Source: Pseudonocardia endophytica
GTDB lineage: Bacteria; Actinomycetota; Actinomycetes; Mycobacteriales; Pseudonocardiaceae
Direction of reading: 5' to 3'
NCBI RefSeq assembly: GCF_004339565.1
Contig: NZ_SMFZ01000002.1
Span: 2,790,001-2,854,000, forward strand
DNA: 64,000 nucleotides
Part shown: positions 1 through 64,000 of the stretch, in pieces
How positions within the stretch are numbered: the first letter of the stretch is position 1
Layout of the letters: each line of letters begins with the position of its first letter
The notes under the pieces: model-generated
Databases searched by the model: none
What the model was told of the DNA's origin: nothing
Seen by the model: only the letters and a program-made list of their open reading frames with translations
Made by a program: the position numbers and the translations under genes

Positions 1-837
1 GTCCACTCGTTCCTGCGCGGGCCGATGACCGACCCCGCCTCCGTCCCGACGAACACCGGCGACGGGCTGCGGATGGCGATGGCCGCCGGCGCCGAGCTGG
101 GCACGATGCGCGAGGCGTGGTGGGTGCCGACGATCCGGATCCCTGGCGCCGAACGTCCCGAGCTCGTGCTGCCAGAACGCACCCGGCCCGGTTCGATCAT
201 GGTCAATGGCGCGGGCAGGCGGTTCACGAACGAGGCCGCGAACTACAACGCGCTCGGCGGGGCGTTCCATCAGTTCGACGTGTCGTCGTTCCGGTACGCG
301 AACCTGCCCTGCTGGCTCGTGGTCGACGCCGCGCACCTGCGCCGCTACGGGTTCCTGTCCGTCCCGCCCGGAGCGTCCACACCGGACTGGATGACGACGG
401 CCGACACGCTCGACGACCTCGGCGCGGCCCTCGGCCTTCCGGACGGTGCGCTGGCCGCGACGGTCGCGCGGTTCAACGCCCACGCCGTCGACGGGACCGA
501 CCCGGACTTCGGCCGTGGCGTGTCCGCCTACGACGGCTGGAACGGGGACCTGGACCACTACCCGGGGCCGGGCGCGACGCTCGGCCCGCTGCTCGAACCG
601 CCGTTCCACGCCGTCGAGGTGCACTCCGGATGCCTGGGCACGAAGGGCGGACCGCGTACCACCGTGGACGGCGAGGTGCTGCATGTGACCGGCGGCGCGA
701 TCCCCGGCCTGTACGCGGCCGGCAACGCCATGGCCGGAACGACCGGCATGGTCTACGGCGGCGCGGGCGGGACGCTCGGCCCGGCCATGGTGTTCGGCTA
801 CCGCGCCGGACGCCACGCGGCAGGGGTGCGCTCGTGA
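1..837 (+). CDS. FAD-dependent dehydrogenase, C-terminal part (3-ketosteroid-dehydrogenase/fumarate-reductase flavoprotein type)
   Basis: The reading frame is open from base 1, so the N-terminal Rossmann FAD-binding part lies outside the window; 278 residues remain. The C-terminus carries the family's FAD-binding signature (GLYAAGNAMAG followed by a Gly-rich GGAGGTLGP stretch), and the middle has VNGAGRRFTNEA, both typical of the FAD_binding_2 flavoproteins that include 3-ketosteroid delta-1-dehydrogenases and urocanate/fumarate reductases. Enzymes of this family introduce or reduce C=C bonds next to a carbonyl. It leads the catabolic operon, with the acyl-CoA ligase starting about 160 bases later. 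Substrate is not inferable; the steroid label is by family resemblance only. Confidence 0.8.
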   Translation, partial: VHSFLRGPMTDPASVPTNTGDGLRMAMAAGAELGTMREAWWVPTIRIPGAERPELVLPERTRPGSIMVNGAGRRFTNEAANYNALGGAFHQFDVSSFRYANLPCWLVVDAAHLRRYGFLSVPPGASTPDWMTTADTLDDLGAALGLPDGALAATVARFNAHAVDGTDPDFGRGVSAYDGWNGDLDHYPGPGATLGPLLEPPFHAVEVHSGCLGTKGGPRTTVDGEVLHVTGGAIPGLYAAGNAMAGTTGMVYGGAGGTLGPAMVFGYRAGRHAAGVRS

Positions 838-994
838 CCGCGCCGACCCCCGCGGCTCCCGGATCGGCCGCAGCTCGCAGGGGATCCGAGGACGTCGCAC
901 GCCCCGCACGGCCTCGGAGGTGGGACGAAGGCCTGCGAGGGCGGAGCCCGGTCGGCGGTGGTCGGAGGTGACCCGGGCGCAGGAAGATCCGCGC

Positions 995-2548
995 ATGGAT
1001 CGCACCACCACCGACGCCGCGCACACGCTGCCCGGCACGCTCCGGCGCACGGCCACGGTCGCGTCGCTCACGAACCCGGACGCCGGCGTCGTCACCCCGG
1101 ACGAACGGGCGCCGTGGGGCCGGATCCTCACCGGCGCCGAGGCGCTCGCGGCGCGCTTGGCCGACCTCGGCGTCGAGGAACACGGGCGGGTCGCGCTCGT
1201 GGCGTCCAACGGCGTGCCCGGCGTGGAGATGCTGTTCGCCTGCGGGATGCTGAACGTCGCCTGCGTCCCGGTGAACACGCGCTACACGCCGTCGGAGATC
1301 CGGCACGTGCTCGCCGACTCGCAGGCGGACACGGTCGTCGTCACGCCGGACGCGGAGCTCGTCGAGCTGACCCGGCTGGCGACGGCGGACGGCGTGCCCG
1401 CACTGCGCAGGCGGGTGGTGATCGGTGCCGACGAACCCGGCTTCGTCCGCGTCGACGACGACCACGGCCCGCCTGCGCCGTTCCGGTTCGCGCAGCCGCA
1501 CGACATCGCGCTGATCCCGTACACGTCCGGCACGACGGCGCACCCGCGCGGCTGTCCGCTCACGCACGCCACGCTCGTCGAAGCCGGGAGGGCGGTCGGG
1601 CGGACCCGGTTCCGCGTCGGGCCGGAGGACGTCCTCTGGGACGTGCTACCGCTGTTCCACCTGTCGTTCGTGAACCCGCTGCTCGCGATCCTGGACGCGG
1701 GCGGCACGTTCGTCACCGACCGCCGGATGGACGCCGAACGAGCGCTGCACCAGATCCGCGACGAGCGCGTGACGGTCGCGTTCACCTGCTTCCCGACCGT
1801 GATGGACGCGCTGCTCGCCCACCCCGAGTTCGACGCGTGCTTCCGCGGCGTCCGGTTGATGCTCAACGTCGGACCACCGGACACGTTGCGCGCCATCCAG
1901 TCCCGCGCACCCCGGACCATCCAGCTGACGTCCTACGGCAGCAGCGAGATGGCCGGCATCGCGGCGACCACGAGCCCCGACGACCCGGACGACATCCGCC
2001 TCGGCACGAACGGCTACCCGCTGCCCGGTGTCGAGTTCACGGTCGTCGACCCGGACACCCGCGGGCCGCTGCCCACCGGGGAGCCGGGGGAGATCCTGGC
2101 CAGGGGCACCGGCCTGTTCACCGGCTACCTGGGCGGGTCACCGCACGACTCGGCCACCTGGTTCGCCTCCGGGGACCTCGGGCTCGTGGACGCCGACGGG
2201 CGCATCCACTACCGCGGGCGGATCAAGGACATGGTCAAGGTCGGCGGCGAGAACGTGGCCGCGCTGGAGATCGAGTCCGTGCTGGCGGGGCACCCGGCCG
2301 TACACACCGTCGCCGTCGTCGCCGCTCCGGACCCCCGCTACACGGAGGTGCCGGCCGCGTTCGTGCAGCTCCACTCCGGCGCGAGCGCCACCGCCGCGGA
2401 GCTGCAGGACCACTGCGCGGGCACGCTCGCGAAGTTCAAGATCCCGCGCCACGTCCGGTTCGTGACCCAGTGGCCGATGTCCAGCACCAAGATCCGCAAG
2501 GGACCTCTGCGCGAGCAGATCGCCGCGGAGCTGAGGGGAGATCCATGA
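995..2548 (+). CDS. AMP-forming acyl-CoA synthetase/ligase (ANL superfamily)
   Basis: A 517-residue adenylate-forming enzyme expected to activate a carboxylate to acyl-AMP and then acyl-CoA in the cytoplasm. It shows the P-loop A3 region (YTSGTTAHPRG), the A5 motif YGSSEMAG, the A7/A8 hinge region (SGDLG then YRGRIKDMVKVGGENV) and the A10 catalytic lysine region (STKIRKGPLRE). The A3 loop is atypical: the usual Gly after TSGTT is Ala and the usual Lys before the last Gly is Arg. ATG at 995 was chosen because AGGAAG lies 8 bases upstream; an in-frame GTG at 968 is an alternative. The stop overlaps the next gene's ATG by four bases, so both are probably co-translated. Confidence 0.9.
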   Translation: MDRTTTDAAHTLPGTLRRTATVASLTNPDAGVVTPDERAPWGRILTGAEALAARLADLGVEEHGRVALVASNGVPGVEMLFACGMLNVACVPVNTRYTPSEIRHVLADSQADTVVVTPDAELVELTRLATADGVPALRRRVVIGADEPGFVRVDDDHGPPAPFRFAQPHDIALIPYTSGTTAHPRGCPLTHATLVEAGRAVGRTRFRVGPEDVLWDVLPLFHLSFVNPLLAILDAGGTFVTDRRMDAERALHQIRDERVTVAFTCFPTVMDALLAHPEFDACFRGVRLMLNVGPPDTLRAIQSRAPRTIQLTSYGSSEMAGIAATTSPDDPDDIRLGTNGYPLPGVEFTVVDPDTRGPLPTGEPGEILARGTGLFTGYLGGSPHDSATWFASGDLGLVDADGRIHYRGRIKDMVKVGGENVAALEIESVLAGHPAVHTVAVVAAPDPRYTEVPAAFVQLHSGASATAAELQDHCAGTLAKFKIPRHVRFVTQWPMSSTKIRKGPLREQIAAELRGDP

Positions 2549-3666
2549 AGACCGTAGGCGCCCTGCTCTGGGAGCCGGGGACGAACTCCGGCTGGAGCGT
2601 CGAGGAGATCGAGGTCGATCCGCCGAAGCGGCGCGAGGTGACGGTCAAGCTCGCCGCCTCCGGGATCTGCCACTCCGACCAGCACCTCGACGACGGCGTG
2701 ATCCCGCTCCCGTGGGCGCCGGTGCTCGGCGGGCACGAGGGCGCCGGCGTGGTGACCGACGTCGGTGACGAGATCCACGACCTGGCCGAGGGCGACCACG
2801 TCGTGCTGTCGTTCCTCCCGTCCTGCGGGCGCTGCAGGATGTGCGTCTCCGGCCGCTCCAACATGTGCGACCTCGGCAACGGCGTGCTCGCCGGCACCGC
2901 GCCGGACGGCACGCACCGGGTGCACGCCCGCGGCCAGGGCGTCGGCTGCATGTCCTACCTGGGCACGTTCAGCCCGTACGTGACGGTGCCGGTGGACGCC
3001 GTCGTGAGGATCGAGAAGGACATCCCGCTGGACAAGGCCGCGCTGATCGGCTGCGGCGTGCCGACCGGGTGGGGCTCGTCGGTCTACGCGGCGGACATGC
3101 AGCTCGGCGACACCGTGGTGATCGTCGGGATCGGCGGCGTCGGGATCAACGCCGTGCAGGGTGCCGTCCACAAGGGAGCGCGCAACATCGTCGCCGTCGA
3201 CCCGGTGTCGTTCAAGCAGGAGCAGGCCCAGGAGTTCGGCGCGACACACGCCGTCGGGTCCTACGAGGACGCGGCGAAGGTCGTCGAGCAGCTGACGAAC
3301 GGCCAGGGCGCGGACCGGGTGATCATCACCGTCGGCGTCGCGACCGGGGACGTGCTGCAGCCCGCGCAGGAGATGACCCGCCGCGGCGGCGTCATGGTGC
3401 TCACCTCGGCCGCGCCGATCATGCAGCGCGACGTGCAGTTCGACCTGTTCACGTTCGCCATGTCCGGCAAGCGCCTGCAGGGCTCGCTGTACGGGACGAC
3501 GAACTCGCGCAACGACATCCCGCTGATGGCGGAGCTCTACCGCAACGGGTCGTTGAAGCTCGACGAGCTGGTCACGCGCACCTACAAGCTCGAGGACATC
3601 AACCAGGCGTTCACGGACATGCAGGACGGCAGGAACCTGCGTGGCGTGATCATGTACGACTCCTAG
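2545..3666 (+). CDS. NDMA-dependent (mycofactocin-type) zinc alcohol dehydrogenase
   Basis: A 373-residue medium-chain Zn dehydrogenase closely resembling the actinobacterial nicotinoprotein (NDMA-dependent) alcohol dehydrogenases, which keep NAD bound and pass electrons to mycofactocin. Catalytic-zinc ligands are visible as Cys42 (GICHSD) and His64/Glu65 (GGHEGAG); the structural-zinc quartet is Cys94, Cys97, Cys100 and Cys108; the Rossmann motif GIGGVG is at 195-200. It overlaps the ligase stop (ATGA) and is followed by a SnoaL gene whose Shine-Dalgarno begins in its stop codon. It likely oxidises the primary alcohol that the aldehyde dehydrogenase downstream then handles. No mycofactocin biosynthesis gene is in the window. 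Confidence 0.93.
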   Translation: MKTVGALLWEPGTNSGWSVEEIEVDPPKRREVTVKLAASGICHSDQHLDDGVIPLPWAPVLGGHEGAGVVTDVGDEIHDLAEGDHVVLSFLPSCGRCRMCVSGRSNMCDLGNGVLAGTAPDGTHRVHARGQGVGCMSYLGTFSPYVTVPVDAVVRIEKDIPLDKAALIGCGVPTGWGSSVYAADMQLGDTVVIVGIGGVGINAVQGAVHKGARNIVAVDPVSFKQEQAQEFGATHAVGSYEDAAKVVEQLTNGQGADRVIITVGVATGDVLQPAQEMTRRGGVMVLTSAAPIMQRDVQFDLFTFAMSGKRLQGSLYGTTNSRNDIPLMAELYRNGSLKLDELVTRTYKLEDINQAFTDMQDGRNLRGVIMYDS

Positions 3667-3674
3667 GAGACCCA

Positions 3675-4103
3675 GTGAGCGACCGGGCGACCGACATCCA
3701 GCAGATCATCAACGCGACGCTCCTGTACGCGCGCGGGCTCGACCTGTTCGACCCCGACGAGGCGCTGAGCGCCTACACCGACGACGCGTACTGGGACGCG
3801 ACGGCGGTGGGGCTCAAGCGGTTCGAGGGTGCCGAGGAGATCCGTGGGTTCTTCCAGGCCGATGCGGACTCGATGGCCGAGCAGTTCCACATCATGACCA
3901 ACCACATCGTGGAGTTCGACGGGCCGGACTCCGCCCACGGCACGAACTATGTGTTCTCCGAGGGGTCGACGAAGAACGGCGCGACGATCAAGGCGATCGC
4001 GCTGAACCGCGACGAGTACCGCCGCGTCGGGGACACCTGGAAGATCTCCGGCCGCGCGATCTCGCCGCTGACCGCGCCCCAGATGGAGGGGTTCGAGGCA
4101 TGA
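3675..4103 (+). CDS. SnoaL/NTF2-like fold protein
   Basis: A 142-residue protein with the compact alpha+beta cone expected of the SnoaL-like (NTF2 superfamily) group; recognisable blocks are a helical N-terminus, YTDDAYWDA and a C-terminal strand region ending in WKISGRAISP. Family members act as small isomerases, cyclases, hydrolases or ligand-binding proteins, so the reaction cannot be named. The GTG start at 3675 has AGGAGA five bases upstream. It sits between the alcohol dehydrogenase and a 13-codon open frame, with a second SnoaL gene after that; the dense overlap implies one transcript and possibly stoichiometric co-expression. Confidence 0.85.
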   Translation: MSDRATDIQQIINATLLYARGLDLFDPDEALSAYTDDAYWDATAVGLKRFEGAEEIRGFFQADADSMAEQFHIMTNHIVEFDGPDSAHGTNYVFSEGSTKNGATIKAIALNRDEYRRVGDTWKISGRAISPLTAPQMEGFEA

Positions 4104-4141
4104 GCTCCGCCGACGTACTTCTTCCCGCGGAGGCGGCATGA
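4100..4141 (+). CDS. 13-residue translationally coupled mini-ORF, copy 1
   Basis: ATG at 4100 overlaps the upstream SnoaL stop (ATGA), and its own TGA overlaps the ATG of the next SnoaL gene at 4138 (ATGA). The peptide is MSSADVLLPAEAA. A second mini-ORF at 14653 encodes MSDDTADVLRPAETA in an identical overlap arrangement, again directly after a SnoaL gene. The frame contains GCGGAG, which can serve as ribosome-binding site for the next gene, so it may be a coupling element and not a functional peptide. No known family recognised. Confidence 0.45.
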   Translation: MSSADVLLPAEAA

Positions 4142-4545
4142 ACACGACCGACACGACGGGCGACGCGGTCCGCCGCTACCTCGAGATCATGAACAAGCTG
4201 GACGTCGAGGCGCTGAACGACCTGTTCGCCGACGACGTCGTGGTCCGGCTGCCGTACGCGCCGGACCCGGTGCCGAAACGCACCGAGGGGCGGGAGAACG
4301 CCGTCGCGCTGTACTCCGGGTTCCCGCAGCTGATCACCCCGCCCGGCTTCCACGATGAGGTGATCTGGGCGCTCGAGGAGCCCGGCGAGTTCGTCGCGGA
4401 GTACCGCAGCGACTGCACGATGCTGTCCACCGGCAAGCCGTACCGCAACGACTACATCGCCCGGTTCTCCGTGCGCGACGGCCGCCTCACGCAGGTGGCC
4501 GAGTGGTTCGACCCGATCGTCTTCCTCCAGGCACAGGAGCCCTGA
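4138..4545 (+). CDS. SnoaL/NTF2-like fold protein
   Basis: A 135-residue SnoaL-like protein: N-terminal helix with VRRYLEIMNKLD, a polar segment (FADDVVVRLPY), a segment rich in aromatics around the expected cavity, and the terminal strand QVAEWFDPIVF, all characteristic of the polyketide-cyclase/limonene-epoxide-hydrolase-like NTF2 fold. Function is not determinable. Its start overlaps the mini-ORF, and its stop overlaps the aldehyde dehydrogenase start (TGATG), so it is locked into the operon. It is only distantly similar to the SnoaL protein two frames upstream, so the two are not a recent tandem duplication. Confidence 0.85.
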   Translation: MNTTDTTGDAVRRYLEIMNKLDVEALNDLFADDVVVRLPYAPDPVPKRTEGRENAVALYSGFPQLITPPGFHDEVIWALEEPGEFVAEYRSDCTMLSTGKPYRNDYIARFSVRDGRLTQVAEWFDPIVFLQAQEP

Positions 4546-5996
4546 TGACCACGACCGCACCCGCCGTCCGTTCGTTCGACAAGCTGTTCGTCGGGGGCCG
4601 CTGGGTCGAACCGGCGTCGTCGAACGTCATCGACGTCGTCTCCCCGGTCACCGAGGAGCACCTGGCCACCGTCCCGGAGGCGTCCGCGGCCGACGTCGAC
4701 GCCGCCGTCGCGGCCGCGCGGAAGGCGTTCGACGAGGGCCCGTGGCCCCGGATGAGCCCGGCCGAGCGCGGCGAGGTCCTGCGGCGCATCGGGGCGGAGG
4801 TGCAGAAGCGGATCCCGGAGATGGTCGCGTCGTTCACCGCGGAGATCGGCGCGCCGTCGATCATCTCGCAGGCGTTCCACGGCAACGCGACCGCGATGTG
4901 GGACGACGCCGCCACGCTGCACGAGCGGGTCGCGTTCGAGGAGCGCCGCGACTGGGACGGCGGCTCGGCGCTGATCGTGCGTGAGCCGGTCGGCGTGGTG
5001 GGGACGATCATCCCCTGGAACGGACCGGTCGCGACGGCGTCGCTGAAGCTGTCGCCCGCGCTGGCCGCGGGCTGCCCGGTGGTGCTCAAGCCGGCACCGG
5101 AGGGCCCGGTCAGCACGCTGATCCTGGCCGAGGCGCTGGAGGCGGCGGGCCTGCCGGAGGGCGTGGTGTCGGTGCTGCCCGCCGGACGGGAGGTCGGCGA
5201 GCACCTGGTGACCCACCCGGGCGTCGACAAGGTGTCGTTCACCGGGTCGACGGCGGCCGGTCGACGGGTGATGAGCCTGTGCGGCGACCGGATCGCCCGC
5301 GTCACGCTCGAGCTCGGCGGCAAGAGCGCCGGCATCGTGTGCGACGACATCCCGCTCGACCGCGTGCTCGGCTCGCTGCTGCCCGCCGGGTTCGGCCACT
5401 CCGGTCAGGTGTGCGCCGCGATCACCCGGATCCTGGTGTCCCGCAAGCGCCACGACGAGCTCGTCGAGGCCGCGGCGGGCGTGCTGTCGTCGTTGAAGGT
5501 CGGCGACCCCTGCGAGGAGGGCACCGTGATCGGCCCGCTGGCCGCCGAGCGCCAGCGTGACCGCGTCGAGGGCTACATCAGGGCCGGCATCGACGAGGGC
5601 GCCACGCTCGTCACGGGCGGCGGCCGTCCGCAGGGGATCGACAGGGGCTGGTACGTCGAGCCGACCCTGTTCGCGAACGCGGACAACAGCATGCGGATCG
5701 CCCAGGAGGAGATCTTCGGCCCGGTCCTGACGGTGATCCCGTACGACGACGTCGAGCACGCCATCAGGATCGCCAACGACTCGGAGTACGGGCTGTCCGG
5801 AGCCGTCTACACCGACGACCGCGAGCTGGGCGAGCACGTCGCGCGGCGGGTGCGGACCGGGCAGATCTTCGTCAACGACGCCTCGATGTGCGTGACGCAG
5901 CCGTTCGGCGGGTTCAAGCAGTCCGGGCTCGGACGTGAGGGCGGTGTCGAGGGCATAGAGCCGTACCTCGAGACGAAGATGATCCAGGGGGTCTGA
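4545..5996 (+). CDS. NAD(P)-dependent aldehyde dehydrogenase
   Basis: A 483-residue ALDH-superfamily enzyme, normal length. Visible motifs are the Rossmann/anchor segment IIPWNGP (about 155-161), FTGSTAAG (232-239), the general-base Glu256 in LELGGKS, and the nucleophile Cys290 in FGHSGQVC. It should oxidise an aldehyde to the carboxylate that the acyl-CoA ligase at the start of the operon can activate. The start was chosen at the TGATG overlap with the SnoaL gene; its own stop overlaps the next SDR start in the same way. Substrate is inferred only as an aldehyde of the same pathway. Confidence 0.93.
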   Translation: MTTTAPAVRSFDKLFVGGRWVEPASSNVIDVVSPVTEEHLATVPEASAADVDAAVAAARKAFDEGPWPRMSPAERGEVLRRIGAEVQKRIPEMVASFTAEIGAPSIISQAFHGNATAMWDDAATLHERVAFEERRDWDGGSALIVREPVGVVGTIIPWNGPVATASLKLSPALAAGCPVVLKPAPEGPVSTLILAEALEAAGLPEGVVSVLPAGREVGEHLVTHPGVDKVSFTGSTAAGRRVMSLCGDRIARVTLELGGKSAGIVCDDIPLDRVLGSLLPAGFGHSGQVCAAITRILVSRKRHDELVEAAAGVLSSLKVGDPCEEGTVIGPLAAERQRDRVEGYIRAGIDEGATLVTGGGRPQGIDRGWYVEPTLFANADNSMRIAQEEIFGPVLTVIPYDDVEHAIRIANDSEYGLSGAVYTDDRELGEHVARRVRTGQIFVNDASMCVTQPFGGFKQSGLGREGGVEGIEPYLETKMIQGV

Positions 5997-6820
5997 TGGG
6001 ACGGATGGAGGGGAAGGTCGCGCTGGTCACCGGCGCGGCCCGGAACCAGGGGCGCAGCCACGCGCTGCGCCTGGCACGGGAGGGCGCCGACATCATCGCC
6101 GTCGACCTGTGCGGGCCGGTCGACACGATCGAGATGTACGGGCCGTCGTCCGAAGAGGACCTCGCGGAGACCGTCCGTCAGGTCGAGGACCTGGACCGGC
6201 GGATCGTGTCGCACGTCGCCGACGTCCGGGACTCCGCCGCGCTGGGGGCCGCGGTGGATGCCGGCGTGTCCTCCCTGGGCGCGCTGGACGTGGTGTGCGC
6301 CAACGCGGGCGTGTTCGAGATCGCTCCGGCGCTCGAGATCACCGACGCGATGTGGCAGACCATGCTGGACGTCAACCTGACCGGCGTGTGGAACACGTGC
6401 CGGGCGGCGCTGCCGCACCTCGTCGCGAACGGGGGCGGCTCGATCGTGATCACCAGCTCGACCGCCGGGATCAAGGGAACGCCGAACACGGTGCACTACA
6501 CGGCGACCAAGCACGGGATCGTCGGGGTCATGCGGACGCTGGCCAACGAGTTCGCGGAGCAGGGCGTCCGGGTGAACACCGTGCACCCCACCGGAGTGGA
6601 CACCGACATGATCATGAACGAGAAGACATGGGGGCTGTTCTCGCCGGAGAATCCGACGCGCGAGGCCGCCGCGCCGCTCTACGAGTCGTTGCACGCCCTG
6701 CCGATCCCCTGGGTGGAGCCGGTGGACATCTCGAACGCCGTGCTGTGGCTGGCCAGCGACGAGGCCCGCTACGTCACCGGCGTGATGCTGCCGGTCGACG
6801 CGGGATGGACGATCCGATGA
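5996..6820 (+). CDS. Mycofactocin-coupled short-chain dehydrogenase (paralogue 1)
   Basis: A 274-residue SDR. It has the cofactor loop VTGAARNQGRSHA, NAG at about 101, active-site Ser in ITSSTAG and the YTATK catalytic Tyr/Lys pair. An insert of about 35 residues after the second strand (CGPVDTIEMYGPSSEEDL) matches the extended loop known in mycofactocin-dependent SDRs of the carveol-dehydrogenase type, where NAD is bound tightly. It overlaps the aldehyde dehydrogenase (TGATG) and the following paralogue (ATGA). Likely role: oxidation of a secondary alcohol, with electrons passed to mycofactocin. Confidence 0.93.
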   Translation: MGRMEGKVALVTGAARNQGRSHALRLAREGADIIAVDLCGPVDTIEMYGPSSEEDLAETVRQVEDLDRRIVSHVADVRDSAALGAAVDAGVSSLGALDVVCANAGVFEIAPALEITDAMWQTMLDVNLTGVWNTCRAALPHLVANGGGSIVITSSTAGIKGTPNTVHYTATKHGIVGVMRTLANEFAEQGVRVNTVHPTGVDTDMIMNEKTWGLFSPENPTREAAAPLYESLHALPIPWVEPVDISNAVLWLASDEARYVTGVMLPVDAGWTIR

Positions 6821-7668
6821 GCGCGCCGACCGGGACGCACCGCCGCATGGAGGGCAAGGTCGCGCTCGTGACCGGCGCGGCCCGCGGGCAGGGCCGGGCA
6901 CACGCGGTCCGGCTGGCGCAGGAGGGCGCCGACGTGATCGCCGTCGACGCCTGCGCGCCGATCGACACCGTCGACAAGTACCCGCTCCCGACCCGCGAGG
7001 ACCTGGACGAGACGGTCGCGGAGGTGGAGCGTCTCGACCGCCGGATCGTGGCCAGGGTCGCCGACGTCCGTTCCCCGGACGCACTGGCCGCCGCGCTGGA
7101 CGAGGGCGTCACGCAGCTCGGGGGCCTGGACGCCGTCGTCGCGAACGCCGGGATCGCCACCTACGGTGCCGCCACGGACATCACCGAGGACATGTGGCGC
7201 ACGATGCTCGACGTCAACCTGACCGGCGTCTGGCACACGGCCGTCGCGGCGGTGCCGCACCTGCGGGCCCGCGGCGGCGGGTCGATGGTGTTCACCAGCT
7301 CGATCGGCGGGCTGAAGGGGATCATGGGGGTGGCGCACTACGTGTCCGCCAAGCACGGTCTCGTCGGGCTGATGCGCACGATGGCGAACGAGCTGGGCGG
7401 CGACCGGATCCGGGTGAACACCGTGCATCCGACCAACGTGGACACCCACATGATCCAGAACCCGGGTACGTGGGGGATGTTCGCGCCGGGGGACCCGGAG
7501 CCGACGCAGGAGAAGGCGATGGACGGGTTCCGATCGCTGAACGCGATGCCGGTGCCATGGGTCGACCCGGTGGACATCGCGAACGCGGTGCTGTTCCTGT
7601 CCAGCGACGAGGCGCGGTACGTGACCGGGGTGGCGTTGCCGGTCGATGCGGGTGCGGCCGTACGCTAG
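6817..7668 (+). CDS. Mycofactocin-coupled short-chain dehydrogenase (paralogue 2)
   Basis: A 283-residue SDR, colinear with and highly similar to its upstream neighbour: VTGAARGQGRAHA cofactor loop, the same long insert (CAPIDTVDKYPLPTREDL), FTSSIGG active-site Ser and YVSAK Tyr/Lys pair. It has a ten-residue N-terminal extension if started at the ATGA overlap (6817); the internal ATG at 6847 gives the shorter form seen in paralogue 1. The pair looks like a tandem duplication kept for two stereo- or regio-chemically different alcohols, which is an inference. It is the last enzyme before the TetR gene. Confidence 0.93.
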   Translation: MSAPTGTHRRMEGKVALVTGAARGQGRAHAVRLAQEGADVIAVDACAPIDTVDKYPLPTREDLDETVAEVERLDRRIVARVADVRSPDALAAALDEGVTQLGGLDAVVANAGIATYGAATDITEDMWRTMLDVNLTGVWHTAVAAVPHLRARGGGSMVFTSSIGGLKGIMGVAHYVSAKHGLVGLMRTMANELGGDRIRVNTVHPTNVDTHMIQNPGTWGMFAPGDPEPTQEKAMDGFRSLNAMPVPWVDPVDIANAVLFLSSDEARYVTGVALPVDAGAAVR

Positions 7669-7693
7669 TTCCTCTACCAAACAGGAGGTAGGC

Positions 7694-8344
7694 GTGCGAC
7701 AACCAGCAGGCCGCAGCGTGCGGCGCTCCGGAGGGGAGCGCAAGCCCCGCGAGGAGCGCTGGGCCGAGCTGATCGAGGTCGCCACACAGGTCTTCTACGA
7801 GAAGGGCTACGACGGCGCGTCGCTGCAGGACATCGCGGACCGGCTGGGGATGCTCAAGGGCAGCCTCTACTACTACATCCAGTCCAAGGAGGACCTGCTC
7901 TTCGACGTGATCAGCTCCGTCCACCGCGACGGGCTGGCCGTGATCCGGGCCCGTGCGGAGCTGCCGGGCGATCCGCTGCAGCGGCTGGAGAACGTGATCG
8001 TCGGGCACGTCGAGCACACGTGCCGCAACCTCGTCCCGACGGCGGTGTTCCTGCACGAGCTGTCCGCGCTGCCGCCGGACCGCCGGGTCGAGGTGCTCGG
8101 CAACGAGCACGCCTACCAGGGTGTGTTCCGCGGCCTGATCGAGGCCGGCCAGGCCGAGGGGCTCGTCCGCACCGACATCGACCCCCGGCTGGCCGCGCTC
8201 TCCGTGCTGGGGTCGACGAACTGGGTGTACCGCTGGTTCCGGCCCGGCGGCGCGTTCTCCGCCGACCAGATCGCGACGGAACTGGCCGGCATGGCCGTGC
8301 GCGGGATCGCGACGCCGGACGCTCTGGCCGCCCGGGGTGTCTGA
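7694..8344 (+). CDS. TetR-family transcriptional regulator
   Basis: A 216-residue regulator with an N-terminal TetR HTH (from ELIEVATQVFYEKGY to LYYYIQSKEDLL) and a C-terminal ligand-binding domain of the type seen in acyl-CoA and steroid catabolism repressors (FadR/KstR2-like). The GTG at 7694 was chosen over upstream codons because AGGAGG lies at 7683-7688, five bases upstream. It is the distal gene of the dehydrogenase operon, so it probably controls that operon and perhaps the carboxylase/P450 divergon, where a palindrome sharing its TACCAA half-site is present. The target is inferred, not shown. Confidence 0.92.
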   Translation: MRQPAGRSVRRSGGERKPREERWAELIEVATQVFYEKGYDGASLQDIADRLGMLKGSLYYYIQSKEDLLFDVISSVHRDGLAVIRARAELPGDPLQRLENVIVGHVEHTCRNLVPTAVFLHELSALPPDRRVEVLGNEHAYQGVFRGLIEAGQAEGLVRTDIDPRLAALSVLGSTNWVYRWFRPGGAFSADQIATELAGMAVRGIATPDALAARGV

Positions 8345-8359
8345 CCGGTTCGGGTGCTT

Positions 8360-8377
8360 TTCCCGGCTCGTCGGGAA
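8360..8377 (+). terminator. Stem-loop after the TetR gene
   Basis: A perfect 6-bp stem (TTCCCG/CGGGAA) with a 6-base loop begins 15 bases after the TetR stop. A CCCCTTTTT run follows about 25 bases later, not directly at the stem, so it may be a weak or non-canonical terminator. Confidence 0.45.
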
Positions 8378-8475
8378 TCGCTACTCGTGTCGGTAGATTG
8401 CGCCCCTTTTTCACCGGTATGTGCTGGTCAGTGGGCTGCGTTTCACCGCGAATAGGTAAGCGGCCGGCAATTTCG

Positions 8476-8491
8476 GAGTAGGTCGCTACTC
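8476..8491. promoter_or_regulatory. Perfect inverted repeat upstream of the coiled-coil gene
   Basis: GAGTAG-GTCG-CTACTC is a 6-bp perfect inverted repeat in the 224-base gap before the coiled-coil protein. A related but looser copy (CTAC, 8 bases, GTAG) lies about 100 bases upstream. Candidate operator; the protein that would bind is unknown. Confidence 0.35.
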
Positions 8492-8568
8492 ATGGCACCG
8501 GCCTCGTTCCGGAGGACTGTTCGGTGGTAACAGCAACGACACCGGAACCGCATCCCGAGGAGCCCGCC

Positions 8569-9609
8569 ATGAGCGACCTGACCGCCGACCTCCTGAAGCT
8601 GGCCCAGGACGAGGTCAAGCTGGACGGCGACATCGCCGTCCGCGACGCCGACCGACTCACGGTGGCGAACGACGAGAAGACCGTCCACGACGACGAGAAG
8701 GCCGCGGGCACGGCCGCGAAGGACGTCGTCAACGCGGACAGGGCGCTGGCCGAGGCGGCCGCGCGCGTCCAGGCCCAGCAGCAGGTACTGGCCGCCGCGC
8801 AGGCCGCAGGGGACGCCGACGAGATCGCCCTCGCCAAGTCGAAGATGGCCACGGCCGAGCAGGACGCGCACACCGCCGCGCTCTCGTCGGCCCACGCCCA
8901 CAGGACGCTCGACGACGCCGCGGCGAAGCTGAAGACCGACACCGACGCGCTGCACGCCGACCAGGACAAGCTCGCGAAGGACGAGGCGCAGGTCGACAAG
9001 GACGGCCACGACGTCGCCACCGACGAGCACCACGTCAACCACGACCTCGGCCTGCCGGAGGACACCCCGATCGACGGCGCGCCCGAGCTCGACGGGCACG
9101 GCGGCGTCGTCGAGCCCCCGCCCGTCGTCGTCACCGGTCCGATCATCGACGACTGGCCCACGCCGCACGGCCCGCACGACCCGATCGTCGTGCACGAGAC
9201 CGTGCACCCCGAGGGTGACCCGCTCGACCCGGCCCCGGCCGGTGGCGACCCGGCTCCGACGACGACCGGCGGGGACCACACCCCCACGACGTTCCCGGTG
9301 CTCGCGCACGACCCGGACCCCGGCTACACGCAGCCCGCCCACGACATCGACCCGGGCTACTCGCCGGACCACGAGGTGTTCTCGCACGTGAAGGACCTCC
9401 CCGGCGACGCGCACGACGTGGACAGCTCGACGAGCACGTCCGAGCCGACGACCACGCACGAGCCGTCCACGCACGAGACGCACGAGACGGCCGCTCCGGT
9501 CGAGCACGAGAACGCGCCGGTGTCCCACGAGGGCTCCGGGCACGCCGCGGCGACGGACCACGACACGTCCGACGCCGGGCACGCCGACGTGGCCGCGCTG
9601 CACCACTGA
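8569..9609 (+). CDS. Hypothetical protein: alpha-helical coiled coil with His/Asp/Pro-rich disordered tail
   Basis: 346 residues, no recognised domain. Residues about 1-165 are Ala/Asp/Lys-rich with heptad spacing and no Pro or Gly breaks, predicting a long coiled coil. Residues about 175-346 are Pro/Thr/Asp-rich and strikingly His-rich, with repeats such as HETHET and DPGY, ending in His-His. There is no signal peptide or membrane segment. ATG at 8569 was chosen because GAGGAG lies six bases upstream; an in-frame GTG at 8524 also has GGAGG upstream. It is flanked by hairpins on both sides and stands alone. Metal binding by the tail is possible but unproven. Confidence 0.75.
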   Translation: MSDLTADLLKLAQDEVKLDGDIAVRDADRLTVANDEKTVHDDEKAAGTAAKDVVNADRALAEAAARVQAQQQVLAAAQAAGDADEIALAKSKMATAEQDAHTAALSSAHAHRTLDDAAAKLKTDTDALHADQDKLAKDEAQVDKDGHDVATDEHHVNHDLGLPEDTPIDGAPELDGHGGVVEPPPVVVTGPIIDDWPTPHGPHDPIVVHETVHPEGDPLDPAPAGGDPAPTTTGGDHTPTTFPVLAHDPDPGYTQPAHDIDPGYSPDHEVFSHVKDLPGDAHDVDSSTSTSEPTTTHEPSTHETHETAAPVEHENAPVSHEGSGHAAATDHDTSDAGHADVAALHH

Positions 9610-9623
9610 GCGGCGAACCGCGG

Positions 9624-9679
9624 CGAGATGCGGTCCAGCGGGCGTCGTCGATCATCGGCGCCCGCTGAGCTGCATCTCG
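9624..9679. terminator. Long bidirectional hairpin between convergent genes
   Basis: Two 21-base arms (9624-9644 and 9659-9679) pair with three mismatches around a 14-base loop. It sits between the stop of the coiled-coil gene (plus) and the stop of the carboxylase alpha subunit (minus), the expected place for a shared terminator. No T-tract follows on either side, as is common in high-GC actinobacteria. Confidence 0.75.
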
Positions 9680-9709
9680 GCGGGCGAGTCGCAGCCGGCG
9701 GGGTCCCGG

Positions 9710-11455
9710 TCAGGCCGGGGTGACGTCCGCCAGCACCGTGCCGGCGGCGACCGACGCCCCGGACGAGACGTGCACGGCGGTGAGCGTCCCGTCCACCGGG
9801 GCGCGGACCTCGATCTCCATCTTCATCGCCTCCAGCACCACCAGCACGTCGCCGGCGGAGACCGCCGCACCGGCCGCGACCGGCACGTCGACGACGGTGG
9901 CGTCCATCGGGGCGGTGGGCGCGGCGCCGGACGTGGCGCCACCTACGCCGGACGAGCCCTGCTGGATCCGCTCCGACCGGTCCGCCCGGCTCGGGATCGC
10001 GATCTCCACCGGACCCCGGTCCGTCGCGATCCGCACCCGCCGGGTCCGGGGTCCGGCCTCCGGACGCCCGGAGGCCGGGGCCGGAGCGGGCCGGGCCTCC
10101 GGTGGCGTCGTCGGCACCCAGTCCCGCTCGACCGAGCCGGTGTCGTGCGTGCCGTCCACGAACGTCTCCTCGTCCAGCACCGTGCGCAGGTAGGGCGCCG
10201 TCGTCGGGACACCGTCGACGAGGAGCTCGTCGAGCGCGGCACCGAGTCGGCGACGCGCGGAGTCCCGGTCCGGGCCGCGGGCCAGGATCTTGCCGAACAT
10301 CGAGTCGTACTCCGGGGCGACCGCGTCACCGGCCTCGACGCCCAGGTCGCAGCGCACCCACGGCCCGAGCGGGAGGTGCAGCCCGCGCACCGTGCCGGGT
10401 GACGGGCGGAATCCCGCGTACGGGTCCTCGGCCGCGATCCGGGCCTGGATCGCGTGGCCGTCCACCGTCACGTCGTCCTGGGCGAACCACAGCTTGTCCC
10501 CGGCCGCGACACCCAGCTGTGCGGCGACCAGGTCGACGCCGGTGACCAACTCGGTCACGCCGTGCTCGACCTGCAGGCGGGTGTTCATCTCGAGGAAGAA
10601 GAACTGCGCGCCGTCGACGAGGAACTCCACCGTCCCGGCGCCGACGTAGCCGACCTCGCGCGCCAGCCGGACGGCCGCGGCGTGCAGCCCGGACCGGACG
10701 TCCGACGGCAGGTCGGCGGGCGCCTCCTCGATCAGCTTCTGGTGGCGGCGCTGCACCGAGCAGTCCCGGTCACCGAGGTGCAGGACGGTGCCGTGCGCGT
10801 CGGCCAGGATCTGGACCTCGACGTGGCGCGGGCGGTCGAGGTAGCGCTCGACGTAGACGTCACCCCGTCCGAACGCGGCGCTCGCCTCCCGGGCGGCGGC
10901 GATCAGCGCGGCGTCCAGGTCCTCAGGGGACCGCACGACGCGCATGCCGCGCCCGCCCCCGCCGAACGCCGCCTTGACCACGAGCGGGAAGCCGATCTCC
11001 GACGCCATCCGTGCAGCCCGCGGCCCGGCCTCGACGGTGCCGTCACTGCCCGGCAGCACCGGGACCTGTGCGGCACGGGCTGTCTCGAGTGCCGCGACCT
11101 TGTCGCCCATCCGCGCGATCACGTCCGGTGCCGGGCCGATCCAGGTCAGCCCGGCGTCGACGACGGCGGCGGCGAACGCGGCGTTCTCGGAGAGCAGCCC
11201 GTAGCCCGGGTGCACGGCGTCCGCCCCGCTCGCCGCGGCGGCGCAGAGCACGGCGTCGACGGACAGGTAGGACTCCCGGGCGGGTGCCGGACCGATGCGG
11301 TGTGCCTCGTCGGCCAGGCGCACGTGCAGCGCGTCGGCGTCGGCGTCGCTGTAGACGGCGATCGTGCGCACGCCCTGATCCCGGCACGCGCGCACGATCC
11401 GGACGGCGATCTCGCCGCGGTTCGCGATGAGGACCGAGCGCACCATGTGCTCCAC
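9710..11455 (-). CDS. Acyl-CoA carboxylase alpha subunit (biotin carboxylase plus BCCP)
   Basis: A 581-residue fusion. The N-terminal biotin carboxylase domain begins SVLIANRGEIAVRIVRACR, has the ATP-grasp Gly loop AFGGGGRGMR, the catalytic EMNTRLQVEH block and a C-terminal cap. After a Pro/Ala-rich linker (about 450-500) the BCCP domain carries the biotinyl lysine in VVLEAMKMEIEV. It forms carboxybiotin for a beta subunit, almost certainly the one divergently encoded at 11548. The GTG at 11455 and an ATG three codons later are both possible starts. At 581 residues it is shorter than typical 650-670-residue actinobacterial A3-type subunits, mostly in the linker region. Confidence 0.93.
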   Translation of the reverse strand: MEHMVRSVLIANRGEIAVRIVRACRDQGVRTIAVYSDADADALHVRLADEAHRIGPAPARESYLSVDAVLCAAAASGADAVHPGYGLLSENAAFAAAVVDAGLTWIGPAPDVIARMGDKVAALETARAAQVPVLPGSDGTVEAGPRAARMASEIGFPLVVKAAFGGGGRGMRVVRSPEDLDAALIAAAREASAAFGRGDVYVERYLDRPRHVEVQILADAHGTVLHLGDRDCSVQRRHQKLIEEAPADLPSDVRSGLHAAAVRLAREVGYVGAGTVEFLVDGAQFFFLEMNTRLQVEHGVTELVTGVDLVAAQLGVAAGDKLWFAQDDVTVDGHAIQARIAAEDPYAGFRPSPGTVRGLHLPLGPWVRCDLGVEAGDAVAPEYDSMFGKILARGPDRDSARRRLGAALDELLVDGVPTTAPYLRTVLDEETFVDGTHDTGSVERDWVPTTPPEARPAPAPASGRPEAGPRTRRVRIATDRGPVEIAIPSRADRSERIQQGSSGVGGATSGAAPTAPMDATVVDVPVAAGAAVSAGDVLVVLEAMKMEIEVRAPVDGTLTAVHVSSGASVAAGTVLADVTPA

Positions 11456-11490
11456 TCTGTCAGGCCGTCTGTCCGGGCAGAACGGCTTTC

Positions 11491-11510
11491 TACCAACCGT
11501 CCGTCTGGTA
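11491..11510. promoter_or_regulatory. Candidate TetR operator in the carboxylase divergent promoter
   Basis: TACCAACCGTCCGTCTGGTA is an imperfect 20-bp palindrome (14 of 20 positions symmetric, outer TACCA/TGGTA perfect), centred 45 bases from the alpha-subunit start and 48 from the beta-subunit start. The TACCAA half-site also lies at 7675, just upstream of the TetR gene, with GGTA in mirror position. Binding by that TetR protein is an inference. Confidence 0.55.
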
Positions 11511-11547
11511 CTCTATCGCGGACCGGACGAGCCGACGAGGAGGCGCG

Positions 11548-13101
11548 TTGCCAGGGCAGGATCAGCGGGTCGGACCGACCGGCGCGTCGACCATGGCCGA
11601 CCGTGTGGCGCAGCTGCGCGAGCACCGCGGGCGGGCGCTGGCGATGGGCGGGCCGGAGGGCCTGGACAGGCACCGCGCGTCCGGACGGCTGCCGGTGCGC
11701 GAGCGGATCGACCTGCTCGTCGACGACGGGTCGTGGTTCGAGATCGGCGCGCTCGCGCTGCCCGAGCTGCGCAGGGCCAAGGACATCCCGGGCGACGCCG
11801 TCGTCACCGGGTTCGGCCTGCTGGACGGCCGCCGGATCGGCGTGATCGGGATCGACGCGAGCGTCGTCGCGGGCACCACGGCGCCGGTCTCGATGCGCAA
11901 GCAGGGCAGGCTGATCGAGCACGCGCAGCGGCACGGTTTCCCGCTCGTCCTGCTCTGCGACGCCGACGGCGGCCGCATGCCGGACGTGTCCGGCTGGCGG
12001 TTCTCCGGGCTCCCGCTGGACTTCCGGACGTTCCTCAAGCCGCGGCCGGGCACGCCCGCGGTGCCGCGCGCCGCCGCGGTGCTCGGGCCGAGCTACGGCG
12101 ACTCGGCGCTGCACGCGTCGACGGCGCACTTCGTAGTGATGACTCGCAGCGCGTCGCTGGCGCTGTCCGGGCCGTCGGTCGTCGAACCCGCGATCGGCGA
12201 GAAGATCAGCGACGAGGAGCTCGGCGGGCCGTCCGCGGCGACCGAGGCGGGCAACGCGCACCTCGTCGTCGAGACCGAGGCCGACGCGTTCGACGCGATC
12301 GCCGCGTTCCTGTCCTACCTGCCCTCGCGGGCAGGCGGTCCGGTCCGCTGGGGTGCGCCGCTCGAGCCGGTCCGGAACGACTGGGACGACGTGGTCCCGC
12401 TCGGCAACCGCTCCGGCTACGACATGCACGACGTTCTCGACTGCCTCGCCGACGCGTCGTCCGTGCTGCCGTGGGCGGACGGCTGGGGCGGCTCCGTGCT
12501 GTGTGCACTGGCCCGGATCGACGGGCGCCCGGTCGGGCTCGTCGGCAACCAGCCGATCGTGCGGGCCGGCGCGCTGGACCCGGCCGCGCTGGCCAAGGAA
12601 CGCGCGTTCGTCGACCTCTGCGACACGTTCGGGCTCCCGCTCGTGTTCCTGCACGACGTGCCCGGGCTGATGATCGGCACCGCGGCCGAGCGCGGCGGCA
12701 TCCTGCACGGCTACGAGGCGCTCGTGTCCCGGATCGCGGAAGCCACCGTGCCGAAGATCGGTGTGGTGCTGCGCAAGGCCTACGGGGGCGGGCACTTCGC
12801 GATGGGCGGGCGGCCGACGGCGCCGGACTTCCTGTTCGCCTGGCCGTCCGCCGAGCTGGGGTTCATGGCGCCGGAGACGGGCGTGCGCACGGTGAACCGG
12901 CGGCGACTCGAGACCGTGCTGGCCGAGCAGGGGCCGGAGGCGCACGCCGCGCTCGTCGAGGAGCTGACCGCGGAGTGGATCAGCGAGGCGGAGCCGTGGG
13001 AGGCCGCCGCCCACCTGTCGCTCGACGACGTGATCGAACCGTCCGAGACCCGGCGCGTGGTCGTGGCGGCGCTGTCCGTCGCCGCGCACGAGGAGGCCTG
13101 A
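11548..13101 (+). CDS. Acyl-CoA carboxylase beta subunit (carboxyltransferase)
   Basis: A 517-residue carboxyltransferase with N- and C-terminal crotonase-like halves, the normal length for propionyl-, methylcrotonyl- or geranyl-CoA carboxylase beta subunits. The C-terminal half contains FLHDVPGLMIG and the Gly-rich AYGGGHFAMGG oxyanion-hole loops. TTG at 11548 is the start: GAGGAGG lies five to six bases upstream, and there is no better codon. It is divergent from the alpha subunit and followed directly by an enoyl-CoA hydratase (TGAGTG junction). That pairing is reminiscent of Liu/Atu (leucine or acyclic terpene) pathways, but substrate is not resolvable from sequence alone. Confidence 0.93.
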   Translation: MPGQDQRVGPTGASTMADRVAQLREHRGRALAMGGPEGLDRHRASGRLPVRERIDLLVDDGSWFEIGALALPELRRAKDIPGDAVVTGFGLLDGRRIGVIGIDASVVAGTTAPVSMRKQGRLIEHAQRHGFPLVLLCDADGGRMPDVSGWRFSGLPLDFRTFLKPRPGTPAVPRAAAVLGPSYGDSALHASTAHFVVMTRSASLALSGPSVVEPAIGEKISDEELGGPSAATEAGNAHLVVETEADAFDAIAAFLSYLPSRAGGPVRWGAPLEPVRNDWDDVVPLGNRSGYDMHDVLDCLADASSVLPWADGWGGSVLCALARIDGRPVGLVGNQPIVRAGALDPAALAKERAFVDLCDTFGLPLVFLHDVPGLMIGTAAERGGILHGYEALVSRIAEATVPKIGVVLRKAYGGGHFAMGGRPTAPDFLFAWPSAELGFMAPETGVRTVNRRRLETVLAEQGPEAHAALVEELTAEWISEAEPWEAAAHLSLDDVIEPSETRRVVVAALSVAAHEEA

Positions 13102-13866
13102 GTGAAGCTGCGGGTGCAGACGGACGGCGCCGTCACGACGATCACGATGGACGCGCCGGAGAAGCTCAACGCGATGGGCCGCGACTTCTGGCCGGACCTG
13201 CGCGACGCACTGTCCACATGCGAGACCGACGGCGCGACGCGCGTCGTGGTCATCACCGGCGCGGGGGAGAAGGCGTTCTCGGCGGGTGGGGACATCGCGA
13301 GCTTCGCCGAGCTCGACGGGCCCGCTGCGAAGCGCGAGTTCCAGCGCGACTGCATGCGGACGTTCGCCGCCGTCGAGGAGAGCCCGCTGCCGGTCGTCGC
13401 GGCCGTGAACGGGTACGCGATGGGCGGCGGCTGCGAGCTGGCGCTGGCCTGCGACGTCGTGCTCGCCGCGGACACGGCCGTGTTCGCGATGCCGGAGACG
13501 GCCGTCGGGCTGGTGCCCGGGTTCGGCGTGCTGCGCGCCCCGTCGGTGATCGGCCGCTCCTGGACGAAGCTGATGATGTTCGGCGGGGAGCGGGTGGACG
13601 CCGACACGGCGGTGCGGATCGGGCTGGTGCAGAAGGTCGTCCCCGCCGCCTCGCTGATGACCACGGCGCGCGGGCTGGCCGAGCGCATGGCGGCGGCCGC
13701 ACCACTGGCCGTCGCGACCGGGAAGGCATTGGTCAACCGCGGTGTCGACCGCGGGGAGTTCGAGCACTCGACGGCCGCGCTCACCGCGCTGCACGGCACC
13801 GCCGACGCCGCGGAGGGGATCGCCGCGTTCGTCGAGAAGCGCACGCCGACGTTCGAGGGGCGGTGA
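13102..13866 (+). CDS. Enoyl-CoA hydratase/isomerase (crotonase family)
   Basis: A 254-residue crotonase. The first oxyanion-hole strand is AFSAGGDIASF, the second is NGYAMGGGCELALACDVVLAA. The catalytic Glu of Glu/Glu-type hydratases aligns with the MPETAVGLVPGFG segment. The GTG start directly abuts the carboxylase beta stop. It would hydrate or isomerise an unsaturated acyl-CoA, plausibly the carboxylated product of the neighbouring enzyme as in 3-methylglutaconyl- or isohexenylglutaconyl-CoA hydratases; this is inference from context. Confidence 0.93.
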   Translation: MKLRVQTDGAVTTITMDAPEKLNAMGRDFWPDLRDALSTCETDGATRVVVITGAGEKAFSAGGDIASFAELDGPAAKREFQRDCMRTFAAVEESPLPVVAAVNGYAMGGGCELALACDVVLAADTAVFAMPETAVGLVPGFGVLRAPSVIGRSWTKLMMFGGERVDADTAVRIGLVQKVVPAASLMTTARGLAERMAAAAPLAVATGKALVNRGVDRGEFEHSTAALTALHGTADAAEGIAAFVEKRTPTFEGR

Positions 13867-13873
13867 GTCTCCG

Positions 13874-14656
13874 GTGGAGCCGCTGGTCGCGCTGATGCGC
13901 CGGTACGTCGTGGACTACACGAACCGGCACGACACGTCGGTCTGCGCGGACCTGATGGAGCCGGACTACACGCTGCGGATGGGCGCGCACGAGATCTCCG
14001 GGCGCGACGAGCTGTACATCCCGGCCGCCGAGAGGCAGTTCACGCAGTTCCCGGGGCTGGGCCTGACCGTGCACGACGTCGTGACCAACGGCGACCGGCT
14101 GGCCATGCGCTTCACCGAGCACGGCGCGTCGAACCGGCACGGCGGCGCGGCCGCGTCCTGGTCCGGCCTGGGGCTCTACCGGTGGAACGGGCGGAAGCTG
14201 ACGGAGAACTGGGTCGAGCAGGACTACCTGTCCCGCCGCCGCCAGCTCTGCGGCTCCCGGCCGGACCCGGTGGACGCGCCCGCCGTCGCGCCGTGGGACA
14301 CGGTGGCCGTGCCCGCCGACCCGGATGCGGAGAACGTCGTGCGGGGCTGGGTCGCCGCCGGGTTCCCGTCCGCCGGCGTGCACTGGGACGACGGCGACGA
14401 CCGCGCGCTCGTCACGGACACCTCCGACCGCGTGGACGACGTGTTCTCCGCCGGGGACCGGGTCGCCGTGCGGGTCACGCGGACCGGCACGTACGCGGGC
14501 GGGCTCGACGGCGTCGACCCCTCTGCCGTCGGGTGTCCGGCGACGCTGCACCTCGTCGCGCTCGTCCGGGTCGCGGGCGGGGACGTCGTGGACGGGTACG
14601 GCGTGCGCAACCGGCAGGACCTCGCGCGGTCCCTGACCCGGGCGGAGGCGGCATGA
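13874..14656 (+). CDS. Tandem SnoaL/NTF2-like two-domain protein
   Basis: A 260-residue protein. Residues 1 to about 115 form one SnoaL domain (LMRRYVVDYTNRHD at the start, NWVEQDYLSRRRQL at the end), and about 140-255 a second one ending in VVDGYGVRNRQDLARSL. The duplication suggests an intramolecular version of the usual NTF2 dimer. GTG at 13874 gives the first domain its full N-terminal helix; an ATG at 13895 would remove seven residues. It begins seven bases after the hydratase stop and overlaps a 15-residue mini-ORF (ATGA). Reaction unknown. Confidence 0.8.
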   Translation: MEPLVALMRRYVVDYTNRHDTSVCADLMEPDYTLRMGAHEISGRDELYIPAAERQFTQFPGLGLTVHDVVTNGDRLAMRFTEHGASNRHGGAAASWSGLGLYRWNGRKLTENWVEQDYLSRRRQLCGSRPDPVDAPAVAPWDTVAVPADPDAENVVRGWVAAGFPSAGVHWDDGDDRALVTDTSDRVDDVFSAGDRVAVRVTRTGTYAGGLDGVDPSAVGCPATLHLVALVRVAGGDVVDGYGVRNRQDLARSLTRAEAA

Positions 14657-14700
14657 GCGACGACACCGCCGACGTACTCCGTCCCGCGGAGACGGCATGA
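14653..14700 (+). CDS. 15-residue translationally coupled mini-ORF, copy 2
   Basis: ATG at 14653 overlaps the tandem-SnoaL stop, and its TGA overlaps the P450 ATG at 14697, both as ATGA. The peptide MSDDTADVLRPAETA matches copy 1 (4100) over the core ADVL-PAE-A, and the DNA from GCCGACGTACT to the next gene's ATGAACAC is nearly identical (four differences over 37 bases). It includes a GCGGAG ribosome-binding site for the P450. Whether the peptide matters or only the coupling does is open. Confidence 0.45.
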   Translation: MSDDTADVLRPAETA

Positions 14701-15899
14701 ACACAGCCCTCGACGACGACCTCCTCACCCCGGAGGCGACGGCGGACCCGTATCCGCTGCTCGACGCGCTGCGCGAGCACGACCCGGTGCACTGGAGCGC
14801 CGACCACCGCGCCTGGCTGCTCACCCGCTACGACGACGTGTCCGCCGCGTTCGCGAACAAGGCGCTGTCCAACGACCGGGTCCGCCCGGTGCGCGCTGCC
14901 CGGGCAGCCCGTGGCGAGACGTCGGACAGCGCGGCCGACCGGGTGCTCGCGCTGATGAGCGAGTGGATGGTCGTGTCCGACCCACCGGCACACAGCCGCC
15001 TTCGGAAGCTCGCCGCCGGCGCGTTCAAGGGCCAGCGGATCTCGGCGATGGACGCGTCGATCACGGCGCTGGTCGACGAGCTGATCGACGCCTTCACCGG
15101 GGGCGACCTGATCGCCGGTGTCGCGTACCCGTTGCCCGCCACGGTGATCGCGACGATGCTCGGCGCCCCCGTCGCCGACCGCGACAGGTTCCGGGACTGG
15201 TCCGACGAGCTCGCCCTGGTCGCGTTCGGCGGCGGCGGGAGCGACCGGCACGAGCGGGCGCTCGGCGGCCTGCACGAGATGGACGCGTACTTCCGCTCGC
15301 TGATCGAGCAACGCCGGTCCGAGCCGGGGGACGACATGCTCACCGCGATGATGGGCACCGAGCAGGACGACAAGCTCTCCGACGACGAGCTGTCCGCCAT
15401 GTGCGCGCTGCTGCTGTTCGCCGGGCACGAGACTACGACGAACTCGATCGCGAACGCGACGCTCGCGCTCCTGCGTCGCCCGGACGACCTGGCCCGCCTG
15501 CGGCGCGACCCCGACCTGCTGAACACGACGGTCGAGGAGCTGCTGCGCTTCGACGGGCCGATCAAGGTGATCAACCGCTGGGTCGTCGACGAGACGGAGA
15601 TCCGCGGCCGGACGATCTCGCCCGGAGAGCGCGTGCACCTCGTGCTGGCCGCGGCGAACCGGGACCCGGAGCGGTTCGCCGATCCGGCTACTGTGGACAT
15701 CGAGCGCAGCCCGAACCCGCACGTCGCGTTCGGCAAGGGGATCCACGCCTGCATCGGCGCGCAGCTGGCCCGGATGGAGACCCGGATCGCGGTGGGGCGC
15801 ATCGTGTCCCGGCTGCCGGATCTCGCACTGGCCGCCGAGCCGCGCTGGAAGCCCGCCGTCGCCTCCCGGTCGCTGGAGGCGCTGGAGGTGAGCGTGTGA
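14697..15899 (+). CDS. Cytochrome P450 monooxygenase
   Basis: A 400-residue class I bacterial P450. The I-helix oxygen-activation motif is AGHETT, the K-helix ExxR is in VEELLRF, and the heme loop FGKGIHACIG places the cysteinate at Cys352. It is coupled at the start to the mini-ORF and at the stop (GTGA) to a dedicated ferredoxin, so substrate hydroxylation probably uses that ferredoxin. No ferredoxin reductase is adjacent; one must come from elsewhere, or the FMN/FAD/Fe-S protein downstream might help (speculative). Family assignment such as CYP125 or CYP108 was not attempted. Confidence 0.95.
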   Translation: MNTALDDDLLTPEATADPYPLLDALREHDPVHWSADHRAWLLTRYDDVSAAFANKALSNDRVRPVRAARAARGETSDSAADRVLALMSEWMVVSDPPAHSRLRKLAAGAFKGQRISAMDASITALVDELIDAFTGGDLIAGVAYPLPATVIATMLGAPVADRDRFRDWSDELALVAFGGGGSDRHERALGGLHEMDAYFRSLIEQRRSEPGDDMLTAMMGTEQDDKLSDDELSAMCALLLFAGHETTTNSIANATLALLRRPDDLARLRRDPDLLNTTVEELLRFDGPIKVINRWVVDETEIRGRTISPGERVHLVLAAANRDPERFADPATVDIERSPNPHVAFGKGIHACIGAQLARMETRIAVGRIVSRLPDLALAAEPRWKPAVASRSLEALEVSV

Positions 15900-16090
15900 A
15901 GGTCTCCGTCGACAGTGGAGTGTGCGAGGGACACGGCCAGTGCATGGTCGTCGACTACGACCTGTTCCCGCTCGACGACGACGGCCTCAGCGCCGTCGGC
16001 ACCGACCGTCCCGTTCCGGAGGGCGAGGAGGACGTCGCCCAGGCCGGCGTCGACGCCTGCCCGGTCCGCGCGCTGACGCTCCACCCATGA
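15896..16090 (+). CDS. P450-associated 3Fe-4S type ferredoxin
   Basis: A 64-residue ferredoxin with only three cluster cysteines: CEGHGQC and the later DACPVRAL. The CxxHxxC...CP pattern, with His at the fourth ligand position, is that of actinobacterial P450-linked [3Fe-4S] ferredoxins. GTG at 15896 overlaps the P450 stop (GTGA), and its own stop overlaps the next ATG (ATGA). It is the likely one-electron donor to the P450 encoded just upstream. Confidence 0.92.
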   Translation: MKVSVDSGVCEGHGQCMVVDYDLFPLDDDGLSAVGTDRPVPEGEEDVAQAGVDACPVRALTLHP

Positions 16091-17979
16091 GCGGCGTGCT
16101 CTTCGAGCCGGTCCGGCTGGGGCCCCTGACGCTCAGGAACCGCTTGGTCATGGCGCCGATGGGCACCTGCCTGGACAACGGCGGTTACATCACCGACGAC
16201 ACGGTCGCCTACTACCGCCGCCGCGCCGAGGGCGGCGTCGGGACGATCACCGTCGAGGGCTGCCTCGTCTCCGCCGACACGGTCGGGCCGGAGCCGCGCC
16301 TGTCCGGGCCGGAGTTCCTTCCCGGGCTGCGCGGTCTCGTGGACGCGTTGCGCCCCTTCGAGGTCACGGTCGGCGTGCAGCTCATGCACCCGGGGCGCCA
16401 GGTCGTCGACGGGCCGTCGGTCGCGCCGTCGCCGGTGCCGCTGAACTCCGCCGCTCCGGTGCCGCACGAGCTGACCGGGGGCGAGATCGGCTCCGTCATC
16501 GCGGACTACGCGGCGGCCGCCGTCCGCGCCCGCGAGGCCGGGTTCGACTTCGTCGAGGTGCACGGCGCGCACGGGTACCTGCCGTCGAACTTCCTGTCGC
16601 CGGGGTTCAACCGGCGCACCGACTCCTACGGCGGCGATCTCGCCGGCCGCGCCCGGTTCAGCGTCGAGGTGGCGCGGGCGATCGTCGACTCGTCGGGGTT
16701 GCCGCTCGTGTGGCGGCTGAACGGCTCCGACGGCCCGAGCGGTGGGCTGGAGATCGACGAGGCCGTCGCGGCCGCCCGCATGATCGTGAACGCGGGCGCG
16801 TCCGCGATCTCGGTGACGGCCGGGACGTGGCTGTCGTTGCAGGTAACGCTCGCTCCGATGTCGACACCGCGCGGGGCGATGCGGCACTTGGCGGCGGCCG
16901 TGCGGCGCGCGGTCGACGTGCCGGTGATGGCCGTCGGGCGGCTCGACGACCCGGCGGACGCGGCGTCCGCCGTCCGTGACGGGGACGCGGACCTGGTGCT
17001 GCTCGGCCGGGGACTGATCGCCGAGCCGGACTGGCCGTCGAAGGTCGCCGCCGGACGGCTCGACGACGTGCGGCCGTGCATCGCGTGCAACGCGTGCGTC
17101 GATCTCGTCGGGCGCGGGGAGCGGGCGCGATGCTCGGTGAACCCGGAGGTCGGGCGGGAGCGGACCTGGGTGGTGGAGGCGGCTTCCGTGAAGCGCCGGG
17201 TGATGGTCGTCGGGTCGGGCCCGGCCGGGCTGGAGGCCGCCCGGATCGCGCGGCTCCGTGGTCACGAGGTCTCGTTGTGGGAGCGTGACGGCGAGCTCGG
17301 CGGCAAGCTCGAGGTCGCGTCGCTGGCGCCCAGCAAGCACGAGGTGCTGCGCTACCGCGCCCACCAGCGACGCGTGCTCGACGAGCTCGGCGTCACCGTG
17401 ACGGTCGGCGTCGACGTGACCCCGGCCGTCGTCGCTTCGGAGGGTCCGGACGTGCTGCTGCTCGCCACCGGCGCCTCGCCCCTGGTGCCGCCGATCCCGG
17501 GCATCGACGCCCCGCACGTGCACGACGCCCAGCGCCTGCTGCGCGGTCAGATCACCGTGCCGGACGGAGCGCGCGTGGTCGTGATCGGCGGCAGCGCCAC
17601 CGGGTGCGAGACGGCCGAGCTGCTCGCCGACAGTGGCGTCCCGACCACGATCGTCGAGATGCGACGGTCGGTCGGCGCCGGCATCGAGGCGATCACCCGC
17701 CGCACCATGGTCCGCGGACTGCGCGACGCCGGCGTGGAGATCCTGACGTCGGCGACGGTCGTGGGGATCGAGTCCGACGCCGTGACCTGGACCGACGCCG
17801 ACGGCGCCCTCCATGAGACGCCCGCCGACCTGGTCGCCCTGGCCATCGGGTGGCGCCCGACCGGCGCGCTCGACGCGCTGCCGCCCGGCCTCGAGGTCCG
17901 GGTGGTGGGGGACGCCGACACCCCGGCCGACTTCGTCCGCGCCGTCAACGAAGGCGCCGACGCGGGCCTGACGGTCTGA
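16087..17979 (+). CDS. FMN/FAD/4Fe-4S oxidoreductase of the Old Yellow Enzyme/2,4-dienoyl-CoA reductase family
   Basis: A 630-residue multi-cofactor enzyme. An N-terminal TIM barrel binds FMN (LRNRLVMAPMG at the start, VHGAHGYLPSNFLSP near residue 157). A cluster motif follows at Cys331, Cys334, Cys337 and Cys349. The C-terminal FAD/NAD(P)H Rossmann domains carry VVGSGPAGLEAARIA and a second VVIGGSATGCETAELL. This matches 2,4-dienoyl-CoA reductase and trimethylamine-dehydrogenase-like enzymes, which reduce or demethylate using NAD(P)H. It is the last gene of the P450 operon and is followed by the non-coding repeat island. Probable role: C=C reduction on a pathway intermediate. Confidence 0.93.
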   Translation: MSGVLFEPVRLGPLTLRNRLVMAPMGTCLDNGGYITDDTVAYYRRRAEGGVGTITVEGCLVSADTVGPEPRLSGPEFLPGLRGLVDALRPFEVTVGVQLMHPGRQVVDGPSVAPSPVPLNSAAPVPHELTGGEIGSVIADYAAAAVRAREAGFDFVEVHGAHGYLPSNFLSPGFNRRTDSYGGDLAGRARFSVEVARAIVDSSGLPLVWRLNGSDGPSGGLEIDEAVAAARMIVNAGASAISVTAGTWLSLQVTLAPMSTPRGAMRHLAAAVRRAVDVPVMAVGRLDDPADAASAVRDGDADLVLLGRGLIAEPDWPSKVAAGRLDDVRPCIACNACVDLVGRGERARCSVNPEVGRERTWVVEAASVKRRVMVVGSGPAGLEAARIARLRGHEVSLWERDGELGGKLEVASLAPSKHEVLRYRAHQRRVLDELGVTVTVGVDVTPAVVASEGPDVLLLATGASPLVPPIPGIDAPHVHDAQRLLRGQITVPDGARVVVIGGSATGCETAELLADSGVPTTIVEMRRSVGAGIEAITRRTMVRGLRDAGVEILTSATVVGIESDAVTWTDADGALHETPADLVALAIGWRPTGALDALPPGLEVRVVGDADTPADFVRAVNEGADAGLTV

Positions 17980-18230
17980 GCCGGGGTGCTGCCGGCCGGC
18001 GTCCGATCCCGACCGTCTCCCGAACGAGTGCGACGTTCGTTCGCGTCATCGGCACGGGTGTCACCTCCGTCGGCGGGGCGGGCACGGGTCGGCACACGCC
18101 CGTCCTGGCCCGCGACGCGTTCATGATCAGCGGTTGTGGAGGCAGGCGTTCGATATGCGAACGAGTTGCGGCCCGACCGTCGATCACGCCGTCTTGTCGC
18201 GCCCGGACGCGCGGTGGTGATCGCCGGACT

Positions 18231-18325
18231 GCGCGCTGATCCGGCGTTCGCGCGCTGATCGGCCGGCCGCGCGTTGATCCGGTGTTCGCGGTCCGATCCG
18301 GTGTTTGCGGCCTGATTCGGTGTTT
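18231..18325. repeat. 19-bp tandem array A, 5 units
   Basis: Five contiguous 19-base units, consensus GCGCGCTGATCCGGYGTTC, with the TGATC core the most constant part and the tail alternating GTTC, GGCC and GTTT. The last three units are identical to the last three of array B. Confidence 0.9.
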
Positions 18326-18546
18326 GCGCGTGTCCGGACGCGTGTGTTCTCCGGGTGGATGCGCGTTGTGCGGATCAGTGCGTGTTCGACGGCGATCGGT
18401 GACGCTGTGCCGCTGTCGTGGGTCCGCGCTGCGTCCGTGATCAGCGATTGCGGAGGCAGGCGTTCGATACGTGAACGGGTTGCGGCCCAGCCGTCGATCA
18501 CGGCGTCAATGTCGCGCCCGGGGGGCGGCGTGGTGATCGCCGGAAC

Positions 18547-18660
18547 GTGCGCTGATCCGGCGTTCGCGCGCTGATCAGCCGGACGCGTGCTGATCCGCCG
18601 GCCGCGCGTTGATCCGGTGTTCGCGGTCCGATCCGGTGTTTGCGGCCTGATTCGGTGTTT
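18547..18660. repeat. 19-bp tandem array B, 6 units
   Basis: Six contiguous 19-base units of the same consensus, one more than array A, accounting exactly for the longer spacing to the third composite copy. Confidence 0.9.
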
Positions 18661-18877
18661 GCGCGTGTCCGGACGCGTGTGTTCTCCGGGTGCGTGCGCG
18701 TTGTGCGGATCAGTGCGCGTTCGACGGCGATCGGTGACGCTGTGCCGCACTCGGGTCCGCGCCGCGTTCATGATCAGCGGTTGTGGAGGCGGGCGTTCGA
18801 TATGCGAACGGGTTGCGGCCCGACCGTCGATCATGGCGTCTTGTCGCGCCCGGACGCGCGGTGGTGATCGCCGGACC

Positions 18878-19106
18878 GCGCGCTGATCCGGCGTTCGCGC
18901 GCTGATTCGGCCTGTTCGCGCGTTGGTCCGGCGTTCGCGCGCTGATCGGCCGGTCGCGCGCTGGTCCGGTGTTCGCGCTCTGATCCGGCGGTCGCGTTGA
19001 TCGGGCCTTCGCGGTCTGAGTTGGTGTTCGTGGTGTGATCCGGCGTTCGGGGTCCGATTCGGTGCTCGCGGTCCGATTTTGGCGTTCGCGCTCTGATCCG
19101 GTGTTC
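18878..19106. repeat. 19-bp tandem array C, 12 units
   Basis: Twelve units, nine of exactly 19 bases and one each of 21, 17 and 20. They are more degenerate than arrays A and B towards the right. The array fades into sequence at about 19107-19175 that still carries CGCGTTCTC-like fragments. Confidence 0.88.
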
Positions 19107-19280
19107 GCGCGTGTCGGGACGCGCGCGTTCTCCGAACGACAGCGCGTTCTCCGGATCGTCGTGCGTTCTCTGGACGGCCGCGTGTGGCGTCCGCGGGGTG
19201 GGGGCGGTCCCGGGTCTACAGCGCTCCGTCGTCGCGGTCGGTGCGGCTACCGGCCGGCCAGCAGGCGATCGGCCGTCGGG

Positions 19281-19335
19281 TCCGGATCGGGGTGGTGTCC
19301 CGCCCCGATCCGGACCGGACCGGACCGGACCGGAC
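19281..19335. terminator. Strong hairpin followed by a CCGGA pentanucleotide repeat
   Basis: 13-base perfect arms (GTCCGGATCGGGG/CCCCGATCCGGAC, 19281-19316) around a 10-base loop, running into five consecutive CCGGA units. About 80 bases beyond lies the stop of the minus-strand monooxygenase, with two near-identical copies of CGACCGACCAACCGGC between. Probably a transcription terminator at the end of that operon. Confidence 0.6.
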
Positions 19336-19415
19336 CGTCAAGCAGGTCAGACGGACGACCGACCGACCAACCGGCCGACCGACCAACCGGCCGAGTGGTC
19401 GACCGGCCGGAGCGG

Positions 19416-21020
<1,605 letters not shown>

Positions 21021-21029
21021 CAGTCCCCC

Positions 21030-21965
21030 TCAGCTCAGGTGCTTCTCGAGAAATTCGACTACATAGGACAGCCCGGCGTCGTGGCCGGGCAGGACGCCGA
21101 CCATCGTGAAGAACCCGTGCATCTGCCCCGGGAAGCGTCGCGACTCGACGTCCACGCCCGCCGCGCGCAGCTTCTCGGCGTAGGCCTCGCCCTCGTCGCG
21201 CAGCGGGTCGTGCTCGGCGGTCAGCACGACGGCCGGCGGCAGCCCGCTCAGGTCCCCGCTGCGGATCGGCGACGCGTCCGCGTTCGTGCGCGTGTCCGGG
21301 TCCGGCGCGTAGTGATCCCAGAACCAGACCATCGACTCGCGGGAGAGCAGCAGCTGGTTCTCCGGGTCGGTGTAGCTGGCGTTGTCCAGGTCCGCGTCGG
21401 TCACCGGGTAGACGAGTACCTGCGCGGTGACCGCCGGCCCGCCGGAGACCTTGGCGCGCTGGGCCACGATCGCGGCCAGGTTCCCGCCCGCGCTGTCCCC
21501 GGCGACGACGAGCGGCACGTCCCCGCCCGCCAGCTCGATCTTCCGTGCCGCCGCCCACTGCAGCGCCGCCCACGAGTCCTCGGAGGCCGCGGGGTAGCGG
21601 TGTTCCGGAGCCAGCCGGTAGTCCACGAGCACGACGGTGCACCGCGTCAGGTTGGCCATCTTTCGGCCCAGGTGATCGGTCTCCTCGATGTTGCCGATCA
21701 CCCAGCCGCCGCCGTGGTAGTAGACGATCAGGCCGCGCGGCGTGCCCTCCGGCACGATCACGCGGACCGGCACGTCACCGTTCGGGCCCGGTGCCACCGT
21801 GTCCTCGACCCGCCCGACACCGGGCCCGGGGCCGTACATCTCGCGGAGCATCCCGCCGAGGCCGCGCGCCTCATCGGGTGTCATCTCGTGCAAGGGCTTC
21901 ATGCCCGTCTCGGCCATCTGGCCGAGCAGGGCGGAGGTCGCGTCGTCCAGGGCCAAGAGATCCAC
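21030..21965 (-). CDS. Alpha/beta hydrolase (HSL-family esterase)
   Basis: A hormone-sensitive-lipase family esterase: oxyanion-hole motif YYHGGGWV, nucleophile elbow GDSAGG, and the acid/base pair in EHDPLRDEG and MHGFF. GTG at 21965 gives 311 residues, the usual size, starting just before the conserved LLGQMAETG helix. The frame is open further upstream into the divergent methionine-synthase-like gene, so a longer start is unlikely but not excluded, and no clear ribosome-binding site was seen. Operon partner of the Baeyer-Villiger monooxygenase; likely hydrolyses its ester or lactone product. Confidence 0.9.
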   Translation of the reverse strand: MDLLALDDATSALLGQMAETGMKPLHEMTPDEARGLGGMLREMYGPGPGVGRVEDTVAPGPNGDVPVRVIVPEGTPRGLIVYYHGGGWVIGNIEETDHLGRKMANLTRCTVVLVDYRLAPEHRYPAASEDSWAALQWAAARKIELAGGDVPLVVAGDSAGGNLAAIVAQRAKVSGGPAVTAQVLVYPVTDADLDNASYTDPENQLLLSRESMVWFWDHYAPDPDTRTNADASPIRSGDLSGLPPAVVLTAEHDPLRDEGEAYAEKLRAAGVDVESRRFPGQMHGFFTMVGVLPGHDAGLSYVVEFLEKHLS

Positions 21966-22086
21966 CTCGTCGTGCGAATCGACGTCGTCGTCTCCCGCAG
22001 TCTGACGGTCGTTTGGTGGGTTGTCGACGGCCGATCGGCGGCTCCGGGCTCGCCGTGTGGCCGCGGATGGAGCAGGGTGATCCACC

Positions 22087-23124
22087 ATGACGGATGTTCT
22101 GTTCCCGACGGCCCTCGTCGGCAGTGCGCCGCAACCGGACTGGCTGATCGACCGGGCCGGGCTGGCCGGCCGGATGCCACCTCGGGTGCGCGCGAAGGAG
22201 CTGTGGCGGGTCGCGCCGGAGCACCTGCCGGAGGCGCTCGACGACGCCACGGTCGTCGCGATCCGGACGCAGGAGTGGGCCGGGCTGGACGTCGTCACGG
22301 ACGGGGAGATCCGCCGGGAGAGCTACTCGAACCACTTCGCCACGGCCCTCGACGGTGTCGACGTCGACAACCCGGGCACCGCGCCGAACCGCAGCGGGGA
22401 GCCGATCCCGGTGCCGCGCATCGTCGGCCCGATCCGGCGCACGCACCCGATCCAGCTCGAGGACATGCGGTTCCTGCGCGCCCGCACCGACCGCGTCGCG
22501 AAGATGACCGTGCCGGGCCCGTTCACGATGAGCCAGCAGGCGCAGAACGACCACTACCCGGACATCGAGGCCGCGGCGATGGACTACGCGGCCGCGGTGA
22601 ACGCCGAGATCAAGGACCTGCACGCGGCGGGCGCGGACGTCGTGCAGATCGACGAGCCGTGGATGCAGTCCCGGCCGGACGCCGCCCGCGCCTACGGGCT
22701 GGCCGCGCTGAACGCCGCGCTCGACGGCGTCACCGGGACCACGGCCGTGCACATCTGCTTCGGCTACGCGGCGATGATCTCCGGGCGGCCGTCGGAGGGG
22801 TACTCGTTCCTCCCGGAGCTCGCGGACTGCGCCGCGGACCAGATCTCGATCGAGTCGGCCCAGTCCGGTCTGGACCTCGGCGTGCTGGCCGACCTGTCCG
22901 GCAAGACGATCGTCCTCGGGGTGATCGACCTGTCGGACACCACTGTGGAGTCCGACGAGGTGGTGGCCGCCCGGGTGCGCAGGGCGTTCCCGTACGTCGC
23001 GGAGGAACGGCTCGTGATCGCCACCGACTGCGGCATGAAGTACCTGCCCCGGGACAGCGCCGAGGGCAAGATGCGCGCGATGGCCGGAGCAGCGGCGATC
23101 CTGCGCGCGGAGTCCGGGCGGTAG
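22087..23124 (+). CDS. Cobalamin-independent methionine synthase-like (MetE C-terminal domain) protein
   Basis: 345 residues corresponding only to the catalytic C-terminal barrel of MetE. Zinc ligands are retained: His and Cys in HICFGY, Glu in ISIES, Cys in TDCGMK. QIDEPWM matches the substrate-binding DEP motif. Single-domain relatives lack the MetE N-terminal half and often transfer methyl groups from or to other thiols or corrinoids in catabolic contexts, so true methionine synthesis is doubtful. It is divergent from the esterase/BVMO operon (121-base shared promoter region), suggesting co-regulation. Its stop is 12 bases from the convergent SGNH hydrolase stop. Confidence 0.87.
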   Translation: MTDVLFPTALVGSAPQPDWLIDRAGLAGRMPPRVRAKELWRVAPEHLPEALDDATVVAIRTQEWAGLDVVTDGEIRRESYSNHFATALDGVDVDNPGTAPNRSGEPIPVPRIVGPIRRTHPIQLEDMRFLRARTDRVAKMTVPGPFTMSQQAQNDHYPDIEAAAMDYAAAVNAEIKDLHAAGADVVQIDEPWMQSRPDAARAYGLAALNAALDGVTGTTAVHICFGYAAMISGRPSEGYSFLPELADCAADQISIESAQSGLDLGVLADLSGKTIVLGVIDLSDTTVESDEVVAARVRRAFPYVAEERLVIATDCGMKYLPRDSAEGKMRAMAGAAAILRAESGR

Positions 23125-23136
23125 GCCGGTCGCGGA

Positions 23137-24294
23137 TCAGTGGCGGAACGGACCGTCCGGCCCGAACGCGAACGCGGCGAACCGCGCGCCGATCCGCTCG
23201 TGCGTCGCCGCGTCCGGGTGCAGGTTGTCGGGCAGCGGCAGCTCCGCGGCGTCCGCGTCGCCGTACAGCTCACGGCCGTCCAGGTAGTGCAGGTTCGGGT
23301 CGTCGCGGACCGCGACGACCCGGTCGAGCTCCTCGCGGACGACGGACAGCGTCAGCCTGCCGGCCGCGATCTCGGCCGGATCCCCGGTCGCGCGGAACCT
23401 CAGCGTGCCGGCGGCGAGGGAGTCCGTGTCGACCGCACCGGGCCCCGGCGTGTCCTCGTGGATCGGGCACAGGACCGGAGAGACGAGCAGCAGAGGTGTC
23501 GTCGGATGCCCGTCGCGGACCGTGTCCAGGAAGCCGTGCACGGCGGAACCGAACGCGCGTCGTCGCATCACGTCGCCGTTCACGACGTTGATGCCGAGCT
23601 TGACGCTGATCAGGTCGGCCGCGGTGTCGCGCATCGCGCGCGCCGTGAACGGGTCGACCATGGCGCTGCCGGAGAACCCCAGGTTGATCAGGTCGACGTC
23701 GGAGGAGCGGGCGGCGAGCGCGGGCCACGTCGTCGCCGGGCTCGCCGCGTTCGACCCCGCCGAGATCGAGCTGCCGTGGTGCAGCCACACCCGTCGCTCC
23801 GCGGGCGCCGGCGTGACGTCCGCGTCCGCCCTGAGCGCGACGAGCTGGGTGATCTCGTTGTGCGGCAACCAGATCTCGACGGCCTTCTCGGCGTCGGGCA
23901 GGCCGTCGAACCGCACGGTCCCGACCGGGCCCTGCTCGGTCTCGGTGGCGCCGGTGGCCGGGTCGGTCCAGAGCACGAGCCCGCCGGACGTGCTCGCCGT
24001 GGCGGCGGGCTCGCCGTCGACGACGAGGTCGTAGACCCCGTCCGGACGCAGCGGCGCGCCGCGCAGGCCGATCCGCGTGCGGAGCGTGTCCAGCTCGACG
24101 GTCGTCGCACGCGTCCGGAACACCAGCCGCACCCCGGACGGCTGCGACTCCGCCAGCGCGAGCTGGGCGTCGGCGCACTGCGCGCGGGCACGGGCGGGCA
24201 GGCGGTGCGGGAGCAGGCCGTGCTCGGTGCGCACCAGTTCCAGCGCGCCGCGCACGAGGTCGGGGGTGATCGTCCGGGGGAGCGGGCCGGTCAT
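23137..24294 (-). CDS. SGNH/GDSL-type hydrolase with N-terminal beta-sandwich
   Basis: 385 residues. The first 150 or so are beta-rich (RLVFRTRATTVELDT and later strands), resembling the jelly-roll placed before SGNH domains in carbohydrate esterases. The catalytic part starts at HHGSSISAG (nucleophile Ser), continues with LGFSGSAM (block II Gly) and KLGINVVNG (block III Asn), and ends with DNLHPDAATH (Asp/His pair). There is no signal peptide, so it is probably cytoplasmic. Substrate unknown; esterase or acetylesterase activity is the family expectation. It stands alone, convergent with the MetE-like gene. Confidence 0.87.
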   Translation of the reverse strand: MTGPLPRTITPDLVRGALELVRTEHGLLPHRLPARARAQCADAQLALAESQPSGVRLVFRTRATTVELDTLRTRIGLRGAPLRPDGVYDLVVDGEPAATASTSGGLVLWTDPATGATETEQGPVGTVRFDGLPDAEKAVEIWLPHNEITQLVALRADADVTPAPAERRVWLHHGSSISAGSNAASPATTWPALAARSSDVDLINLGFSGSAMVDPFTARAMRDTAADLISVKLGINVVNGDVMRRRAFGSAVHGFLDTVRDGHPTTPLLLVSPVLCPIHEDTPGPGAVDTDSLAAGTLRFRATGDPAEIAAGRLTLSVVREELDRVVAVRDDPNLHYLDGRELYGDADAAELPLPDNLHPDAATHERIGARFAAFAFGPDGPFRH

Positions 24295-24342
24295 GATCCC
24301 CAGCCTGCCGTGCGCACCCGGTGGCGCGCACCGGAGTTGTGA

Positions 24343-24468
24343 TCAGAGCTCGCCGGCGAGCAGCGCCTCGTCGCTGATCCGGCAGGGGGCGTCCTCGTCG
24401 GCCTCCGGTGCGGATTCACCGCGCAGGCGCAGGCGTGCCTCGTCCAGCGACACCACGTCCGCACCCAT
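24343..24468 (-). CDS. Small hypothetical protein (41 aa) divergent from the SMC operon
   Basis: A 41-residue acidic protein beginning MGADVVSLDEARLRLRG and ending SDEALLAGEL. The ATG is preceded by GGGAGGTG with ideal six-base spacing, which supports real translation. It is divergent from the MukF-like gene with only 85 bases between, and that gap contains a GTAAC direct repeat (11-base spacing), so the two may be co-regulated. No family recognised; an amphipathic helix (SLDEARLRLRG) is predicted. Its role in the SMC system is speculation. Confidence 0.6.
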   Translation of the reverse strand: MGADVVSLDEARLRLRGESAPEADEDAPCRISDEALLAGEL

Positions 24469-24540
24469 GCGCACCTCCCGTGTTACGGCCAGGTTACCGA
24501 CCCGGTGCGGGTGGGAGAAGGGCGGCGTGATCGGTCTCCG

Positions 24541-24546
24541 TAGACT
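24541..24546 (+). promoter_or_regulatory. -10 box TAGACT for a leaderless SMC-operon transcript
   Basis: TAGACT fits the actinobacterial TANNNT -10 box. Seven bases separate it from the GTG start at 24554, and there is no Shine-Dalgarno, so the mRNA probably starts at the start codon. Confidence 0.55.
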
Positions 24547-24553
24547 GCCGCGG

Positions 24554-26002
24554 GTGTCCGAGACCGCCAGCGGAACGCGTGCCGGGGACGAGGGGGTGGC
24601 CCGTCGTCTCAAGGCGTTGGCCTGCACCGCGCCGCTGCACGACCTGGACGCCCGCAAGGGGCTCCTGGACTGGGCGGACGCGTCGCGCTACCAGATGGCC
24701 GAGATCGGGTTGCAGGCGATCGACCAGGTCACGCTCGCCATGGACTTCGACCACGGCGCGGACGCCGACCAGGTCGTGCGTCGCCTGCAGCCGTTCATCG
24801 CCGCACAGGCGCCGGGCTCGCCCACGGCCGAGCACGAGCACGTCGGGCACTGGGTGATCGAGAACCTGATCAACGTCGGCAGCCTGGACCGGGGGTTCGC
24901 CGTCGAGTACGGGGCCGTCGACGCCGGCGGGCGCTACGTGCGCCGACGGTTCGACTTCAAGCTGCTCGTCGAGGTCGCGGCGCCGGACGGCCAGGTCTAC
25001 CTGCGGGCGTCCGACGAGGCGATCAACGTGCTCGTCGGGGCGCTGGACACCGACGTCGAGTCCGCCCAGGTCGCGGCCGAGGTGAAGCTGGAGAACCTGA
25101 TCAGCCGCGGACGGCTCGGCGACGCGCGCCTGGCGGCCGAGCAGGCCCGCTACCGCACCGTGCAGTACGCGGAGGCGTTGCGCGCCAAGCTGGAGTCCAC
25201 CCGTCGCGACGTCCGGTCCGTCGACTGGTTGGAGTCGGTCCCGGCGCTGCTGGACGACGCGCTCACCCACATCGAGGGCCGCTACCGGGCCGAGACGGCG
25301 ATCCTGTCGAACATCGCCGACGCCCGCGACGACGCGACCGAGCCGGACCGCCGCAGGCAGGCCGCGGAGCTGGTCGGCGTCGTCGAGGACTGCATCGGCA
25401 GGCACACCCAGCTGCAGGCGCGGCTGCAGGAGGCGGGTGCCGCGTTCCGCGCCGAGCAGGACCGCCAGCAGTTCGCCGGGCGCCCGCAGCGCGCCGCGAT
25501 CGACGTGTTCGGCCAGCTCCTGCGCCCGTCGCTCGGTCTGCCGGTCGGCATGGCCGGGTTCCCGGCCGTCGCGTTCTTCTCCGCGGGCGCCGGGATCAGG
25601 GTGCCGAGCGTGCCCGGCCTCGGCGGCCTCGTCGAGACCCTCCTGACGCCGCCCCCGGAGCGCGACCCGCTCGGCCAGGAGATGCCGGAGCCGGACCTGT
25701 CGCCGTCGGAACCGGAACGTTTCGGCGACCAGCGCTGGGGCGCCGCGGACGCCGTGCTGCCGTCGGACGCGGGCGGGGTGCGGCTGTCGTCGTTGCTGGC
25801 GCGGGCCAGGGAGTCCGATGTGGAGCTGCCGGCGCTCGTCGCGCTGCGGGCGCTGAACGCGGTCGGGACGGCCATCGGCACGGCGCGCAACCAGGGCGAC
25901 GAGCGCGTGCTCGTCGCCGTCGACGACGGCACCGTCCTGCGCGACGACGAGTTCGCCGGCTCCGACCTGCTCGTCGCACTCGCCGGGGTGGAGACGGCGT
26001 GA
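24554..26002 (+). CDS. MukF/MksF/JetA-like kleisin-type subunit of an SMC operon
   Basis: 482 residues. The N-terminal third is a globular, probably winged-helix region. Then comes RRFDFKLLVEV with a segment YLRASDEAINVLVGALDTD, followed by a long helical section (about 170-305) rich in Ala, Arg and Glu. The C-terminal part has a hydrophobic segment (GMAGFPAVAFFSAGAGI) and an acidic linker. Size, position and architecture match the F/A subunit of MukBEF/MksBEF/Wadjet systems, which bridges SMC heads. The GTG start was chosen for its leaderless -10 box and because longer starts run into the divergent promoter. Its stop overlaps the next gene (GTGA). The assignment rests on operon logic, not a decisive motif. 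Confidence 0.65.
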   Translation: MSETASGTRAGDEGVARRLKALACTAPLHDLDARKGLLDWADASRYQMAEIGLQAIDQVTLAMDFDHGADADQVVRRLQPFIAAQAPGSPTAEHEHVGHWVIENLINVGSLDRGFAVEYGAVDAGGRYVRRRFDFKLLVEVAAPDGQVYLRASDEAINVLVGALDTDVESAQVAAEVKLENLISRGRLGDARLAAEQARYRTVQYAEALRAKLESTRRDVRSVDWLESVPALLDDALTHIEGRYRAETAILSNIADARDDATEPDRRRQAAELVGVVEDCIGRHTQLQARLQEAGAAFRAEQDRQQFAGRPQRAAIDVFGQLLRPSLGLPVGMAGFPAVAFFSAGAGIRVPSVPGLGGLVETLLTPPPERDPLGQEMPEPDLSPSEPERFGDQRWGAADAVLPSDAGGVRLSSLLARARESDVELPALVALRALNAVGTAIGTARNQGDERVLVAVDDGTVLRDDEFAGSDLLVALAGVETA

Positions 26003-26775
26003 GGGGCGTCGACGTCGAGTCCGCGGCGCGCCTCGTCGCGTTCGGCATGCGCCCCAAGGCACTGCCCGGGCGGGACGAGGCGTACGCGGAGCTGGTGCGC
26101 CGCTACCGCGAGGACGACGAGTTCGCGGACACCGTCCAGCGCGTGGCGTCCGGGCTCGGGCTGGTGGTGCTGGCCGTCGACAAGTCGCCGGGGATCGTGC
26201 TGGCGGCCGTCGAGGAGTCCGTCTTCGAGATCAAGATGGACGAGTACGCGCGCCGCACGGCGCTCGCGAACCGGCAGGCCGACCGCGTCCTGCACGGCCT
26301 CGCGCACCTGGCGGCGGCCGCGCTCGCGTTCCCGCGCCCTGACGACCTCGGCAACGACAGCTACGTCGGGCGGGTCTCCGTGGACCAGGTCGACGGCGCC
26401 GTGCGGGAGGCGTCGCGGGTGCTCTCCGAGCGGGTGGCAGGCACCGAGGAGTCCGATCCGGAGTCCGATGCGCCGCAGCTGGAGGCCGTCTGGCGGGTGT
26501 GGCTGCGCCGCCCGGAGGCGACCGCGACGAAGGACGGCCGTGCGGGGGAGTCGACGACCCGCGGCATCGTCGGGAAGGCACTGCGGTTCCTCGCCGACCA
26601 GGGCTTCCTGCACCCGGTCGGCACCGAGGGCGCGTACCGGACGACCGCCCGCTACCAGGTCCAGGTGCGCGAGCTGGCCGCCCAGCGCGCGTTCGACGAG
26701 CTGCTCGAACTCGGTGTGCTCCCGGCCGGGACGCCCGAGGGCACGTTGCGCAAGGAGCCCGCCTCGGATGTATGA
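25999..26775 (+). CDS. MukE/MksE/JetB-like winged-helix subunit of an SMC operon
   Basis: 258 residues, mixed alpha/beta. A central helical region is followed by a polar linker (GTEESDPESD). The C-terminal winged-helix-like segment runs from TTRGIVGKALRFLADQGFLHPVG to a strand pair TTARYQVQVRELAAQRAF. The E/B subunits of MukBEF/Wadjet are proteins of this size with winged-helix domains that bind the kleisin. GTG overlaps the upstream stop by four bases, and its own end overlaps the SMC start by eight, so all three subunits are translationally coupled. Assignment is by size, order and fold prediction. Confidence 0.65.
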   Translation: MRGVDVESAARLVAFGMRPKALPGRDEAYAELVRRYREDDEFADTVQRVASGLGLVVLAVDKSPGIVLAAVEESVFEIKMDEYARRTALANRQADRVLHGLAHLAAAALAFPRPDDLGNDSYVGRVSVDQVDGAVREASRVLSERVAGTEESDPESDAPQLEAVWRVWLRRPEATATKDGRAGESTTRGIVGKALRFLADQGFLHPVGTEGAYRTTARYQVQVRELAAQRAFDELLELGVLPAGTPEGTLRKEPASDV

Positions 26776-29700
26776 GCTCTCCCGCGTGCGCCTGTTCTCG
26801 GTGGGACCGGCGGGCGCCCGGTACCAGGACGTCACGCTCGACCTGCGCGGTGTCGGCGAGCCGGTCACGGTCGCGCACCAGGAGGACCTGTTCGCCGCCG
26901 ACGACCCGTTCGAGGGCGCCGCCCGCGTTCCGCGACGGCCCGCGCCCGCGTCGGTGCTGTTCCTGGAGAACGGCGGCGGCAAGTCCGTCCTGCTGAAGCT
27001 GATCTTCTCGGTGCTGTTGCCCGGCCGCCGTCAGGTCGTCGGCACCACGAGCACGAGCGTGCTGGAGAAGTTCGTGCTGGCCGAGGACGTCGCGCACGTC
27101 GCGTGCGAGTGGATGCACACCGGCACCGGACGGCTGCTGGTCACCGGCAAGGTGTCCGAGTGGCGGGGGCACGTCGCGTCGTCGGACCCGGAGAAGCTCG
27201 CCGACGCGTGGTACTCGCTGCGCCCGCACACGGGGTTCGGGCTGGACGAGCTGCCGTTCACGGTGGACAAACGGCGGGTGACGGCGACGGCGTTCCGCGA
27301 GCGGCTGCACGAGGCCGACCGGGAGAACCCGGAGTGCGAGCTGACCTGGGAGACCGGCCAGCGCGACTGGACCCGCCACCTCGTCGACACCGGTCTCGAC
27401 CCGGAGCTGTTCCGCTACCAGCGCACGATGAACGCCGGCGAGGGCGAGGCGGCGGAGGCGTTCTCGTTCCCGTCCGACGAGGCGTTCGTCGACTTCCTGC
27501 TGCGCGCCGTGCTCGACCCGGAGGAACCGCAGAACCTGGCCGACCTCGTCGCCGGCTACGCGACGAAGCTCGCCCAGCGCGAGGAGCTCGAGACCGAGCG
27601 GGAGTTCGTCGACGGCACGCTCGAGCGGCTGGGCCCGCTGGTGGAGGCCGAGGCGCTCGCCGGGTCCGCGCGCACCAGGGAGCAGGCGGCCCGCGACGCG
27701 GCGCGCTCGCTAGCCGGCGCGATCGTCGCCCGTCGGGCCGCGGAGGACGAGCGGGTCGCGGGCGCCGTGGCGACGCTCTCCGACACCGAGGACACCGAGA
27801 AGGAGGCCGTCCGGGCGGAGAAGCGTCTCCAGGAGACGGTCGCGGAGCTGCGACGGCTGACGGCGGCCCTCGAGGTCGATGCGGCGACCCGGGCGGAGGC
27901 GGACGCGACCCGCGAGCGCGACGACGCACGCTCCACGGTGGAGGCCTGGGCGGCCGTCGAGCCGGTGCTCCGGTACCGGGTCGCGGCCGGGGAGGCGGCC
28001 CGGCTGCGCACCCGCGTCGACTCGGAGCAGGAGAAGGCGCGTCCGGCGCTGCACGCCCGCACCGACGCCGCCCGCGCGCTCGGAGCGGCGTTGCGCGCCA
28101 CGGCATCCGAGGCCGACGCCGCCGCCGAGGCGGCGGGCGCGGAGCAGGAGGCTGCGGACCGTCGGGCCGCGGCGGCACGCGCGGTCGAGGTGGAGCGCTC
28201 CTCCGAGGCCGCCATCGCCGAGCAGGCCGGCGAGCGGGCGCGCGCCGACCTCGCCGCGATCGACGACGCGGTGAGCGCCGCAGAGCGGGACGGCCGTCTG
28301 GAGCCGGGCGCCGACGTCGCGACGGCCGCGGACGAGGTGCGGGAGCGAGCCCGGCAGGCCACGCGGGCCGTCGACGAGCTGCACGCCGAGTCCGAACGGC
28401 TGCGGCGCGAGCGGCGCGGTGCCGAGGAGCGCCGGTCCGACGCGCGGTCGGCCGCCGAGGCCGCCCGGTCGGCGGTCGAGGTGTCCGCGACGGCCTACGA
28501 CGACGCCGTCGCCGCCCGGGACGCGCTCGCCTCCGAACCGCGCGCTGCCGAGCTGCTCAGCGTGGACGCCGTCCGCCCGGACACCGACGCCGACCTGCTC
28601 GTCGAACGGCTCACGGCCGCGGTCGGGACCCACGAGCGGGAGCGCACCACGCTGTCCGGTGAGCAGCAGCGCGACGAGCGGGCGCTGCAGGCGCTCGGGT
28701 CCGGCGGCCTGCTGCCGGAGCCGCCCGAGGTCGAGGCGGCGCTCGGCGTCCTGGAGGCGGCCGGGATCACCGCGTGGTCCGGCTGGCGTTACCTGACGAT
28801 GCTGCCCGCAGGCTCGCGGGAGGAGGTGCTGGCGCGGCTGCCCCATCTCGTCGACGGCGTGCTGCTCAACAACCGCGACGACCTCACCCGGGCCGGCGAG
28901 GAACTGACGGCGGCGCGGCTGCTGCCGTCGTGCCTGGTGGCGGTCGGGACGACGGCCGCGATGCACGGGACGGACACCGCACCCGGCGTCGAGCTCGTCG
29001 TCCCCCCGAACCCGGCCCTGTACGACGAGGACGCCGCCGCAGAGGTCCGGGAGACGCTCACCGCGGAGACGGCGGCGCGGGCGTCGCGGATCGACGAGCT
29101 GGCCGCCGCCGTCGACGCCGACCGGGAGCTGCGGACCCGTTTCGCCGCGTGGCGGGAGCGCCGCCCGACGGTCGACGAGCTCGCGGACGCGCTGCAGGAA
29201 CGGCGCGACGCGCTGACCGCGGCCGAACGCGCCGTCGCGGAGGCCGCGGCGGCGGTCGAGGCGCTCGACGATCGGGCGGACGCGCTGGAGGCGGACCGGC
29301 CCGAGCTGCAACGGGCCGCGCTGGCCGCCCGCGAGCGGGCCGAGGCGCTGGAGGCGTTGCGCACCAGGGTCTCCGGCCGCGAGGAGCTCGTCGAACGGCA
29401 GCGCGCGGCGACGGCGGACGCGGCCCGCGCGATCCAGGCGGCGGCGAGCGCACGGTCCGACGCGGAGACGGCGGCGGCGTCCGCAGTGGACGCCCGGCGT
29501 ACCCGCGACCGGCAGGAGTCGACGGCCGTCCGCGCCCGTGAGGACCTGGCGGCCCTGCCGCTGTCCGAATCGGACACCCTCCCGGAGCCGCCGGACAGCC
29601 CGCTGTCCGTGCTGCGGGAGGAGTTCCGGCGCGCCGACTCCGCCTACGCCACCGCGGAGGTCGACGCGGACCTGCGGGGCCGCCTGGAGTCCGCCGAGCA

Positions 29701-31210
29701 GGCGGTCGTCGCGGCGAAGCAGCCCCTCGACGCCCTCGCGGCCGGCGTGCTGGACGCCGCGGAGGCGTTGCTGCGCACGCCGGACGGCTCCGACTCCGGG
29801 TCCCGGCGCGCGGCGTCGGACCAGGCCCGGGCCGCCCTGAACGCCGCCGACGACCGGCTCCGCAGGGCGTCCGGCGCGCTCGCCGTCGCCGAGCGGGAGC
29901 TGGCGTCCTATCCGGACCGACCGCGCCCGATCGACGGCTACGACCGCCCGCGCGACGCCGCCCACGGCCGCGAGCTCGTCGAACAGGCGGACGGTGACCG
30001 TCGGGCGGCCGAGGATGCGGCCGTGTCGGCGCGGCGAGCGGCACAGGCGGCCCGGGACACGCACGGGTCGGCGGTGCGGTCCGCGGAGGGATTCGGGCAC
30101 GTCGTCGCCGGTATGGACGACGCGCCGGACGCGACCGGTGCGGCCCCGTTCGACGGCGACGTCGACGCCGCGCTGGAGGCGACGAAGCAGCGGCAGTCGG
30201 CCGTGCGTGCGGCGGCGGCGGAGCGGCACGGCGCCGAGAAGGACGTGCGCGAGGCCGTCGACTCCGTCGCCCAGTTCGCGCAGGACGCACGGTTCTCGTC
30301 GCTGTCCGGCCCGGTGCGCAAGCACATCTCCGGAGTCGCCCGTGCGGACATGCCGGGGCTCGCGCCGGAGTGGATCGCGGCGCTGCGCCCGCGGCTGCGC
30401 TCCCTCGACGACGACCTCGCCCACATCGAACGGCACCGCTCCGGCATCGTCACGCGGCTGACCGGCATGGTCGGGGAGGCGGTGCGCACGCTGCGGCTGG
30501 CCGAGCGCCTGTCCGAGCTGCCCGACGGGCTCGGCGACTGGTCCGGGCAGCGGTTCCTGCGGATCCGGTTCGAGGCCGTCGAGGACGCGGTGCTCCGGCA
30601 CGAGCTGGGGGACGTCGTGGACCGGGCGGCGTCGTCGGTGAACGCCCCGAAGGCGTCCCGCGAACTGCGCGACGGGATGTCCCTGCTGCTGCGCGGTGTG
30701 CGTGCCGCGATGCCGAAGGGCGTGCGCATCGAGATGCTCAAGCCGGACGCCGTGCTGCGCACCGAGCGGCTGCGGGTCTCCGAGATCCGCGACGTGTTCT
30801 CCGGCGGTCAGCAGCTCACCGCGGCGATCGTCCTGTACTGCACGATGGCCGCGCTGCGGGCCCACCAGCGGGGACAGGGTCGTCGCCCGCACGCCGGCGT
30901 GCTGTTCCTGGACAACCCGATCGGCCGCGCGTCCGCCGGGTACCTGCTGGAACTGCAGTTCGGCGTGGCCAGGGCGCTGGGGGTGCAGCTCGTCTACACG
31001 ACCGGCCTGTTCGACGCCGGCGCGCTCGCGACGTTCCCGCTGATCATCCGCCTGCGCAACGACGCCGACCTGCGCGCGGGGCGCAAGTACCTGTCCGTCG
31101 ACGACCGGGTCGCGACCGTGCTGGGGGAGCCGCCGGAGACCGACGGCACGGGCTCGGTCACGGCGACGCGTCTCTACCGCCGACCCGAACCGGCCGTCGA
31201 GTCAGGATGA
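26768..31210 (+). CDS. SMC-like ATPase (MukB/MksB/JetC-type), head-coiled coil-hinge-coiled coil-head
   Basis: 1480 residues. The N-terminal head has a P-loop at 66-73 (LENGGGKS, Lys72). Long Ala/Glu/Arg-rich coiled coils run from about 270 to 640 and 770 to 1230, separated by a globular hinge-like insert at about 655-765 (WSGWRYLTMLPAGS onward). The C-terminal head has the ABC signature SGGQ at 1345-1348 and a Walker B strand VLFLDNP with Asp1382. Two positions are unusual: Leu replaces the first Gly/Ala of the P-loop consensus, and Asn1383 stands where SMC and ABC ATPases have the catalytic Glu. The start ATG lies inside the upstream gene's last codons. Expected role: DNA loop extrusion, segregation or defence; which one is unknown. 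Confidence 0.82.
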   Translation: MYELSRVRLFSVGPAGARYQDVTLDLRGVGEPVTVAHQEDLFAADDPFEGAARVPRRPAPASVLFLENGGGKSVLLKLIFSVLLPGRRQVVGTTSTSVLEKFVLAEDVAHVACEWMHTGTGRLLVTGKVSEWRGHVASSDPEKLADAWYSLRPHTGFGLDELPFTVDKRRVTATAFRERLHEADRENPECELTWETGQRDWTRHLVDTGLDPELFRYQRTMNAGEGEAAEAFSFPSDEAFVDFLLRAVLDPEEPQNLADLVAGYATKLAQREELETEREFVDGTLERLGPLVEAEALAGSARTREQAARDAARSLAGAIVARRAAEDERVAGAVATLSDTEDTEKEAVRAEKRLQETVAELRRLTAALEVDAATRAEADATRERDDARSTVEAWAAVEPVLRYRVAAGEAARLRTRVDSEQEKARPALHARTDAARALGAALRATASEADAAAEAAGAEQEAADRRAAAARAVEVERSSEAAIAEQAGERARADLAAIDDAVSAAERDGRLEPGADVATAADEVRERARQATRAVDELHAESERLRRERRGAEERRSDARSAAEAARSAVEVSATAYDDAVAARDALASEPRAAELLSVDAVRPDTDADLLVERLTAAVGTHERERTTLSGEQQRDERALQALGSGGLLPEPPEVEAALGVLEAAGITAWSGWRYLTMLPAGSREEVLARLPHLVDGVLLNNRDDLTRAGEELTAARLLPSCLVAVGTTAAMHGTDTAPGVELVVPPNPALYDEDAAAEVRETLTAETAARASRIDELAAAVDADRELRTRFAAWRERRPTVDELADALQERRDALTAAERAVAEAAAAVEALDDRADALEADRPELQRAALAARERAEALEALRTRVSGREELVERQRAATADAARAIQAAASARSDAETAAASAVDARRTRDRQESTAVRAREDLAALPLSESDTLPEPPDSPLSVLREEFRRADSAYATAEVDADLRGRLESAEQAVVAAKQPLDALAAGVLDAAEALLRTPDGSDSGSRRAASDQARAALNAADDRLRRASGALAVAERELASYPDRPRPIDGYDRPRDAAHGRELVEQADGDRRAAEDAAVSARRAAQAARDTHGSAVRSAEGFGHVVAGMDDAPDATGAAPFDGDVDAALEATKQRQSAVRAAAAERHGAEKDVREAVDSVAQFAQDARFSSLSGPVRKHISGVARADMPGLAPEWIAALRPRLRSLDDDLAHIERHRSGIVTRLTGMVGEAVRTLRLAERLSELPDGLGDWSGQRFLRIRFEAVEDAVLRHELGDVVDRAASSVNAPKASRELRDGMSLLLRGVRAAMPKGVRIEMLKPDAVLRTERLRVSEIRDVFSGGQQLTAAIVLYCTMAALRAHQRGQGRRPHAGVLFLDNPIGRASAGYLLELQFGVARALGVQLVYTTGLFDAGALATFPLIIRLRNDADLRAGRKYLSVDDRVATVLGEPPETDGTGSVTATRLYRRPEPAVESG

Positions 31211-31225
31211 CCCCGGGTGCGGCCG

Positions 31226-31244
31226 GACCGGGCCCCGCCCGGTC
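31226..31244. terminator. Hairpin after the SMC operon
   Basis: A perfect 7-bp stem (GACCGGG/CCCGGTC) with a 5-base loop lies 16 bases after the SMC stop and overlaps the stop of the convergent response-regulator fragment. Confidence 0.6.
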
Positions 31245-31533
31245 AGATCTCGGCCAGGCGGAAGCCGACGCCGCGGACGGTGACCACCCAGTCCGACGAG
31301 CCCAGCTTGCGCCGGAGGCTGTTCACGTGGGTGTCGATCGTCCTGCTGCGGGTCAGGTCGTCGTCGTCCCAGACCTGCCGCAGGATCTGCCGCCGCCCGA
31401 CCACGTCGCCCGGATGGCAGGCCAGCAGCGTCAACAGCTCGAACTCCTTGCGGGTCAGCGGGACCGGGCGGTCGTGCACCCGCACGGTGTGCGTCACGCC
31501 GTCGATCGTGGTCCGGTCCGGCTCCGGGGCGGC
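31243..31533 (-). pseudogene. Response-regulator remnant: OmpR-type DNA-binding domain only
   Basis: The frame encodes a complete trans_reg_C winged helix: LTRKEFELLTLLACHPGDVV, then the recognition helix in TIDTHVNSLRRKLG and the wing VRGVGFRLAEI. The receiver domain is missing; in this frame a stop codon lies at the point where an epimerase fragment begins in another frame. A GTG at 31497 could still give an 84-residue DNA-binding protein, so some function cannot be excluded. It abuts the hairpin that ends the SMC operon, at the place where a fourth SMC-system gene would be expected. Confidence 0.7.
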
Positions 31534-31624
31534 TCATCGCCCGCACGTCCGTCCCGGCCCCGACCAGCTCGTCGACGACCCTGCGGCCCACGACACCGCG
31601 AGCCCCGGTCACCAGGGCGGTCAC
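31520..31624 (-). pseudogene. NAD(P)-binding epimerase/NmrA-type N-terminal remnant
   Basis: A GTG at 31624, overlapping the exporter stop (GTGA), opens a frame beginning MTALVTGARGVVGRRVVDEL, a textbook NmrA/SDR-a Rossmann start with GxxGxxG. Homology ends after about 33 residues (RAMSRP), where the DNA continues as the response-regulator domain in another frame. The two partial genes are joined at about 31530, which indicates an internal deletion. Confidence 0.7.
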
Positions 31625-33336
31625 CGCGCGGTCCCGTCGGACGAACCGTCGGACGACGCCGCGGCAGGCACGTCGTCCCGGCCGAACGCGTCCGTGTCCC
31701 CGTCCTCCGTGTCCCCGTCTCCCGTGTCCCGGTCGTCCGGGCCGGAGGTGTCGTGCCCGCCCGGCGTCCCGGGCTCGCGCAGGACGAACGCGACGGCGAC
31801 GGCGACGGCCAGCGACACGACCAGGGTGATCGTCGCGGCGGCGTGCAGCCCGCCGGCGAACGCCTCACGAGCCGCTCGGAACAGCTCGGTGCCGAGCGGG
31901 CCGGGTAGCGTCCCGGCGACCGAGGCGGCACCGCCGAGCGTGTCCGATGCCGTCCGGACGGCATCGGCCGGGATCCCGGCCGGCATCGCGTCGGTCAGCT
32001 GCGAGCGGTAGACGATCGCTCCGATCGTCCCGAACGCGGCCAGCCCGAGCGCATTGCCGAACTGCTGGCTGGTCTCGGACATCGCGGACGCGGCGCCCGA
32101 CCGTTCCGGTGGCGCGGAGCCGACCATCGCCGCGACGCCGAGCGTGGTCGACGGGCCGAGGCCGAGGAACACGAACACGAAACCGACGATCAGTCCCGGC
32201 AGCCCTCCGTCGACCGGGACCGTGCTCAGCACGGCGAAGCCGACGGCGGCCACGACCAGACCGCCCGCCATGACGTAGGCCTGCTGGACCCGGGCCGCGA
32301 TCGTCGGGGTGAGCGACACACCGACGAACCCGGCGACAAGCAGCGGCAGCGACCACATCGCCGACGCGAACGTCGACTGGCCCTCGACCAGCTGCAGGAA
32401 CTGCATCCCGAAGTAGCCGGTGCCCGCCATCAGCAACGAGCCCAGCAGCAGTACGCCCATCGCGACGACGAACCGGCGACCGGCCAGCAGCTCGAGGTCG
32501 AGCATCGGGTCCTCCAGCCTCCGCTGGCGCACCAGGAACGCGATCCCGACCGCGACCCCGAGCACGACCGCCGCGAGCGCGGCCAGGTCGAAGCCGTCCT
32601 CAGCGGAGCGCTGCACCCCGTAGATCACCCCGAGCACCGCGACGAGCGACAGCACCGCGCTGACCGGGTCGATCCGGCCCGGCCGCCTCTCGCGGTACTC
32701 GGGCACCAGCCGTGGGCCGGCGACCAGCAGCAGCACCATGACCGGCACGCCGATCAGGAACACCGAGCCCCACCAGAACCACTCCAGCAGCAGGCCGCCC
32801 ACCAGCGGGCCCGCGGCGTTGCCGGCCAGGTTGCCCATCATCCAGACCGACGCCGCACGGGTGCGCTGGCCCTCGTCGGCGAACATGTTGCGGATCAGGG
32901 ACAGCGTCGACGGCGCGACCGTCGCCCCGGCGACGCCGAGCAGCCCGCGGGCGAGGATCAGCATGCCCGCCGTCGGCGCCCACGCCGCGAGGACCGAGGC
33001 GAGCGCGAACGCGACGGCGCCGACCAGCAGCAGCCTGCGGCGCCCGATCCGGTCGCCGAGCTTGCCCATGACGATCAGCAGACCGGCGATGACGAAGCCG
33101 TAGATGTCGATGATCCAGAGCAGCTGGGAGCTGCTGGGCGCGAGATCCTCGCTGATCGTCGGCACCGCCAGGTGCAGGACGGTGAGGTCCATGCCGACGA
33201 TCATCGCGGGAAGGACCAGGACGACCAGCCCGAGCCACTCGCGCCGCCCGGCGCGGGCGGACACGGCTCCTCCCGACGCTGCGGATGACGGGCCCGTCGA
33301 GGACGCGCCGCGGGATTCCTCACTCATGGCACTCAT
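31621..33336 (-). CDS. DHA2-family MFS drug exporter (EmrB/QacA type), paralogue 1
   Basis: A 14-helix major facilitator of about 571 residues. Motif A is GKLGDRIGRRRLL, and the DHA2 motif in helix 1 is MDLTVLHLAVPTI. The last helix is followed by a long acidic, Asp/Gly/Thr-rich cytoplasmic tail. Expected to export drugs or cationic/aromatic compounds by proton antiport at the inner membrane. ATG at 33336 has GGGGAG close upstream; a second ATG nine bases later is possible. It is clearly paralogous to the exporter at 37349. The gene downstream is broken (epimerase remnant). No dedicated regulator is adjacent, unlike the paralogue. Confidence 0.93.
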   Translation of the reverse strand: MSAMSEESRGASSTGPSSAASGGAVSARAGRREWLGLVVLVLPAMIVGMDLTVLHLAVPTISEDLAPSSSQLLWIIDIYGFVIAGLLIVMGKLGDRIGRRRLLLVGAVAFALASVLAAWAPTAGMLILARGLLGVAGATVAPSTLSLIRNMFADEGQRTRAASVWMMGNLAGNAAGPLVGGLLLEWFWWGSVFLIGVPVMVLLLVAGPRLVPEYRERRPGRIDPVSAVLSLVAVLGVIYGVQRSAEDGFDLAALAAVVLGVAVGIAFLVRQRRLEDPMLDLELLAGRRFVVAMGVLLLGSLLMAGTGYFGMQFLQLVEGQSTFASAMWSLPLLVAGFVGVSLTPTIAARVQQAYVMAGGLVVAAVGFAVLSTVPVDGGLPGLIVGFVFVFLGLGPSTTLGVAAMVGSAPPERSGAASAMSETSQQFGNALGLAAFGTIGAIVYRSQLTDAMPAGIPADAVRTASDTLGGAASVAGTLPGPLGTELFRAAREAFAGGLHAAATITLVVSLAVAVAVAFVLREPGTPGGHDTSGPDDRDTGDGDTEDGDTDAFGRDDVPAAASSDGSSDGTAR

Positions 33337-33620
33337 GACTCCCCGACGATCGGCCCCGGTGGTGGCCGGCCGCATCCGTCACGTGACGGTAGCCGGCCGC
33401 CCGCTCGTCCGGGCATCACACACCGTTGGACAAGATTTGCAGGTCCGGCTCTCCGGCGTGGTTGACGCGGTTCTCCGGCCGGTTTCAGAATCGATGACGC
33501 GGGAATGATCGGCGCGCCTCGCCGCCGTCCCGTCGTGAATGCGGACCGGCAGACTCCCTCGGCGCCGCCGGAACACCCCGCAGCGCCGTTCCGAATGGAT
33601 TCCGTCCCGCGGAGGACTCG

Positions 33621-33790
33621 ATGCGTTCTCGTCATCAGAACGGTCACGACGATCCGTCGGCAAGAGTGTCGGTTATCGGTTCCCGCGGTTTCATCGGGCA
33701 CCGCCTGACCCGGCGGCTGACCGGGACGGGGATCGCCGTCGAGGAGTTCCACCGGGATCGCCCGTTCCACCGCGGCGGCAGGCCGTTTCA
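33621..33790 (+). pseudogene. Rossmann-fold N-terminal remnant
   Basis: ATG at 33621 has GGAGG six bases upstream. The frame contains SVIGSRGFIGHRLTRRL, a GxxGxxG dinucleotide-binding start of the epimerase type, but after about 55 residues it becomes Arg-rich shadow sequence with no family character. The 598-base stretch from 33337 to 33934 holds nothing else convincing: 33337-33620 is the exporter's upstream region, and 33790-33934 has an unassigned open frame ending just before the LuxR-type gene. Confidence 0.45.
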
Positions 33791-33921
33791 CTTCCGGAGA
33801 AGATGGTCTGCTGTTCGTGACCAACCGAGAACCGCTCCTGGTGGGAGCCACTGCGCGCGGCGGCCGCCTCGCCTCCGTGACGACTCCGGCGCTGACGGTG
33901 ATCATGGCCGTTCCCCCCGCG

Positions 33922-33927
33922 TAGTAT
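33922..33927 (+). promoter_or_regulatory. -10 box TAGTAT for a leaderless LAL-regulator transcript
   Basis: TAGTAT is a near-ideal actinobacterial -10 box, seven bases before ATG 33935, with no Shine-Dalgarno between. Leaderless initiation is inferred. Confidence 0.6.
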
Positions 33928-33934
33928 CCCGTCC

Positions 33935-36643
33935 ATGCTGCTGGGCCGCGAGCACGAGGTCACGGCGATCGACGAGCGGCTCGCGCGTGCACGGGCGAGG
34001 GAGAGCTCGGCGCTGGTCCTGCGCGGCGACGCCGGGATGGGGAAGACCGCGCTGTTCGACCACGCGGCCGCGGCGGCGGCGGACATGCGGGTGCTGCGCG
34101 CGGTCGGCATCGAGTCCGAGGCCGAGCTGCCGTTCGCCGGCCTGCACGTGCTGCTCGGTCCGGTGGTCGACCGGATCGACCACCTCCCGGACCCCCAGCG
34201 CAACGCGCTGCGGGTCGCGCTGGGCATGCAGACCGGTCAGCCCGGTGACCGCTTCCTGCTCGGCCTCGCCGTGCTCATGCTGCTCTCCGACGCGGCGGGT
34301 GACGGGCCGCTGCTGTGCCTGGTCGACGATGCACAGTGGATGGACCGCGGGTCGGCGGACGTGTTGTTGTTCGCCGCGCGGCGGCTCGACGCGGAGGGCG
34401 TGGTGCTCCTGTTCGCCGCGCGCGACTTCGACGGGCCCGGTTTCCCCGCCCCCGGTATCGCGGAGGCCCGGCTCGAACCTCTGCCGGACGAGACGGCCGC
34501 CCGACTGCTCGAGGACCGTGCCGGAGACCTGCCGCGCGAGACCAGGGACGGGATCGTCGCCGAGGCGCAGGGCAACGTGTTGGCGCTGCTGGAGTTCACC
34601 GAGGCCCAGCGCACCGGCGCGGCGGTGACCGAGCCGTTCCGCACCAGGGGGGTGCCGCAGCGCAGCCGGGTGCTGAGGATGTTCTCCGAGCAGGTCGCGG
34701 CGCTGCCGCAGCGCACGAGGGACCTGCTGGTCACGATCGCGGCGGACACGTCGGGCGACCCCGGCGTGGTGCTGGATGCCGGAGCGGGGCTGGGGTGCAC
34801 CGCCGTCGACCTCGAGCCCGCCGAGTCCGGGAACCTGGTCGTGCTCGCCGGCGGGCGGCTGGACTTCCGGCACCCGATGATCCGGTCCGCGGTCTACCAG
34901 GAGGCGCCGCTGCAGACGCGGCTCCGCGTGCACGCCGAGCTGGCACGCGTGTTCGGTACGCAGGGCAACGTCTGCCAGCGCGCCTGGCACCTGGCCGCGT
35001 CGACCACCGGACCGGACGACGAGGTCGCCGCCGCGTTGGAGAACAGCGCCGGGATCGACGGCTCGCTGGGCGGGCACTCGGCGGCGGCCTCGGCGCTGGA
35101 GCGTGCGGCGGAGCTGAGCCGGGAGGAACCGGACCGCGGGCGGCGGTTGCTGATGGCTGCCGAGGCGGCCGTGCAGGGCGGGCACTCCGAGCGCGCCGAC
35201 GGGCTGGCCGGCAGGGCATCGGCGCTGCTGACCGACGGCGGGTCGCAGGCGCGCATCGCGGTCGTCCGCGCCCGCGTGGCCGAGCAGGAGGCGCGCCCGG
35301 TCGAGGTGCACGGGCTCCTGGTGGACGCGGCCCGCGCGGTGCACGCGCAGGTCCCGGACGTCGCGATGGACATGCTGGTCTGGGCGGCCGAGGCGGCATG
35401 GTCGGACGGCAGCACCCACACCGTCGAGGACACCTGGCGTCTGGCCGGACAGCTCGCCCCGGGCCGCCCGGAGGCGCTGGCGGTACTGGAGCGGTTCGTC
35501 ACGGCCGTCACCCGGCTCGGTCCGGGATCGGTGGCGGAGGGGGTCGCGGCGGTCCGGTCGCTGTTCGGCTCGGGGGAGTGGGAGCCGCGCGACGCCGCCA
35601 CGGCGGTGTCCGGGCGCCTGCTGCTCGGCGAGGTGCGCGAGGCGCACGACCTGGCCGTCGCCCGCGAACGCGGGCTGCGCGACCGCGGTGCGATCGGGGC
35701 GCTGCCGTTGGCCCTGTCGCTGCACCTGGGCACCGCGCTGCATCTCGGCCGGCACGCCGAGGCCCGCGCCGCGGGGACAGAGGGACTGCAGATCGTCGAG
35801 GACACCCAGCAGTCCCGCGGCCGCAGCGAGCTCTGCGCCGGGATGGCCCGGCTTGCCGCGCTGGAGGGCGACGAGCCGCGGTGCGTCGAGCTGGCCGGCG
35901 CCGTGGACACCGGTTCCGGTGGCGCGGCGGCGCGGGCCAGGGGCGCGCTCGCCCTGCTCGACCTGGGGGCCGGCCGCGCGGAGTCGGCGCGCGACCGGTT
36001 GCGTGCCATCGTCGACGGGACCGTCCCGCTGGAGGGGCTGATGGCCGTGCCCGACCTGGTCGAGGCGTCCGCGCGCCTCGGCCACCCCAAGGAGGCGGCG
36101 GACGCGCTCGCCTGGTTCGAGGAGTGGGTGGACGCCGTCGAACGACCGTGGGCCCGGTCGCTGGCGCTACGCTGTCGCGCGCTGCTCGCCGAGTCCGAGC
36201 CGGATCGGGCCGGAGCGCTCTACGACCAGGCCGTCGCGAGCCACCGCGACGACGCGGAGTCGCCCTTCGAGCGGGCCCGCACGACGCTGTTGCAGGGCGA
36301 GTGGACACGCCGCAGCAGGCGTCCCGGCGCCGCCCGCTCCGCGCTGCGGTTCGCGGCCGACACGTTCGAGCAGCTCGGAGCCCGGCCGTGGGCCGAGCGC
36401 GCGGCCACCGAGCTGCGCGCCGCGGGGGAGAGCCAGGCCGGCGGCTACCGGCCCGCGGTCGGGTCGGGGCTGACCGCGCAGGAGCTGGCCGTGGTCCGGC
36501 TGGCTGCGACCGGAATGTCCAACCGCGCCATCGGCACCCAGATGTTCCTCAGCTCGCGCACCGTCGGATACCACCTCTACAAGGCGTTTCCCAAGCTCGG
36601 CGTCTCCTCACGCGGCGAGCTCGCCGCGCTCGACCTGGGCTGA
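33935..36643 (+). CDS. LuxR-family transcriptional regulator with AAA ATPase domain (LAL type)
   Basis: 902 residues. The N-terminal STAND/AAA ATPase has Walker A GDAGMGKT (about 33-40) and Walker B LLCLVDDAQW. A long helical, TPR-like middle section spans about 330-830. The C-terminal LuxR HTH runs from LTAQELAVVRLAATGMSNRAIG to LYKAFPKLGVSSRGELA. Large ATP-binding LuxR regulators of this kind sense inducers through the middle domain and activate catabolic or biosynthetic operons. ATG was fixed by the leaderless -10 box. Its targets are not evident; both DHA2 exporters flank it. Confidence 0.95.
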   Translation: MLLGREHEVTAIDERLARARARESSALVLRGDAGMGKTALFDHAAAAAADMRVLRAVGIESEAELPFAGLHVLLGPVVDRIDHLPDPQRNALRVALGMQTGQPGDRFLLGLAVLMLLSDAAGDGPLLCLVDDAQWMDRGSADVLLFAARRLDAEGVVLLFAARDFDGPGFPAPGIAEARLEPLPDETAARLLEDRAGDLPRETRDGIVAEAQGNVLALLEFTEAQRTGAAVTEPFRTRGVPQRSRVLRMFSEQVAALPQRTRDLLVTIAADTSGDPGVVLDAGAGLGCTAVDLEPAESGNLVVLAGGRLDFRHPMIRSAVYQEAPLQTRLRVHAELARVFGTQGNVCQRAWHLAASTTGPDDEVAAALENSAGIDGSLGGHSAAASALERAAELSREEPDRGRRLLMAAEAAVQGGHSERADGLAGRASALLTDGGSQARIAVVRARVAEQEARPVEVHGLLVDAARAVHAQVPDVAMDMLVWAAEAAWSDGSTHTVEDTWRLAGQLAPGRPEALAVLERFVTAVTRLGPGSVAEGVAAVRSLFGSGEWEPRDAATAVSGRLLLGEVREAHDLAVARERGLRDRGAIGALPLALSLHLGTALHLGRHAEARAAGTEGLQIVEDTQQSRGRSELCAGMARLAALEGDEPRCVELAGAVDTGSGGAAARARGALALLDLGAGRAESARDRLRAIVDGTVPLEGLMAVPDLVEASARLGHPKEAADALAWFEEWVDAVERPWARSLALRCRALLAESEPDRAGALYDQAVASHRDDAESPFERARTTLLQGEWTRRSRRPGAARSALRFAADTFEQLGARPWAERAATELRAAGESQAGGYRPAVGSGLTAQELAVVRLAATGMSNRAIGTQMFLSSRTVGYHLYKAFPKLGVSSRGELAALDLG

Positions 36644-36683
36644 GCAACGGTCCACCGACCCGACCGTGTCGGGGCCCGGCGGT

Positions 36684-37157
36684 TCAGGCGCGGCCGGCGG
36701 GCAGGTGGCGCTCGAGGTTCTCGGTCATCGCCTCCAGAAGGCGGACGACGGTGAGGTAGTCGGCGTAGCTCAGCCCGTCGAGCATCCGGTCCCAGGTACC
36801 CTCCTGCTCGGCGGCCATCGCCGAGAACGTGCTCTCTCCCTCCGCGGTCAGCGTCATGAGGCGGTCCTCGCCGGAGCCGGTGACGGCCAGCCATCCCCGT
36901 TCGCGGAGCTCCTCGACCGTCGCGAGCACGGACTCCTCGGCGTAGAAGACCCGCGCGGACTCGACGTACTCGCCGACCGCGAGCCCTGGCTGCTCGTGCA
37001 CCCGCCGCATCATCTGCCAGTGCCGGCGCTCCGCCCCGAATCCGGCGAGGAGGTTCCCGACGTACTCGGTCACCGTTTCGTCGAGACGACGGGCGACGAA
37101 ACCGATCGGTTTCGCGGCCTGTGCCTGTTCACGGATGGCGGTGTCGTCGACCGGCAT
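36684..37157 (-). CDS. MarR-family transcriptional regulator
   Basis: A 157-residue winged-helix repressor. The core runs from YVESARVFYAEESVLATVEELRERGWLAVTGSG to the wing DRLMTLTAEGESTF, flanked by dimerisation helices including the C-terminal LDGLSYADYLTVVRLLEAMTENLERHL. The ATG at 37157 has GGGGAG seven bases upstream. It is divergent from the DHA2 exporter at 37349 with 191 bases between, the classic arrangement of a MarR repressor controlling an efflux pump in response to the exported compound. Confidence 0.9.
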   Translation of the reverse strand: MPVDDTAIREQAQAAKPIGFVARRLDETVTEYVGNLLAGFGAERRHWQMMRRVHEQPGLAVGEYVESARVFYAEESVLATVEELRERGWLAVTGSGEDRLMTLTAEGESTFSAMAAEQEGTWDRMLDGLSYADYLTVVRLLEAMTENLERHLPAGRA

Positions 37158-37228
37158 TCTGGTCTCCCCGATCTTCTGCTGGAATTCGACGGGTCTCAGT
37201 GTAACCACGATCGGAAGTCGTGCGGTCG

Positions 37229-37243
37229 CGCGATTTCTTCGCG
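37229..37243. promoter_or_regulatory. Candidate MarR operator in the exporter promoter
   Basis: CGCGA-TTTCT-TCGCG is a perfect 5-bp inverted repeat with a 5-base spacer, in the MarR/exporter divergent gap. Short arms mean chance is possible. Confidence 0.3.
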
Positions 37244-37348
37244 AGCGAGCGCAGTTGGCGCCGAAGGACCTCGTCGGCAGGGCGGTCGGCAGCACACTGG
37301 TCATCTGACGGATGCCGCCGGTATCGGTCGGTCATTACCCTTCCCGCC

Positions 37349-38974
37349 ATGAGCGAGACATCCATCGACGAATCGACGCCACCGTCGGCCGGTCGCCGCG
37401 AGTGGACCGGTCTCGCCGTTCTCGTGCTTCCGGCGCTCATCATCGGAATGGATCTCACAGTCCTTCATCTGGCTGTTCCGGCAATCGCCGCGGATCTGCG
37501 ACCAAGCAGTTCCGAGCTGCTCTGGATCATGGATGTCTACGGGTTCGTCATCGCGCCGCTGCTGGTGCCGATGGGCAAGCTGGCGGACAAGATCGGGCGG
37601 CGCAGGCTGCTGCTGATCGGTGCGACGGTGTTCGGGCTGGCCTCGCTGCTGGCGGCGTTCGCGCCGAGCAGCGAGGCCCTGATCGCGGCGCGGGCCCTGC
37701 TCGGTGTCGCCGGTGCCACCATCGGCCCGTCGACGCTGTCGCTGATCCGCAACATGTTCCACGACCAGACCCAGCGCAACCGGGCGATCTCGGTGTGGGG
37801 GATGTCCACGCTGGGCGGGAACGTCATCGGTCCGCTGCTCGGCGGGCTCATGCTCGAGCACTTCTGGTGGGGCTCCGTGCTCCTGCTCGCCCTGCCGGTC
37901 ATGGTGCTGCTGCTGGTGGCGGGGCCGATCCTGCTGCCGGAGTACCGGGACACGTCGGTCGGGCGCATCGACCTGGCCAGCGCCGTCCTCGCGGTCGTCG
38001 CCGTGCTGGGGGTCATCTACGGCATCCAGCAAATCGCCCAGAGCGGTCCGGGCCTGCTGTCGCTGGCCGCCATCGCGGTCGGCGTCGTGGTCGGTGTGCT
38101 GTTCGTGCTGAGGCAGCGCCGCCTCGCCGACCCGATGCTCGACGTCGGCCTGCTGTCCGACCGTACCTTCGGCGTGTCCTTGTTCACGCTGACCATCGGC
38201 TCGCTCATGCTGACCGGCACGGGCTACTTCGGTATGCAGTTCATGCAGCTCGCGCTCGGTCTGTCGACGCTGGAGGCGGGCCTGTGGCTGCTACCGATCC
38301 TGCTGTTCGCCGTCGTGGCGACGATGATGACCCCGAAGCTGGCCACGACGTTCAGTCCGGGATCGATCCTTGCGGCCGGGATGGCCCTGTCCGCGGTCGG
38401 CTTCCTGATCCTCACCCGGCTCGATCCCTCGAGCGGCGGTCTTGCCGTGCTCGTCGTCGGCTACGTCGTGATCTTCGTCGGGCTCGCCCCAGCGACCATG
38501 CTGACGATCGGCCTGATGGTCGGCGCCGCGCCGCCGGAGCGTGCGGGCGCCGCATCGGCCATGTCCGAGACCACCCAGCAGCTCGGTGGTGCACTCGGGC
38601 TGGCCGTGTTCGGCAGTATCGGCACGGCCGTGTACCGGAGCTCGCTCGGTGACGGAGTGCTCGGCGGCCTGCCGGCGTCGGTGGCCGAGTCCGCCCGCAA
38701 CACCCTGGGTGAGGCGGCCGCCGAGGCGGCTCGGCTCGGCGGCGCGAACGGGGACCGGCTGCTGGGAGCCGCGCGGGACGCCTTCAGCGACGGTGTCGCC
38801 GTGACCACCGGAATCAGCGCCGTCGTCGCCGCCGTGTCCGCGGTGGCGATCGGGGTGCTGCTGCGCTCCGGCGGATCGGCGGACGGCGCAGAGAGCACCG
38901 GAGGCGCCGGGAGCGGCGGATCCGCCACCGACGCCGGTGACCGGACCGGAGCCGGTCCCGGCCCGACCCGCTGA
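37349..38974 (+). CDS. DHA2-family MFS drug exporter (EmrB/QacA type), paralogue 2
   Basis: A 14-helix exporter of 541 residues, colinear with paralogue 1 (31621-33336) from REWTGLAVLVLPALIIGMDLTVLHLAVPAI through motif A GKLADKIGRRRLL to the last helices. The main difference is the shorter Gly/Ser-rich tail. Divergent from the MarR regulator and probably repressed by it. Downstream is a disrupted FMN-reductase gene. Substrate unknown; the MarR pairing suggests aromatic or drug-like molecules. Confidence 0.93.
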   Translation: MSETSIDESTPPSAGRREWTGLAVLVLPALIIGMDLTVLHLAVPAIAADLRPSSSELLWIMDVYGFVIAPLLVPMGKLADKIGRRRLLLIGATVFGLASLLAAFAPSSEALIAARALLGVAGATIGPSTLSLIRNMFHDQTQRNRAISVWGMSTLGGNVIGPLLGGLMLEHFWWGSVLLLALPVMVLLLVAGPILLPEYRDTSVGRIDLASAVLAVVAVLGVIYGIQQIAQSGPGLLSLAAIAVGVVVGVLFVLRQRRLADPMLDVGLLSDRTFGVSLFTLTIGSLMLTGTGYFGMQFMQLALGLSTLEAGLWLLPILLFAVVATMMTPKLATTFSPGSILAAGMALSAVGFLILTRLDPSSGGLAVLVVGYVVIFVGLAPATMLTIGLMVGAAPPERAGAASAMSETTQQLGGALGLAVFGSIGTAVYRSSLGDGVLGGLPASVAESARNTLGEAAAEAARLGGANGDRLLGAARDAFSDGVAVTTGISAVVAAVSAVAIGVLLRSGGSADGAESTGGAGSGGSATDAGDRTGAGPGPTR

Positions 38975-39189
38975 GACGCGGCGGTGCGTCGTGGTCCGGT
39001 GACCGGTCGTGCGGAGGAACGTCGGACGGCCCGCTAGCCGGCCTGCCCGCGCACGAGCACGTCCTGGAGATCTGCCCGCTGATCAGGCACGACTACCGCA
39101 ACACGACGGATTCGGACCGCCGACGCCCGTCCTGGCGTCGTCGCAGGTCGCGCTCCGCGACTGCGCACCATCGACCGAGGAGGAAGCAC

Positions 39190-39473
39190 GTGTCCGCCAC
39201 CCACCCCATCCGACTTGTCGTCATCATCGGCAGCATCCGCCGTGGCCGCTTGGGGACCCCGCCCGCGCAGTGGACGATCCGGCAGGCCCGGCAGCACGAG
39301 TCCATCGAGGTCGACGTCGTGGACCTGGCCGACATCGAGCTCCAGCACGAGCTCCGGTCGTTCGACGAGGACCTCCCGCCGGCGATCGAAGCGCTCGGCG
39401 AGCGGCTGGCCGGCTGACCTGGTGGGCCGTCGCGCTCCGGGACGCCCGCGCGGTCCGCCCGTACGTCTCCTGA
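39190..39473 (+). pseudogene. NADPH-dependent FMN reductase, internally deleted
   Basis: A GTG at 39190 with GAGGAAG upstream starts a frame whose first 75 residues (IRLVVIIGSIRRGRLGTPPAQW, then VDVVDLADIEL, then EALGERLAG) match the N-terminal third of flavodoxin-like FMN reductases. It then stops at 39415-39417. One frame over, the DNA continues at once with LTWWAVALRDARAVRPYVS and a stop at 39471, which looks like the family's normal C-terminus. About 100 central residues, including the VTPEYN flavin loop, are missing, so an internal frameshifting deletion is the simplest reading. Confidence 0.7.
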
Positions 39474-39619
39474 GATCTCCCGGCCGGTCCGAACCGGACC
39501 CGCGTCGGCCGATGTCCCGCCGATCGCCGGCCCGTCACCGGCGCGCGAGGCGTAGCCCGCCGTCTCGATTTGAGCCACCGGTGGCGCAGCGCCGCGCCAC
39601 GACGCAAGGTGGAGCGGCC

Positions 39620-40114
39620 ATGACCATGGAGATCCAGCACCTCATGTGGAAGATCGAGGGCATCCGCGACGCGTTCCACACGGCGGTGTTCGCCGACCGC
39701 GACGTCGATGCCGCGCTGGCATGCGTCGGCGAGGACGGCGTGCTGGAGACGGTGTCCGGCGTCGTCACGGCGCGCGGGCCCGATGACATCCGGCGGTTCC
39801 TCGTCGAGGACGTGATCGACCACCTGCCGTCCGGGCTGGAGTTCACGCGGGTCTCCAAGACGTCCGACCAGCGGCGCGTCGCGCACGAGATGACCGTGCG
39901 GTTCACGCACGACCGCGAGCTGCCGTGGCTGCTGCCCGGCGTCGCACCGACCGGCCGCGACGTCGAGACGAGCGCCGTCTCGGTGGCGTCGTTCAAGCAC
40001 GCGTCGAAGTTCGGGAAGGTCAGCTCCCGGATCCTGGCCTACCGGATCACGTGGGACCGGCTCGACGTGATGGCGCAGCTCGGCCTCCTCGACCGGGAGA
40101 CCGTGGCCGGCTGA
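39620..40114 (+). CDS. SnoaL/NTF2-like fold protein
   Basis: A 164-residue SnoaL-like protein: FHTAVFADRDVDAALACVGEDGVLET at the N-terminal helix/strand turn, and VSSRILAYRITWDRLDVMAQLGLL as the terminal strand and helix. ATG at 39620 has GGAG six to seven bases upstream. It is monocistronic. Its last 76 bases overlap the coding end of the FUSC gene on the other strand. Reaction unknown. Confidence 0.82.
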   Translation: MTMEIQHLMWKIEGIRDAFHTAVFADRDVDAALACVGEDGVLETVSGVVTARGPDDIRRFLVEDVIDHLPSGLEFTRVSKTSDQRRVAHEMTVRFTHDRELPWLLPGVAPTGRDVETSAVSVASFKHASKFGKVSSRILAYRITWDRLDVMAQLGLLDRETVAG

Positions 40115-42558
40115 GCCGTGACCGTGATCGGGGCGGGCCGGAGCACGAGGTCCGGGAGCACGACGTCGCGGTCGACACGGACGTACTCGCCGTGCGGGGC
40201 GGCCGAACCGGTGCCGGGCCGCGGTGAGGCGACGACCAGGTAGGTGCCCGGTGCCTCCGGGGTGATCGTGAAGCATCCGCGCTCGTCGGTGTCGGTCCGG
40301 GCGACCTGCCGCCCGGTGGGGTCGACGAGCGTGACGGTCGCCGAGACCGGCTCCCGGCCGGGGCTCTGGATCCGACGCGTGACGGCGGGGACCCGGGAGT
40401 CCTCGCCCGCCGATCCGGTCAGCGTGTCGAGCTCCGCGGCCAGCAGACCGACCTCGCGGGCGAGCGGCGCGAGCTCGCCCGCCGACCCGGAGATCGGGGC
40501 GAGCAGGTCGGCCACCGCGGTGAGCGCACCCGGTGCCGGAGCGCGGCCGTGCGCGGTGGCGGCGACGAGATCGCGCAGGCGTGCGCAGGCTGCGGTGAGG
40601 GCCGCCGGGTACTCCGACGGGCGCGCGGCCGCATCGACGGTCCGCGCGAGATGGCGGGCGTGGTGGGCGAGCGCGGTGTAGCTCGTCAGCCGCCGCACGC
40701 CCCACGGGTTCGGCGCCACCATCCAGGTCCGGCCCAGTGGCCTGCCGATCAGCAGCGCCTGGTGCAGCGCGGCGTCGAGCGCGCGGGCGGAGGCCGCCAG
40801 GTCGGTCTCGTGGCCTCCGCGACGCAGCCGCAGATCGACGGCGTCGAGCAGGTCGGCCAGCGCCGTGAGCAGGGCGCGGCGGGCCTCCCGGTCGGCGGTG
40901 AGCGTCCGGGTCGGGAGCACGAGCACCGCGACCAGGCACCCGATCGCACCGCCCGCCGCGGTCTCGGTGAGACGCAGGATCATCAGATCGACGGTGAAGC
41001 TGCCGAGCAGCGCGTACAGCTCGCCGAGCATCAGCGTGATGAAGAAGATCATCACCGCGTACGACACCCGGAACAGGTAGAACGCCCCGAACACGCTCGC
41101 CAGGATCACGGTGATCACCACGGCGACGTTCGTCCCGATCAGCGGGACCAGCGGGATCGCGGCCAGCAGCCCCACCAGCGTGCCCACCGTGCGGTGCACG
41201 GCCTTGCGGACCGTCTCCGCCACGGTCGCGGTGCCGGTGAACGCGATGAACGCGGCCAGCACGGCCCAGTAGTAGCGCTGCGAGGACAACGCGTCCCCGA
41301 CGGCGACCGCGGCCGCCGTCGCCAGCGCGGCCTGGATCGCCTGGCGGGTGTTCAGCGACAGCCGGGGGAACCGCCGTTCTGGCGCGCCGGTCCCGGTGTC
41401 CGGATCGTGCACCCGCTGCACCGTGGGCGCCGACCCCGGCAGCGCACCGGCGAACAGCTCCACGGCAGGCGCGAACTCCGGCTCCGATCCGTCGGCCGGG
41501 TCGTCCGTCCCTGCGGTGCCGGCCCACTCGGCGCGCACCGCGGCCAGGACCAGCGCGTCCGCGGCGAGGCGGCGCGCGCGGACCGGTGTGCCGTCGTCGT
41601 GGGTCAGCGCGTCGGCCACGGCGTGCAGGCGGTCCCAGTCCCGGTGCCGCACCGCATCCAGGAGATCGACGGCCGCCTGCCGGTGTGTCGCGTCGGCCGC
41701 CGGGTCGTCGACGAGCCGGGCGACGGCGTCGACGAGAGCGCCCGCCGCGAGCTCGCCGTCGAAGACGGCACGGCGCAGCGTGCGGGCCATGGCGTCGTCG
41801 GAGACCGCGCTCGGGGTGCCGAGCTGGCCGTCGATCATCAACGCCGTCTCGTTGAGCTGGACCAGGCGGCTGCGGATCCGCCGCTGCGCGTCGTCGCGGT
41901 CCGGGTCGTCGCGGTCGCCGTCCGCGTGCAGCCGGGCGGTCGCCTCGGCCAGCGCGGCCAGCCGCGCCTCGAACGACCAGATCATCCTCCGCAGCACCCG
42001 GTCGTTGCGGATCGGCAGGAGCACGAGCGTCAGCAGCAGCACCCAGGCGATCGCCAGCACGACGGGCGGGAGCAGGTCCGGCAGCTGTTCCGGACGCAGG
42101 CCGAGGAACAGGGCGAAGAAGTAGCCCATGAACCCGACCATCCCGCACGTGAAGAACCGCGGTCCGAACCGGCGGAGCAGCACGGCCACGAACACGACGA
42201 GCACGAACGTCGCCAGCGACAACGGGCGGTTGCGGTCGACGGCGAGCGCGAGTGCCATCCCGGCCAGCAGGAACAGCGGCAGGAAGCACATCGTGACGGC
42301 CTGGCCGCCGCGCGTCGGGTCGAGGACGCCGAACGCGGAGAGCATGGCGAGCACGGCGCCGAGCATCAGCGGGATCAGCGGTGGCCTGCCGGTGACCTCG
42401 GCGAGCAGCAGCTCCAGACCGAGCGCCGTCGCGATGGCCAGCACCGCGCGCCCGGCCGAGATCAGCCGGACGAGTCCGGGATCGGACGCGAGTGCCCGGT
42501 CCCGGAACGCCTGCCACCACGTCCGCCCGGTCATGACGTCGCCCGACGGAAGTTGCAT
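40039..42558 (-). CDS. FUSC-family aromatic-acid exporter with C-terminal transthyretin-like domain
   Basis: 839 residues. Two blocks of hydrophobic helices (about 30-190 and 410-560) flank a cytoplasmic helical region; the second block carries RYYWAVLAAFIAFTGTATVAETV typical of FUSC_2. A further cytoplasmic helical section follows. At about 735-810 there is a compact beta-rich domain (SATVTLVDPTGRQVARTDTDERGCF, then YLVVASPRPG) with the G-x-F-T pattern of carboxypeptidase-regulatory/transthyretin-like folds, which is unusual on a FUSC protein. ATG at 42558 lies just after a TATGGT box; MTGRTWW at 42534 is an alternative start. The last residues overlap the convergent SnoaL gene. Confidence 0.88.
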   Translation of the reverse strand: MQLPSGDVMTGRTWWQAFRDRALASDPGLVRLISAGRAVLAIATALGLELLLAEVTGRPPLIPLMLGAVLAMLSAFGVLDPTRGGQAVTMCFLPLFLLAGMALALAVDRNRPLSLATFVLVVFVAVLLRRFGPRFFTCGMVGFMGYFFALFLGLRPEQLPDLLPPVVLAIAWVLLLTLVLLPIRNDRVLRRMIWSFEARLAALAEATARLHADGDRDDPDRDDAQRRIRSRLVQLNETALMIDGQLGTPSAVSDDAMARTLRRAVFDGELAAGALVDAVARLVDDPAADATHRQAAVDLLDAVRHRDWDRLHAVADALTHDDGTPVRARRLAADALVLAAVRAEWAGTAGTDDPADGSEPEFAPAVELFAGALPGSAPTVQRVHDPDTGTGAPERRFPRLSLNTRQAIQAALATAAAVAVGDALSSQRYYWAVLAAFIAFTGTATVAETVRKAVHRTVGTLVGLLAAIPLVPLIGTNVAVVITVILASVFGAFYLFRVSYAVMIFFITLMLGELYALLGSFTVDLMILRLTETAAGGAIGCLVAVLVLPTRTLTADREARRALLTALADLLDAVDLRLRRGGHETDLAASARALDAALHQALLIGRPLGRTWMVAPNPWGVRRLTSYTALAHHARHLARTVDAAARPSEYPAALTAACARLRDLVAATAHGRAPAPGALTAVADLLAPISGSAGELAPLAREVGLLAAELDTLTGSAGEDSRVPAVTRRIQSPGREPVSATVTLVDPTGRQVARTDTDERGCFTITPEAPGTYLVVASPRPGTGSAAPHGEYVRVDRDVVLPDLVLRPAPITVTAQPATVSRSRRPSCAITSSRSHVIR

Positions 42559-42571
42559 ATGCTAACCATAT
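42557..42571. promoter_or_regulatory. AT-rich inverted repeat at the FUSC start
   Basis: ATATG-CTAAC-CATAT is a perfect 5-bp inverted repeat overlapping the first FUSC start codon, the only A/T-rich island in the region. On the minus strand it also provides TATGGT six bases before the ATG, so promoter and operator may coincide. Confidence 0.4.
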
Positions 42572-42613
42572 CGGGTGACCCCGATCGGGGCCTCCCGGGC
42601 ACGGGCCGCAGGT

Positions 42614-42628
42614 TTCCGTCTGACGGAA
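42614..42628. promoter_or_regulatory. Perfect palindrome in the FUSC/MHS divergent promoter
   Basis: TTCCGT-CTG-ACGGAA, 6-bp perfect arms, midway between the two divergent transporter genes. It shares the centre GTCTGACG with the palindrome 53 bases to the right. Confidence 0.45.
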
Positions 42629-42666
42629 GAACGGTTCCGGACACTCCGGGCACTCGGCACGATCCG

Positions 42667-42684
42667 GTTGGTCTGACGACCAAC
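42667..42684. promoter_or_regulatory. Perfect palindrome just before the MHS transporter RBS
   Basis: GTTGGTC-TGAC-GACCAAC, 7-bp perfect arms. It ends one base before the GGAGG that serves the transporter ATG at 42695, a position suited to a repressor. Confidence 0.55.
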
Positions 42685-42694
42685 GGAGGCCGCC

Positions 42695-44005
42695 ATGTCC
42701 ACACAGCAGGGTGCCGGGGTGACGCCGTCCCCGCCCGACGTCCGCCGGGTCCGCCGGGTCGCGCTGGCCGGTCTGATCGGGACGTCGATCGAGTGGTTCG
42801 ACTTCTACATCTACGGCCTGGCCGCCATCACGGTGTTCGCACCCCAGTTCTTCCCCGGTGCCTCCCCGCTGGCGGCGACGCTGGCCGCGTTCGGGACGTT
42901 CGCCGTCGGGTTCGTGGCCCGCCCGGTCGGCGGCGTGCTGTTCGGGCACCTCGGCGACCGGATCGGCCGCCGGAACACCCTGGTCGCCACGCTGCTGACG
43001 ATGGGAGGGGCGACGTTCCTGATCGGCGTGCTTCCGAACTACGCGACGATCGGGGTCGCCGCGCCCGTCCTGCTGGTGGCGATGCGCGTGCTGCAGGGGT
43101 TCGCGGTCGGCGGCGAGTGGGGCGGTGCGGTGCTGATCTCGGTCGAGCACGCCCCCGAGGGCAGGCGGGGCTTCTACGGCAGCTTCCCGCAGCTCGGTGT
43201 CCCGATCGGACTGGTCGCGTCCAACGCGGCGTTCCTGCTGGTGGCGGGCTTGCTGTCGGCGGAGGACTTCCAGTCGTGGGGCTGGCGGGTGCCGTTCCTG
43301 CTCAGTGCCGTGCTGGTGGGCGTCGGGCTCTACGTACGGCTGCGGATCGAGGAGAGCCCGGAGTTCGTCGCCGCGCCGCGGGCCGGCTCGATGAGGCTGC
43401 CGATCGCGACCGTGCTGCGCGAGCACTTCCCGCAGGTGCTGTGCGGGATCGCGCTGTTCGGCGGCATCACGGCGGTCGGGTACATGGCCGCGACGTTCGC
43501 CATCCAGTACGGCACCAGCCAGGTCGGCCTGTCCCGGACCGCGCTGATCGCCGTGGTGCTCGCGGTCTCCGTGCTCGAGGTCCCGCTCATCCTGTGGGTC
43601 TCGTCGATGTCCGACCGGTGGGGTCACGCCCGGACGATCATGTTCGGCGCGCTCGCCACGGCGGTGGCCGCCGCGGCGTTCCTGCCCCTGCTCGCGAGCG
43701 CGTCGATCCTGCTGATCGCCGTGGCCGTCGCCGCGGCCCGATGGTTCTCGGCTCCGATGTGGGGGCCGTCGGCGGCGCTGGCCGCGTCCTGCTACCCGCC
43801 CGAGATCCGCTACAGCGGGTCGTCCGTGGGGTACCAGCTCGGCTCGATCTTCGGTGGGGCGCTGGCACCGATCCTGTCCACGCTGCTGCTCGCCTCACCG
43901 GCGGGCCTGGCCGGGGCGTCGGCGTACCTGACCGGGATGGTCCTGCTGTCCGGGGTCGGCGCCGTCGCGGCCGACCGGCTGGCCCGCCGGCCGGCCGCGG
44001 GGTAG
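42695..44005 (+). CDS. MHS-family (metabolite:H+ symporter) MFS transporter
   Basis: A 436-residue, 12-helix transporter. It has the MHS signatures LAGLIGTSIEWFDFYIYGLAA in helix 1, motif A FGHLGDRIGRRNTL and LQGFAVGGEWGGAVLISVEHA around helix 4. Family members (KgtP, ProP, ShiA, PcaT-like) import dicarboxylates, betaines, shikimate or aromatic acids. The ATG has GGAGG six bases upstream and a palindrome directly before that. It diverges from the FUSC exporter, so import and export of a related acid may be jointly regulated; this is an inference. Its stop is five bases from the thrS stop. Confidence 0.93.
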   Translation: MSTQQGAGVTPSPPDVRRVRRVALAGLIGTSIEWFDFYIYGLAAITVFAPQFFPGASPLAATLAAFGTFAVGFVARPVGGVLFGHLGDRIGRRNTLVATLLTMGGATFLIGVLPNYATIGVAAPVLLVAMRVLQGFAVGGEWGGAVLISVEHAPEGRRGFYGSFPQLGVPIGLVASNAAFLLVAGLLSAEDFQSWGWRVPFLLSAVLVGVGLYVRLRIEESPEFVAAPRAGSMRLPIATVLREHFPQVLCGIALFGGITAVGYMAATFAIQYGTSQVGLSRTALIAVVLAVSVLEVPLILWVSSMSDRWGHARTIMFGALATAVAAAAFLPLLASASILLIAVAVAAARWFSAPMWGPSAALAASCYPPEIRYSGSSVGYQLGSIFGGALAPILSTLLLASPAGLAGASAYLTGMVLLSGVGAVAADRLARRPAAG

Positions 44006-44010
44006 CGCGG

Positions 44011-46065
44011 TCAGCTCGCGCCGAACGTCTCCCCGGACGGCGAGACGTTCGTCCGCGACGCGACCCACGCCGCGATCTGCTCGACGGCGTCGTCGACCGG
44101 CACGCCGTTGCGCTGGCTGCCGTCGCGGAACCGGAAGCTGACCGCGCCCGCCTCCGCGTCGCGCGCGCCGACCAGCATCATGAACGGCACCTTCTGCAGC
44201 GTGTGGGTGCGGATCTTCTTCTGCATCCGGTCGTCGCCGGCGTCGACCTCGACGCGCACGCCCTTGCGCCGCAGGCGGTCCGCGACGTCGCGCACGGCCG
44301 GCTCCTGGTCGTCGGTGACCGGGATGCCGACCACCTGCACCGGCGCCAGCCACGCCGGGAACGAACCAGCGTAGTGCTCGGTGAGCACGCCGAAGAACCG
44401 TTCGATCGAGCCGAACAGCGCGCGGTGGATCATCACGGGGCGTTGCCGGGACCCGTCGGACGCCGTGTACTCGAGCTCGAAGCGGTCCGGGAGCATCATG
44501 TCGACCTGGATCGTCGACAGCTGCCAGTAGCGACCGATCGCGTCCTTGGCCTGCACCGAGATCTTCGGGGCGTAGAACGCGGCGCCGCCCGGGTCGTCGA
44601 CCAGGGTCAGCCCGAAGCTCTCCGCGGCCGACCGCAGCGCCTCGGTGGCCTCGGCCCAGTGCTCGTCGGAGCCGATGGACTTCTCCGGGTTGCGGGTGGA
44701 GAGCTCCAGGTAGAAGTCGTCCAGGCCGTAGTCGCGCAGCAGGTCCAGCACGAACTGCAGCAGGCTGGTGATCTCGCCGGCCATCTGCTCGCGGGTGCAG
44801 TAGATGTGCGCGTCGTCCTGGGTGAAGCCACGGGCGCGGGTCAGGCCGTGCACCACGCCGGACTTCTCGTACCGGTAGACCGTGCCGAACTCGAACAGCC
44901 GCAGCGGCAGCTCCCGGTAGGACCGCCCGCGCGACCGGAAGATCAGGTTGTGCATCGGGCAGTTCATCGGCTTGAGGTAGTAGTCGACGGCCGGCTTCTT
45001 GATCTCGCCGTCGGCGTCCCGCTCCTCGTCGAGCTGCATGGGCGGGTACATGCCCTCGGCGTACCAGTCCAGGTGCCCGGACAGCTCGAACAGCTGGCCC
45101 TTCGTGGCGTGCGGGGTGGTGACGAACTCGTACCCGGCCTCGACGTGGCGCTGGCGGCTCAGATCCTCCAGCTCCTTGCGGACGATGCCGCCCTTCGGGT
45201 GGAACACCGCGAGGCCGGAGCCGATCTCGTCCGGGAAGCTGAACAGGTCCAGCTCGGCGCCGAGCTTGCGGTGGTCGCGGCGCTCGGCCTCGGCGATCCG
45301 CTCCAGGTAGGCGTCCTGGGCCTCCTGCGACTCCCACGCCGTGCCGTAGATCCGCTGCAGCTGCTGGTTGGCCTGGTCGCCGCGCCAGTAGGCGGCGGCG
45401 CTGCGGGTGAGCGCGAACGCCGGGACGAACTTCGTGGTCGGGATGTGCGGGCCGCGGCACAGGTCCGACCAGACGGTGTCGCCGGTGTGGGCGTGCACGT
45501 TGTCGTAGATGGTCAGCTCGCCGGACGAGTCGACCTCCATGACCTCGTCGTCCGCGCCGTCGGAGCTCTTGAGGTCGATCAGCTCGAGCTTGTACGGCTC
45601 GTCGGCGAGCTCGGCGCGGGCCTGGTCCTTCGACTCGAACCGGCGGCGGGAGAACCGCTGCCCGGCCTTGACGATCTTCTTCATCGCCGACTCGATCTTG
45701 CGCAGATCGTCAGGGGTGAACGGGGTGTCGACGTCGAAGTCGTAGTAGAAGCCGTCGGTGACCGGCGGGCCGATGCCGAGCTTGGCCTTCGGGAACAGCT
45801 GCTGGACGGCCTGGGCGAGCACGTGCGCGGCGGAGTGCCGGATGACGCTGCGGCCCTTCTCGGTGTCCGCGCGGACGGGGACGACCTCGGCGTCGGCGTC
45901 CGGGGCCCAGGCCAGGTCGCGCAGGACACCGTCGGCGTCCTCGACCACGACGATCGCCTCCGGCCCGCTGGTCGGCAGGCCGCCTTCCCGCACCCTGGCG
46001 CCGGCCGTCGTCCCGGCCGGCACCCGGATCGGGGCGGACGCGGGTGGGGCGGACGGTGCGGACAC
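44011..46065 (-). CDS. thrS: Threonyl-tRNA synthetase
   Basis: 684 residues with all expected parts: N-terminal TGS-like domain ([19 protein letters not shown]), the editing/SAD domain with [10 protein letters not shown] and CRGPHIP, and class II motif 2 around [22 protein letters not shown]. Zinc ligands appear in MNCPMHN and DAHIYC, motif 3 in [15 protein letters not shown], and the C-terminal anticodon-binding domain from [10 protein letters not shown] onward. GTG at 46065 was preferred because GGAGG lies eight bases upstream and the resulting MSAP start resembles mycobacterial ThrS; a longer frame to 46125 has no such support. An essential, single-gene unit. Confidence 0.96.
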
Positions 46066-46159
46066 GGCGATGACCTCCGGGAAGAGCGGGAAACGGTGCA
46101 CGTCGAGCCTACCGACGCCGGTCACGGGAATTCCGCCCGGTGCGGCCGCGGCGCTCCGC

Positions 46160-48304
46160 TCAGCGGTAGGGGATCTCCGGGCGCGGCTGCGTCGTCGGGT
46201 CCGGGAGGCCCTGGGCCGACGGCGGCTGCGGATCCGGGGTCGCCGGCGCCGGTGGGGCGGGCGGCGGGCTCCGGCGAGCCGGGGCGTCCGGTGCTCCGCC
46301 TGCCGGACGCGGCTCCGACGGGGCGGGGTCCGCGGTCCGACGAGGTGTCACCGGCGCGGCAGGCCGGGCCGCGGGTGCCGGACGCTGCGCCGTGCCGCCC
46401 GTCGAGGGCTGCTGCGGTGCGGTGGTGCCGGTGCGCTGCGGCGTCGCGGTCCGCCCGGTCGGCTGCGGAGCCCGGACGACGCCGAGCGTGCTGCCCGGGA
46501 GAACGGACGCCGGGGGCAGGTCGGCCTGCGTCGTCCGCGGCGGCGTGACCGGTGCGGCCGGTGCCGCGTGCGGCGGATCCGCCGATGGGGCGGACGCCGG
46601 GTCGGGGAGACCGTCGACGACCCGCCAGGCCGCGACCGCAACGGTTCCCACGGCCAGAGCCGCCGCCGCACCGCCGGCGGCGACCAGGGCCGTGCCGCGA
46701 CGTCGTCGACGCCGGGCGGCGGTGCCCGGGAACCGGACGGGCGCCGCGACGGCGTCCAGGTCGACATCGAGATCGAGATCGGCCGGTCCCGCCACGGACC
46801 CGAGGACGAGCGTCGAGAGGGGCGACGGGAGCGTGGCCCGTCCCGGCGGTGTGAAGGCGGAGGACGCACGGGCGGTGGTCGGGCTCGGAACGACGTCCGG
46901 CAGGGCTCCCGACCCGCTCGCGTCGTCGGACCGCGGGTCGGCCACGATCGTCGCCGCCCCGGCGGTGTCGGCCGATCCGGTCTGTGCGGTCGCAGCGGTC
47001 CGATCCGGCCTCCGGGTCTCCGGTCGCTCGACGGGCAGCGGACCCGCCGACGGCGTGACGGACTCCGGCGGGTCGGCCGGGCGGGGGAGTGGAGCCATCC
47101 CGACGAGCGGGTCCCACCGCACGGCAGCGGGCCGCTCGGCGAGCGGATCGGTCTCGACGGCCGGGGGCCCGGCCGGTGTGGGCGCGATGCCGGGTGCCGG
47201 CTCGGCGGCGGGTGTGCCGGGTGCTCCGGGCTCGCAGGCCGGAGTGCCGGCCCGCGACGTCGGCGGCATCGCAGCCGACGGCTCGTCCGCCGCGCGAGCC
47301 GACGGCCGGGACACCCGCGTGTCCCACGGCCGGGGCGTGGACGTGCTCCGCCGGACGCGCGGGGTCCTGATGCGGCCGGTGCGAGCGTCGGGGTCCGTGC
47401 GCGGTGTGCGCCCCGGGTTCGCGACCGGCTCCCGGACCGGGAGGTCGGTCTCCGGACGGGTCGCGCTGAGCGTCCCGCCGGACGGCGCGGGCCGGGTGCC
47501 CCGCCCCGGCGTCGTCTCCAGGGCGGTGATCACCTCGTCGGTGGACGGGCGGTGGTCGGGGTCGAACGCCAGCATCGCGCTGAGCAGGCCGGCCATCTGG
47601 TCGGTCACGCCGTCCGGACGGGGAGCAGGCTCGTCGCGGGCGCGCGACCGGTACGCCGCGTCGTCCTCCCCGGGCCGGGGCGGGAACGGCGGCGCGCCGG
47701 TCAGCACCGTGTACAGCGTCGAGCCGAGCCCGTAGACGTCGGCGCGCTCGTCGATCACGACGCCCGGTTGCAGCGCCTCGGGGGCGGCGTGCAGGAGCGT
47801 GAACCCGGCGGCCGTCGGTGCGTGGTCGCGCAGCACGGCCAGGCCGAAGTCCGCCAGCACGGGGGCGCCGCTCGTCCGGAGCAGCAGGTTCTGCGGTGTG
47901 ACGTCGCCGTGCAGCATGCCGGCCGAGTGCGCGAATCGCAACGCGCGCCCGATCGTCGAACCCAGCGCCGCGACCCGGTCGACCGGCAGCGGGCCGCGCA
48001 TGCCGACGAGGTCGTGCAGCGACCCGTCGCACCGCTCCGAGATCAGGTACGGGCGGCCGTCGGCGAGCACGCCGGCGTCGTAGACCGTGAGCACGTGCGG
48101 GTACTGGTCGAGGCGGCCGATCGCCCGGCACTCGGCGCGGAACCGTTCCGCGGCCTGGTCGTCGGCGAGCGTGACGCGGAAGACCTTGGCGGCGACCCAC
48201 CGCTCCAGGTGTTGCTGCCGGGCCAGGTAGACGTCGGCGAGCCCTCCCCGGCCCAGTAGGGAGAGGTCGCTCAACCCGGGCAGATCCGGGACCTCGGACG
48301 TCAC
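46160..48304 (-). CDS. Membrane Ser/Thr protein kinase (Hanks type)
   Basis: 714 residues. The kinase domain starts near residue 15 with the Gly loop [16 protein letters not shown]-binding Lys in VAAKVF, catalytic loop [17 protein letters not shown], and APE in [11 protein letters not shown]. The loop is HGD, not HRD, and has TP for the usual KP, so activity is likely but regulation may differ. A long Pro/Thr/Ala linker follows, then one membrane helix ([20 protein letters not shown]) and a Pro-rich external tail without PASTA repeats. GTG at 48304 is set by a leaderless TAGCGT box. It lies upstream of thrS in the same direction. Confidence 0.9.
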
Positions 48305-48311
48305 GCTGACC

Positions 48312-48317
48312 ACGCTA
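48312..48317 (-). promoter_or_regulatory. -10 box TAGCGT for a leaderless kinase transcript
   Basis: On the minus strand TAGCGT precedes the GTG at 48304 by seven bases, with no Shine-Dalgarno. This spacing decides the start over the GTG at 48313, which lies inside the box. Confidence 0.5.
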
Positions 48318-48399
48318 GGCGACAGGAACCACACGTTCCGTCTCGGCGCGCGCGGTGCGCGCGAGGATCGCCCGCTCGGGCGGACCGCTCGTCGCACTC

Positions 48400-48418
48400 C
48401 GTCGGGAATTCTCCGACG
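48400..48418. promoter_or_regulatory. Inverted repeat between kinase and YCII gene
   Basis: CGTCGG-GAATTCT-CCGACG, 6-bp perfect arms with an AT-rich spacer, in the kinase/YCII divergent gap. Candidate operator or mRNA hairpin in the YCII leader. Confidence 0.35.
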
Positions 48419-48498
48419 ATGCTGTCGAGTCCGCGCCCGTCCGTTCGTCGTCATGCTGTGCGGCAACCGAGCCGCATCGGACAACAGGGAGAAACCTC

Positions 48499-48858
48499 GT
48501 GAAGTACATGCTGCTGATCTACGGTGCCCGCCCCGAGACCCCGCAGACGCCCGCGGAGATCGAGGCCGAGATGAACGCGTACTGGGGCTACGAGAAGGAG
48601 GTCGCCGAGGCGGGCGTGCGCCTGGGCAGCGAGGCCCTGCAGCCGGTCGAGACCGCGACCACGGTGGCGGTCGCCGACGACGGCACGCGTACCGTCACCG
48701 ACGGTCCGTTCGCCGAGACCCGCGAGATCCTCGGTGGCTACTACCTGCTCGACGTCCCGGACCTCGACGCCGCGCTCGAGTGGGCCGCGAAGTGCCCGGG
48801 GTCATGGCACGGCAACCGGATCGAGGTGCGCCCGGTCCAGGAGTTCGAGGAGTCGTAG
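48499..48858 (+). CDS. YCII-related (DGPF-domain) protein
   Basis: A 119-residue ferredoxin-like-fold protein starting VKYMLLIYG, with the DGPFAETREILGGYYLLD block that defines DGPF/YCII proteins, and a C-terminal strand IEVRPVQEF. Relatives often sit beside ECF sigma factors; none is present here. GTG at 48499 has AGGGAG with seven-base spacing. It probably shares a transcript with the hydrolase starting a few bases after its stop. Biochemical role unknown. Confidence 0.9.
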   Translation: MKYMLLIYGARPETPQTPAEIEAEMNAYWGYEKEVAEAGVRLGSEALQPVETATTVAVADDGTRTVTDGPFAETREILGGYYLLDVPDLDAALEWAAKCPGSWHGNRIEVRPVQEFEES

Positions 48859-48875
48859 ACCTGATCCTGCGATGG

Positions 48876-49829
48876 GTGCGACGGGTGGGGCTCGCGCTGG
48901 CGGCGGTCGTGGTCCTGGTGATCGCCGCCAGCGGGGCCTACCTGGGCTGGGACCGACTGGACCCGGAGCGGCTCGACGTACCGGTCGGCGGGTTCACGAT
49001 CGAGGCGGCGGGGGTGTCGACGCACGTCGAGCACTGGCCGGCCGCCCGTCCGAGCGGGCTCCCGCCGCTGGTGCTGGTTCCCGGCTTCGCCGAGTCGACC
49101 TACGTGTGGTCGCGCGCGGCGCCACTGCTGGCCGCCGACCGCGACGTCTACGCCTACGACGTGCGCGGCTACGGGTACACCGCCCGCGTCGGCCCGTACA
49201 CGTTGGACGCCGACACCGACCAGCTCGCCGGTGTGCTGTCCACATTGCACCTGTCACGGCCGGTCGTGGTCGGGCACTCGCTCGGGGTGGCGATCGCCCT
49301 GTCGCTGGCGCTGCGCGATCCCGCGTCGGTGACCGGGGTGGTCGCGGCGAACGGCGACGGCACGCCGTACTTCGGTGACGACCGTTCCGGAACCGGGAGC
49401 CGCGGTCCGCGGGTGCTGCTCGTCCCGCCGGTCGCGCCCGCGGTGATCACCGCGGGCGTTCGGAACCGTGGCCCGATCCGGAGCCTGGTCTCCGGCCAGT
49501 GCGGACCGGGCTGTCCGGTCGACGACGCCTCCGTCGACCGCTGGCGCGCACCGTTCCTGCTGCCCGGCGCCGTGAACGCGCTCGTCGAGATCGCCCGTGA
49601 GCCGCTGATCGGTCTCACCGACCCGCAGGAGCTGCAGGTCCGGGTGCCGGTCGGGATCGTGTTCTCGGACGGCGACGGGAGCTTCGACCGCGACTCGGCG
49701 ACGGCCACGGCGTCCCGGTTGCACACGACGGCGGTCGCCGAGCTGTCCGGCGAGCGTCATCTCGCGTTGCTCGGTGCCCCGGATCGCTTCGCCGACGCCG
49801 TCCGTCGGGTCATGCCGCGGTCGATGTGA
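48876..49829 (+). CDS. Membrane-anchored or secreted alpha/beta hydrolase
   Basis: About 317 residues. An N-terminal signal-anchor (RVGLALAAVVVLVIAASGAYLGW) is followed by an alpha/beta hydrolase: LVLVPGFAES (oxyanion loop), nucleophile elbow VVGHSLGVA, and catalytic acid/base candidates in FSDGDGSFD and GERHLALL. GTG at 48876 is the best conventional start. A CTG at 48861, three bases after the YCII stop, has GAGGAG at ideal spacing and would add five residues. The catalytic part is probably outside the membrane. Substrate unknown. Confidence 0.87.
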   Translation: MRRVGLALAAVVVLVIAASGAYLGWDRLDPERLDVPVGGFTIEAAGVSTHVEHWPAARPSGLPPLVLVPGFAESTYVWSRAAPLLAADRDVYAYDVRGYGYTARVGPYTLDADTDQLAGVLSTLHLSRPVVVGHSLGVAIALSLALRDPASVTGVVAANGDGTPYFGDDRSGTGSRGPRVLLVPPVAPAVITAGVRNRGPIRSLVSGQCGPGCPVDDASVDRWRAPFLLPGAVNALVEIAREPLIGLTDPQELQVRVPVGIVFSDGDGSFDRDSATATASRLHTTAVAELSGERHLALLGAPDRFADAVRRVMPRSM

Positions 49830-49916
49830 GCGGGGGCCGCGACGTCCTGGGCGAACCCGGCGAGGTCGCGTGCGGGCTCGGATCGAGTCAAGAGCAGTGC
49901 TCTCGTTCCTCGCGCT

Positions 49917-50204
49917 TCAGAGGGTGATGGGCTGCCCGTGCGGGGTGGCGCGTGCGGCCCGGCGCCAGTCCTCCTGGCGGTCCGATAGGTCGTCGTGGCA
50001 GGTCAGGCCCTGTGCGACGACGACTCGTTCGAGCGCGGTCAGCCAGCTCGCCCAGTAGTCGTCGCCGCCCGGCTCGCGCAGGACGCGGCCCAGCTCGGCC
50101 GAGAAGTCGGGCCAGGCGAACCGGCTCCGGTCGTGCAGGGCGTGGGCGAGCGCGAACGCCTGCGCGTGCCACGGCTCGTCGAACGGCTGCTCAGGCGGGT
50201 TCAA
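49917..50204 (-). CDS. Nitrile hydratase accessory/activator protein
   Basis: A 95-residue protein of the nitrile hydratase accessory family, related in fold to the beta subunit's N-terminus: FDEPWHAQAFALAHALHD, then WPDFSAELGRVL and YWASWLTALERVV. It carries or inserts the cobalt ion into the alpha subunit. TTG at 50204 is the start, with GGAGAG five bases upstream and a 14-base overlap with the beta-subunit end. It is last in the alpha-beta-activator operon, the arrangement known for cobalt-type enzymes. Confidence 0.9.
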   Translation of the reverse strand: MNPPEQPFDEPWHAQAFALAHALHDRSRFAWPDFSAELGRVLREPGGDDYWASWLTALERVVVAQGLTCHDDLSDRQEDWRRAARATPHGQPITL

Positions 50205-50853
50205 GGTAGCTCTCCCAGGCGTCCACGGAGACCTCGGTGGTCGGGTCGCTGTCCGCGCCCCAGAGCTCGTGCCCGTCGAACCGCACGGTGTAGAGCCACT
50301 CCGGGTCCTCGCCGAGGCGGTGCGCGTTGCGGTCGGGCAGCACGTGCGCGCCGTGCACGATCTCGACGACGCCGACACGGCCGCGCACGTACCGGGGCAG
50401 TCGCGTGTGGCCGGTGGGGTGGACGTTGCGCGCCCGGACGGCCTGACCGACCTCGAACGCTGCCGGTCCCGGTGGCTCGCGGTCGGCCGGGGCGCCCCGG
50501 CGGAGCGCGGTCGTCACGCGGTCCGGCGACACCGGGCCGATCCCGGCCTCACCGGACCGCAGCGACCGACCGGCCTCCACCTCGTCGTCGCCGACGATGC
50601 CGTGCCCCACGAGCAGGGCTTCCAGTGCGTCGAACCAGATCCGGTAGTACGGCGAGGTCAGGTACAGCGCGGGCGGCCGGTCCTCGCGGACGTGCCGCGA
50701 CTCGTCGATCGACCATCGTCCGAGCATCGCGCAGGCGAGCGTGAGCGCCATCGTCCGGCGCTCCCAGTCGCCGCGGTAGTGCGGTGCGTCCTGCGCCTCC
50801 GGGACGACGGGGCCGAAGCCCATGGTCCCGCCGAGGTCGTGCGCGCCGTTCAT
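50191..50853 (-). CDS. nthB: Nitrile hydratase beta subunit
   Basis: 220 residues beginning MNGAHDLGGTMGFGPV, the canonical beta-subunit start, then the helical region TMALTLACAMLGRWSIDESRH and a C-terminal SH3-like barrel (FEVGQAVRARNVHPTGHTRLPRYVRG to YTVRFDGHELWG). With the alpha subunit it forms the heterodimer that hydrates nitriles to amides in the cytoplasm. Its ATG overlaps the alpha stop (ATGA). No amidase gene is nearby to take the product further. Confidence 0.95.
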   Translation of the reverse strand: MNGAHDLGGTMGFGPVVPEAQDAPHYRGDWERRTMALTLACAMLGRWSIDESRHVREDRPPALYLTSPYYRIWFDALEALLVGHGIVGDDEVEAGRSLRSGEAGIGPVSPDRVTTALRRGAPADREPPGPAAFEVGQAVRARNVHPTGHTRLPRYVRGRVGVVEIVHGAHVLPDRNAHRLGEDPEWLYTVRFDGHELWGADSDPTTEVSVDAWESYLEPA

Positions 50854-51461
50854 GCCGGCGCGTTCGCTTCGCGCACGCCGACCATCGAGTCACGGCTGAC
50901 CAGCGTGGACAGACGGGCGGCGTCCCAGCCGTCGGTGCCCTCCGGGCGGCGCGGGACGACGAGGTAGCGGACCTCGGCCGTCGAGTCCCAGACCCTGATC
51001 CTCGTCTCCGGCGGCAGCTCGGTGCCGAACTCGGCGAGCACGGCACGTGGTTCGAGCACGGCCCGCGAGCGGTAGGCCGACGACTTGTACCAGGCCGGCG
51101 GGATGCCGAGCACCGCCCACGGGTAGCAGGAGCAGAGCGTGCAGACGACGAGGTTGTGCACGCCCGCGGCGTTGTGCACGGCGACGACGTGCTCGCTCTG
51201 CCGCCCTCCGATGTCCATCTCGGCGAGCGCGGACGTGGCGTCGGCGGTGAGGCGGGCGTCGAACTCCGGGTCGGTCCAGGCACGGGCGACGGCCTGCGCG
51301 CCGAGGTGGGGCCCGATCCGCGTCTCGTAGGCCTCGACGATCTCGTCCAGCGCCGCCGGTTCGACGTAGCCCTTGTCCACCAGGATCGACTCGAGAGCGC
51401 GCACCCGGACGTCCATCGGTCCGAGCTCGCTGGGCTCGTGGTCGTGCCGCGTGTCCGCCAC
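50850..51461 (-). CDS. nthA: Nitrile hydratase alpha subunit, cobalt type
   Basis: 203 residues. The metal-binding claw is VCTLCSC with Cys107, Cys110, Ser111 and Cys112. Thr in the CTLCSC motif marks the cobalt class, iron enzymes having Ser there. Two of these cysteines are normally oxidised to sulfenic and sulfinic acids. GTG at 51461 is preferred: TAGTGT lies eight bases upstream on this strand and fits a leaderless start, and no Shine-Dalgarno is present. It begins the three-gene nitrile hydratase operon, with a 226-base gap to the divergent lipoprotein gene. Confidence 0.95.
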   Translation of the reverse strand: MADTRHDHEPSELGPMDVRVRALESILVDKGYVEPAALDEIVEAYETRIGPHLGAQAVARAWTDPEFDARLTADATSALAEMDIGGRQSEHVVAVHNAAGVHNLVVCTLCSCYPWAVLGIPPAWYKSSAYRSRAVLEPRAVLAEFGTELPPETRIRVWDSTAEVRYLVVPRRPEGTDGWDAARLSTLVSRDSMVGVREANAPA

Positions 51462-51469
51462 GGGGCTCG

Positions 51470-51475
51470 ACACTA
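51470..51475 (-). promoter_or_regulatory. -10 box TAGTGT for the nitrile hydratase operon
   Basis: TAGTGT (TANNNT) on the minus strand lies eight bases before the alpha-subunit GTG, matching the other leaderless starts in this window. Confidence 0.5.
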
Positions 51476-51687
51476 CCGCCCGCCGGGTCGGGCCGACGCC
51501 GTTCCGGGAGCGGTCGGCCACGACGGCGCCGTGGGTGGGTCGCCTGCCCCGATGATCGGCGGGACCGGCGGACACGGCCGGTGGTGGCCGCTCGCCTCCG
51601 ATCGCGCCGATCACGGGTCGGGGTTCCCAGCCGCGCCCCGGACGTCGTCCTGACGTTCCTCGAACATTGCCCGGGCACGCTGCTGGC

Positions 51688-52092
51688 ATGCGTCTGCGAC
51701 GTCCGATCCTCACCGCTGCCGTCGCGGTGGTCGTCCTCCTCCTGGCCGGGTGTGGAGTCGCCGCGGCCCTGGCGGCCGAGCCCGCAGCGACTGCCGCGAA
51801 GGGCGACGGCGCCGAGCACGTCCGCGGCACGGTCGCGGCGGAGAACGGTCCGTCGTGGACGGTGAGCACCGGGAGGAACCACCCGGTGACCGTCACGCTG
51901 ACGCCGCAGACGGCGTTCGGGACGAAGAAGGCTCCCGCGGCGGCGGCGCAGTTCCCGGTCGGGAGCCAGGTGCGGGTGACCGGGACCGAGCAGGGCGAGG
52001 CGATCGTGGCCGACCGGATCAGCGCTCCACCCGCGGGTACCGCTCCACCGGCCGGCACCGCTCCCGGCGCCGCTCCGACGGCCGGCGCATGA
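51688..52092 (+). CDS. Secreted lipoprotein with DUF5666-like domain
   Basis: 134 residues. The signal peptide ends in the lipobox LLAGC (Cys22). The mature part has a small beta-rich domain (VRGTVAAENGPSWTVST, TVTLTPQTAFGT, VGSQVRVTGTEQGEAIVADRI) like DUF5666 OB-type repeats, then a Pro/Ala/Thr-rich tail. The ATG at 51688 leaves a proper n-region (MRLRR). Its stop overlaps the DUF1800 start (ATGA), so it is part of that operon and probably sits on the outer face of the membrane. Confidence 0.82.
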   Translation: MRLRRPILTAAVAVVVLLLAGCGVAAALAAEPAATAAKGDGAEHVRGTVAAENGPSWTVSTGRNHPVTVTLTPQTAFGTKKAPAAAAQFPVGSQVRVTGTEQGEAIVADRISAPPAGTAPPAGTAPGAAPTAGA

Positions 52093-53447
52093 CCCGCCCG
52101 GCGTTCCGGCTGCTGTCCGCCGAGCCGTCGACGCCCGGGGGAGCGGTCTCCGAGCACGCGGCCGTCCGGCGCCTGCTCCAGCGCGTCGGGCTCGGAGCGC
52201 GGCCGGGGGAGACGGACGCCGCCGCACGCAACGGGTTCGACGTGACGCTCACCGGCCTGATGAGTCCCGCGGGACGGGACGCGGGCGTCGCGGCGACGCC
52301 TCCTCCTGGGTTGGCGCCGCTGGAACGCAGGGCGGGCAAGAACGACGCCGACGCCCGCACGGAGCAGCGCCAGGAGGCGACGAAGCAGACCGCGCAGCTC
52401 GGAACGTGGTGGCTGGACCGGATGGCCGCCGTCGACGAACCCCTGCCCGAGCGCATGACCTGGTTCTGGCACGGCCACTTCGCCACCAGCGCGCAGAAGG
52501 TGCGCTACCCGCCGTTGATGCTCGCCCAGAACGAGACCCTGCGCCGCCTCGGACGCGGCGACTTCCGGACGCTCGCCCAGGCCATGATCATCGACCCGGC
52601 CATGCTGGTCTGGCTCGACGGCGGCGGCAACAGGGTCGGCCGACCGAACGAGAACCTGGCCCGCGAGTTCATGGAGCTGTTCACGCTCGGCGTCGGCCAC
52701 TACACCGAGGACGACGTCCGCCAGGCCGCCCGCGCGCTCACCGGCTGGCGGGTGGACTTCCGCACCGGAGCCGCGACGCAGGACCCGCGCGACCACGACG
52801 CGGCACCGAAGACCGTGCTCGGCACGACCGCGCCGTACGACGCGGCCGGGCTCACCGACCTGCTCGTCACCCGCCCTGCGTCGCCGACGTTCCTGGCCGG
52901 CCGGATCTGGCGGCGGCTGGTCTCGGACACCCCGCCGTCGACCTCCACACTGGACCGGCTGGTCGCCGCGTACGGCCCCGGTCACGACGTCACCGCGCTC
53001 GTGCGGGCGATCGCCGGTTCCGAGGAGTTCCGCAGCGCGGAGTCGGTGCTGGTCCGCCCGCCGGTGGACTGGCTGGTCGGAGCGCTGCGGGCGTTGCGGC
53101 TGACGGCGTCGGCGCTGAAGCAGCAGACGCTGACCAGCGGACTGCGCGACCTCGGGCAGATCCCGCTCCGCCCGCCGGACGTCGGCGGGTGGCCGTCCGG
53201 GCCGCCGTGGCTCTCGACGGCAGCCGCGCTCGCCCGGCTGCAGGTCGCCCGCGAGCTCGCCCGCACGGCCGACCTGTCCCCGATCACCGACGAGCCGCGG
53301 CCGGGCCGGGTGGAGGCGACGGCCGCGCTGCTCGGCCTGGACGGGTTCGGCTCCCGCACCACCTCCGCGCTGGCGCCGCTCGCCGGACGCCCGCCCGACC
53401 TCGTCGCAGCCGCCCTCGCGTCCCCCGAGAACACGGTGAGTGCCTGA
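52089..53447 (+). CDS. DUF1800 family protein
   Basis: 452 residues with DUF1800 blocks: AAVRRLLQRVGLGARP near the start, MTWFWHGHFATSAQKV, the signature NENLAREFMELFTLGVGHYTE, and GLRDLGQIPLRPPDVGGWP near the end. DUF1800 proteins are nearly always paired with DUF1501 proteins, as here (TGATG overlap with the next gene). Function is unproven; the pair is usually considered exported or envelope-associated. No N-terminal signal is evident in this copy. Confidence 0.92.
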   Translation: MTRPAFRLLSAEPSTPGGAVSEHAAVRRLLQRVGLGARPGETDAAARNGFDVTLTGLMSPAGRDAGVAATPPPGLAPLERRAGKNDADARTEQRQEATKQTAQLGTWWLDRMAAVDEPLPERMTWFWHGHFATSAQKVRYPPLMLAQNETLRRLGRGDFRTLAQAMIIDPAMLVWLDGGGNRVGRPNENLAREFMELFTLGVGHYTEDDVRQAARALTGWRVDFRTGAATQDPRDHDAAPKTVLGTTAPYDAAGLTDLLVTRPASPTFLAGRIWRRLVSDTPPSTSTLDRLVAAYGPGHDVTALVRAIAGSEEFRSAESVLVRPPVDWLVGALRALRLTASALKQQTLTSGLRDLGQIPLRPPDVGGWPSGPPWLSTAAALARLQVARELARTADLSPITDEPRPGRVEATAALLGLDGFGSRTTSALAPLAGRPPDLVAAALASPENTVSA

Positions 53448-54652
53448 TGGCCCTGAATGCTCTTACCCGCCGCCGCTTCCTGACCTGGGCCGGCATGGGG
53501 ACCGCGGCTGCCGCGGCAGCGAGCGTCGGATGGATGGAGCTGGCCGACCGCGCCCGCACCACACCGCTCCCGCCGGGTGCCCCGGTCCTCGTGCTGGTCA
53601 CGATGTACGGCGGCAACGACGGGCTGAACACCGTCGTCCCCGCGGCCGACGGCGCCTACCAGAGCGCCCGCCCGGATCTGGCCTACGACCAGGGCGAGGT
53701 GCTCGACGTCGGCGAGGGACTCGGGCTCAACCCGGGCATGACGGGTCTGAAGAAGGAGTGGGACGCCGGGCGGCTGGCGATCGTGCGCGGCGTCGGCTAC
53801 CCGAAACCGGACCACAGCCACTTCCGCTCGATGGACATCTGGCAGACGGCGGATCCGGCGAGCCCGTCGTCGACCGGGTGGATCGGGCGCTGGCTGGACG
53901 CGAACGGCCGGGACCCGCTCGCCGCGATCTCGTTGGAACCGGTCCTGCCGCCCCTGCTCTCCGGTGCGACGACGACGGGTGCCGCGCTGCCGCTGCGCGG
54001 GCTCACGCTGCCCGGTGGGACGCTCGGGACGGCGTTCGCCGCGATGGGCGCGGCTGGGCCGGGGGAGCCGGAGCTGCAGGCGGCGGCCGCGCGGTCGGTC
54101 GCCGACCTGCACCGCACGGTGGGGACGTTCGGCGCCGCGGTCGAGGGGTCCGACGGCGCCGACGGCAACGGTGACGGCAAGACCGGCGCGCTGAAGGCCC
54201 AGCTCGACGTCGTCGCGCGCTGCATCGCGGCCGGCGCGCCGACGCGCGTCTACTCGGTGAGCCTCGGCGGGTTCGACACCCACGCCGACGAGCGCGACAC
54301 GCAGCAACGCCTGCTGACCGAGCTCGACGGCGCGCTGTCCGGGTTCCTGACGGGCACGACGGGGGACCGGCAGGTCGTCGTCATGGCCTACTCCGAGTTC
54401 GGACGGCGGGTGGTCGCCAACGCGAACGAGGGCACCGACCACGGCACGGCGGGCCCGGTGCTCGTCGCGGGCAACGGTGTGCGCGGCGGCTTCGTCGGCG
54501 AGCAGCCGAGCCTCACCGATCTCGACGACGGCGACCTGAAGGCCGGCGTCGACTTCCGTGACGTCTACGCCACGCTGCTCACGGGGGTCCTGACGTCGGA
54601 CCCGGAGCCGGTGCTCGGCCCGGGCCGGAGGGAGCTGCCGCTGCTGGCGTGA
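53447..54652 (+). CDS. DUF1501 family protein, Tat-exported
   Basis: 401 residues. The N-terminus TRRRFLTWAGMGTAAAAAASVGW is a twin-arginine signal. The mature part is an alkaline-phosphatase/sulfatase-like fold of DUF1501: VLVTMYGGNDGLNTVVP, PDHSHFRSMDIWQTA, YSVSLGGFDTHADE, AYSEFGRRVVANANEGTDHGTAGP. A DGADGNGDGK segment resembles a calcium-binding loop. It completes the lipoprotein/DUF1800/DUF1501 operon. The last 74 bases overlap the convergent histidine-kinase coding end. Exact activity unknown. Confidence 0.92.
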   Translation: MALNALTRRRFLTWAGMGTAAAAAASVGWMELADRARTTPLPPGAPVLVLVTMYGGNDGLNTVVPAADGAYQSARPDLAYDQGEVLDVGEGLGLNPGMTGLKKEWDAGRLAIVRGVGYPKPDHSHFRSMDIWQTADPASPSSTGWIGRWLDANGRDPLAAISLEPVLPPLLSGATTTGAALPLRGLTLPGGTLGTAFAAMGAAGPGEPELQAAAARSVADLHRTVGTFGAAVEGSDGADGNGDGKTGALKAQLDVVARCIAAGAPTRVYSVSLGGFDTHADERDTQQRLLTELDGALSGFLTGTTGDRQVVVMAYSEFGRRVVANANEGTDHGTAGPVLVAGNGVRGGFVGEQPSLTDLDDGDLKAGVDFRDVYATLLTGVLTSDPEPVLGPGRRELPLLA

Positions 54653-55949
54653 CCGTGAACGCCGTCCCGCCCTCCGGTGCCGGGCCGGCCTCGACCCGCC
54701 CGCCCATCTGCGTCACCAGACCCTGGACCAGGGCGAGACCGATGCCGCCGACACCGAGCGGGCGCCGTCCGCGGTACCGGTCGTGCAGTGCACCGGGCTC
54801 GAACACGACCGCGTAGTCCTCCTCGGTCAGGCCAGGGCCACCGTCGCGGACCTGCACCGACCCGTCGCGCACGGCGAGGACAAGGGGAGCGCCCGACGGG
54901 GTCACCCGCAGCGCGTTCGACGCCAGGGCGTCGATCACCTGGCGCAGGCGGCGCGGGTCGGCCCGCACCGGGACCGGCCCCGAGGGGATCTCCCGCCGCA
55001 CGACGACGCCGGACGACCGGGCCCGCATCTCCCACACCCCGGCCGCCTCGGCGACGAGCGCGGCCAGGTCGATCTCGGCGATGTCCAGCGTGAAGTCGTC
55101 GGCCTCCAGGCGCGCCAGCTCGATCAGGTCGGCGACCAGCCCCTCCAACCGCTCCGCCTCGCGCACGACGGTCGCGCCGGCCTCCCGCGCGTCGTCGCCG
55201 GTCACGACACCGTCCGCGATCGACTCGCCGAACCCGCGGACGGCGGTCAACGGCGTGCGCAGCTCGTGCGACACCGACAGCAGGAACCGGCGCTGCCGCT
55301 CCTCGCTGTGCGCCAGCGCGTCGGCCAGCTCGTTCACCGCGGAGGCGACCCCCGCCACCTCCGCCGGACCGCGGACCGGCACCCGGACGTCGCGCTCCCC
55401 TCCGCGCAGCCGGCGCGCGGCGTCGGTCACCGCCCGCAACGGACGCCCGGACAGCGTCCCGACCGCGACACCCACCAGCACGGCGGCGGCCGCACCGACC
55501 AGCAGCGCCAGCCCGACGTTGCGCCGCAACGCGCCGAGCGGACCGGTGTCGACGGGTCGGACCAGCGCGATCCCACCGGACGGAAGCGGACGGGCCTCGA
55601 CCAGGTAGACCCGCCCCGCGACGTCCGCGGCCGCCGAGACCGGGACCCCGGTGAGCGCGCGGTCGGCGCCGGTGCGGGTCACCGCGGTGCCGATCGGCCC
55701 CGGTGGTCGGGCTCGGTCCAGTGGGACGACCGTGATGTCCTGGGCCTGCAGGACGGCGACGACCCGGCCGATGTCGCCGCCCTGCGCGGCCACCACGTCG
55801 GCCTGCTCCGCGAGCGCCTGCCTGGCGACCTGACGCGCCGTCGTCGACACCAGCTGCAGGGCGACGAGCGCGGCCAGCGCCACCGCGACGAGCGCGACCA
55901 CCAGGCAGGCGCCGGTCACCCGCCACGCCAGCGACCGGCGGGCCGTCAT
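54579..55949 (-). CDS. Sensor histidine kinase
   Basis: 456 residues. Two membrane helices (about 11-30 and 160-183) bracket an external sensor region of about 125 residues. Then comes HAMP (GRPLRAVTDAARRLRGGERDVRVPV), the H-box SVSHELRTPLTAV, the N-box ASNALRVTP, and G-boxes RDGGPGLTEED and GIGLALVQGLV. The ATG overlaps the response-regulator stop (ATGA). A Pro/Gly-rich C-terminal tail overlaps the end of the DUF1501 gene on the other strand. The signal is unknown. Confidence 0.94.
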   Translation of the reverse strand: MTARRSLAWRVTGACLVVALVAVALAALVALQLVSTTARQVARQALAEQADVVAAQGGDIGRVVAVLQAQDITVVPLDRARPPGPIGTAVTRTGADRALTGVPVSAAADVAGRVYLVEARPLPSGGIALVRPVDTGPLGALRRNVGLALLVGAAAAVLVGVAVGTLSGRPLRAVTDAARRLRGGERDVRVPVRGPAEVAGVASAVNELADALAHSEERQRRFLLSVSHELRTPLTAVRGFGESIADGVVTGDDAREAGATVVREAERLEGLVADLIELARLEADDFTLDIAEIDLAALVAEAAGVWEMRARSSGVVVRREIPSGPVPVRADPRRLRQVIDALASNALRVTPSGAPLVLAVRDGSVQVRDGGPGLTEEDYAVVFEPGALHDRYRGRRPLGVGGIGLALVQGLVTQMGGRVEAGPAPEGGTAFTVTPAAAAPSGPGRAPAPGPTSGPP

Positions 55950-56632
55950 CGCTCGTCGGCGGCGTAGCCGACGCCGCGCACCGTCCTGATCGGACCGGAC
56001 GGGCCGAGCTTCGCGCGGAGCTGGGCGACGTGCACGTCCACCGTGCGCGTCCCGGACGACGACGGGTAGCCCCACACGGCGGCCAGCAGCTGCTCGCGGG
56101 AGAACACCCGGCCGGGCGCGCGCATCAGGTGGGCGAGGAGATCGAACTCGGTCGCCGTGAGCTCGACGTCGGCGTCCCCGGCGCGCACCCGCCTGCGGTC
56201 GGCGTCCAGGCGGACGGTGCCGAGCTCGAGCACGTCGCCGACCGGGGCGCCACCGACCCGGCGCAGCACCGTCCGGATCCGGACGACGAGCTCGCGCGGG
56301 CTGAACGGTTTCGTCACGTAGTCGTCGGCGCCGAGCTCGAGGCCGAGGATGCGGTCCACCTCGTCGTCGCGGGCGGTGACGAACAGGACCGGCATTTCGT
56401 CGCGCTCCGCCCGCAGCGTCCGGCAGACCTCGATGCCGTCGATCCGGCCGGGCAACCCGACGTCGAGCACGACGGCGACCGGCCGGTGCCTGCGGACGGC
56501 CGCCAGGCCTGCGTCGCCGTCGGACTCGACGTGCACCCCGAACCCGTCCCGCCGCAGGTAGAGCGCGACGAGGTCGGAGATCGCCCGGTCGTCCTCGACG
56601 ACCAGGACGAGCCCGCGGGACGGGGTGGACAC
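55946..56632 (-). CDS. OmpR-family response regulator
   Basis: 228 residues: receiver with acidic pocket VEDDRA, phospho-acceptor Asp in VVLDVGLPG, switch Thr in VTARD and Lys in TKPFSP. It is followed by a trans_reg_C winged helix (LTATEFDLLAHLMRAPGRVFSREQLL, TVDVHVAQLRAKL, VRGVGYAADE). GTG at 56632 lies seven bases after the ABM-domain gene stop, so the three genes ABM, regulator and kinase probably form one operon. Partner of the kinase at 54579. Confidence 0.95.
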   Translation of the reverse strand: MSTPSRGLVLVVEDDRAISDLVALYLRRDGFGVHVESDGDAGLAAVRRHRPVAVVLDVGLPGRIDGIEVCRTLRAERDEMPVLFVTARDDEVDRILGLELGADDYVTKPFSPRELVVRIRTVLRRVGGAPVGDVLELGTVRLDADRRRVRAGDADVELTATEFDLLAHLMRAPGRVFSREQLLAAVWGYPSSSGTRTVDVHVAQLRAKLGPSGPIRTVRGVGYAADER

Positions 56633-56638
56633 CGGGGG

Positions 56639-56959
56639 TCAGGCGATCCGCTTGAGCCTGCTGATCGTCAGACCGTTCGCGTCGAGGAGGTCACCGAGCA
56701 TCCCGGCGAAGCGGACGAGGTGCGGCGCGGCCAGGTGCTCGTCGAGCTTCGCCTCGGACTCCCAGTTCTCGTAGAGGTAGAAGAGGCCCTCGTCCTCGGT
56801 CGAGACGTGCAGGTTGTAGTTGACGAAGCCGTCCTCGGACGAGGTCGGCTCGACCAGCGCCTCCAGCTCGCGGCGCAGCTCCGCCTCCTTGCCGGGGGCC
56901 GCCTTCATGTGGGCGATCACGGTGAGCAGGTTCGGGTTGGAATCCGTGGGTGTCGTCAC
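56639..56959 (-). CDS. Antibiotic biosynthesis monooxygenase (ABM/YgiN-type) domain protein
   Basis: A 106-residue dimeric alpha+beta barrel protein: LLTVIAHMKAAPGKEAELRRELEALV, GFVNYNLHVSTEDEGLFYLYENWESEA, LDEHLAAPHLVRF. Such proteins oxidise quinol-like compounds or act as small redox or stress proteins. GTG at 56959 was chosen to include the first strand. It is probably the first gene of an operon with the two-component system, and it is divergent from the DUF3500 gene. Confidence 0.9.
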   Translation of the reverse strand: MTTPTDSNPNLLTVIAHMKAAPGKEAELRRELEALVEPTSSEDGFVNYNLHVSTEDEGLFYLYENWESEAKLDEHLAAPHLVRFAGMLGDLLDANGLTISRLKRIA

Positions 56960-57008
56960 GGCGGTGTCGTACCACGGTCGACGTCCTGTGCGCCCGGCGA
57001 CGCGGCGG

Positions 57009-57014
57009 TAGCGT
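57009..57014 (+). promoter_or_regulatory. -10 box TAGCGT for a leaderless DUF3500 transcript
   Basis: TAGCGT precedes ATG 57023 by eight bases and no Shine-Dalgarno is present, as at four other starts in the window. Confidence 0.5.
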
Positions 57015-57022
57015 CCGGGGTC

Positions 57023-58168
57023 ATGAGCACCCCCGGCGCCGGCACCGAGGACATCGCGGCGGCCATGGCCGAGGCCGCGCGGGCCTGGCTGGACGGGCTC
57101 GACCCGGCGCAGCGGGCGACGGCCACCGGCCACACGCCCGCCGACGACGACACCGACGCCGAGCGACGCCGCTGGTTCTACACCCCGACCGACCACGGTG
57201 GACTGACGTTCCACGACCAGCAGCCACCACAGCAGCGGGCCGCGATGAAGCTCGTCGGGTCCGGTCTGTCCCGCGCCGCGTACGTCACGGCGGCGACCGT
57301 GATGGGGCTGGAGAACGTCCTCGACCACACCGAGGGCTTCGTGACGATGTTCGACCGCACCCGCGGCCGCGACCCGTTCCTGTACTACCTGCGGGTCTTC
57401 GGCGACCCCGGCCCGTCCGGAACCTGGGGCTGGCGGTTCGGCGGGCACCACGTCTCGGTCAACATGCTCGTCGTCGACGGGCTCGTGGTCGCGTCCACGC
57501 CGTGCTTTCTCGGGGCCGACCCGGCGACGTCCGAGCTGCTCGGGGCCGCGCGGCTGCGCCCGCTCGGCGAGGTCGAGGACCTGGCGCGGGACATCGTCCG
57601 CTCGCTGCCCGACGAGCTGGCGCGACGGGCGGTGCTGCTGGACAGGGCGCCGTCGGACATCGTCGCGGCGAACCGCACGACGGTGAGCGAGGGCGACCGG
57701 GTGATCCCGCTGGCCGGGATCTGGCGTGCTCCGTTCGGGAAGCCGGAGGAGCAGGAGAAGCTCCAGGAGATGAGCGACGGCATCGAGGACCGGCAGGGGC
57801 TCTCGGCGGCCGATCACCAGGTCGTCGAGCTGACCGACGTCCCGAAGGGCGTGCCCGCGTCCGAGCTGGACGCCGCGCAGCGCGAGCAGCTGCGGATGCT
57901 GCTCGGCACCTACCTGAAGCGGGTGCCCGACGAGCTCTCCCCGATGCGGGACTACGACGACGACGCGGCGCTGGACGCCGTGCACCTGGCCTGGGCCGGT
58001 CCGACCGAGCCCGGGGCGGGGCACTACTACCGGCTGCAGGGGCCCCGCCTGCTCGTGGAGTGGGACAACACCCAGCGCGACGCGAACCACGCGCACTCGG
58101 TCTGGAGGGACCCCACCCGCGACTTCGGGCTCGACGTCCTGGGTGCGCACCGCGCCGCGCACCACTGA
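57023..58168 (+). CDS. DUF3500 family protein
   Basis: 381 residues matching DUF3500 over its length: GLDPAQRATATGH, RRRWFYTPTDHGGLTF, GLSRAAYVTAATVMGLENVLD, FLYYLRVFGDPGPSGTWGWRFGGHHVSVN and the terminal HYYRLQGPRLLVEWDNTQRDANHAHSVWRD. The many conserved His, Arg and Trp residues suggest an enzyme, but no activity is established for the family. It is divergent from the ABM/two-component operon and ends three bases before the convergent beta-lactamase-fold gene stop. Confidence 0.93.
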   Translation: MSTPGAGTEDIAAAMAEAARAWLDGLDPAQRATATGHTPADDDTDAERRRWFYTPTDHGGLTFHDQQPPQQRAAMKLVGSGLSRAAYVTAATVMGLENVLDHTEGFVTMFDRTRGRDPFLYYLRVFGDPGPSGTWGWRFGGHHVSVNMLVVDGLVVASTPCFLGADPATSELLGAARLRPLGEVEDLARDIVRSLPDELARRAVLLDRAPSDIVAANRTTVSEGDRVIPLAGIWRAPFGKPEEQEKLQEMSDGIEDRQGLSAADHQVVELTDVPKGVPASELDAAQREQLRMLLGTYLKRVPDELSPMRDYDDDAALDAVHLAWAGPTEPGAGHYYRLQGPRLLVEWDNTQRDANHAHSVWRDPTRDFGLDVLGAHRAAHH

Positions 58169-58170
58169 GG

Positions 58171-59283
58171 TCACCCGTGCACGGCGGCGCGGAACTCCCA
58201 CAGCAGGTCCAGGCAGTCCGGTGACGTCCAGGCCGTCGGGGTGAGCAGCAGGCTCGTCGTGTCGTGCGCGGGATCGGACAGCCAGGCCACGCCGGTGCCT
58301 CCGACCCAGCCGTAGCGGCCGCGGTCGTCGGCGCCCACGCCGAGGCCCCAGCCCTCGCCGTCCGGGAACACGCCGGTGTGCTGGGCGTCGGTGAGCCGGT
58401 CGGTCGTCATCTCGGAGACCGAGCACGGCGCGAGGACCGCGCCACCGCCGTCGCGCAGCATCCCGGCGAACGCCAGCAGATCGTCCACCGTGGACACCAG
58501 GCCGCCACCGCCGGACTCGAACGCGGGCGGGGCGGACCACGCGCCGTCGACCGGATCGAGCACGGCTCCGGACGGCTCCAGCAGCGGGCAGAACCGGTGC
58601 CGCACCGAGGCCGGCACGTGGAAGCCGGTGTCGCGCATGCCGAGCGGCGCGAAGATCCGCTCGGCCAGCAGATCGCCGAGGGACGTGCCGGTGGCGCGGG
58701 CGAGCAGGACGCCCAGCACGTCGGAGCCGGTGTGGTAGATCCATCGCTCGCCGGGCTGGGCGATCAGCGGCAGCCCGCCGAGGCGGCGCATCCACTCGTC
58801 CGGCTCCGGCTGGACCCGGGTCCCCGGCAGGTGGTCGCCGCCGAGGTCGGCGTCGGAGTAGGCGTGCTGGATCGGGTACCGCGCGGGGGAGACGTGCAGG
58901 ACCCCGATCCCGAGCCGGAGGCTCATCAGGTCCTCGACGGTGATCGGCCGTCGCGCCGGGACGGTGTCGTCCAGGTCGGTGCCCTCGTGGCGCAGCACCC
59001 GCCGGTCGGCGAGCTCGGGCAGCCAGCGGTCCACCCGGTCGTCGAGATCCAGGACGCCGTCCTCGACGAGCGCCATCGCCGCGGCGGCGACGACCGGCTT
59101 CGTGAGCGAGGCGATCCGCACGATCGTGTCCCGCCGCAGCGGGGTTCCGCCGGGCCCGGCGGTCCCGCGGACGTCGACCGTGACGTCCCCGCCGCGCACG
59201 ACGGCGGTGATCGCACCGGGCACCGTCCCGGCGTCCAGGTGCCGGGTCAGGACGTGGTCGGCGGTGTCCTGCATCGCAGGCAT
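58171..59283 (-). CDS. Serine hydrolase of the beta-lactamase/penicillin-binding (class C-like) family
   Basis: 370 residues. The SxxK catalytic pair is SLTK near residue 59, the second motif is YHTGSD (Tyr-x-Thr/Ser in place of YxN), and the third is WVGGTG near the end. The architecture resembles EstB/LovD-like esterases more than true beta-lactamases. No signal peptide, so it is probably cytoplasmic. ATG at 59283 has GGGAGG six bases upstream. Substrate unknown; antibiotic resistance should not be assumed. Confidence 0.92.
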   Translation of the reverse strand: MPAMQDTADHVLTRHLDAGTVPGAITAVVRGGDVTVDVRGTAGPGGTPLRRDTIVRIASLTKPVVAAAAMALVEDGVLDLDDRVDRWLPELADRRVLRHEGTDLDDTVPARRPITVEDLMSLRLGIGVLHVSPARYPIQHAYSDADLGGDHLPGTRVQPEPDEWMRRLGGLPLIAQPGERWIYHTGSDVLGVLLARATGTSLGDLLAERIFAPLGMRDTGFHVPASVRHRFCPLLEPSGAVLDPVDGAWSAPPAFESGGGGLVSTVDDLLAFAGMLRDGGGAVLAPCSVSEMTTDRLTDAQHTGVFPDGEGWGLGVGADDRGRYGWVGGTGVAWLSDPAHDTTSLLLTPTAWTSPDCLDLLWEFRAAVHG

Positions 59284-59353
59284 GGCGGGCCTCCCGGGGG
59301 TGGGGTCACCGATGTCGACTCCACGCCGGGGGCGAACTCATCGCGCGCCGGGA

Positions 59354-60178
59354 TCAGGGCTTGCGGCCCACGCCTCCCGCGATCACGCGCTGCGGCACGG
59401 TGGTCGGCTTCAGGCGGGGTCCGTCCGGCCACCAGTCGGCGCACAGCACGAGACCCGGCTCGACCATCTCCAGCCCGGCGAACAGGGGCTCCAGCTCGGC
59501 CCGGGTGCGGAACCGTCCGCTGTGCACCGGACCGCGCAGCAGCACGTCCTCCAGCGTGCGGGCGAGCTCGCTGGCCTCACCGTTGTCGTCCGGGTCGAAG
59601 AAGTGCGCGATCACGACGTAGGAGCCGGACGGGAGGGCCTCGACGTACTCGTCGACGATCGACTCCGGGCTGCGTGCCGGGTCGTTGTAGTGGTGGATCG
59701 TCCCGTTGTGGATCAGCGCGATCGGCTCGTCGAAGTCGAGGAACCTGCGAACCTGCTCGTTCCCGACGACGTCCTGCGGGGTGAAGATGTCCGCAGGCAG
59801 GAACAGCGTCTGTTCGTTGTCCTCGAGCAGCGCCCTGCCGTGTGCGACGACGGTCGGGTCGTTGTCGACGTAGACGACCTTCGCGTCGGGATGGACCCGC
59901 TGCACCACCTGGTGGGTGTTCTCCGCGGTCGGGAGGCCGGAACCGCAGTCGAGGAACTGCCGGACGTCGGTCTGCGACACGAGGAACCGCAGGGCCCGGA
60001 TCAGGAAGTTCCGGTTCTCGATCGCGACCTGGCGCACACCCGGTGCGATGGCGTCGACCTGGTGGATCGTCTCGCGGTCGATCTCGTAGTGGTCCTTTCC
60101 ACCGAGGGCGTAGTCGTACGCCCTGGCGATGCTCGCCTTCGTCGGGTCGATGTAGCTGGGGGTCGTCGCCTCTACCAT
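59354..60178 (-). CDS. DUF574 SAM-dependent methyltransferase (paralogue 1)
   Basis: 274 residues. The DUF574/Methyltransf_19 hallmarks are SYIDPTKASIARAYDYALGGKDHYEIDR at the start, FLDCGSGLPTAENTHQV as the SAM-binding loop, VVYVDNDPTVVAH as the acidic loop, and WWPDGP near the end. Target unknown; actinobacteria carry many copies, often near XRE/DUF397 pairs as here. The ATG has GAGG five bases upstream. It lies just downstream of its paralogue on the same strand. Confidence 0.94.
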   Translation of the reverse strand: MVEATTPSYIDPTKASIARAYDYALGGKDHYEIDRETIHQVDAIAPGVRQVAIENRNFLIRALRFLVSQTDVRQFLDCGSGLPTAENTHQVVQRVHPDAKVVYVDNDPTVVAHGRALLEDNEQTLFLPADIFTPQDVVGNEQVRRFLDFDEPIALIHNGTIHHYNDPARSPESIVDEYVEALPSGSYVVIAHFFDPDDNGEASELARTLEDVLLRGPVHSGRFRTRAELEPLFAGLEMVEPGLVLCADWWPDGPRLKPTTVPQRVIAGGVGRKP

Positions 60179-60213
60179 CGCGTCCTCGCGTCTCAGGTGC
60201 TCGTGCTCACGTC

Positions 60214-61026
60214 TCAGGGCTTACGGCCGACGCCGCCGACGATGCACCGCTGGGCGGGCGCGAGCGGCTTGATCGCCGGCCCGTCCGGCCACCAGCGCAC
60301 GCACAGCTCGATGCCGGGCGTGACCATCTCCAGGCCGGGGAACATGCCGGCGATCTCGTCCCTGGTGCGGAACCGGCCGCTGCCCATCGGGCTGTGGACG
60401 AACACGTCCTCGAGGCGGCGGGCCAGCTCGCTGTCGGCGTCCTGGGGGTCCATGAAGTGGCTGAGCGCGACGTAGGAGCCGGACGGCAGCGCCTCGACGT
60501 ACTCTTCCATGATCGACTGTGGCGTCCGCGACGGGTCGTCGTAGTGGTGCAGCGTGCCGAGCTGGAACAGGGCGATGGGTTCGTCGAAGTCGAGGAACTT
60601 CCGCACCGCCGGGTCCCCGACGACGTTCGCCGGGTCGAAGATGTCGGCGGGGCTGAACATCGTCAGGTCGTTGTCGGCCAGCAGCGCCTGCCCGTGCGCG
60701 ATGACCGTGGGGTCGTTGTCCACGTACACGACCCGCGCCTCCGGGCGCAGCCGCTGGGCGACCTGGTGCGTGTTCTCCGCGGTCGGCAGACCGGACCCGC
60801 AGTCCAGGAACTGGGTGATCCCGGCCTCGCCCGCCAGGAAGCGCGTCGCACGGATCAGGAACGCCCGGTGGTCGACGGTGAACTGCTCGATCTCCGGCGC
60901 GACCGTCTTCAGTTTCTCGACGGTCTGCCGGTCGACCTCGTAGTTGTCCTTGCCACCCAGCGCGGCGTCGTACACCCTGGCGATGCTCGCCTTCGAGGTG
61001 TCGATGTAGCTCGGCGTCCCGGCCAT
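60214..61026 (-). CDS. DUF574 SAM-dependent methyltransferase (paralogue 2)
   Basis: 270 residues, colinear with paralogue 1: SYIDTSKASIARVYDAALGGKDNYEVDR, FLDCGSGLPTAENTHQVAQRL, VVYVDNDPTVIAH, WWPDGP and the same C-terminal GGVGRKP. ATG at 61026 is preferred over 61044 because it has GAGGGGA upstream and matches the paralogue's N-terminus. It is transcribed before paralogue 1 and diverges from the XRE gene across a 205-base gap. A tandem duplication with clear divergence. Confidence 0.94.
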   Translation of the reverse strand: MAGTPSYIDTSKASIARVYDAALGGKDNYEVDRQTVEKLKTVAPEIEQFTVDHRAFLIRATRFLAGEAGITQFLDCGSGLPTAENTHQVAQRLRPEARVVYVDNDPTVIAHGQALLADNDLTMFSPADIFDPANVVGDPAVRKFLDFDEPIALFQLGTLHHYDDPSRTPQSIMEEYVEALPSGSYVALSHFMDPQDADSELARRLEDVFVHSPMGSGRFRTRDEIAGMFPGLEMVTPGIELCVRWWPDGPAIKPLAPAQRCIVGGVGRKP

Positions 61027-61231
61027 GATCGTCCCCTCACACACACGCCCCGTGACGGGACGTCACCGGGGTGAGATCACGATAGCGGTCGTCGCGTGCA
61101 CCGATCCATGCCCTCCCGGCCACGTCGCGGGGGCCACGACGCAGGTCGTCGCGGTGTACGGTGACTGTCCCGCTCGTCGCGCACGCGCGGCGGTCGAGTA
61201 CGACGTCCAGGCGACCGGAGGAGCCCGTCCC

Positions 61232-62128
61232 GTGGTCTCGAGCCCCACTCCCGACGGTGACGACGAGGTCGGTGGCATCCCGGACGCCGGTCCGACCGCC
61301 CGGCGGATCCTGCTCGGGGCCATGCTCAAGCGGCTGCGCGAACGGGCCGGGGTGGCCAGGGCCGACGCCGCCTACGAGATCCGCGGCTCGGACTCGAAGA
61401 TGAGCCGCCTCGAGGCGGGCAAGGTCTCGTTCAAGGAACGCGACGTCGGCGATCTGCTCAAGATGTACGGCCTCACCGACGGTCCGGACCGGGACCGGGT
61501 CATCGAGATGGCCAGAGAGAGCAACAAGAGCGGCTGGTGGCAGAGGTACAACGAGGTCATCCCGTCCTGGTTCGAGGACTACGTCGGGCTCGAGGCGTCC
61601 GCGTCCCGGATCCAGTCCTACGAGCTGCTGTTCGTTCCCGGCCTGCTCCAGATCCCGGAGTACGCCCGCGCCCTCGTCAGCGGCGGGCGCCCGGACGCGA
61701 CCGACCCGGAGGCCGAGCAGCGGCTCAACCTCCGCATGCAGCGCCAGCGGATCCTGCGCCGCCCGGACGCCCCGACGTTCTGGGCGGTGATCGACGAGGC
61801 CGTGCTCCGCCGCCCGATCGGCGGTGAGGACGTGCTCACCGCGCAGATCGACCACCTGCTGGACATGGCCGCGCTGCCGTCGGTGGTGCTGCAGATCCTG
61901 CCGTGGCACCTGTCCGGCTACGCCGCGGAGCACGCGTTCACGATGCTGCGCTTCGCCGAGCCCGAGCTGCCGGACCTGGTCTACCTCGAAGAGCACACGG
62001 GTGCGTTCTACCTGGACAAGCGCCCGGACGTGGAGGACTACACCCGGGTGATGGACCGGCTCACGATCGACGCGCTCTCCCCGGACGACAGCCGGCGTCA
62101 TCTCACGAAGCTGCGGGCCGAGCGGTAG
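61232..62128 (+). CDS. XRE-family regulator with DUF5753 domain
   Basis: 298 residues: an N-terminal HTH (LLGAMLKRLRERAGVARADAAYEIRGSDSKMSRLEAGK) and a C-terminal DUF5753 domain starting at WWQRYNEVIPSWFEDYVGLEASASRIQSYE and including VPGLLQIPEYARAL and YLEEHTGAFYLD. GTG at 61232 has GGAGGAG eight bases upstream. With the DUF397 gene downstream it forms the pair typical of Streptomyces developmental or toxin-antitoxin-like loci (WhiJ-type, Scr1/Scr2). A direct repeat GGTCGTCGCG occurs twice in its upstream region and could be an autoregulatory site. Confidence 0.94.
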   Translation: MVSSPTPDGDDEVGGIPDAGPTARRILLGAMLKRLRERAGVARADAAYEIRGSDSKMSRLEAGKVSFKERDVGDLLKMYGLTDGPDRDRVIEMARESNKSGWWQRYNEVIPSWFEDYVGLEASASRIQSYELLFVPGLLQIPEYARALVSGGRPDATDPEAEQRLNLRMQRQRILRRPDAPTFWAVIDEAVLRRPIGGEDVLTAQIDHLLDMAALPSVVLQILPWHLSGYAAEHAFTMLRFAEPELPDLVYLEEHTGAFYLDKRPDVEDYTRVMDRLTIDALSPDDSRRHLTKLRAER

Positions 62129-62249
62129 CGAACCGACCGTCCGTCGCCGCTGTCCTACCGATCACCCGCAGCCACTGCGCTCGTTCCGTTGCACTGCTAC
62201 CTTGCGTTTGTTCGCTCCAGATGCACATGCAAGTGAGGTAGGCGTTCGC

Positions 62250-62459
62250 ATGGGTGAGATGCACGTGAATGAGCTGGTGTGGCGCAAGAGCCGTCGCAGC
62301 GGTTTCCAGGGCAACTGCGTCGAGCTGGCGGACGCGGGGAAGACGGTCGCCGTGCGCAACAGCCGGTTCCCGGACGGCGCCGTTCTGGCGTTCCCGAACC
62401 GCGACATGGCGGGCTTCCTGGACGCGATCAAGGACGGCGAGCTGGATGACCTCGCCTGA
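62250..62459 (+). CDS. DUF397 small protein, partner of the XRE regulator
   Basis: 69 residues with the DUF397 pattern: LVWRKSRRSGFQGNCVELAD, then VAVRNSRFPDGAVLAFPNRDMAGFLDAIKDGEL. In related loci this small protein binds the DUF5753 regulator and acts as its antagonist or toxin partner. It has its own upstream region of 121 bases with a TACCTT -10-like box. ATG 62250 has GAGGT ten bases upstream; an ATG nine bases later is an alternative start. ATGCACRTG occurs twice around the start. Confidence 0.93.
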   Translation: MGEMHVNELVWRKSRRSGFQGNCVELADAGKTVAVRNSRFPDGAVLAFPNRDMAGFLDAIKDGELDDLA

Positions 62460-62465
62460 GGCTCC

Positions 62466-62912
62466 TCAGCCGTTCCGCTCGAACCGGGTGTGGGTGGCGT
62501 AGTCCTTCGCCGGACCCCGCACGTCCATGTCGACGGTGAATCGGTCGGGCAGCGCGAACGCGTAGCGCCCGACATAGGTGTCGGCGCCGCACAGGTGGGT
62601 GTCCGTCGCCGCGAGGGCCTCGGCCTCCGTCCCGTCCAGCCGGAGCGCGTGCAGCGTGCGACCGACCGTGCCGGGCTCGACGAAGCAGATCCGGATCGTG
62701 CCGTCCGGGTCCAGCAGGTAGTGGTACTCGCGGAACGCGTCGCCGGTGTGACCGCCTGCGAAGGTGACGCGACCGTCCTCGCGGTAGTGCAGGACGCCGT
62801 CGCCGATCGGGCGGAAGCGTGCCGTGCCGGTCATCGTGCCGAGGCCGGGGGAGAACTCGCGGGTCAGCCGCCACTCGCCGACCAGGTGGGAGAAGACGCC
62901 CGCGCCGGTCAT
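62466..62912 (-). CDS. DUF6314 family protein
   Basis: 148 residues forming a lipocalin-like barrel: LVGEWRLTREFSPGLGTMTGTARFRPIGDGVLHYREDG, then YHYLLDPDGTIRICF, and the terminal strands YVGRYAFALPDRFTVDMDVRGPAKDY. The pattern matches the DUF6314 family. Function unknown; barrels of this sort bind small hydrophobic ligands. It is convergent with the DUF397 gene (six-base gap) and divergent from the PEP-mutase-family gene. Confidence 0.85.
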   Translation of the reverse strand: MTGAGVFSHLVGEWRLTREFSPGLGTMTGTARFRPIGDGVLHYREDGRVTFAGGHTGDAFREYHYLLDPDGTIRICFVEPGTVGRTLHALRLDGTEAEALAATDTHLCGADTYVGRYAFALPDRFTVDMDVRGPAKDYATHTRFERNG

Positions 62913-62977
62913 AGGCCCACCCTAACCACGGTCGGGGTACGAATGGCGGTGAACCACGTCCCGCGAGGAGGACCCCG

Positions 62978-63859
62978 ATGGCCGACCTGCTCAGCCGCCC
63001 CGGAAACCGCCGTGCCCGGCTGCGTGCACTGCTCGACGCCGACGAGCCGGTACTCGCCCCCGGCGCCTACGACGCGCTGACCGCCCACCTGGTCGAGCAG
63101 GCCGGGTTCGATGCCGTCTACATGACCGGGTTCGGCACCACGGCCTCGCTGCTCGGACGCCCGGACGTCGGGTTGCTGGGGCAGGCCGAGATGGCCGACA
63201 ACGCGCGGCGGATGGCCGCCGTCGTCGACGTCCCGCTGATCGCCGACGCGGACACCGGCTACGGCAACCCGATCAACGTCGTGCGCACGGTCCGCGAGTA
63301 CGAGCAGGCCGGCGTCGCCGCGCTGCACCTCGAGGACCAGGTGATGCCGAAGCGCTGCGGTCACATGGCCGGCAAGCAGGTCGTGCCGTCCGCCGAGATG
63401 GAGGCGAAGATCCGCGCCGCGGCCGACGCCCGCACCGACCCGGACTTCGTGATCATCGCCCGGACCGACGTCGTGCAGGTCGAGGGCGTGGACGCCGGGA
63501 TCGACCGTGCCCGCCGGTTCGCCGACGCGGGCGCCGACGTGCTGTTCGTCGAGGCGCCGACGTCCGAGGCGGACATCGAGAAGATCGCCGGCGCGCTGAC
63601 CGGCCACACGTTGCTGTTCAACTGGGCCGAGGGTGGCCGGACCCCGCAGCTGTCGCTGGACCGGCTGCGCGAGCTGGGTTTCTCGCTCGTGCTGTTCCCG
63701 ATCAGCACGCTCCTGGCCGCGACGGACGCGGTGCGGGCCACGCTGCAGCGGCTCCGGACCGGGGCCGTCCCGGACGTCGAGGTCGGCGCGCTGGACGACT
63801 TCGCCCGGCTCGTCGGCGTCGACGAGGTCCGGTCGCTGGAGGAGCGGTACCGCTCCTGA
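62978..63859 (+). CDS. Isocitrate lyase/PEP mutase family enzyme
   Basis: A 293-residue TIM-barrel enzyme: VLAPGAYDALTAHLVEQAGFDAVYMTGFG, metal-binding DADTGYGN, and the active-site loop LEDQVMPKRCGHMAGK with the KxCGH motif of methylisocitrate lyase/carboxyphosphonoenolpyruvate mutase/oxaloacetate hydrolase relatives. It likely cleaves or hydrolyses a C-C bond in a 2-hydroxy or 2-oxo diacid. The ATG has GAGGAGG seven bases upstream. An exact substrate cannot be named. Confidence 0.94.
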   Translation: MADLLSRPGNRRARLRALLDADEPVLAPGAYDALTAHLVEQAGFDAVYMTGFGTTASLLGRPDVGLLGQAEMADNARRMAAVVDVPLIADADTGYGNPINVVRTVREYEQAGVAALHLEDQVMPKRCGHMAGKQVVPSAEMEAKIRAAADARTDPDFVIIARTDVVQVEGVDAGIDRARRFADAGADVLFVEAPTSEADIEKIAGALTGHTLLFNWAEGGRTPQLSLDRLRELGFSLVLFPISTLLAATDAVRATLQRLRTGAVPDVEVGALDDFARLVGVDEVRSLEERYRS

Positions 63860-63871
63860 CGGCGCTGCGCG

Positions 63872-64000
63872 TCACCGCTCCGGACGGCGTTGCTCGTGCA
63901 GCGGCGGGAACCGGTGCGGGTGCTCGTCGTGCTCGAACATCTCCGCCGCCGGGCCGACGATCAGGCGGTCCGGCGGCGTCGCGATGCTCGCGTCCTTGTC
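63872..64000 (-). CDS. C-terminal end of a gene running off the right edge
   Basis: A minus-strand frame stays open from the window edge to a stop at 63872, encoding 42 residues that include DRLIVGPAAEMFEHDEHPHRFPPLH. The tail is polar and His-rich. It abuts the PEP-mutase-family gene convergently (12-base gap), which supports a real gene end. Family not recognised from this fragment. Confidence 0.5.
   Translation of the reverse strand, partial: DKDASIATPPDRLIVGPAAEMFEHDEHPHRFPPLHEQRRPER

What the first reader, a model, noticed from the sequence alone, without database searches (positions are those of the whole stretch)
24343..31210. JetABC/MksFEB-like SMC operon without a JetD/MksG nuclease and with unusual ATPase motifs
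Three coupled genes (482, 258 and 1480 residues) have the order and sizes of the kleisin, winged-helix and SMC subunits of MukBEF/MksBEF/Wadjet complexes. The SMC protein has head, two coiled coils, a hinge-like insert and an SGGQ signature. Known Wadjet systems carry a fourth nuclease gene (JetD), absent here. The N-terminal lengths and hinge do not obviously match the TIGR02680 SMC of type II/III loci. This may be a D-less actinobacterial lineage with a segregation or plasmid-control role.
Basis: partly seen in the sequence, partly recalled or inferred. Interest (0 to 1): 0.78.

Follow-up and report, generated by a model that had tools for sequence, protein, structure and literature searches.

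The report
Wadjet-type SMC complex lacking its nuclease
The three genes encode a DNA-looping machine of the kind bacteria use to destroy plasmids, but its DNA-cutting part is missing, and nuclease-free versions are kept as well-conserved resident genes in several actinobacterial groups, which suggests that a defence machine has been turned into a chromosome-handling one.

Summary
jetA, jetB and jetC (482, 258, 1480 aa) overlap at 24554-31210 and are type III Wadjet core subunits: PADLOC JetA3 1e-195, JetC3 E=0, JetB3 weak; predicted folds fit MukF and JetB/MukE. No jetD follows and none was detected in the genome. Walker B LDNP (Asn for the usual Glu) and Walker A ENGGGKS are family traits, also in JetD-bearing copies. 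In a 66-locus tree (14 with JetD, 52 without) the window is nested among JetD-bearing relatives, so its jetD was most simply lost. It has 0 private changes at 451 near-invariant columns: not decaying. JetD-less JetABC is widespread: 27 of 31 JetC-bearing genomes of the family sample, 19 such loci near whiA and/or gap, and a Streptomyces-like genus where 193 of 199 genomes have JetA3 but 14 of 199 any JetD, 13 of these with an extra JetA. All five plasmid JetC relatives carry JetD. Best reading: a defence complex that lost its nuclease and is kept as a resident, MksBEF-like loop extruder; the chromosome role is inferred. JetD loss is known in principle (MksBEF, MukBEF); this type III, core-genome form is a new variant.

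The parts
24554..26002 (+). jetA (kleisin, MukF-like), 482 aa, GTG start
   Evidence: PADLOC JetA3 PDLC00567 1.2e-195; low-confidence model (pTM 0.37) whose VIA rows 1-8 come from MukBEF/MukEF/MukF entries
25999..26775 (+). jetB (KITE, JetB/MukE-like), 258 aa, overlaps jetA by 4 nt
   Evidence: PADLOC JetB3 4.9e-4; model whose Foldseek rows 1-15 all come from JetABC, MukBEF, MukEF or MukE entries, none with E under 0.001
26768..31210 (+). jetC (SMC ATPase), 1480 aa, overlaps jetB by 8 nt
   Evidence: PADLOC JetC3 PDLC00588 E=0, 1743 bits
26966..26986 (+). Walker A ENGGGKS in jetC
   Evidence: same in all 64 of 66 aligned JetC rows that cover it, with and without JetD
30797..30814 (+). ABC signature FSGGQQ in jetC
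30899..30934 (+). Walker B VLFLDNPIGRAS in jetC, Asn in the place of the usual catalytic Glu
   Evidence: LDNP in all 65 of 66 aligned rows that cover it and in the 7 copies read apart
31211..31243 (.). place where jetD follows jetC in relatives; here 33 nt to the next coding remnant

Best explanation
This is the JetABC core of a type III Wadjet system that has lost its JetD nuclease but is kept as a working complex. SHOWN by sequence: the three subunits, the missing jetD, the nesting among JetD-bearing relatives, retained ATPase motifs, strong conservation, and many more JetD-less loci that go with their host genera. INFERRED: that the change was loss and not gain; and that two JetC arms, bridged by JetA and clamped by JetB, still load on DNA and use ATP to extrude loops. 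Without JetD, completing a loop on a small circle no longer ends in cleavage, so the complex can act on the host chromosome (and perhaps hold plasmids) as a second, MksBEF-like condensin next to the genome's ordinary SMC. In other words, a plasmid-defence machine was converted to a resident DNA organiser, more than once, in actinobacteria.
For: Type III identity and folds. JetD not found nearby or in the genome. 66-locus JetABC tree: 14 with and 52 without JetD, at least 8 changes of state on starred branches, window nested among JetD-bearing relatives. JetDs of the window's genus form one clade with L188 outermost, as in the JetABC tree. L191 has the flanking genes of its JetD-bearing relatives but no JetD. 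Window: 0 private changes in 451 near-invariant columns. Twelve close JetD-less pairs have dN/dS 0.03-0.19. All-or-none presence in 32 of 33 multi-sampled genera of the family. 20 of 28 family loci outside the window's genus have whiA and/or gap in the stretch, 19 without and one with JetD (Pfam check on one locus). JetA3 in 193 of 199 genomes of genus g71, JetD in 14 of 199. All 5 plasmid records with a JetC relative at E up to 1e-20 have a JetD beside it. A canonical SMC lies elsewhere in the genome. PMC10586767 (passages) states that P. [quoted passage not shown]
Against: No experiment or expression data. Asn in the catalytic-Glu slot could mean slow or altered ATP hydrolysis; it occurs in JetD-bearing copies too, so it does not decide. 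Counts of changes cannot tell gain from loss, and the JetD and JetABC trees agree only in part (L062 and L119 are sisters for JetD, not for JetABC). A JetD too divergent for the searches, or another nuclease acting in trans, is not excluded. In the window's genus the state flips often (9 loci with, 10 without, among window-type JetC) and JetC is present in only 41 of 62 genomes, so a long resident role is less secure for the window than for the family and g71 loci. The window's flanks differ from its nearest relatives'. JetD-bearing pairs show similar constraint on JetA (dN/dS 0.04-0.20) and JetC (0.13-0.26), so constraint alone does not mark the JetD-less state.
Confidence: 0.6

Rival explanations
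1. JetABC still defends against plasmids without its own nuclease: it extrudes and holds or silences small circles (as Smc5/6 does for viral DNA), or it recruits an unrelated host nuclease in trans.
For: The ancestral role is anti-plasmid (PMC10586767 and PMC10123090, passages); JetB's N-terminal region looks alike in copies with and without JetD (by eye).
Against: No gene family other than JetABC recurs beside the loci of all three host families in the stretches fetched; all-or-none presence per genus and purifying selection look like housekeeping; all five plasmid copies carry JetD.
Confidence: 0.22
2. In the window itself JetABC is a leftover on its way out after a recent JetD loss.
For: The window is nested in a JetD-bearing clade and gene debris lies right behind jetC; its dN/dS with L188 and L190 is higher (JetC 0.48 and 0.50) than in the other pairs.
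Against: Three intact overlapping ORFs and 0 private changes at 451 near-invariant columns, against 3 for L188, a JetD-bearing relative with an equally long branch. The high ratios come from more distant pairs, where this method is unreliable at high GC.
Confidence: 0.1
3. A complete Wadjet system whose JetD is encoded elsewhere or is too divergent to see.
For: JetD evolves faster than the core (dN/dS 0.25-0.54 in five pairs); PF09983 finds some true JetDs of this type only weakly.
Against: A family-specific JetD profile finds all 18 known neighbours (13 of them in its own training set, 5 not) and nothing better than E 1.2 in 52 JetD-less loci (L137 has only 91 nt downstream); nothing in G000.
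Confidence: 0.07

Closest known systems
Wadjet type III (JetABCD III)
   Same: JetA3, JetB3 and JetC3 subunits; nearest relatives in the genus have a JetD directly behind jetC, and the two JetDs tested by PADLOC are JetD3
   Different: jetD is absent here and in most chromosomal loci surveyed
P. aeruginosa MksBEF and E. coli MukBEF
   Same: SMC, kleisin and KITE without the MksG/JetD nuclease; described as nuclease-lacking members of the Wadjet group with chromosome roles (PMC10586767, PMC7617805, passages)
   Different: Type III rather than MukB or type I sequence families (no MukB, MukE or MukF Pfam hit); function untested
MksBEFG/EptABCD of Corynebacterium and Mycobacterium
   Same: Actinobacterial JetABC-type core
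   Different: Those have the nuclease and act on plasmids (PMC10123090, PMC10586767, passages); C. glutamicum is the one of 14 control genomes that rings for PF09983
Canonical SMC-ScpAB
   Same: SMC-kleisin-KITE logic (PMC10512200, passages)
   Different: A different family; the genome has its own SMC at G000:C1:1424843-1428490 and P0003 has no SMC_prok_B hit

Membership tests
Wadjet type III | JetA3 kleisin | tested here: met
   PDLC00567 1.2e-195; MukF-like model, low pTM
Wadjet type III | JetB3 KITE | tested here: met
   weak HMM 4.9e-4; fold: Foldseek 8dk1_E E 1.6e-3, prob 1.00; VIA 8as8_C Z 8.2, rmsd 5.2, 176 aligned, with an unrelated winged-helix protein at Z 7.0 over 97
Wadjet type III | JetC3 SMC ATPase with Walker A and ABC signature | tested here: met
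   PDLC00588 E=0; motifs
Wadjet type III | JetD TOPRIM nuclease in the operon | tested here: not met
Wadjet type III | restricts small circular plasmids | not testable with these tools
   needs transformation assays
MksBEF/MukBEF-like condensin (nuclease-free Wadjet group) | SMC, kleisin and KITE in one operon without MksG/JetD | tested here: met
MksBEF/MukBEF-like condensin (nuclease-free Wadjet group) | sequence match to the MukB, MukE or MukF families | tested here: not met
   no MukB, MukE or MukF hit in Pfam at E up to 1; PADLOC JetC1 model only E 0.05
MksBEF/MukBEF-like condensin (nuclease-free Wadjet group) | role in chromosome organisation | not testable with these tools
   inferred from conservation only
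Canonical SMC-ScpAB | SMC_prok_B (TIGR02168) match | tested here: not met
   no NCBIfam hit for P0003 at E up to 1; the genome's SMC lies elsewhere

The most novel reading that the evidence does not exclude
A plasmid-defence SMC complex was converted, several times independently, into a resident second condensin by dropping its nuclease. One such complex is a near-universal core component of a large Streptomyces-like genus (193 of 199 genomes), and at least two genomes hold a resident JetD-less copy together with a divergent JetD-bearing copy (G211, G095).
Probability: 0.48. Interest if true: 0.82.

Novelty: new variant of a known kind. Interest (0 to 1): 0.6.

Why it matters
A review suggests that MukBEF and MksBEF may have a history as defence systems (PMC10586767, passages), a transition that is hard to watch in those lineages. 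Here the JetD-less state ranges from whole genera at fixed sites to single loci nested among JetD-bearing relatives (L191, the window), so the step from defence to resident SMC becomes directly testable with close pairs. If the Streptomyces-like genus is Streptomyces, accounts of its chromosome folding may leave out a condensin-like complex: the two Streptomyces SMC papers in which I searched for MukB and Mks returned no passage on one in Streptomyces.

Tried and rejected
PF09983 as the sole JetD test was dropped as too weak: it scores some true JetDs of this type only at 4e-4 to 1e-6. A family-specific model (A1, A4) replaced it. Proteins 23137-24294(-) (GDSL esterase) and 31621-33375(-) (MFS-like by eye) were rejected as fourth subunits: they lie on the other strand and do not recur as immediate neighbours in the genus (an MFS-like family, f16, recurs downstream in L178 only). 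'Odd ATPase motifs mark the JetD-less state' was rejected. A fourth gene shared by JetD-less loci was sought and not found: apart from JetABC, neighbour families are confined to one host family, except f21, seen in L051 and in f20 loci (simple home-made gene caller). Sequence searches of PDB with JetA and JetC gave nothing; JetB gave two chains, PaxB at 0.01 and a hypothetical protein at 0.9; JetD matched 7til JetD at 2.6e-3 and 8b7f MksG at 0.02.

Results against or limiting. The window's genus mixes states: 9 with JetD and 10 without among window-type JetC; JetD in 18 of 62 genomes, JetC in 41 of 62. The ten 'all present' genera include g1 (3 of 3 sampled, contradicted by the fuller survey) and g18, whose copies carry JetD. 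L137 is counted as JetD-less although its contig ends 91 nt after jetC. Agreement: the genus clade with L188 outermost, L074+L133 (JetABC side from JetA alone), and L073 and L120 branching next to each other. Disagreement: L062+L119, and L177 inside the genus clade. I lowered two odds slightly for this. The tree left out L074, L075, L076, L133, L140 (too divergent), L068 (copy of L002), and L063, L072, L078 (same loci as L190, L191, window); it kept both L001 and L187, which are one locus. It cut L073's frameshifted JetC at residue 1303 and used partial JetC for L129 and L134. It ran in quick mode with LG+G4 and warned of long branches meeting at L119 and L139. The simple motif search did not find the Walker A pattern in L133 nor SGGQ in L140 and L075. 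Four of 185 g71 genomes without JetD also have two JetA matches. Polaromonas gave a weak sixth plasmid match to a different query and is not counted. NG86 dN/dS is rough at high GC. Motif names and the usual Glu of Walker B are recalled.

Full report
What is there. Three overlapping genes at 24554-31210 encode 482, 258 and 1480 residues. PADLOC names them JetA3 (1.2e-195), JetB3 (4.9e-4) and JetC3 (E=0, 1743 bits). Pfam and NCBIfam give no match above their cut-offs; the nearest is DUF6063, below cut-off, for JetB. AlphaFold models from 30-31 natural homologues support the subunit types. JetB (pLDDT 77.6) has as its first fifteen Foldseek rows only chains of JetABC, MukBEF, MukEF or MukE entries, best 8dk1_E at E 1.6e-3, none under 0.001; VIA gives Z 8.2 to 8as8_C (rmsd 5.2, 176 aligned), with an unrelated winged-helix protein at Z 7.0 over 97 residues. 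JetA (pLDDT 72.3, pTM only 0.37) has MukBEF, MukEF or MukF entries as VIA rows 1-8, Z 13-14, rmsd 9-10 and 21.6 in one row, not far above CorA rows at 12.8; the fold match is suggestive and the PADLOC match carries the claim.

No nuclease. Nine loci of the same genus have, directly behind jetC, a protein of about 325-348 aa. Of the JetDs, the one from L190 (same genus) and the one from L120 were put to PADLOC and are JetD3 (7.9e-101 and 1e-104). E198, D253 and D255, taken as the TOPRIM acids, are invariant, and the JetD profile matches the solved JetD 7til weakly (E 2.6e-3). A profile of 13 JetDs scores E 2.7e-50 or better in 18 of 18 loci that have one; 13 of these are its own training rows, 5 are not. 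In up to 6 kb behind jetC of 52 loci without JetD, window included, its best value is E 1.2. In the genome G000 neither PF09983 nor the JetD alignment finds one. The genome has a canonical SMC elsewhere.

ATPase motifs. Walker A is ENGGGKS, the signature FSGGQ and Walker B LFLDNPIG, with Asn where ABC ATPases usually have the catalytic Glu. In the 66-row alignment Walker A and LDNP are the same in every row that covers them, with or without JetD; LDNP is also present in seven copies read apart, five of them divergent ones outside that alignment, where a simple search missed Walker A in one and SGGQ in two. So this is a trait of the type, not of the JetD-less state. A comparable Glu-to-Gln change is described for LmuB of Lamassu (PMC10586767, passage).

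How the window came to lack JetD. In a tree of joined JetA, JetB and JetC (66 rows, 14 with JetD, 52 without) the window lies inside a clade of its genus that otherwise holds nine JetD-bearing rows and one JetD-less row; at least eight changes of state are forced by starred branches. Such counts cannot tell gain from loss, and the next rows outward in the genus are JetD-less. For loss speak: the JetDs of the genus form one supported clade with L188 outermost, as in the JetABC tree, and locus L191 (G082), which has the same genes on both sides as L174, L175, L177, L189 and L190 but no jetD. The JetD and JetABC trees otherwise agree only in part: L073 and L120 are close in both, L074 and L133 are sisters in the JetD and JetA trees, but L062 and L119 are sisters only for JetD. 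The window's own flanks differ from those of its relatives, so this copy has a different setting; behind jetC lies the DNA-binding end of a response regulator whose upstream part is stop-ridden (named by eye).

Not decay. At 144, 63 and 244 near-invariant columns of JetA, JetB and JetC the window has no private change, against 3 for L188, a JetD-bearing relative with an equally long branch. Twelve pairs of close JetD-less loci have dN/dS of 0.04-0.18 (JetA), 0.03-0.15 (JetB) and 0.08-0.19 (JetC). Three JetD-bearing pairs have 0.04-0.20, 0.20-0.27 and 0.13-0.26, and JetD itself 0.25-0.54 in five pairs. The two window pairs have higher ratios (JetC 0.48 and 0.50) but are more diverged.

A wide pattern. 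In the family sample of 100 genomes (G000 included) 31 have JetC3. Four have only JetD-bearing copies (G018, G050, G056, G093); 27 have a JetD-less copy, one of them (G095) beside a second, JetD-bearing one. Of 33 genera sampled more than once, 10 have JetC3 in all genomes (g1 and the JetD-bearing g18 among them), 22 in none and one is mixed; shuffling gives 18.8 mixed on average and never one or fewer in 20,000 (G000 not counted). Of 28 family loci outside the window's genus, 20 have whiA (13) and/or gap (15) in the fetched stretch, pgk in 13 and tpi in 10; 19 of the 20 are JetD-less and the other, L062, carries JetD at the same site (Pfam check of these neighbours in L052). In the class sample 63 of 394 genomes have JetC3, most of them in genus g71 or family f20. 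In g71, JetA3 occurs in 193 of 199 genomes (192 of 194 good ones), JetD in 14 of 199. Of these 14, 13 have two or more JetA matches; of the other 185, four do. In five whose coordinates I compared (G211, G555, G631, G634, G678) JetD starts about 7 kb from one JetA; in four of them I could see the other copy elsewhere. Of 11 g71 JetD-less loci looked at, 9 lie before a sensor, Robl_LC7 and DUF742 gene set and 9 behind a GntR gene, all 11 having at least one of the two. In 28 g71 genomes that I picked by hand from the listed single-contig rows, the copy lies a median 16% of the chromosome from the nearer end, 3 of 28 in the outer tenth (most lengths rounded).

Mobile copies differ. Five of 72,556 plasmid records hold a JetC relative at E up to 1e-20, all under 50% identical to the window's, and all five have a JetD match beside it, in one of them partial (annotated neighbours seen for two). 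No phage record of 50,697 matches at E up to 1e-10. In the tree five JetD-bearing rows have end branches of 0.35-1.55, while JetD-less rows stay at 0.35 or less; part of this may be sparse sampling, and the nine JetD-bearing rows of the window's genus are short (0.24 or less).

Mechanism. Described for Wadjet: JetABC is thought to extrude loops, and completion of a loop on a small circle to activate JetD (PMC10586767, passages). That review also states that P. aeruginosa MksBEF likely arose by loss of JetD and contributes to chromosome organisation. PMC7617805 notes that MukBEF and several other Wadjet-group members lack the nuclease (passages; its Figure S1A and data were not seen, so it may list such operons). 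From this I infer that the JetD-less type III complex still loads and extrudes but no longer cuts, and serves as a resident condensin-like factor. Not shown: expression, ATPase activity, DNA looping and any phenotype.

What is known. A DefenseFinder survey reports Wadjet in 42% of actinobacterial genomes and towards the ends of Streptomyces chromosomes, treated as defence (PMC10482375, abstract and passages). Two Streptomyces condensin papers mention MukB or Mks only for other species in the passages returned (PMC13121528, PMC8410768). My searches for JetD-less type III complexes, or for Mks or Wadjet in Streptomyces, listed no title or abstract that describes this; I opened only the papers named here. 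The library lacks most subscription journals, so absence there is weak evidence.

Verdict. New variant of a known kind; interest 0.6.

Noticed in passing
window 31243-31517 (-): DNA-binding end of an OmpR/PhoB-type response regulator with a stop-ridden upstream part (named by eye), gene debris right behind jetC.
   Followed up: partly
   Followed up: no
L073 (G056) 5001-9453: JetC is frameshifted near residue 1300 while the JetD behind it is intact; sequencing error or a core-first decay.
   Followed up: no
L174, L175, L177 and L191: A family of about 135-170 aa minus-strand proteins (f3) flanks the Jet locus on both sides in the window's genus, a possible trace of how the locus inserted.
   Followed up: no
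L174-L179, L190, L191: JetB of this clade often carries a C-terminal extension of odd composition, about 160 aa in L174; absent in the window and short in most other loci.
   Followed up: no
G211 (L132 and L133), G095 (L057 and L074): Two genomes hold a resident JetD-less JetABC and a divergent JetD-bearing JetABC together, a natural pair for comparing roles.
   Followed up: partly
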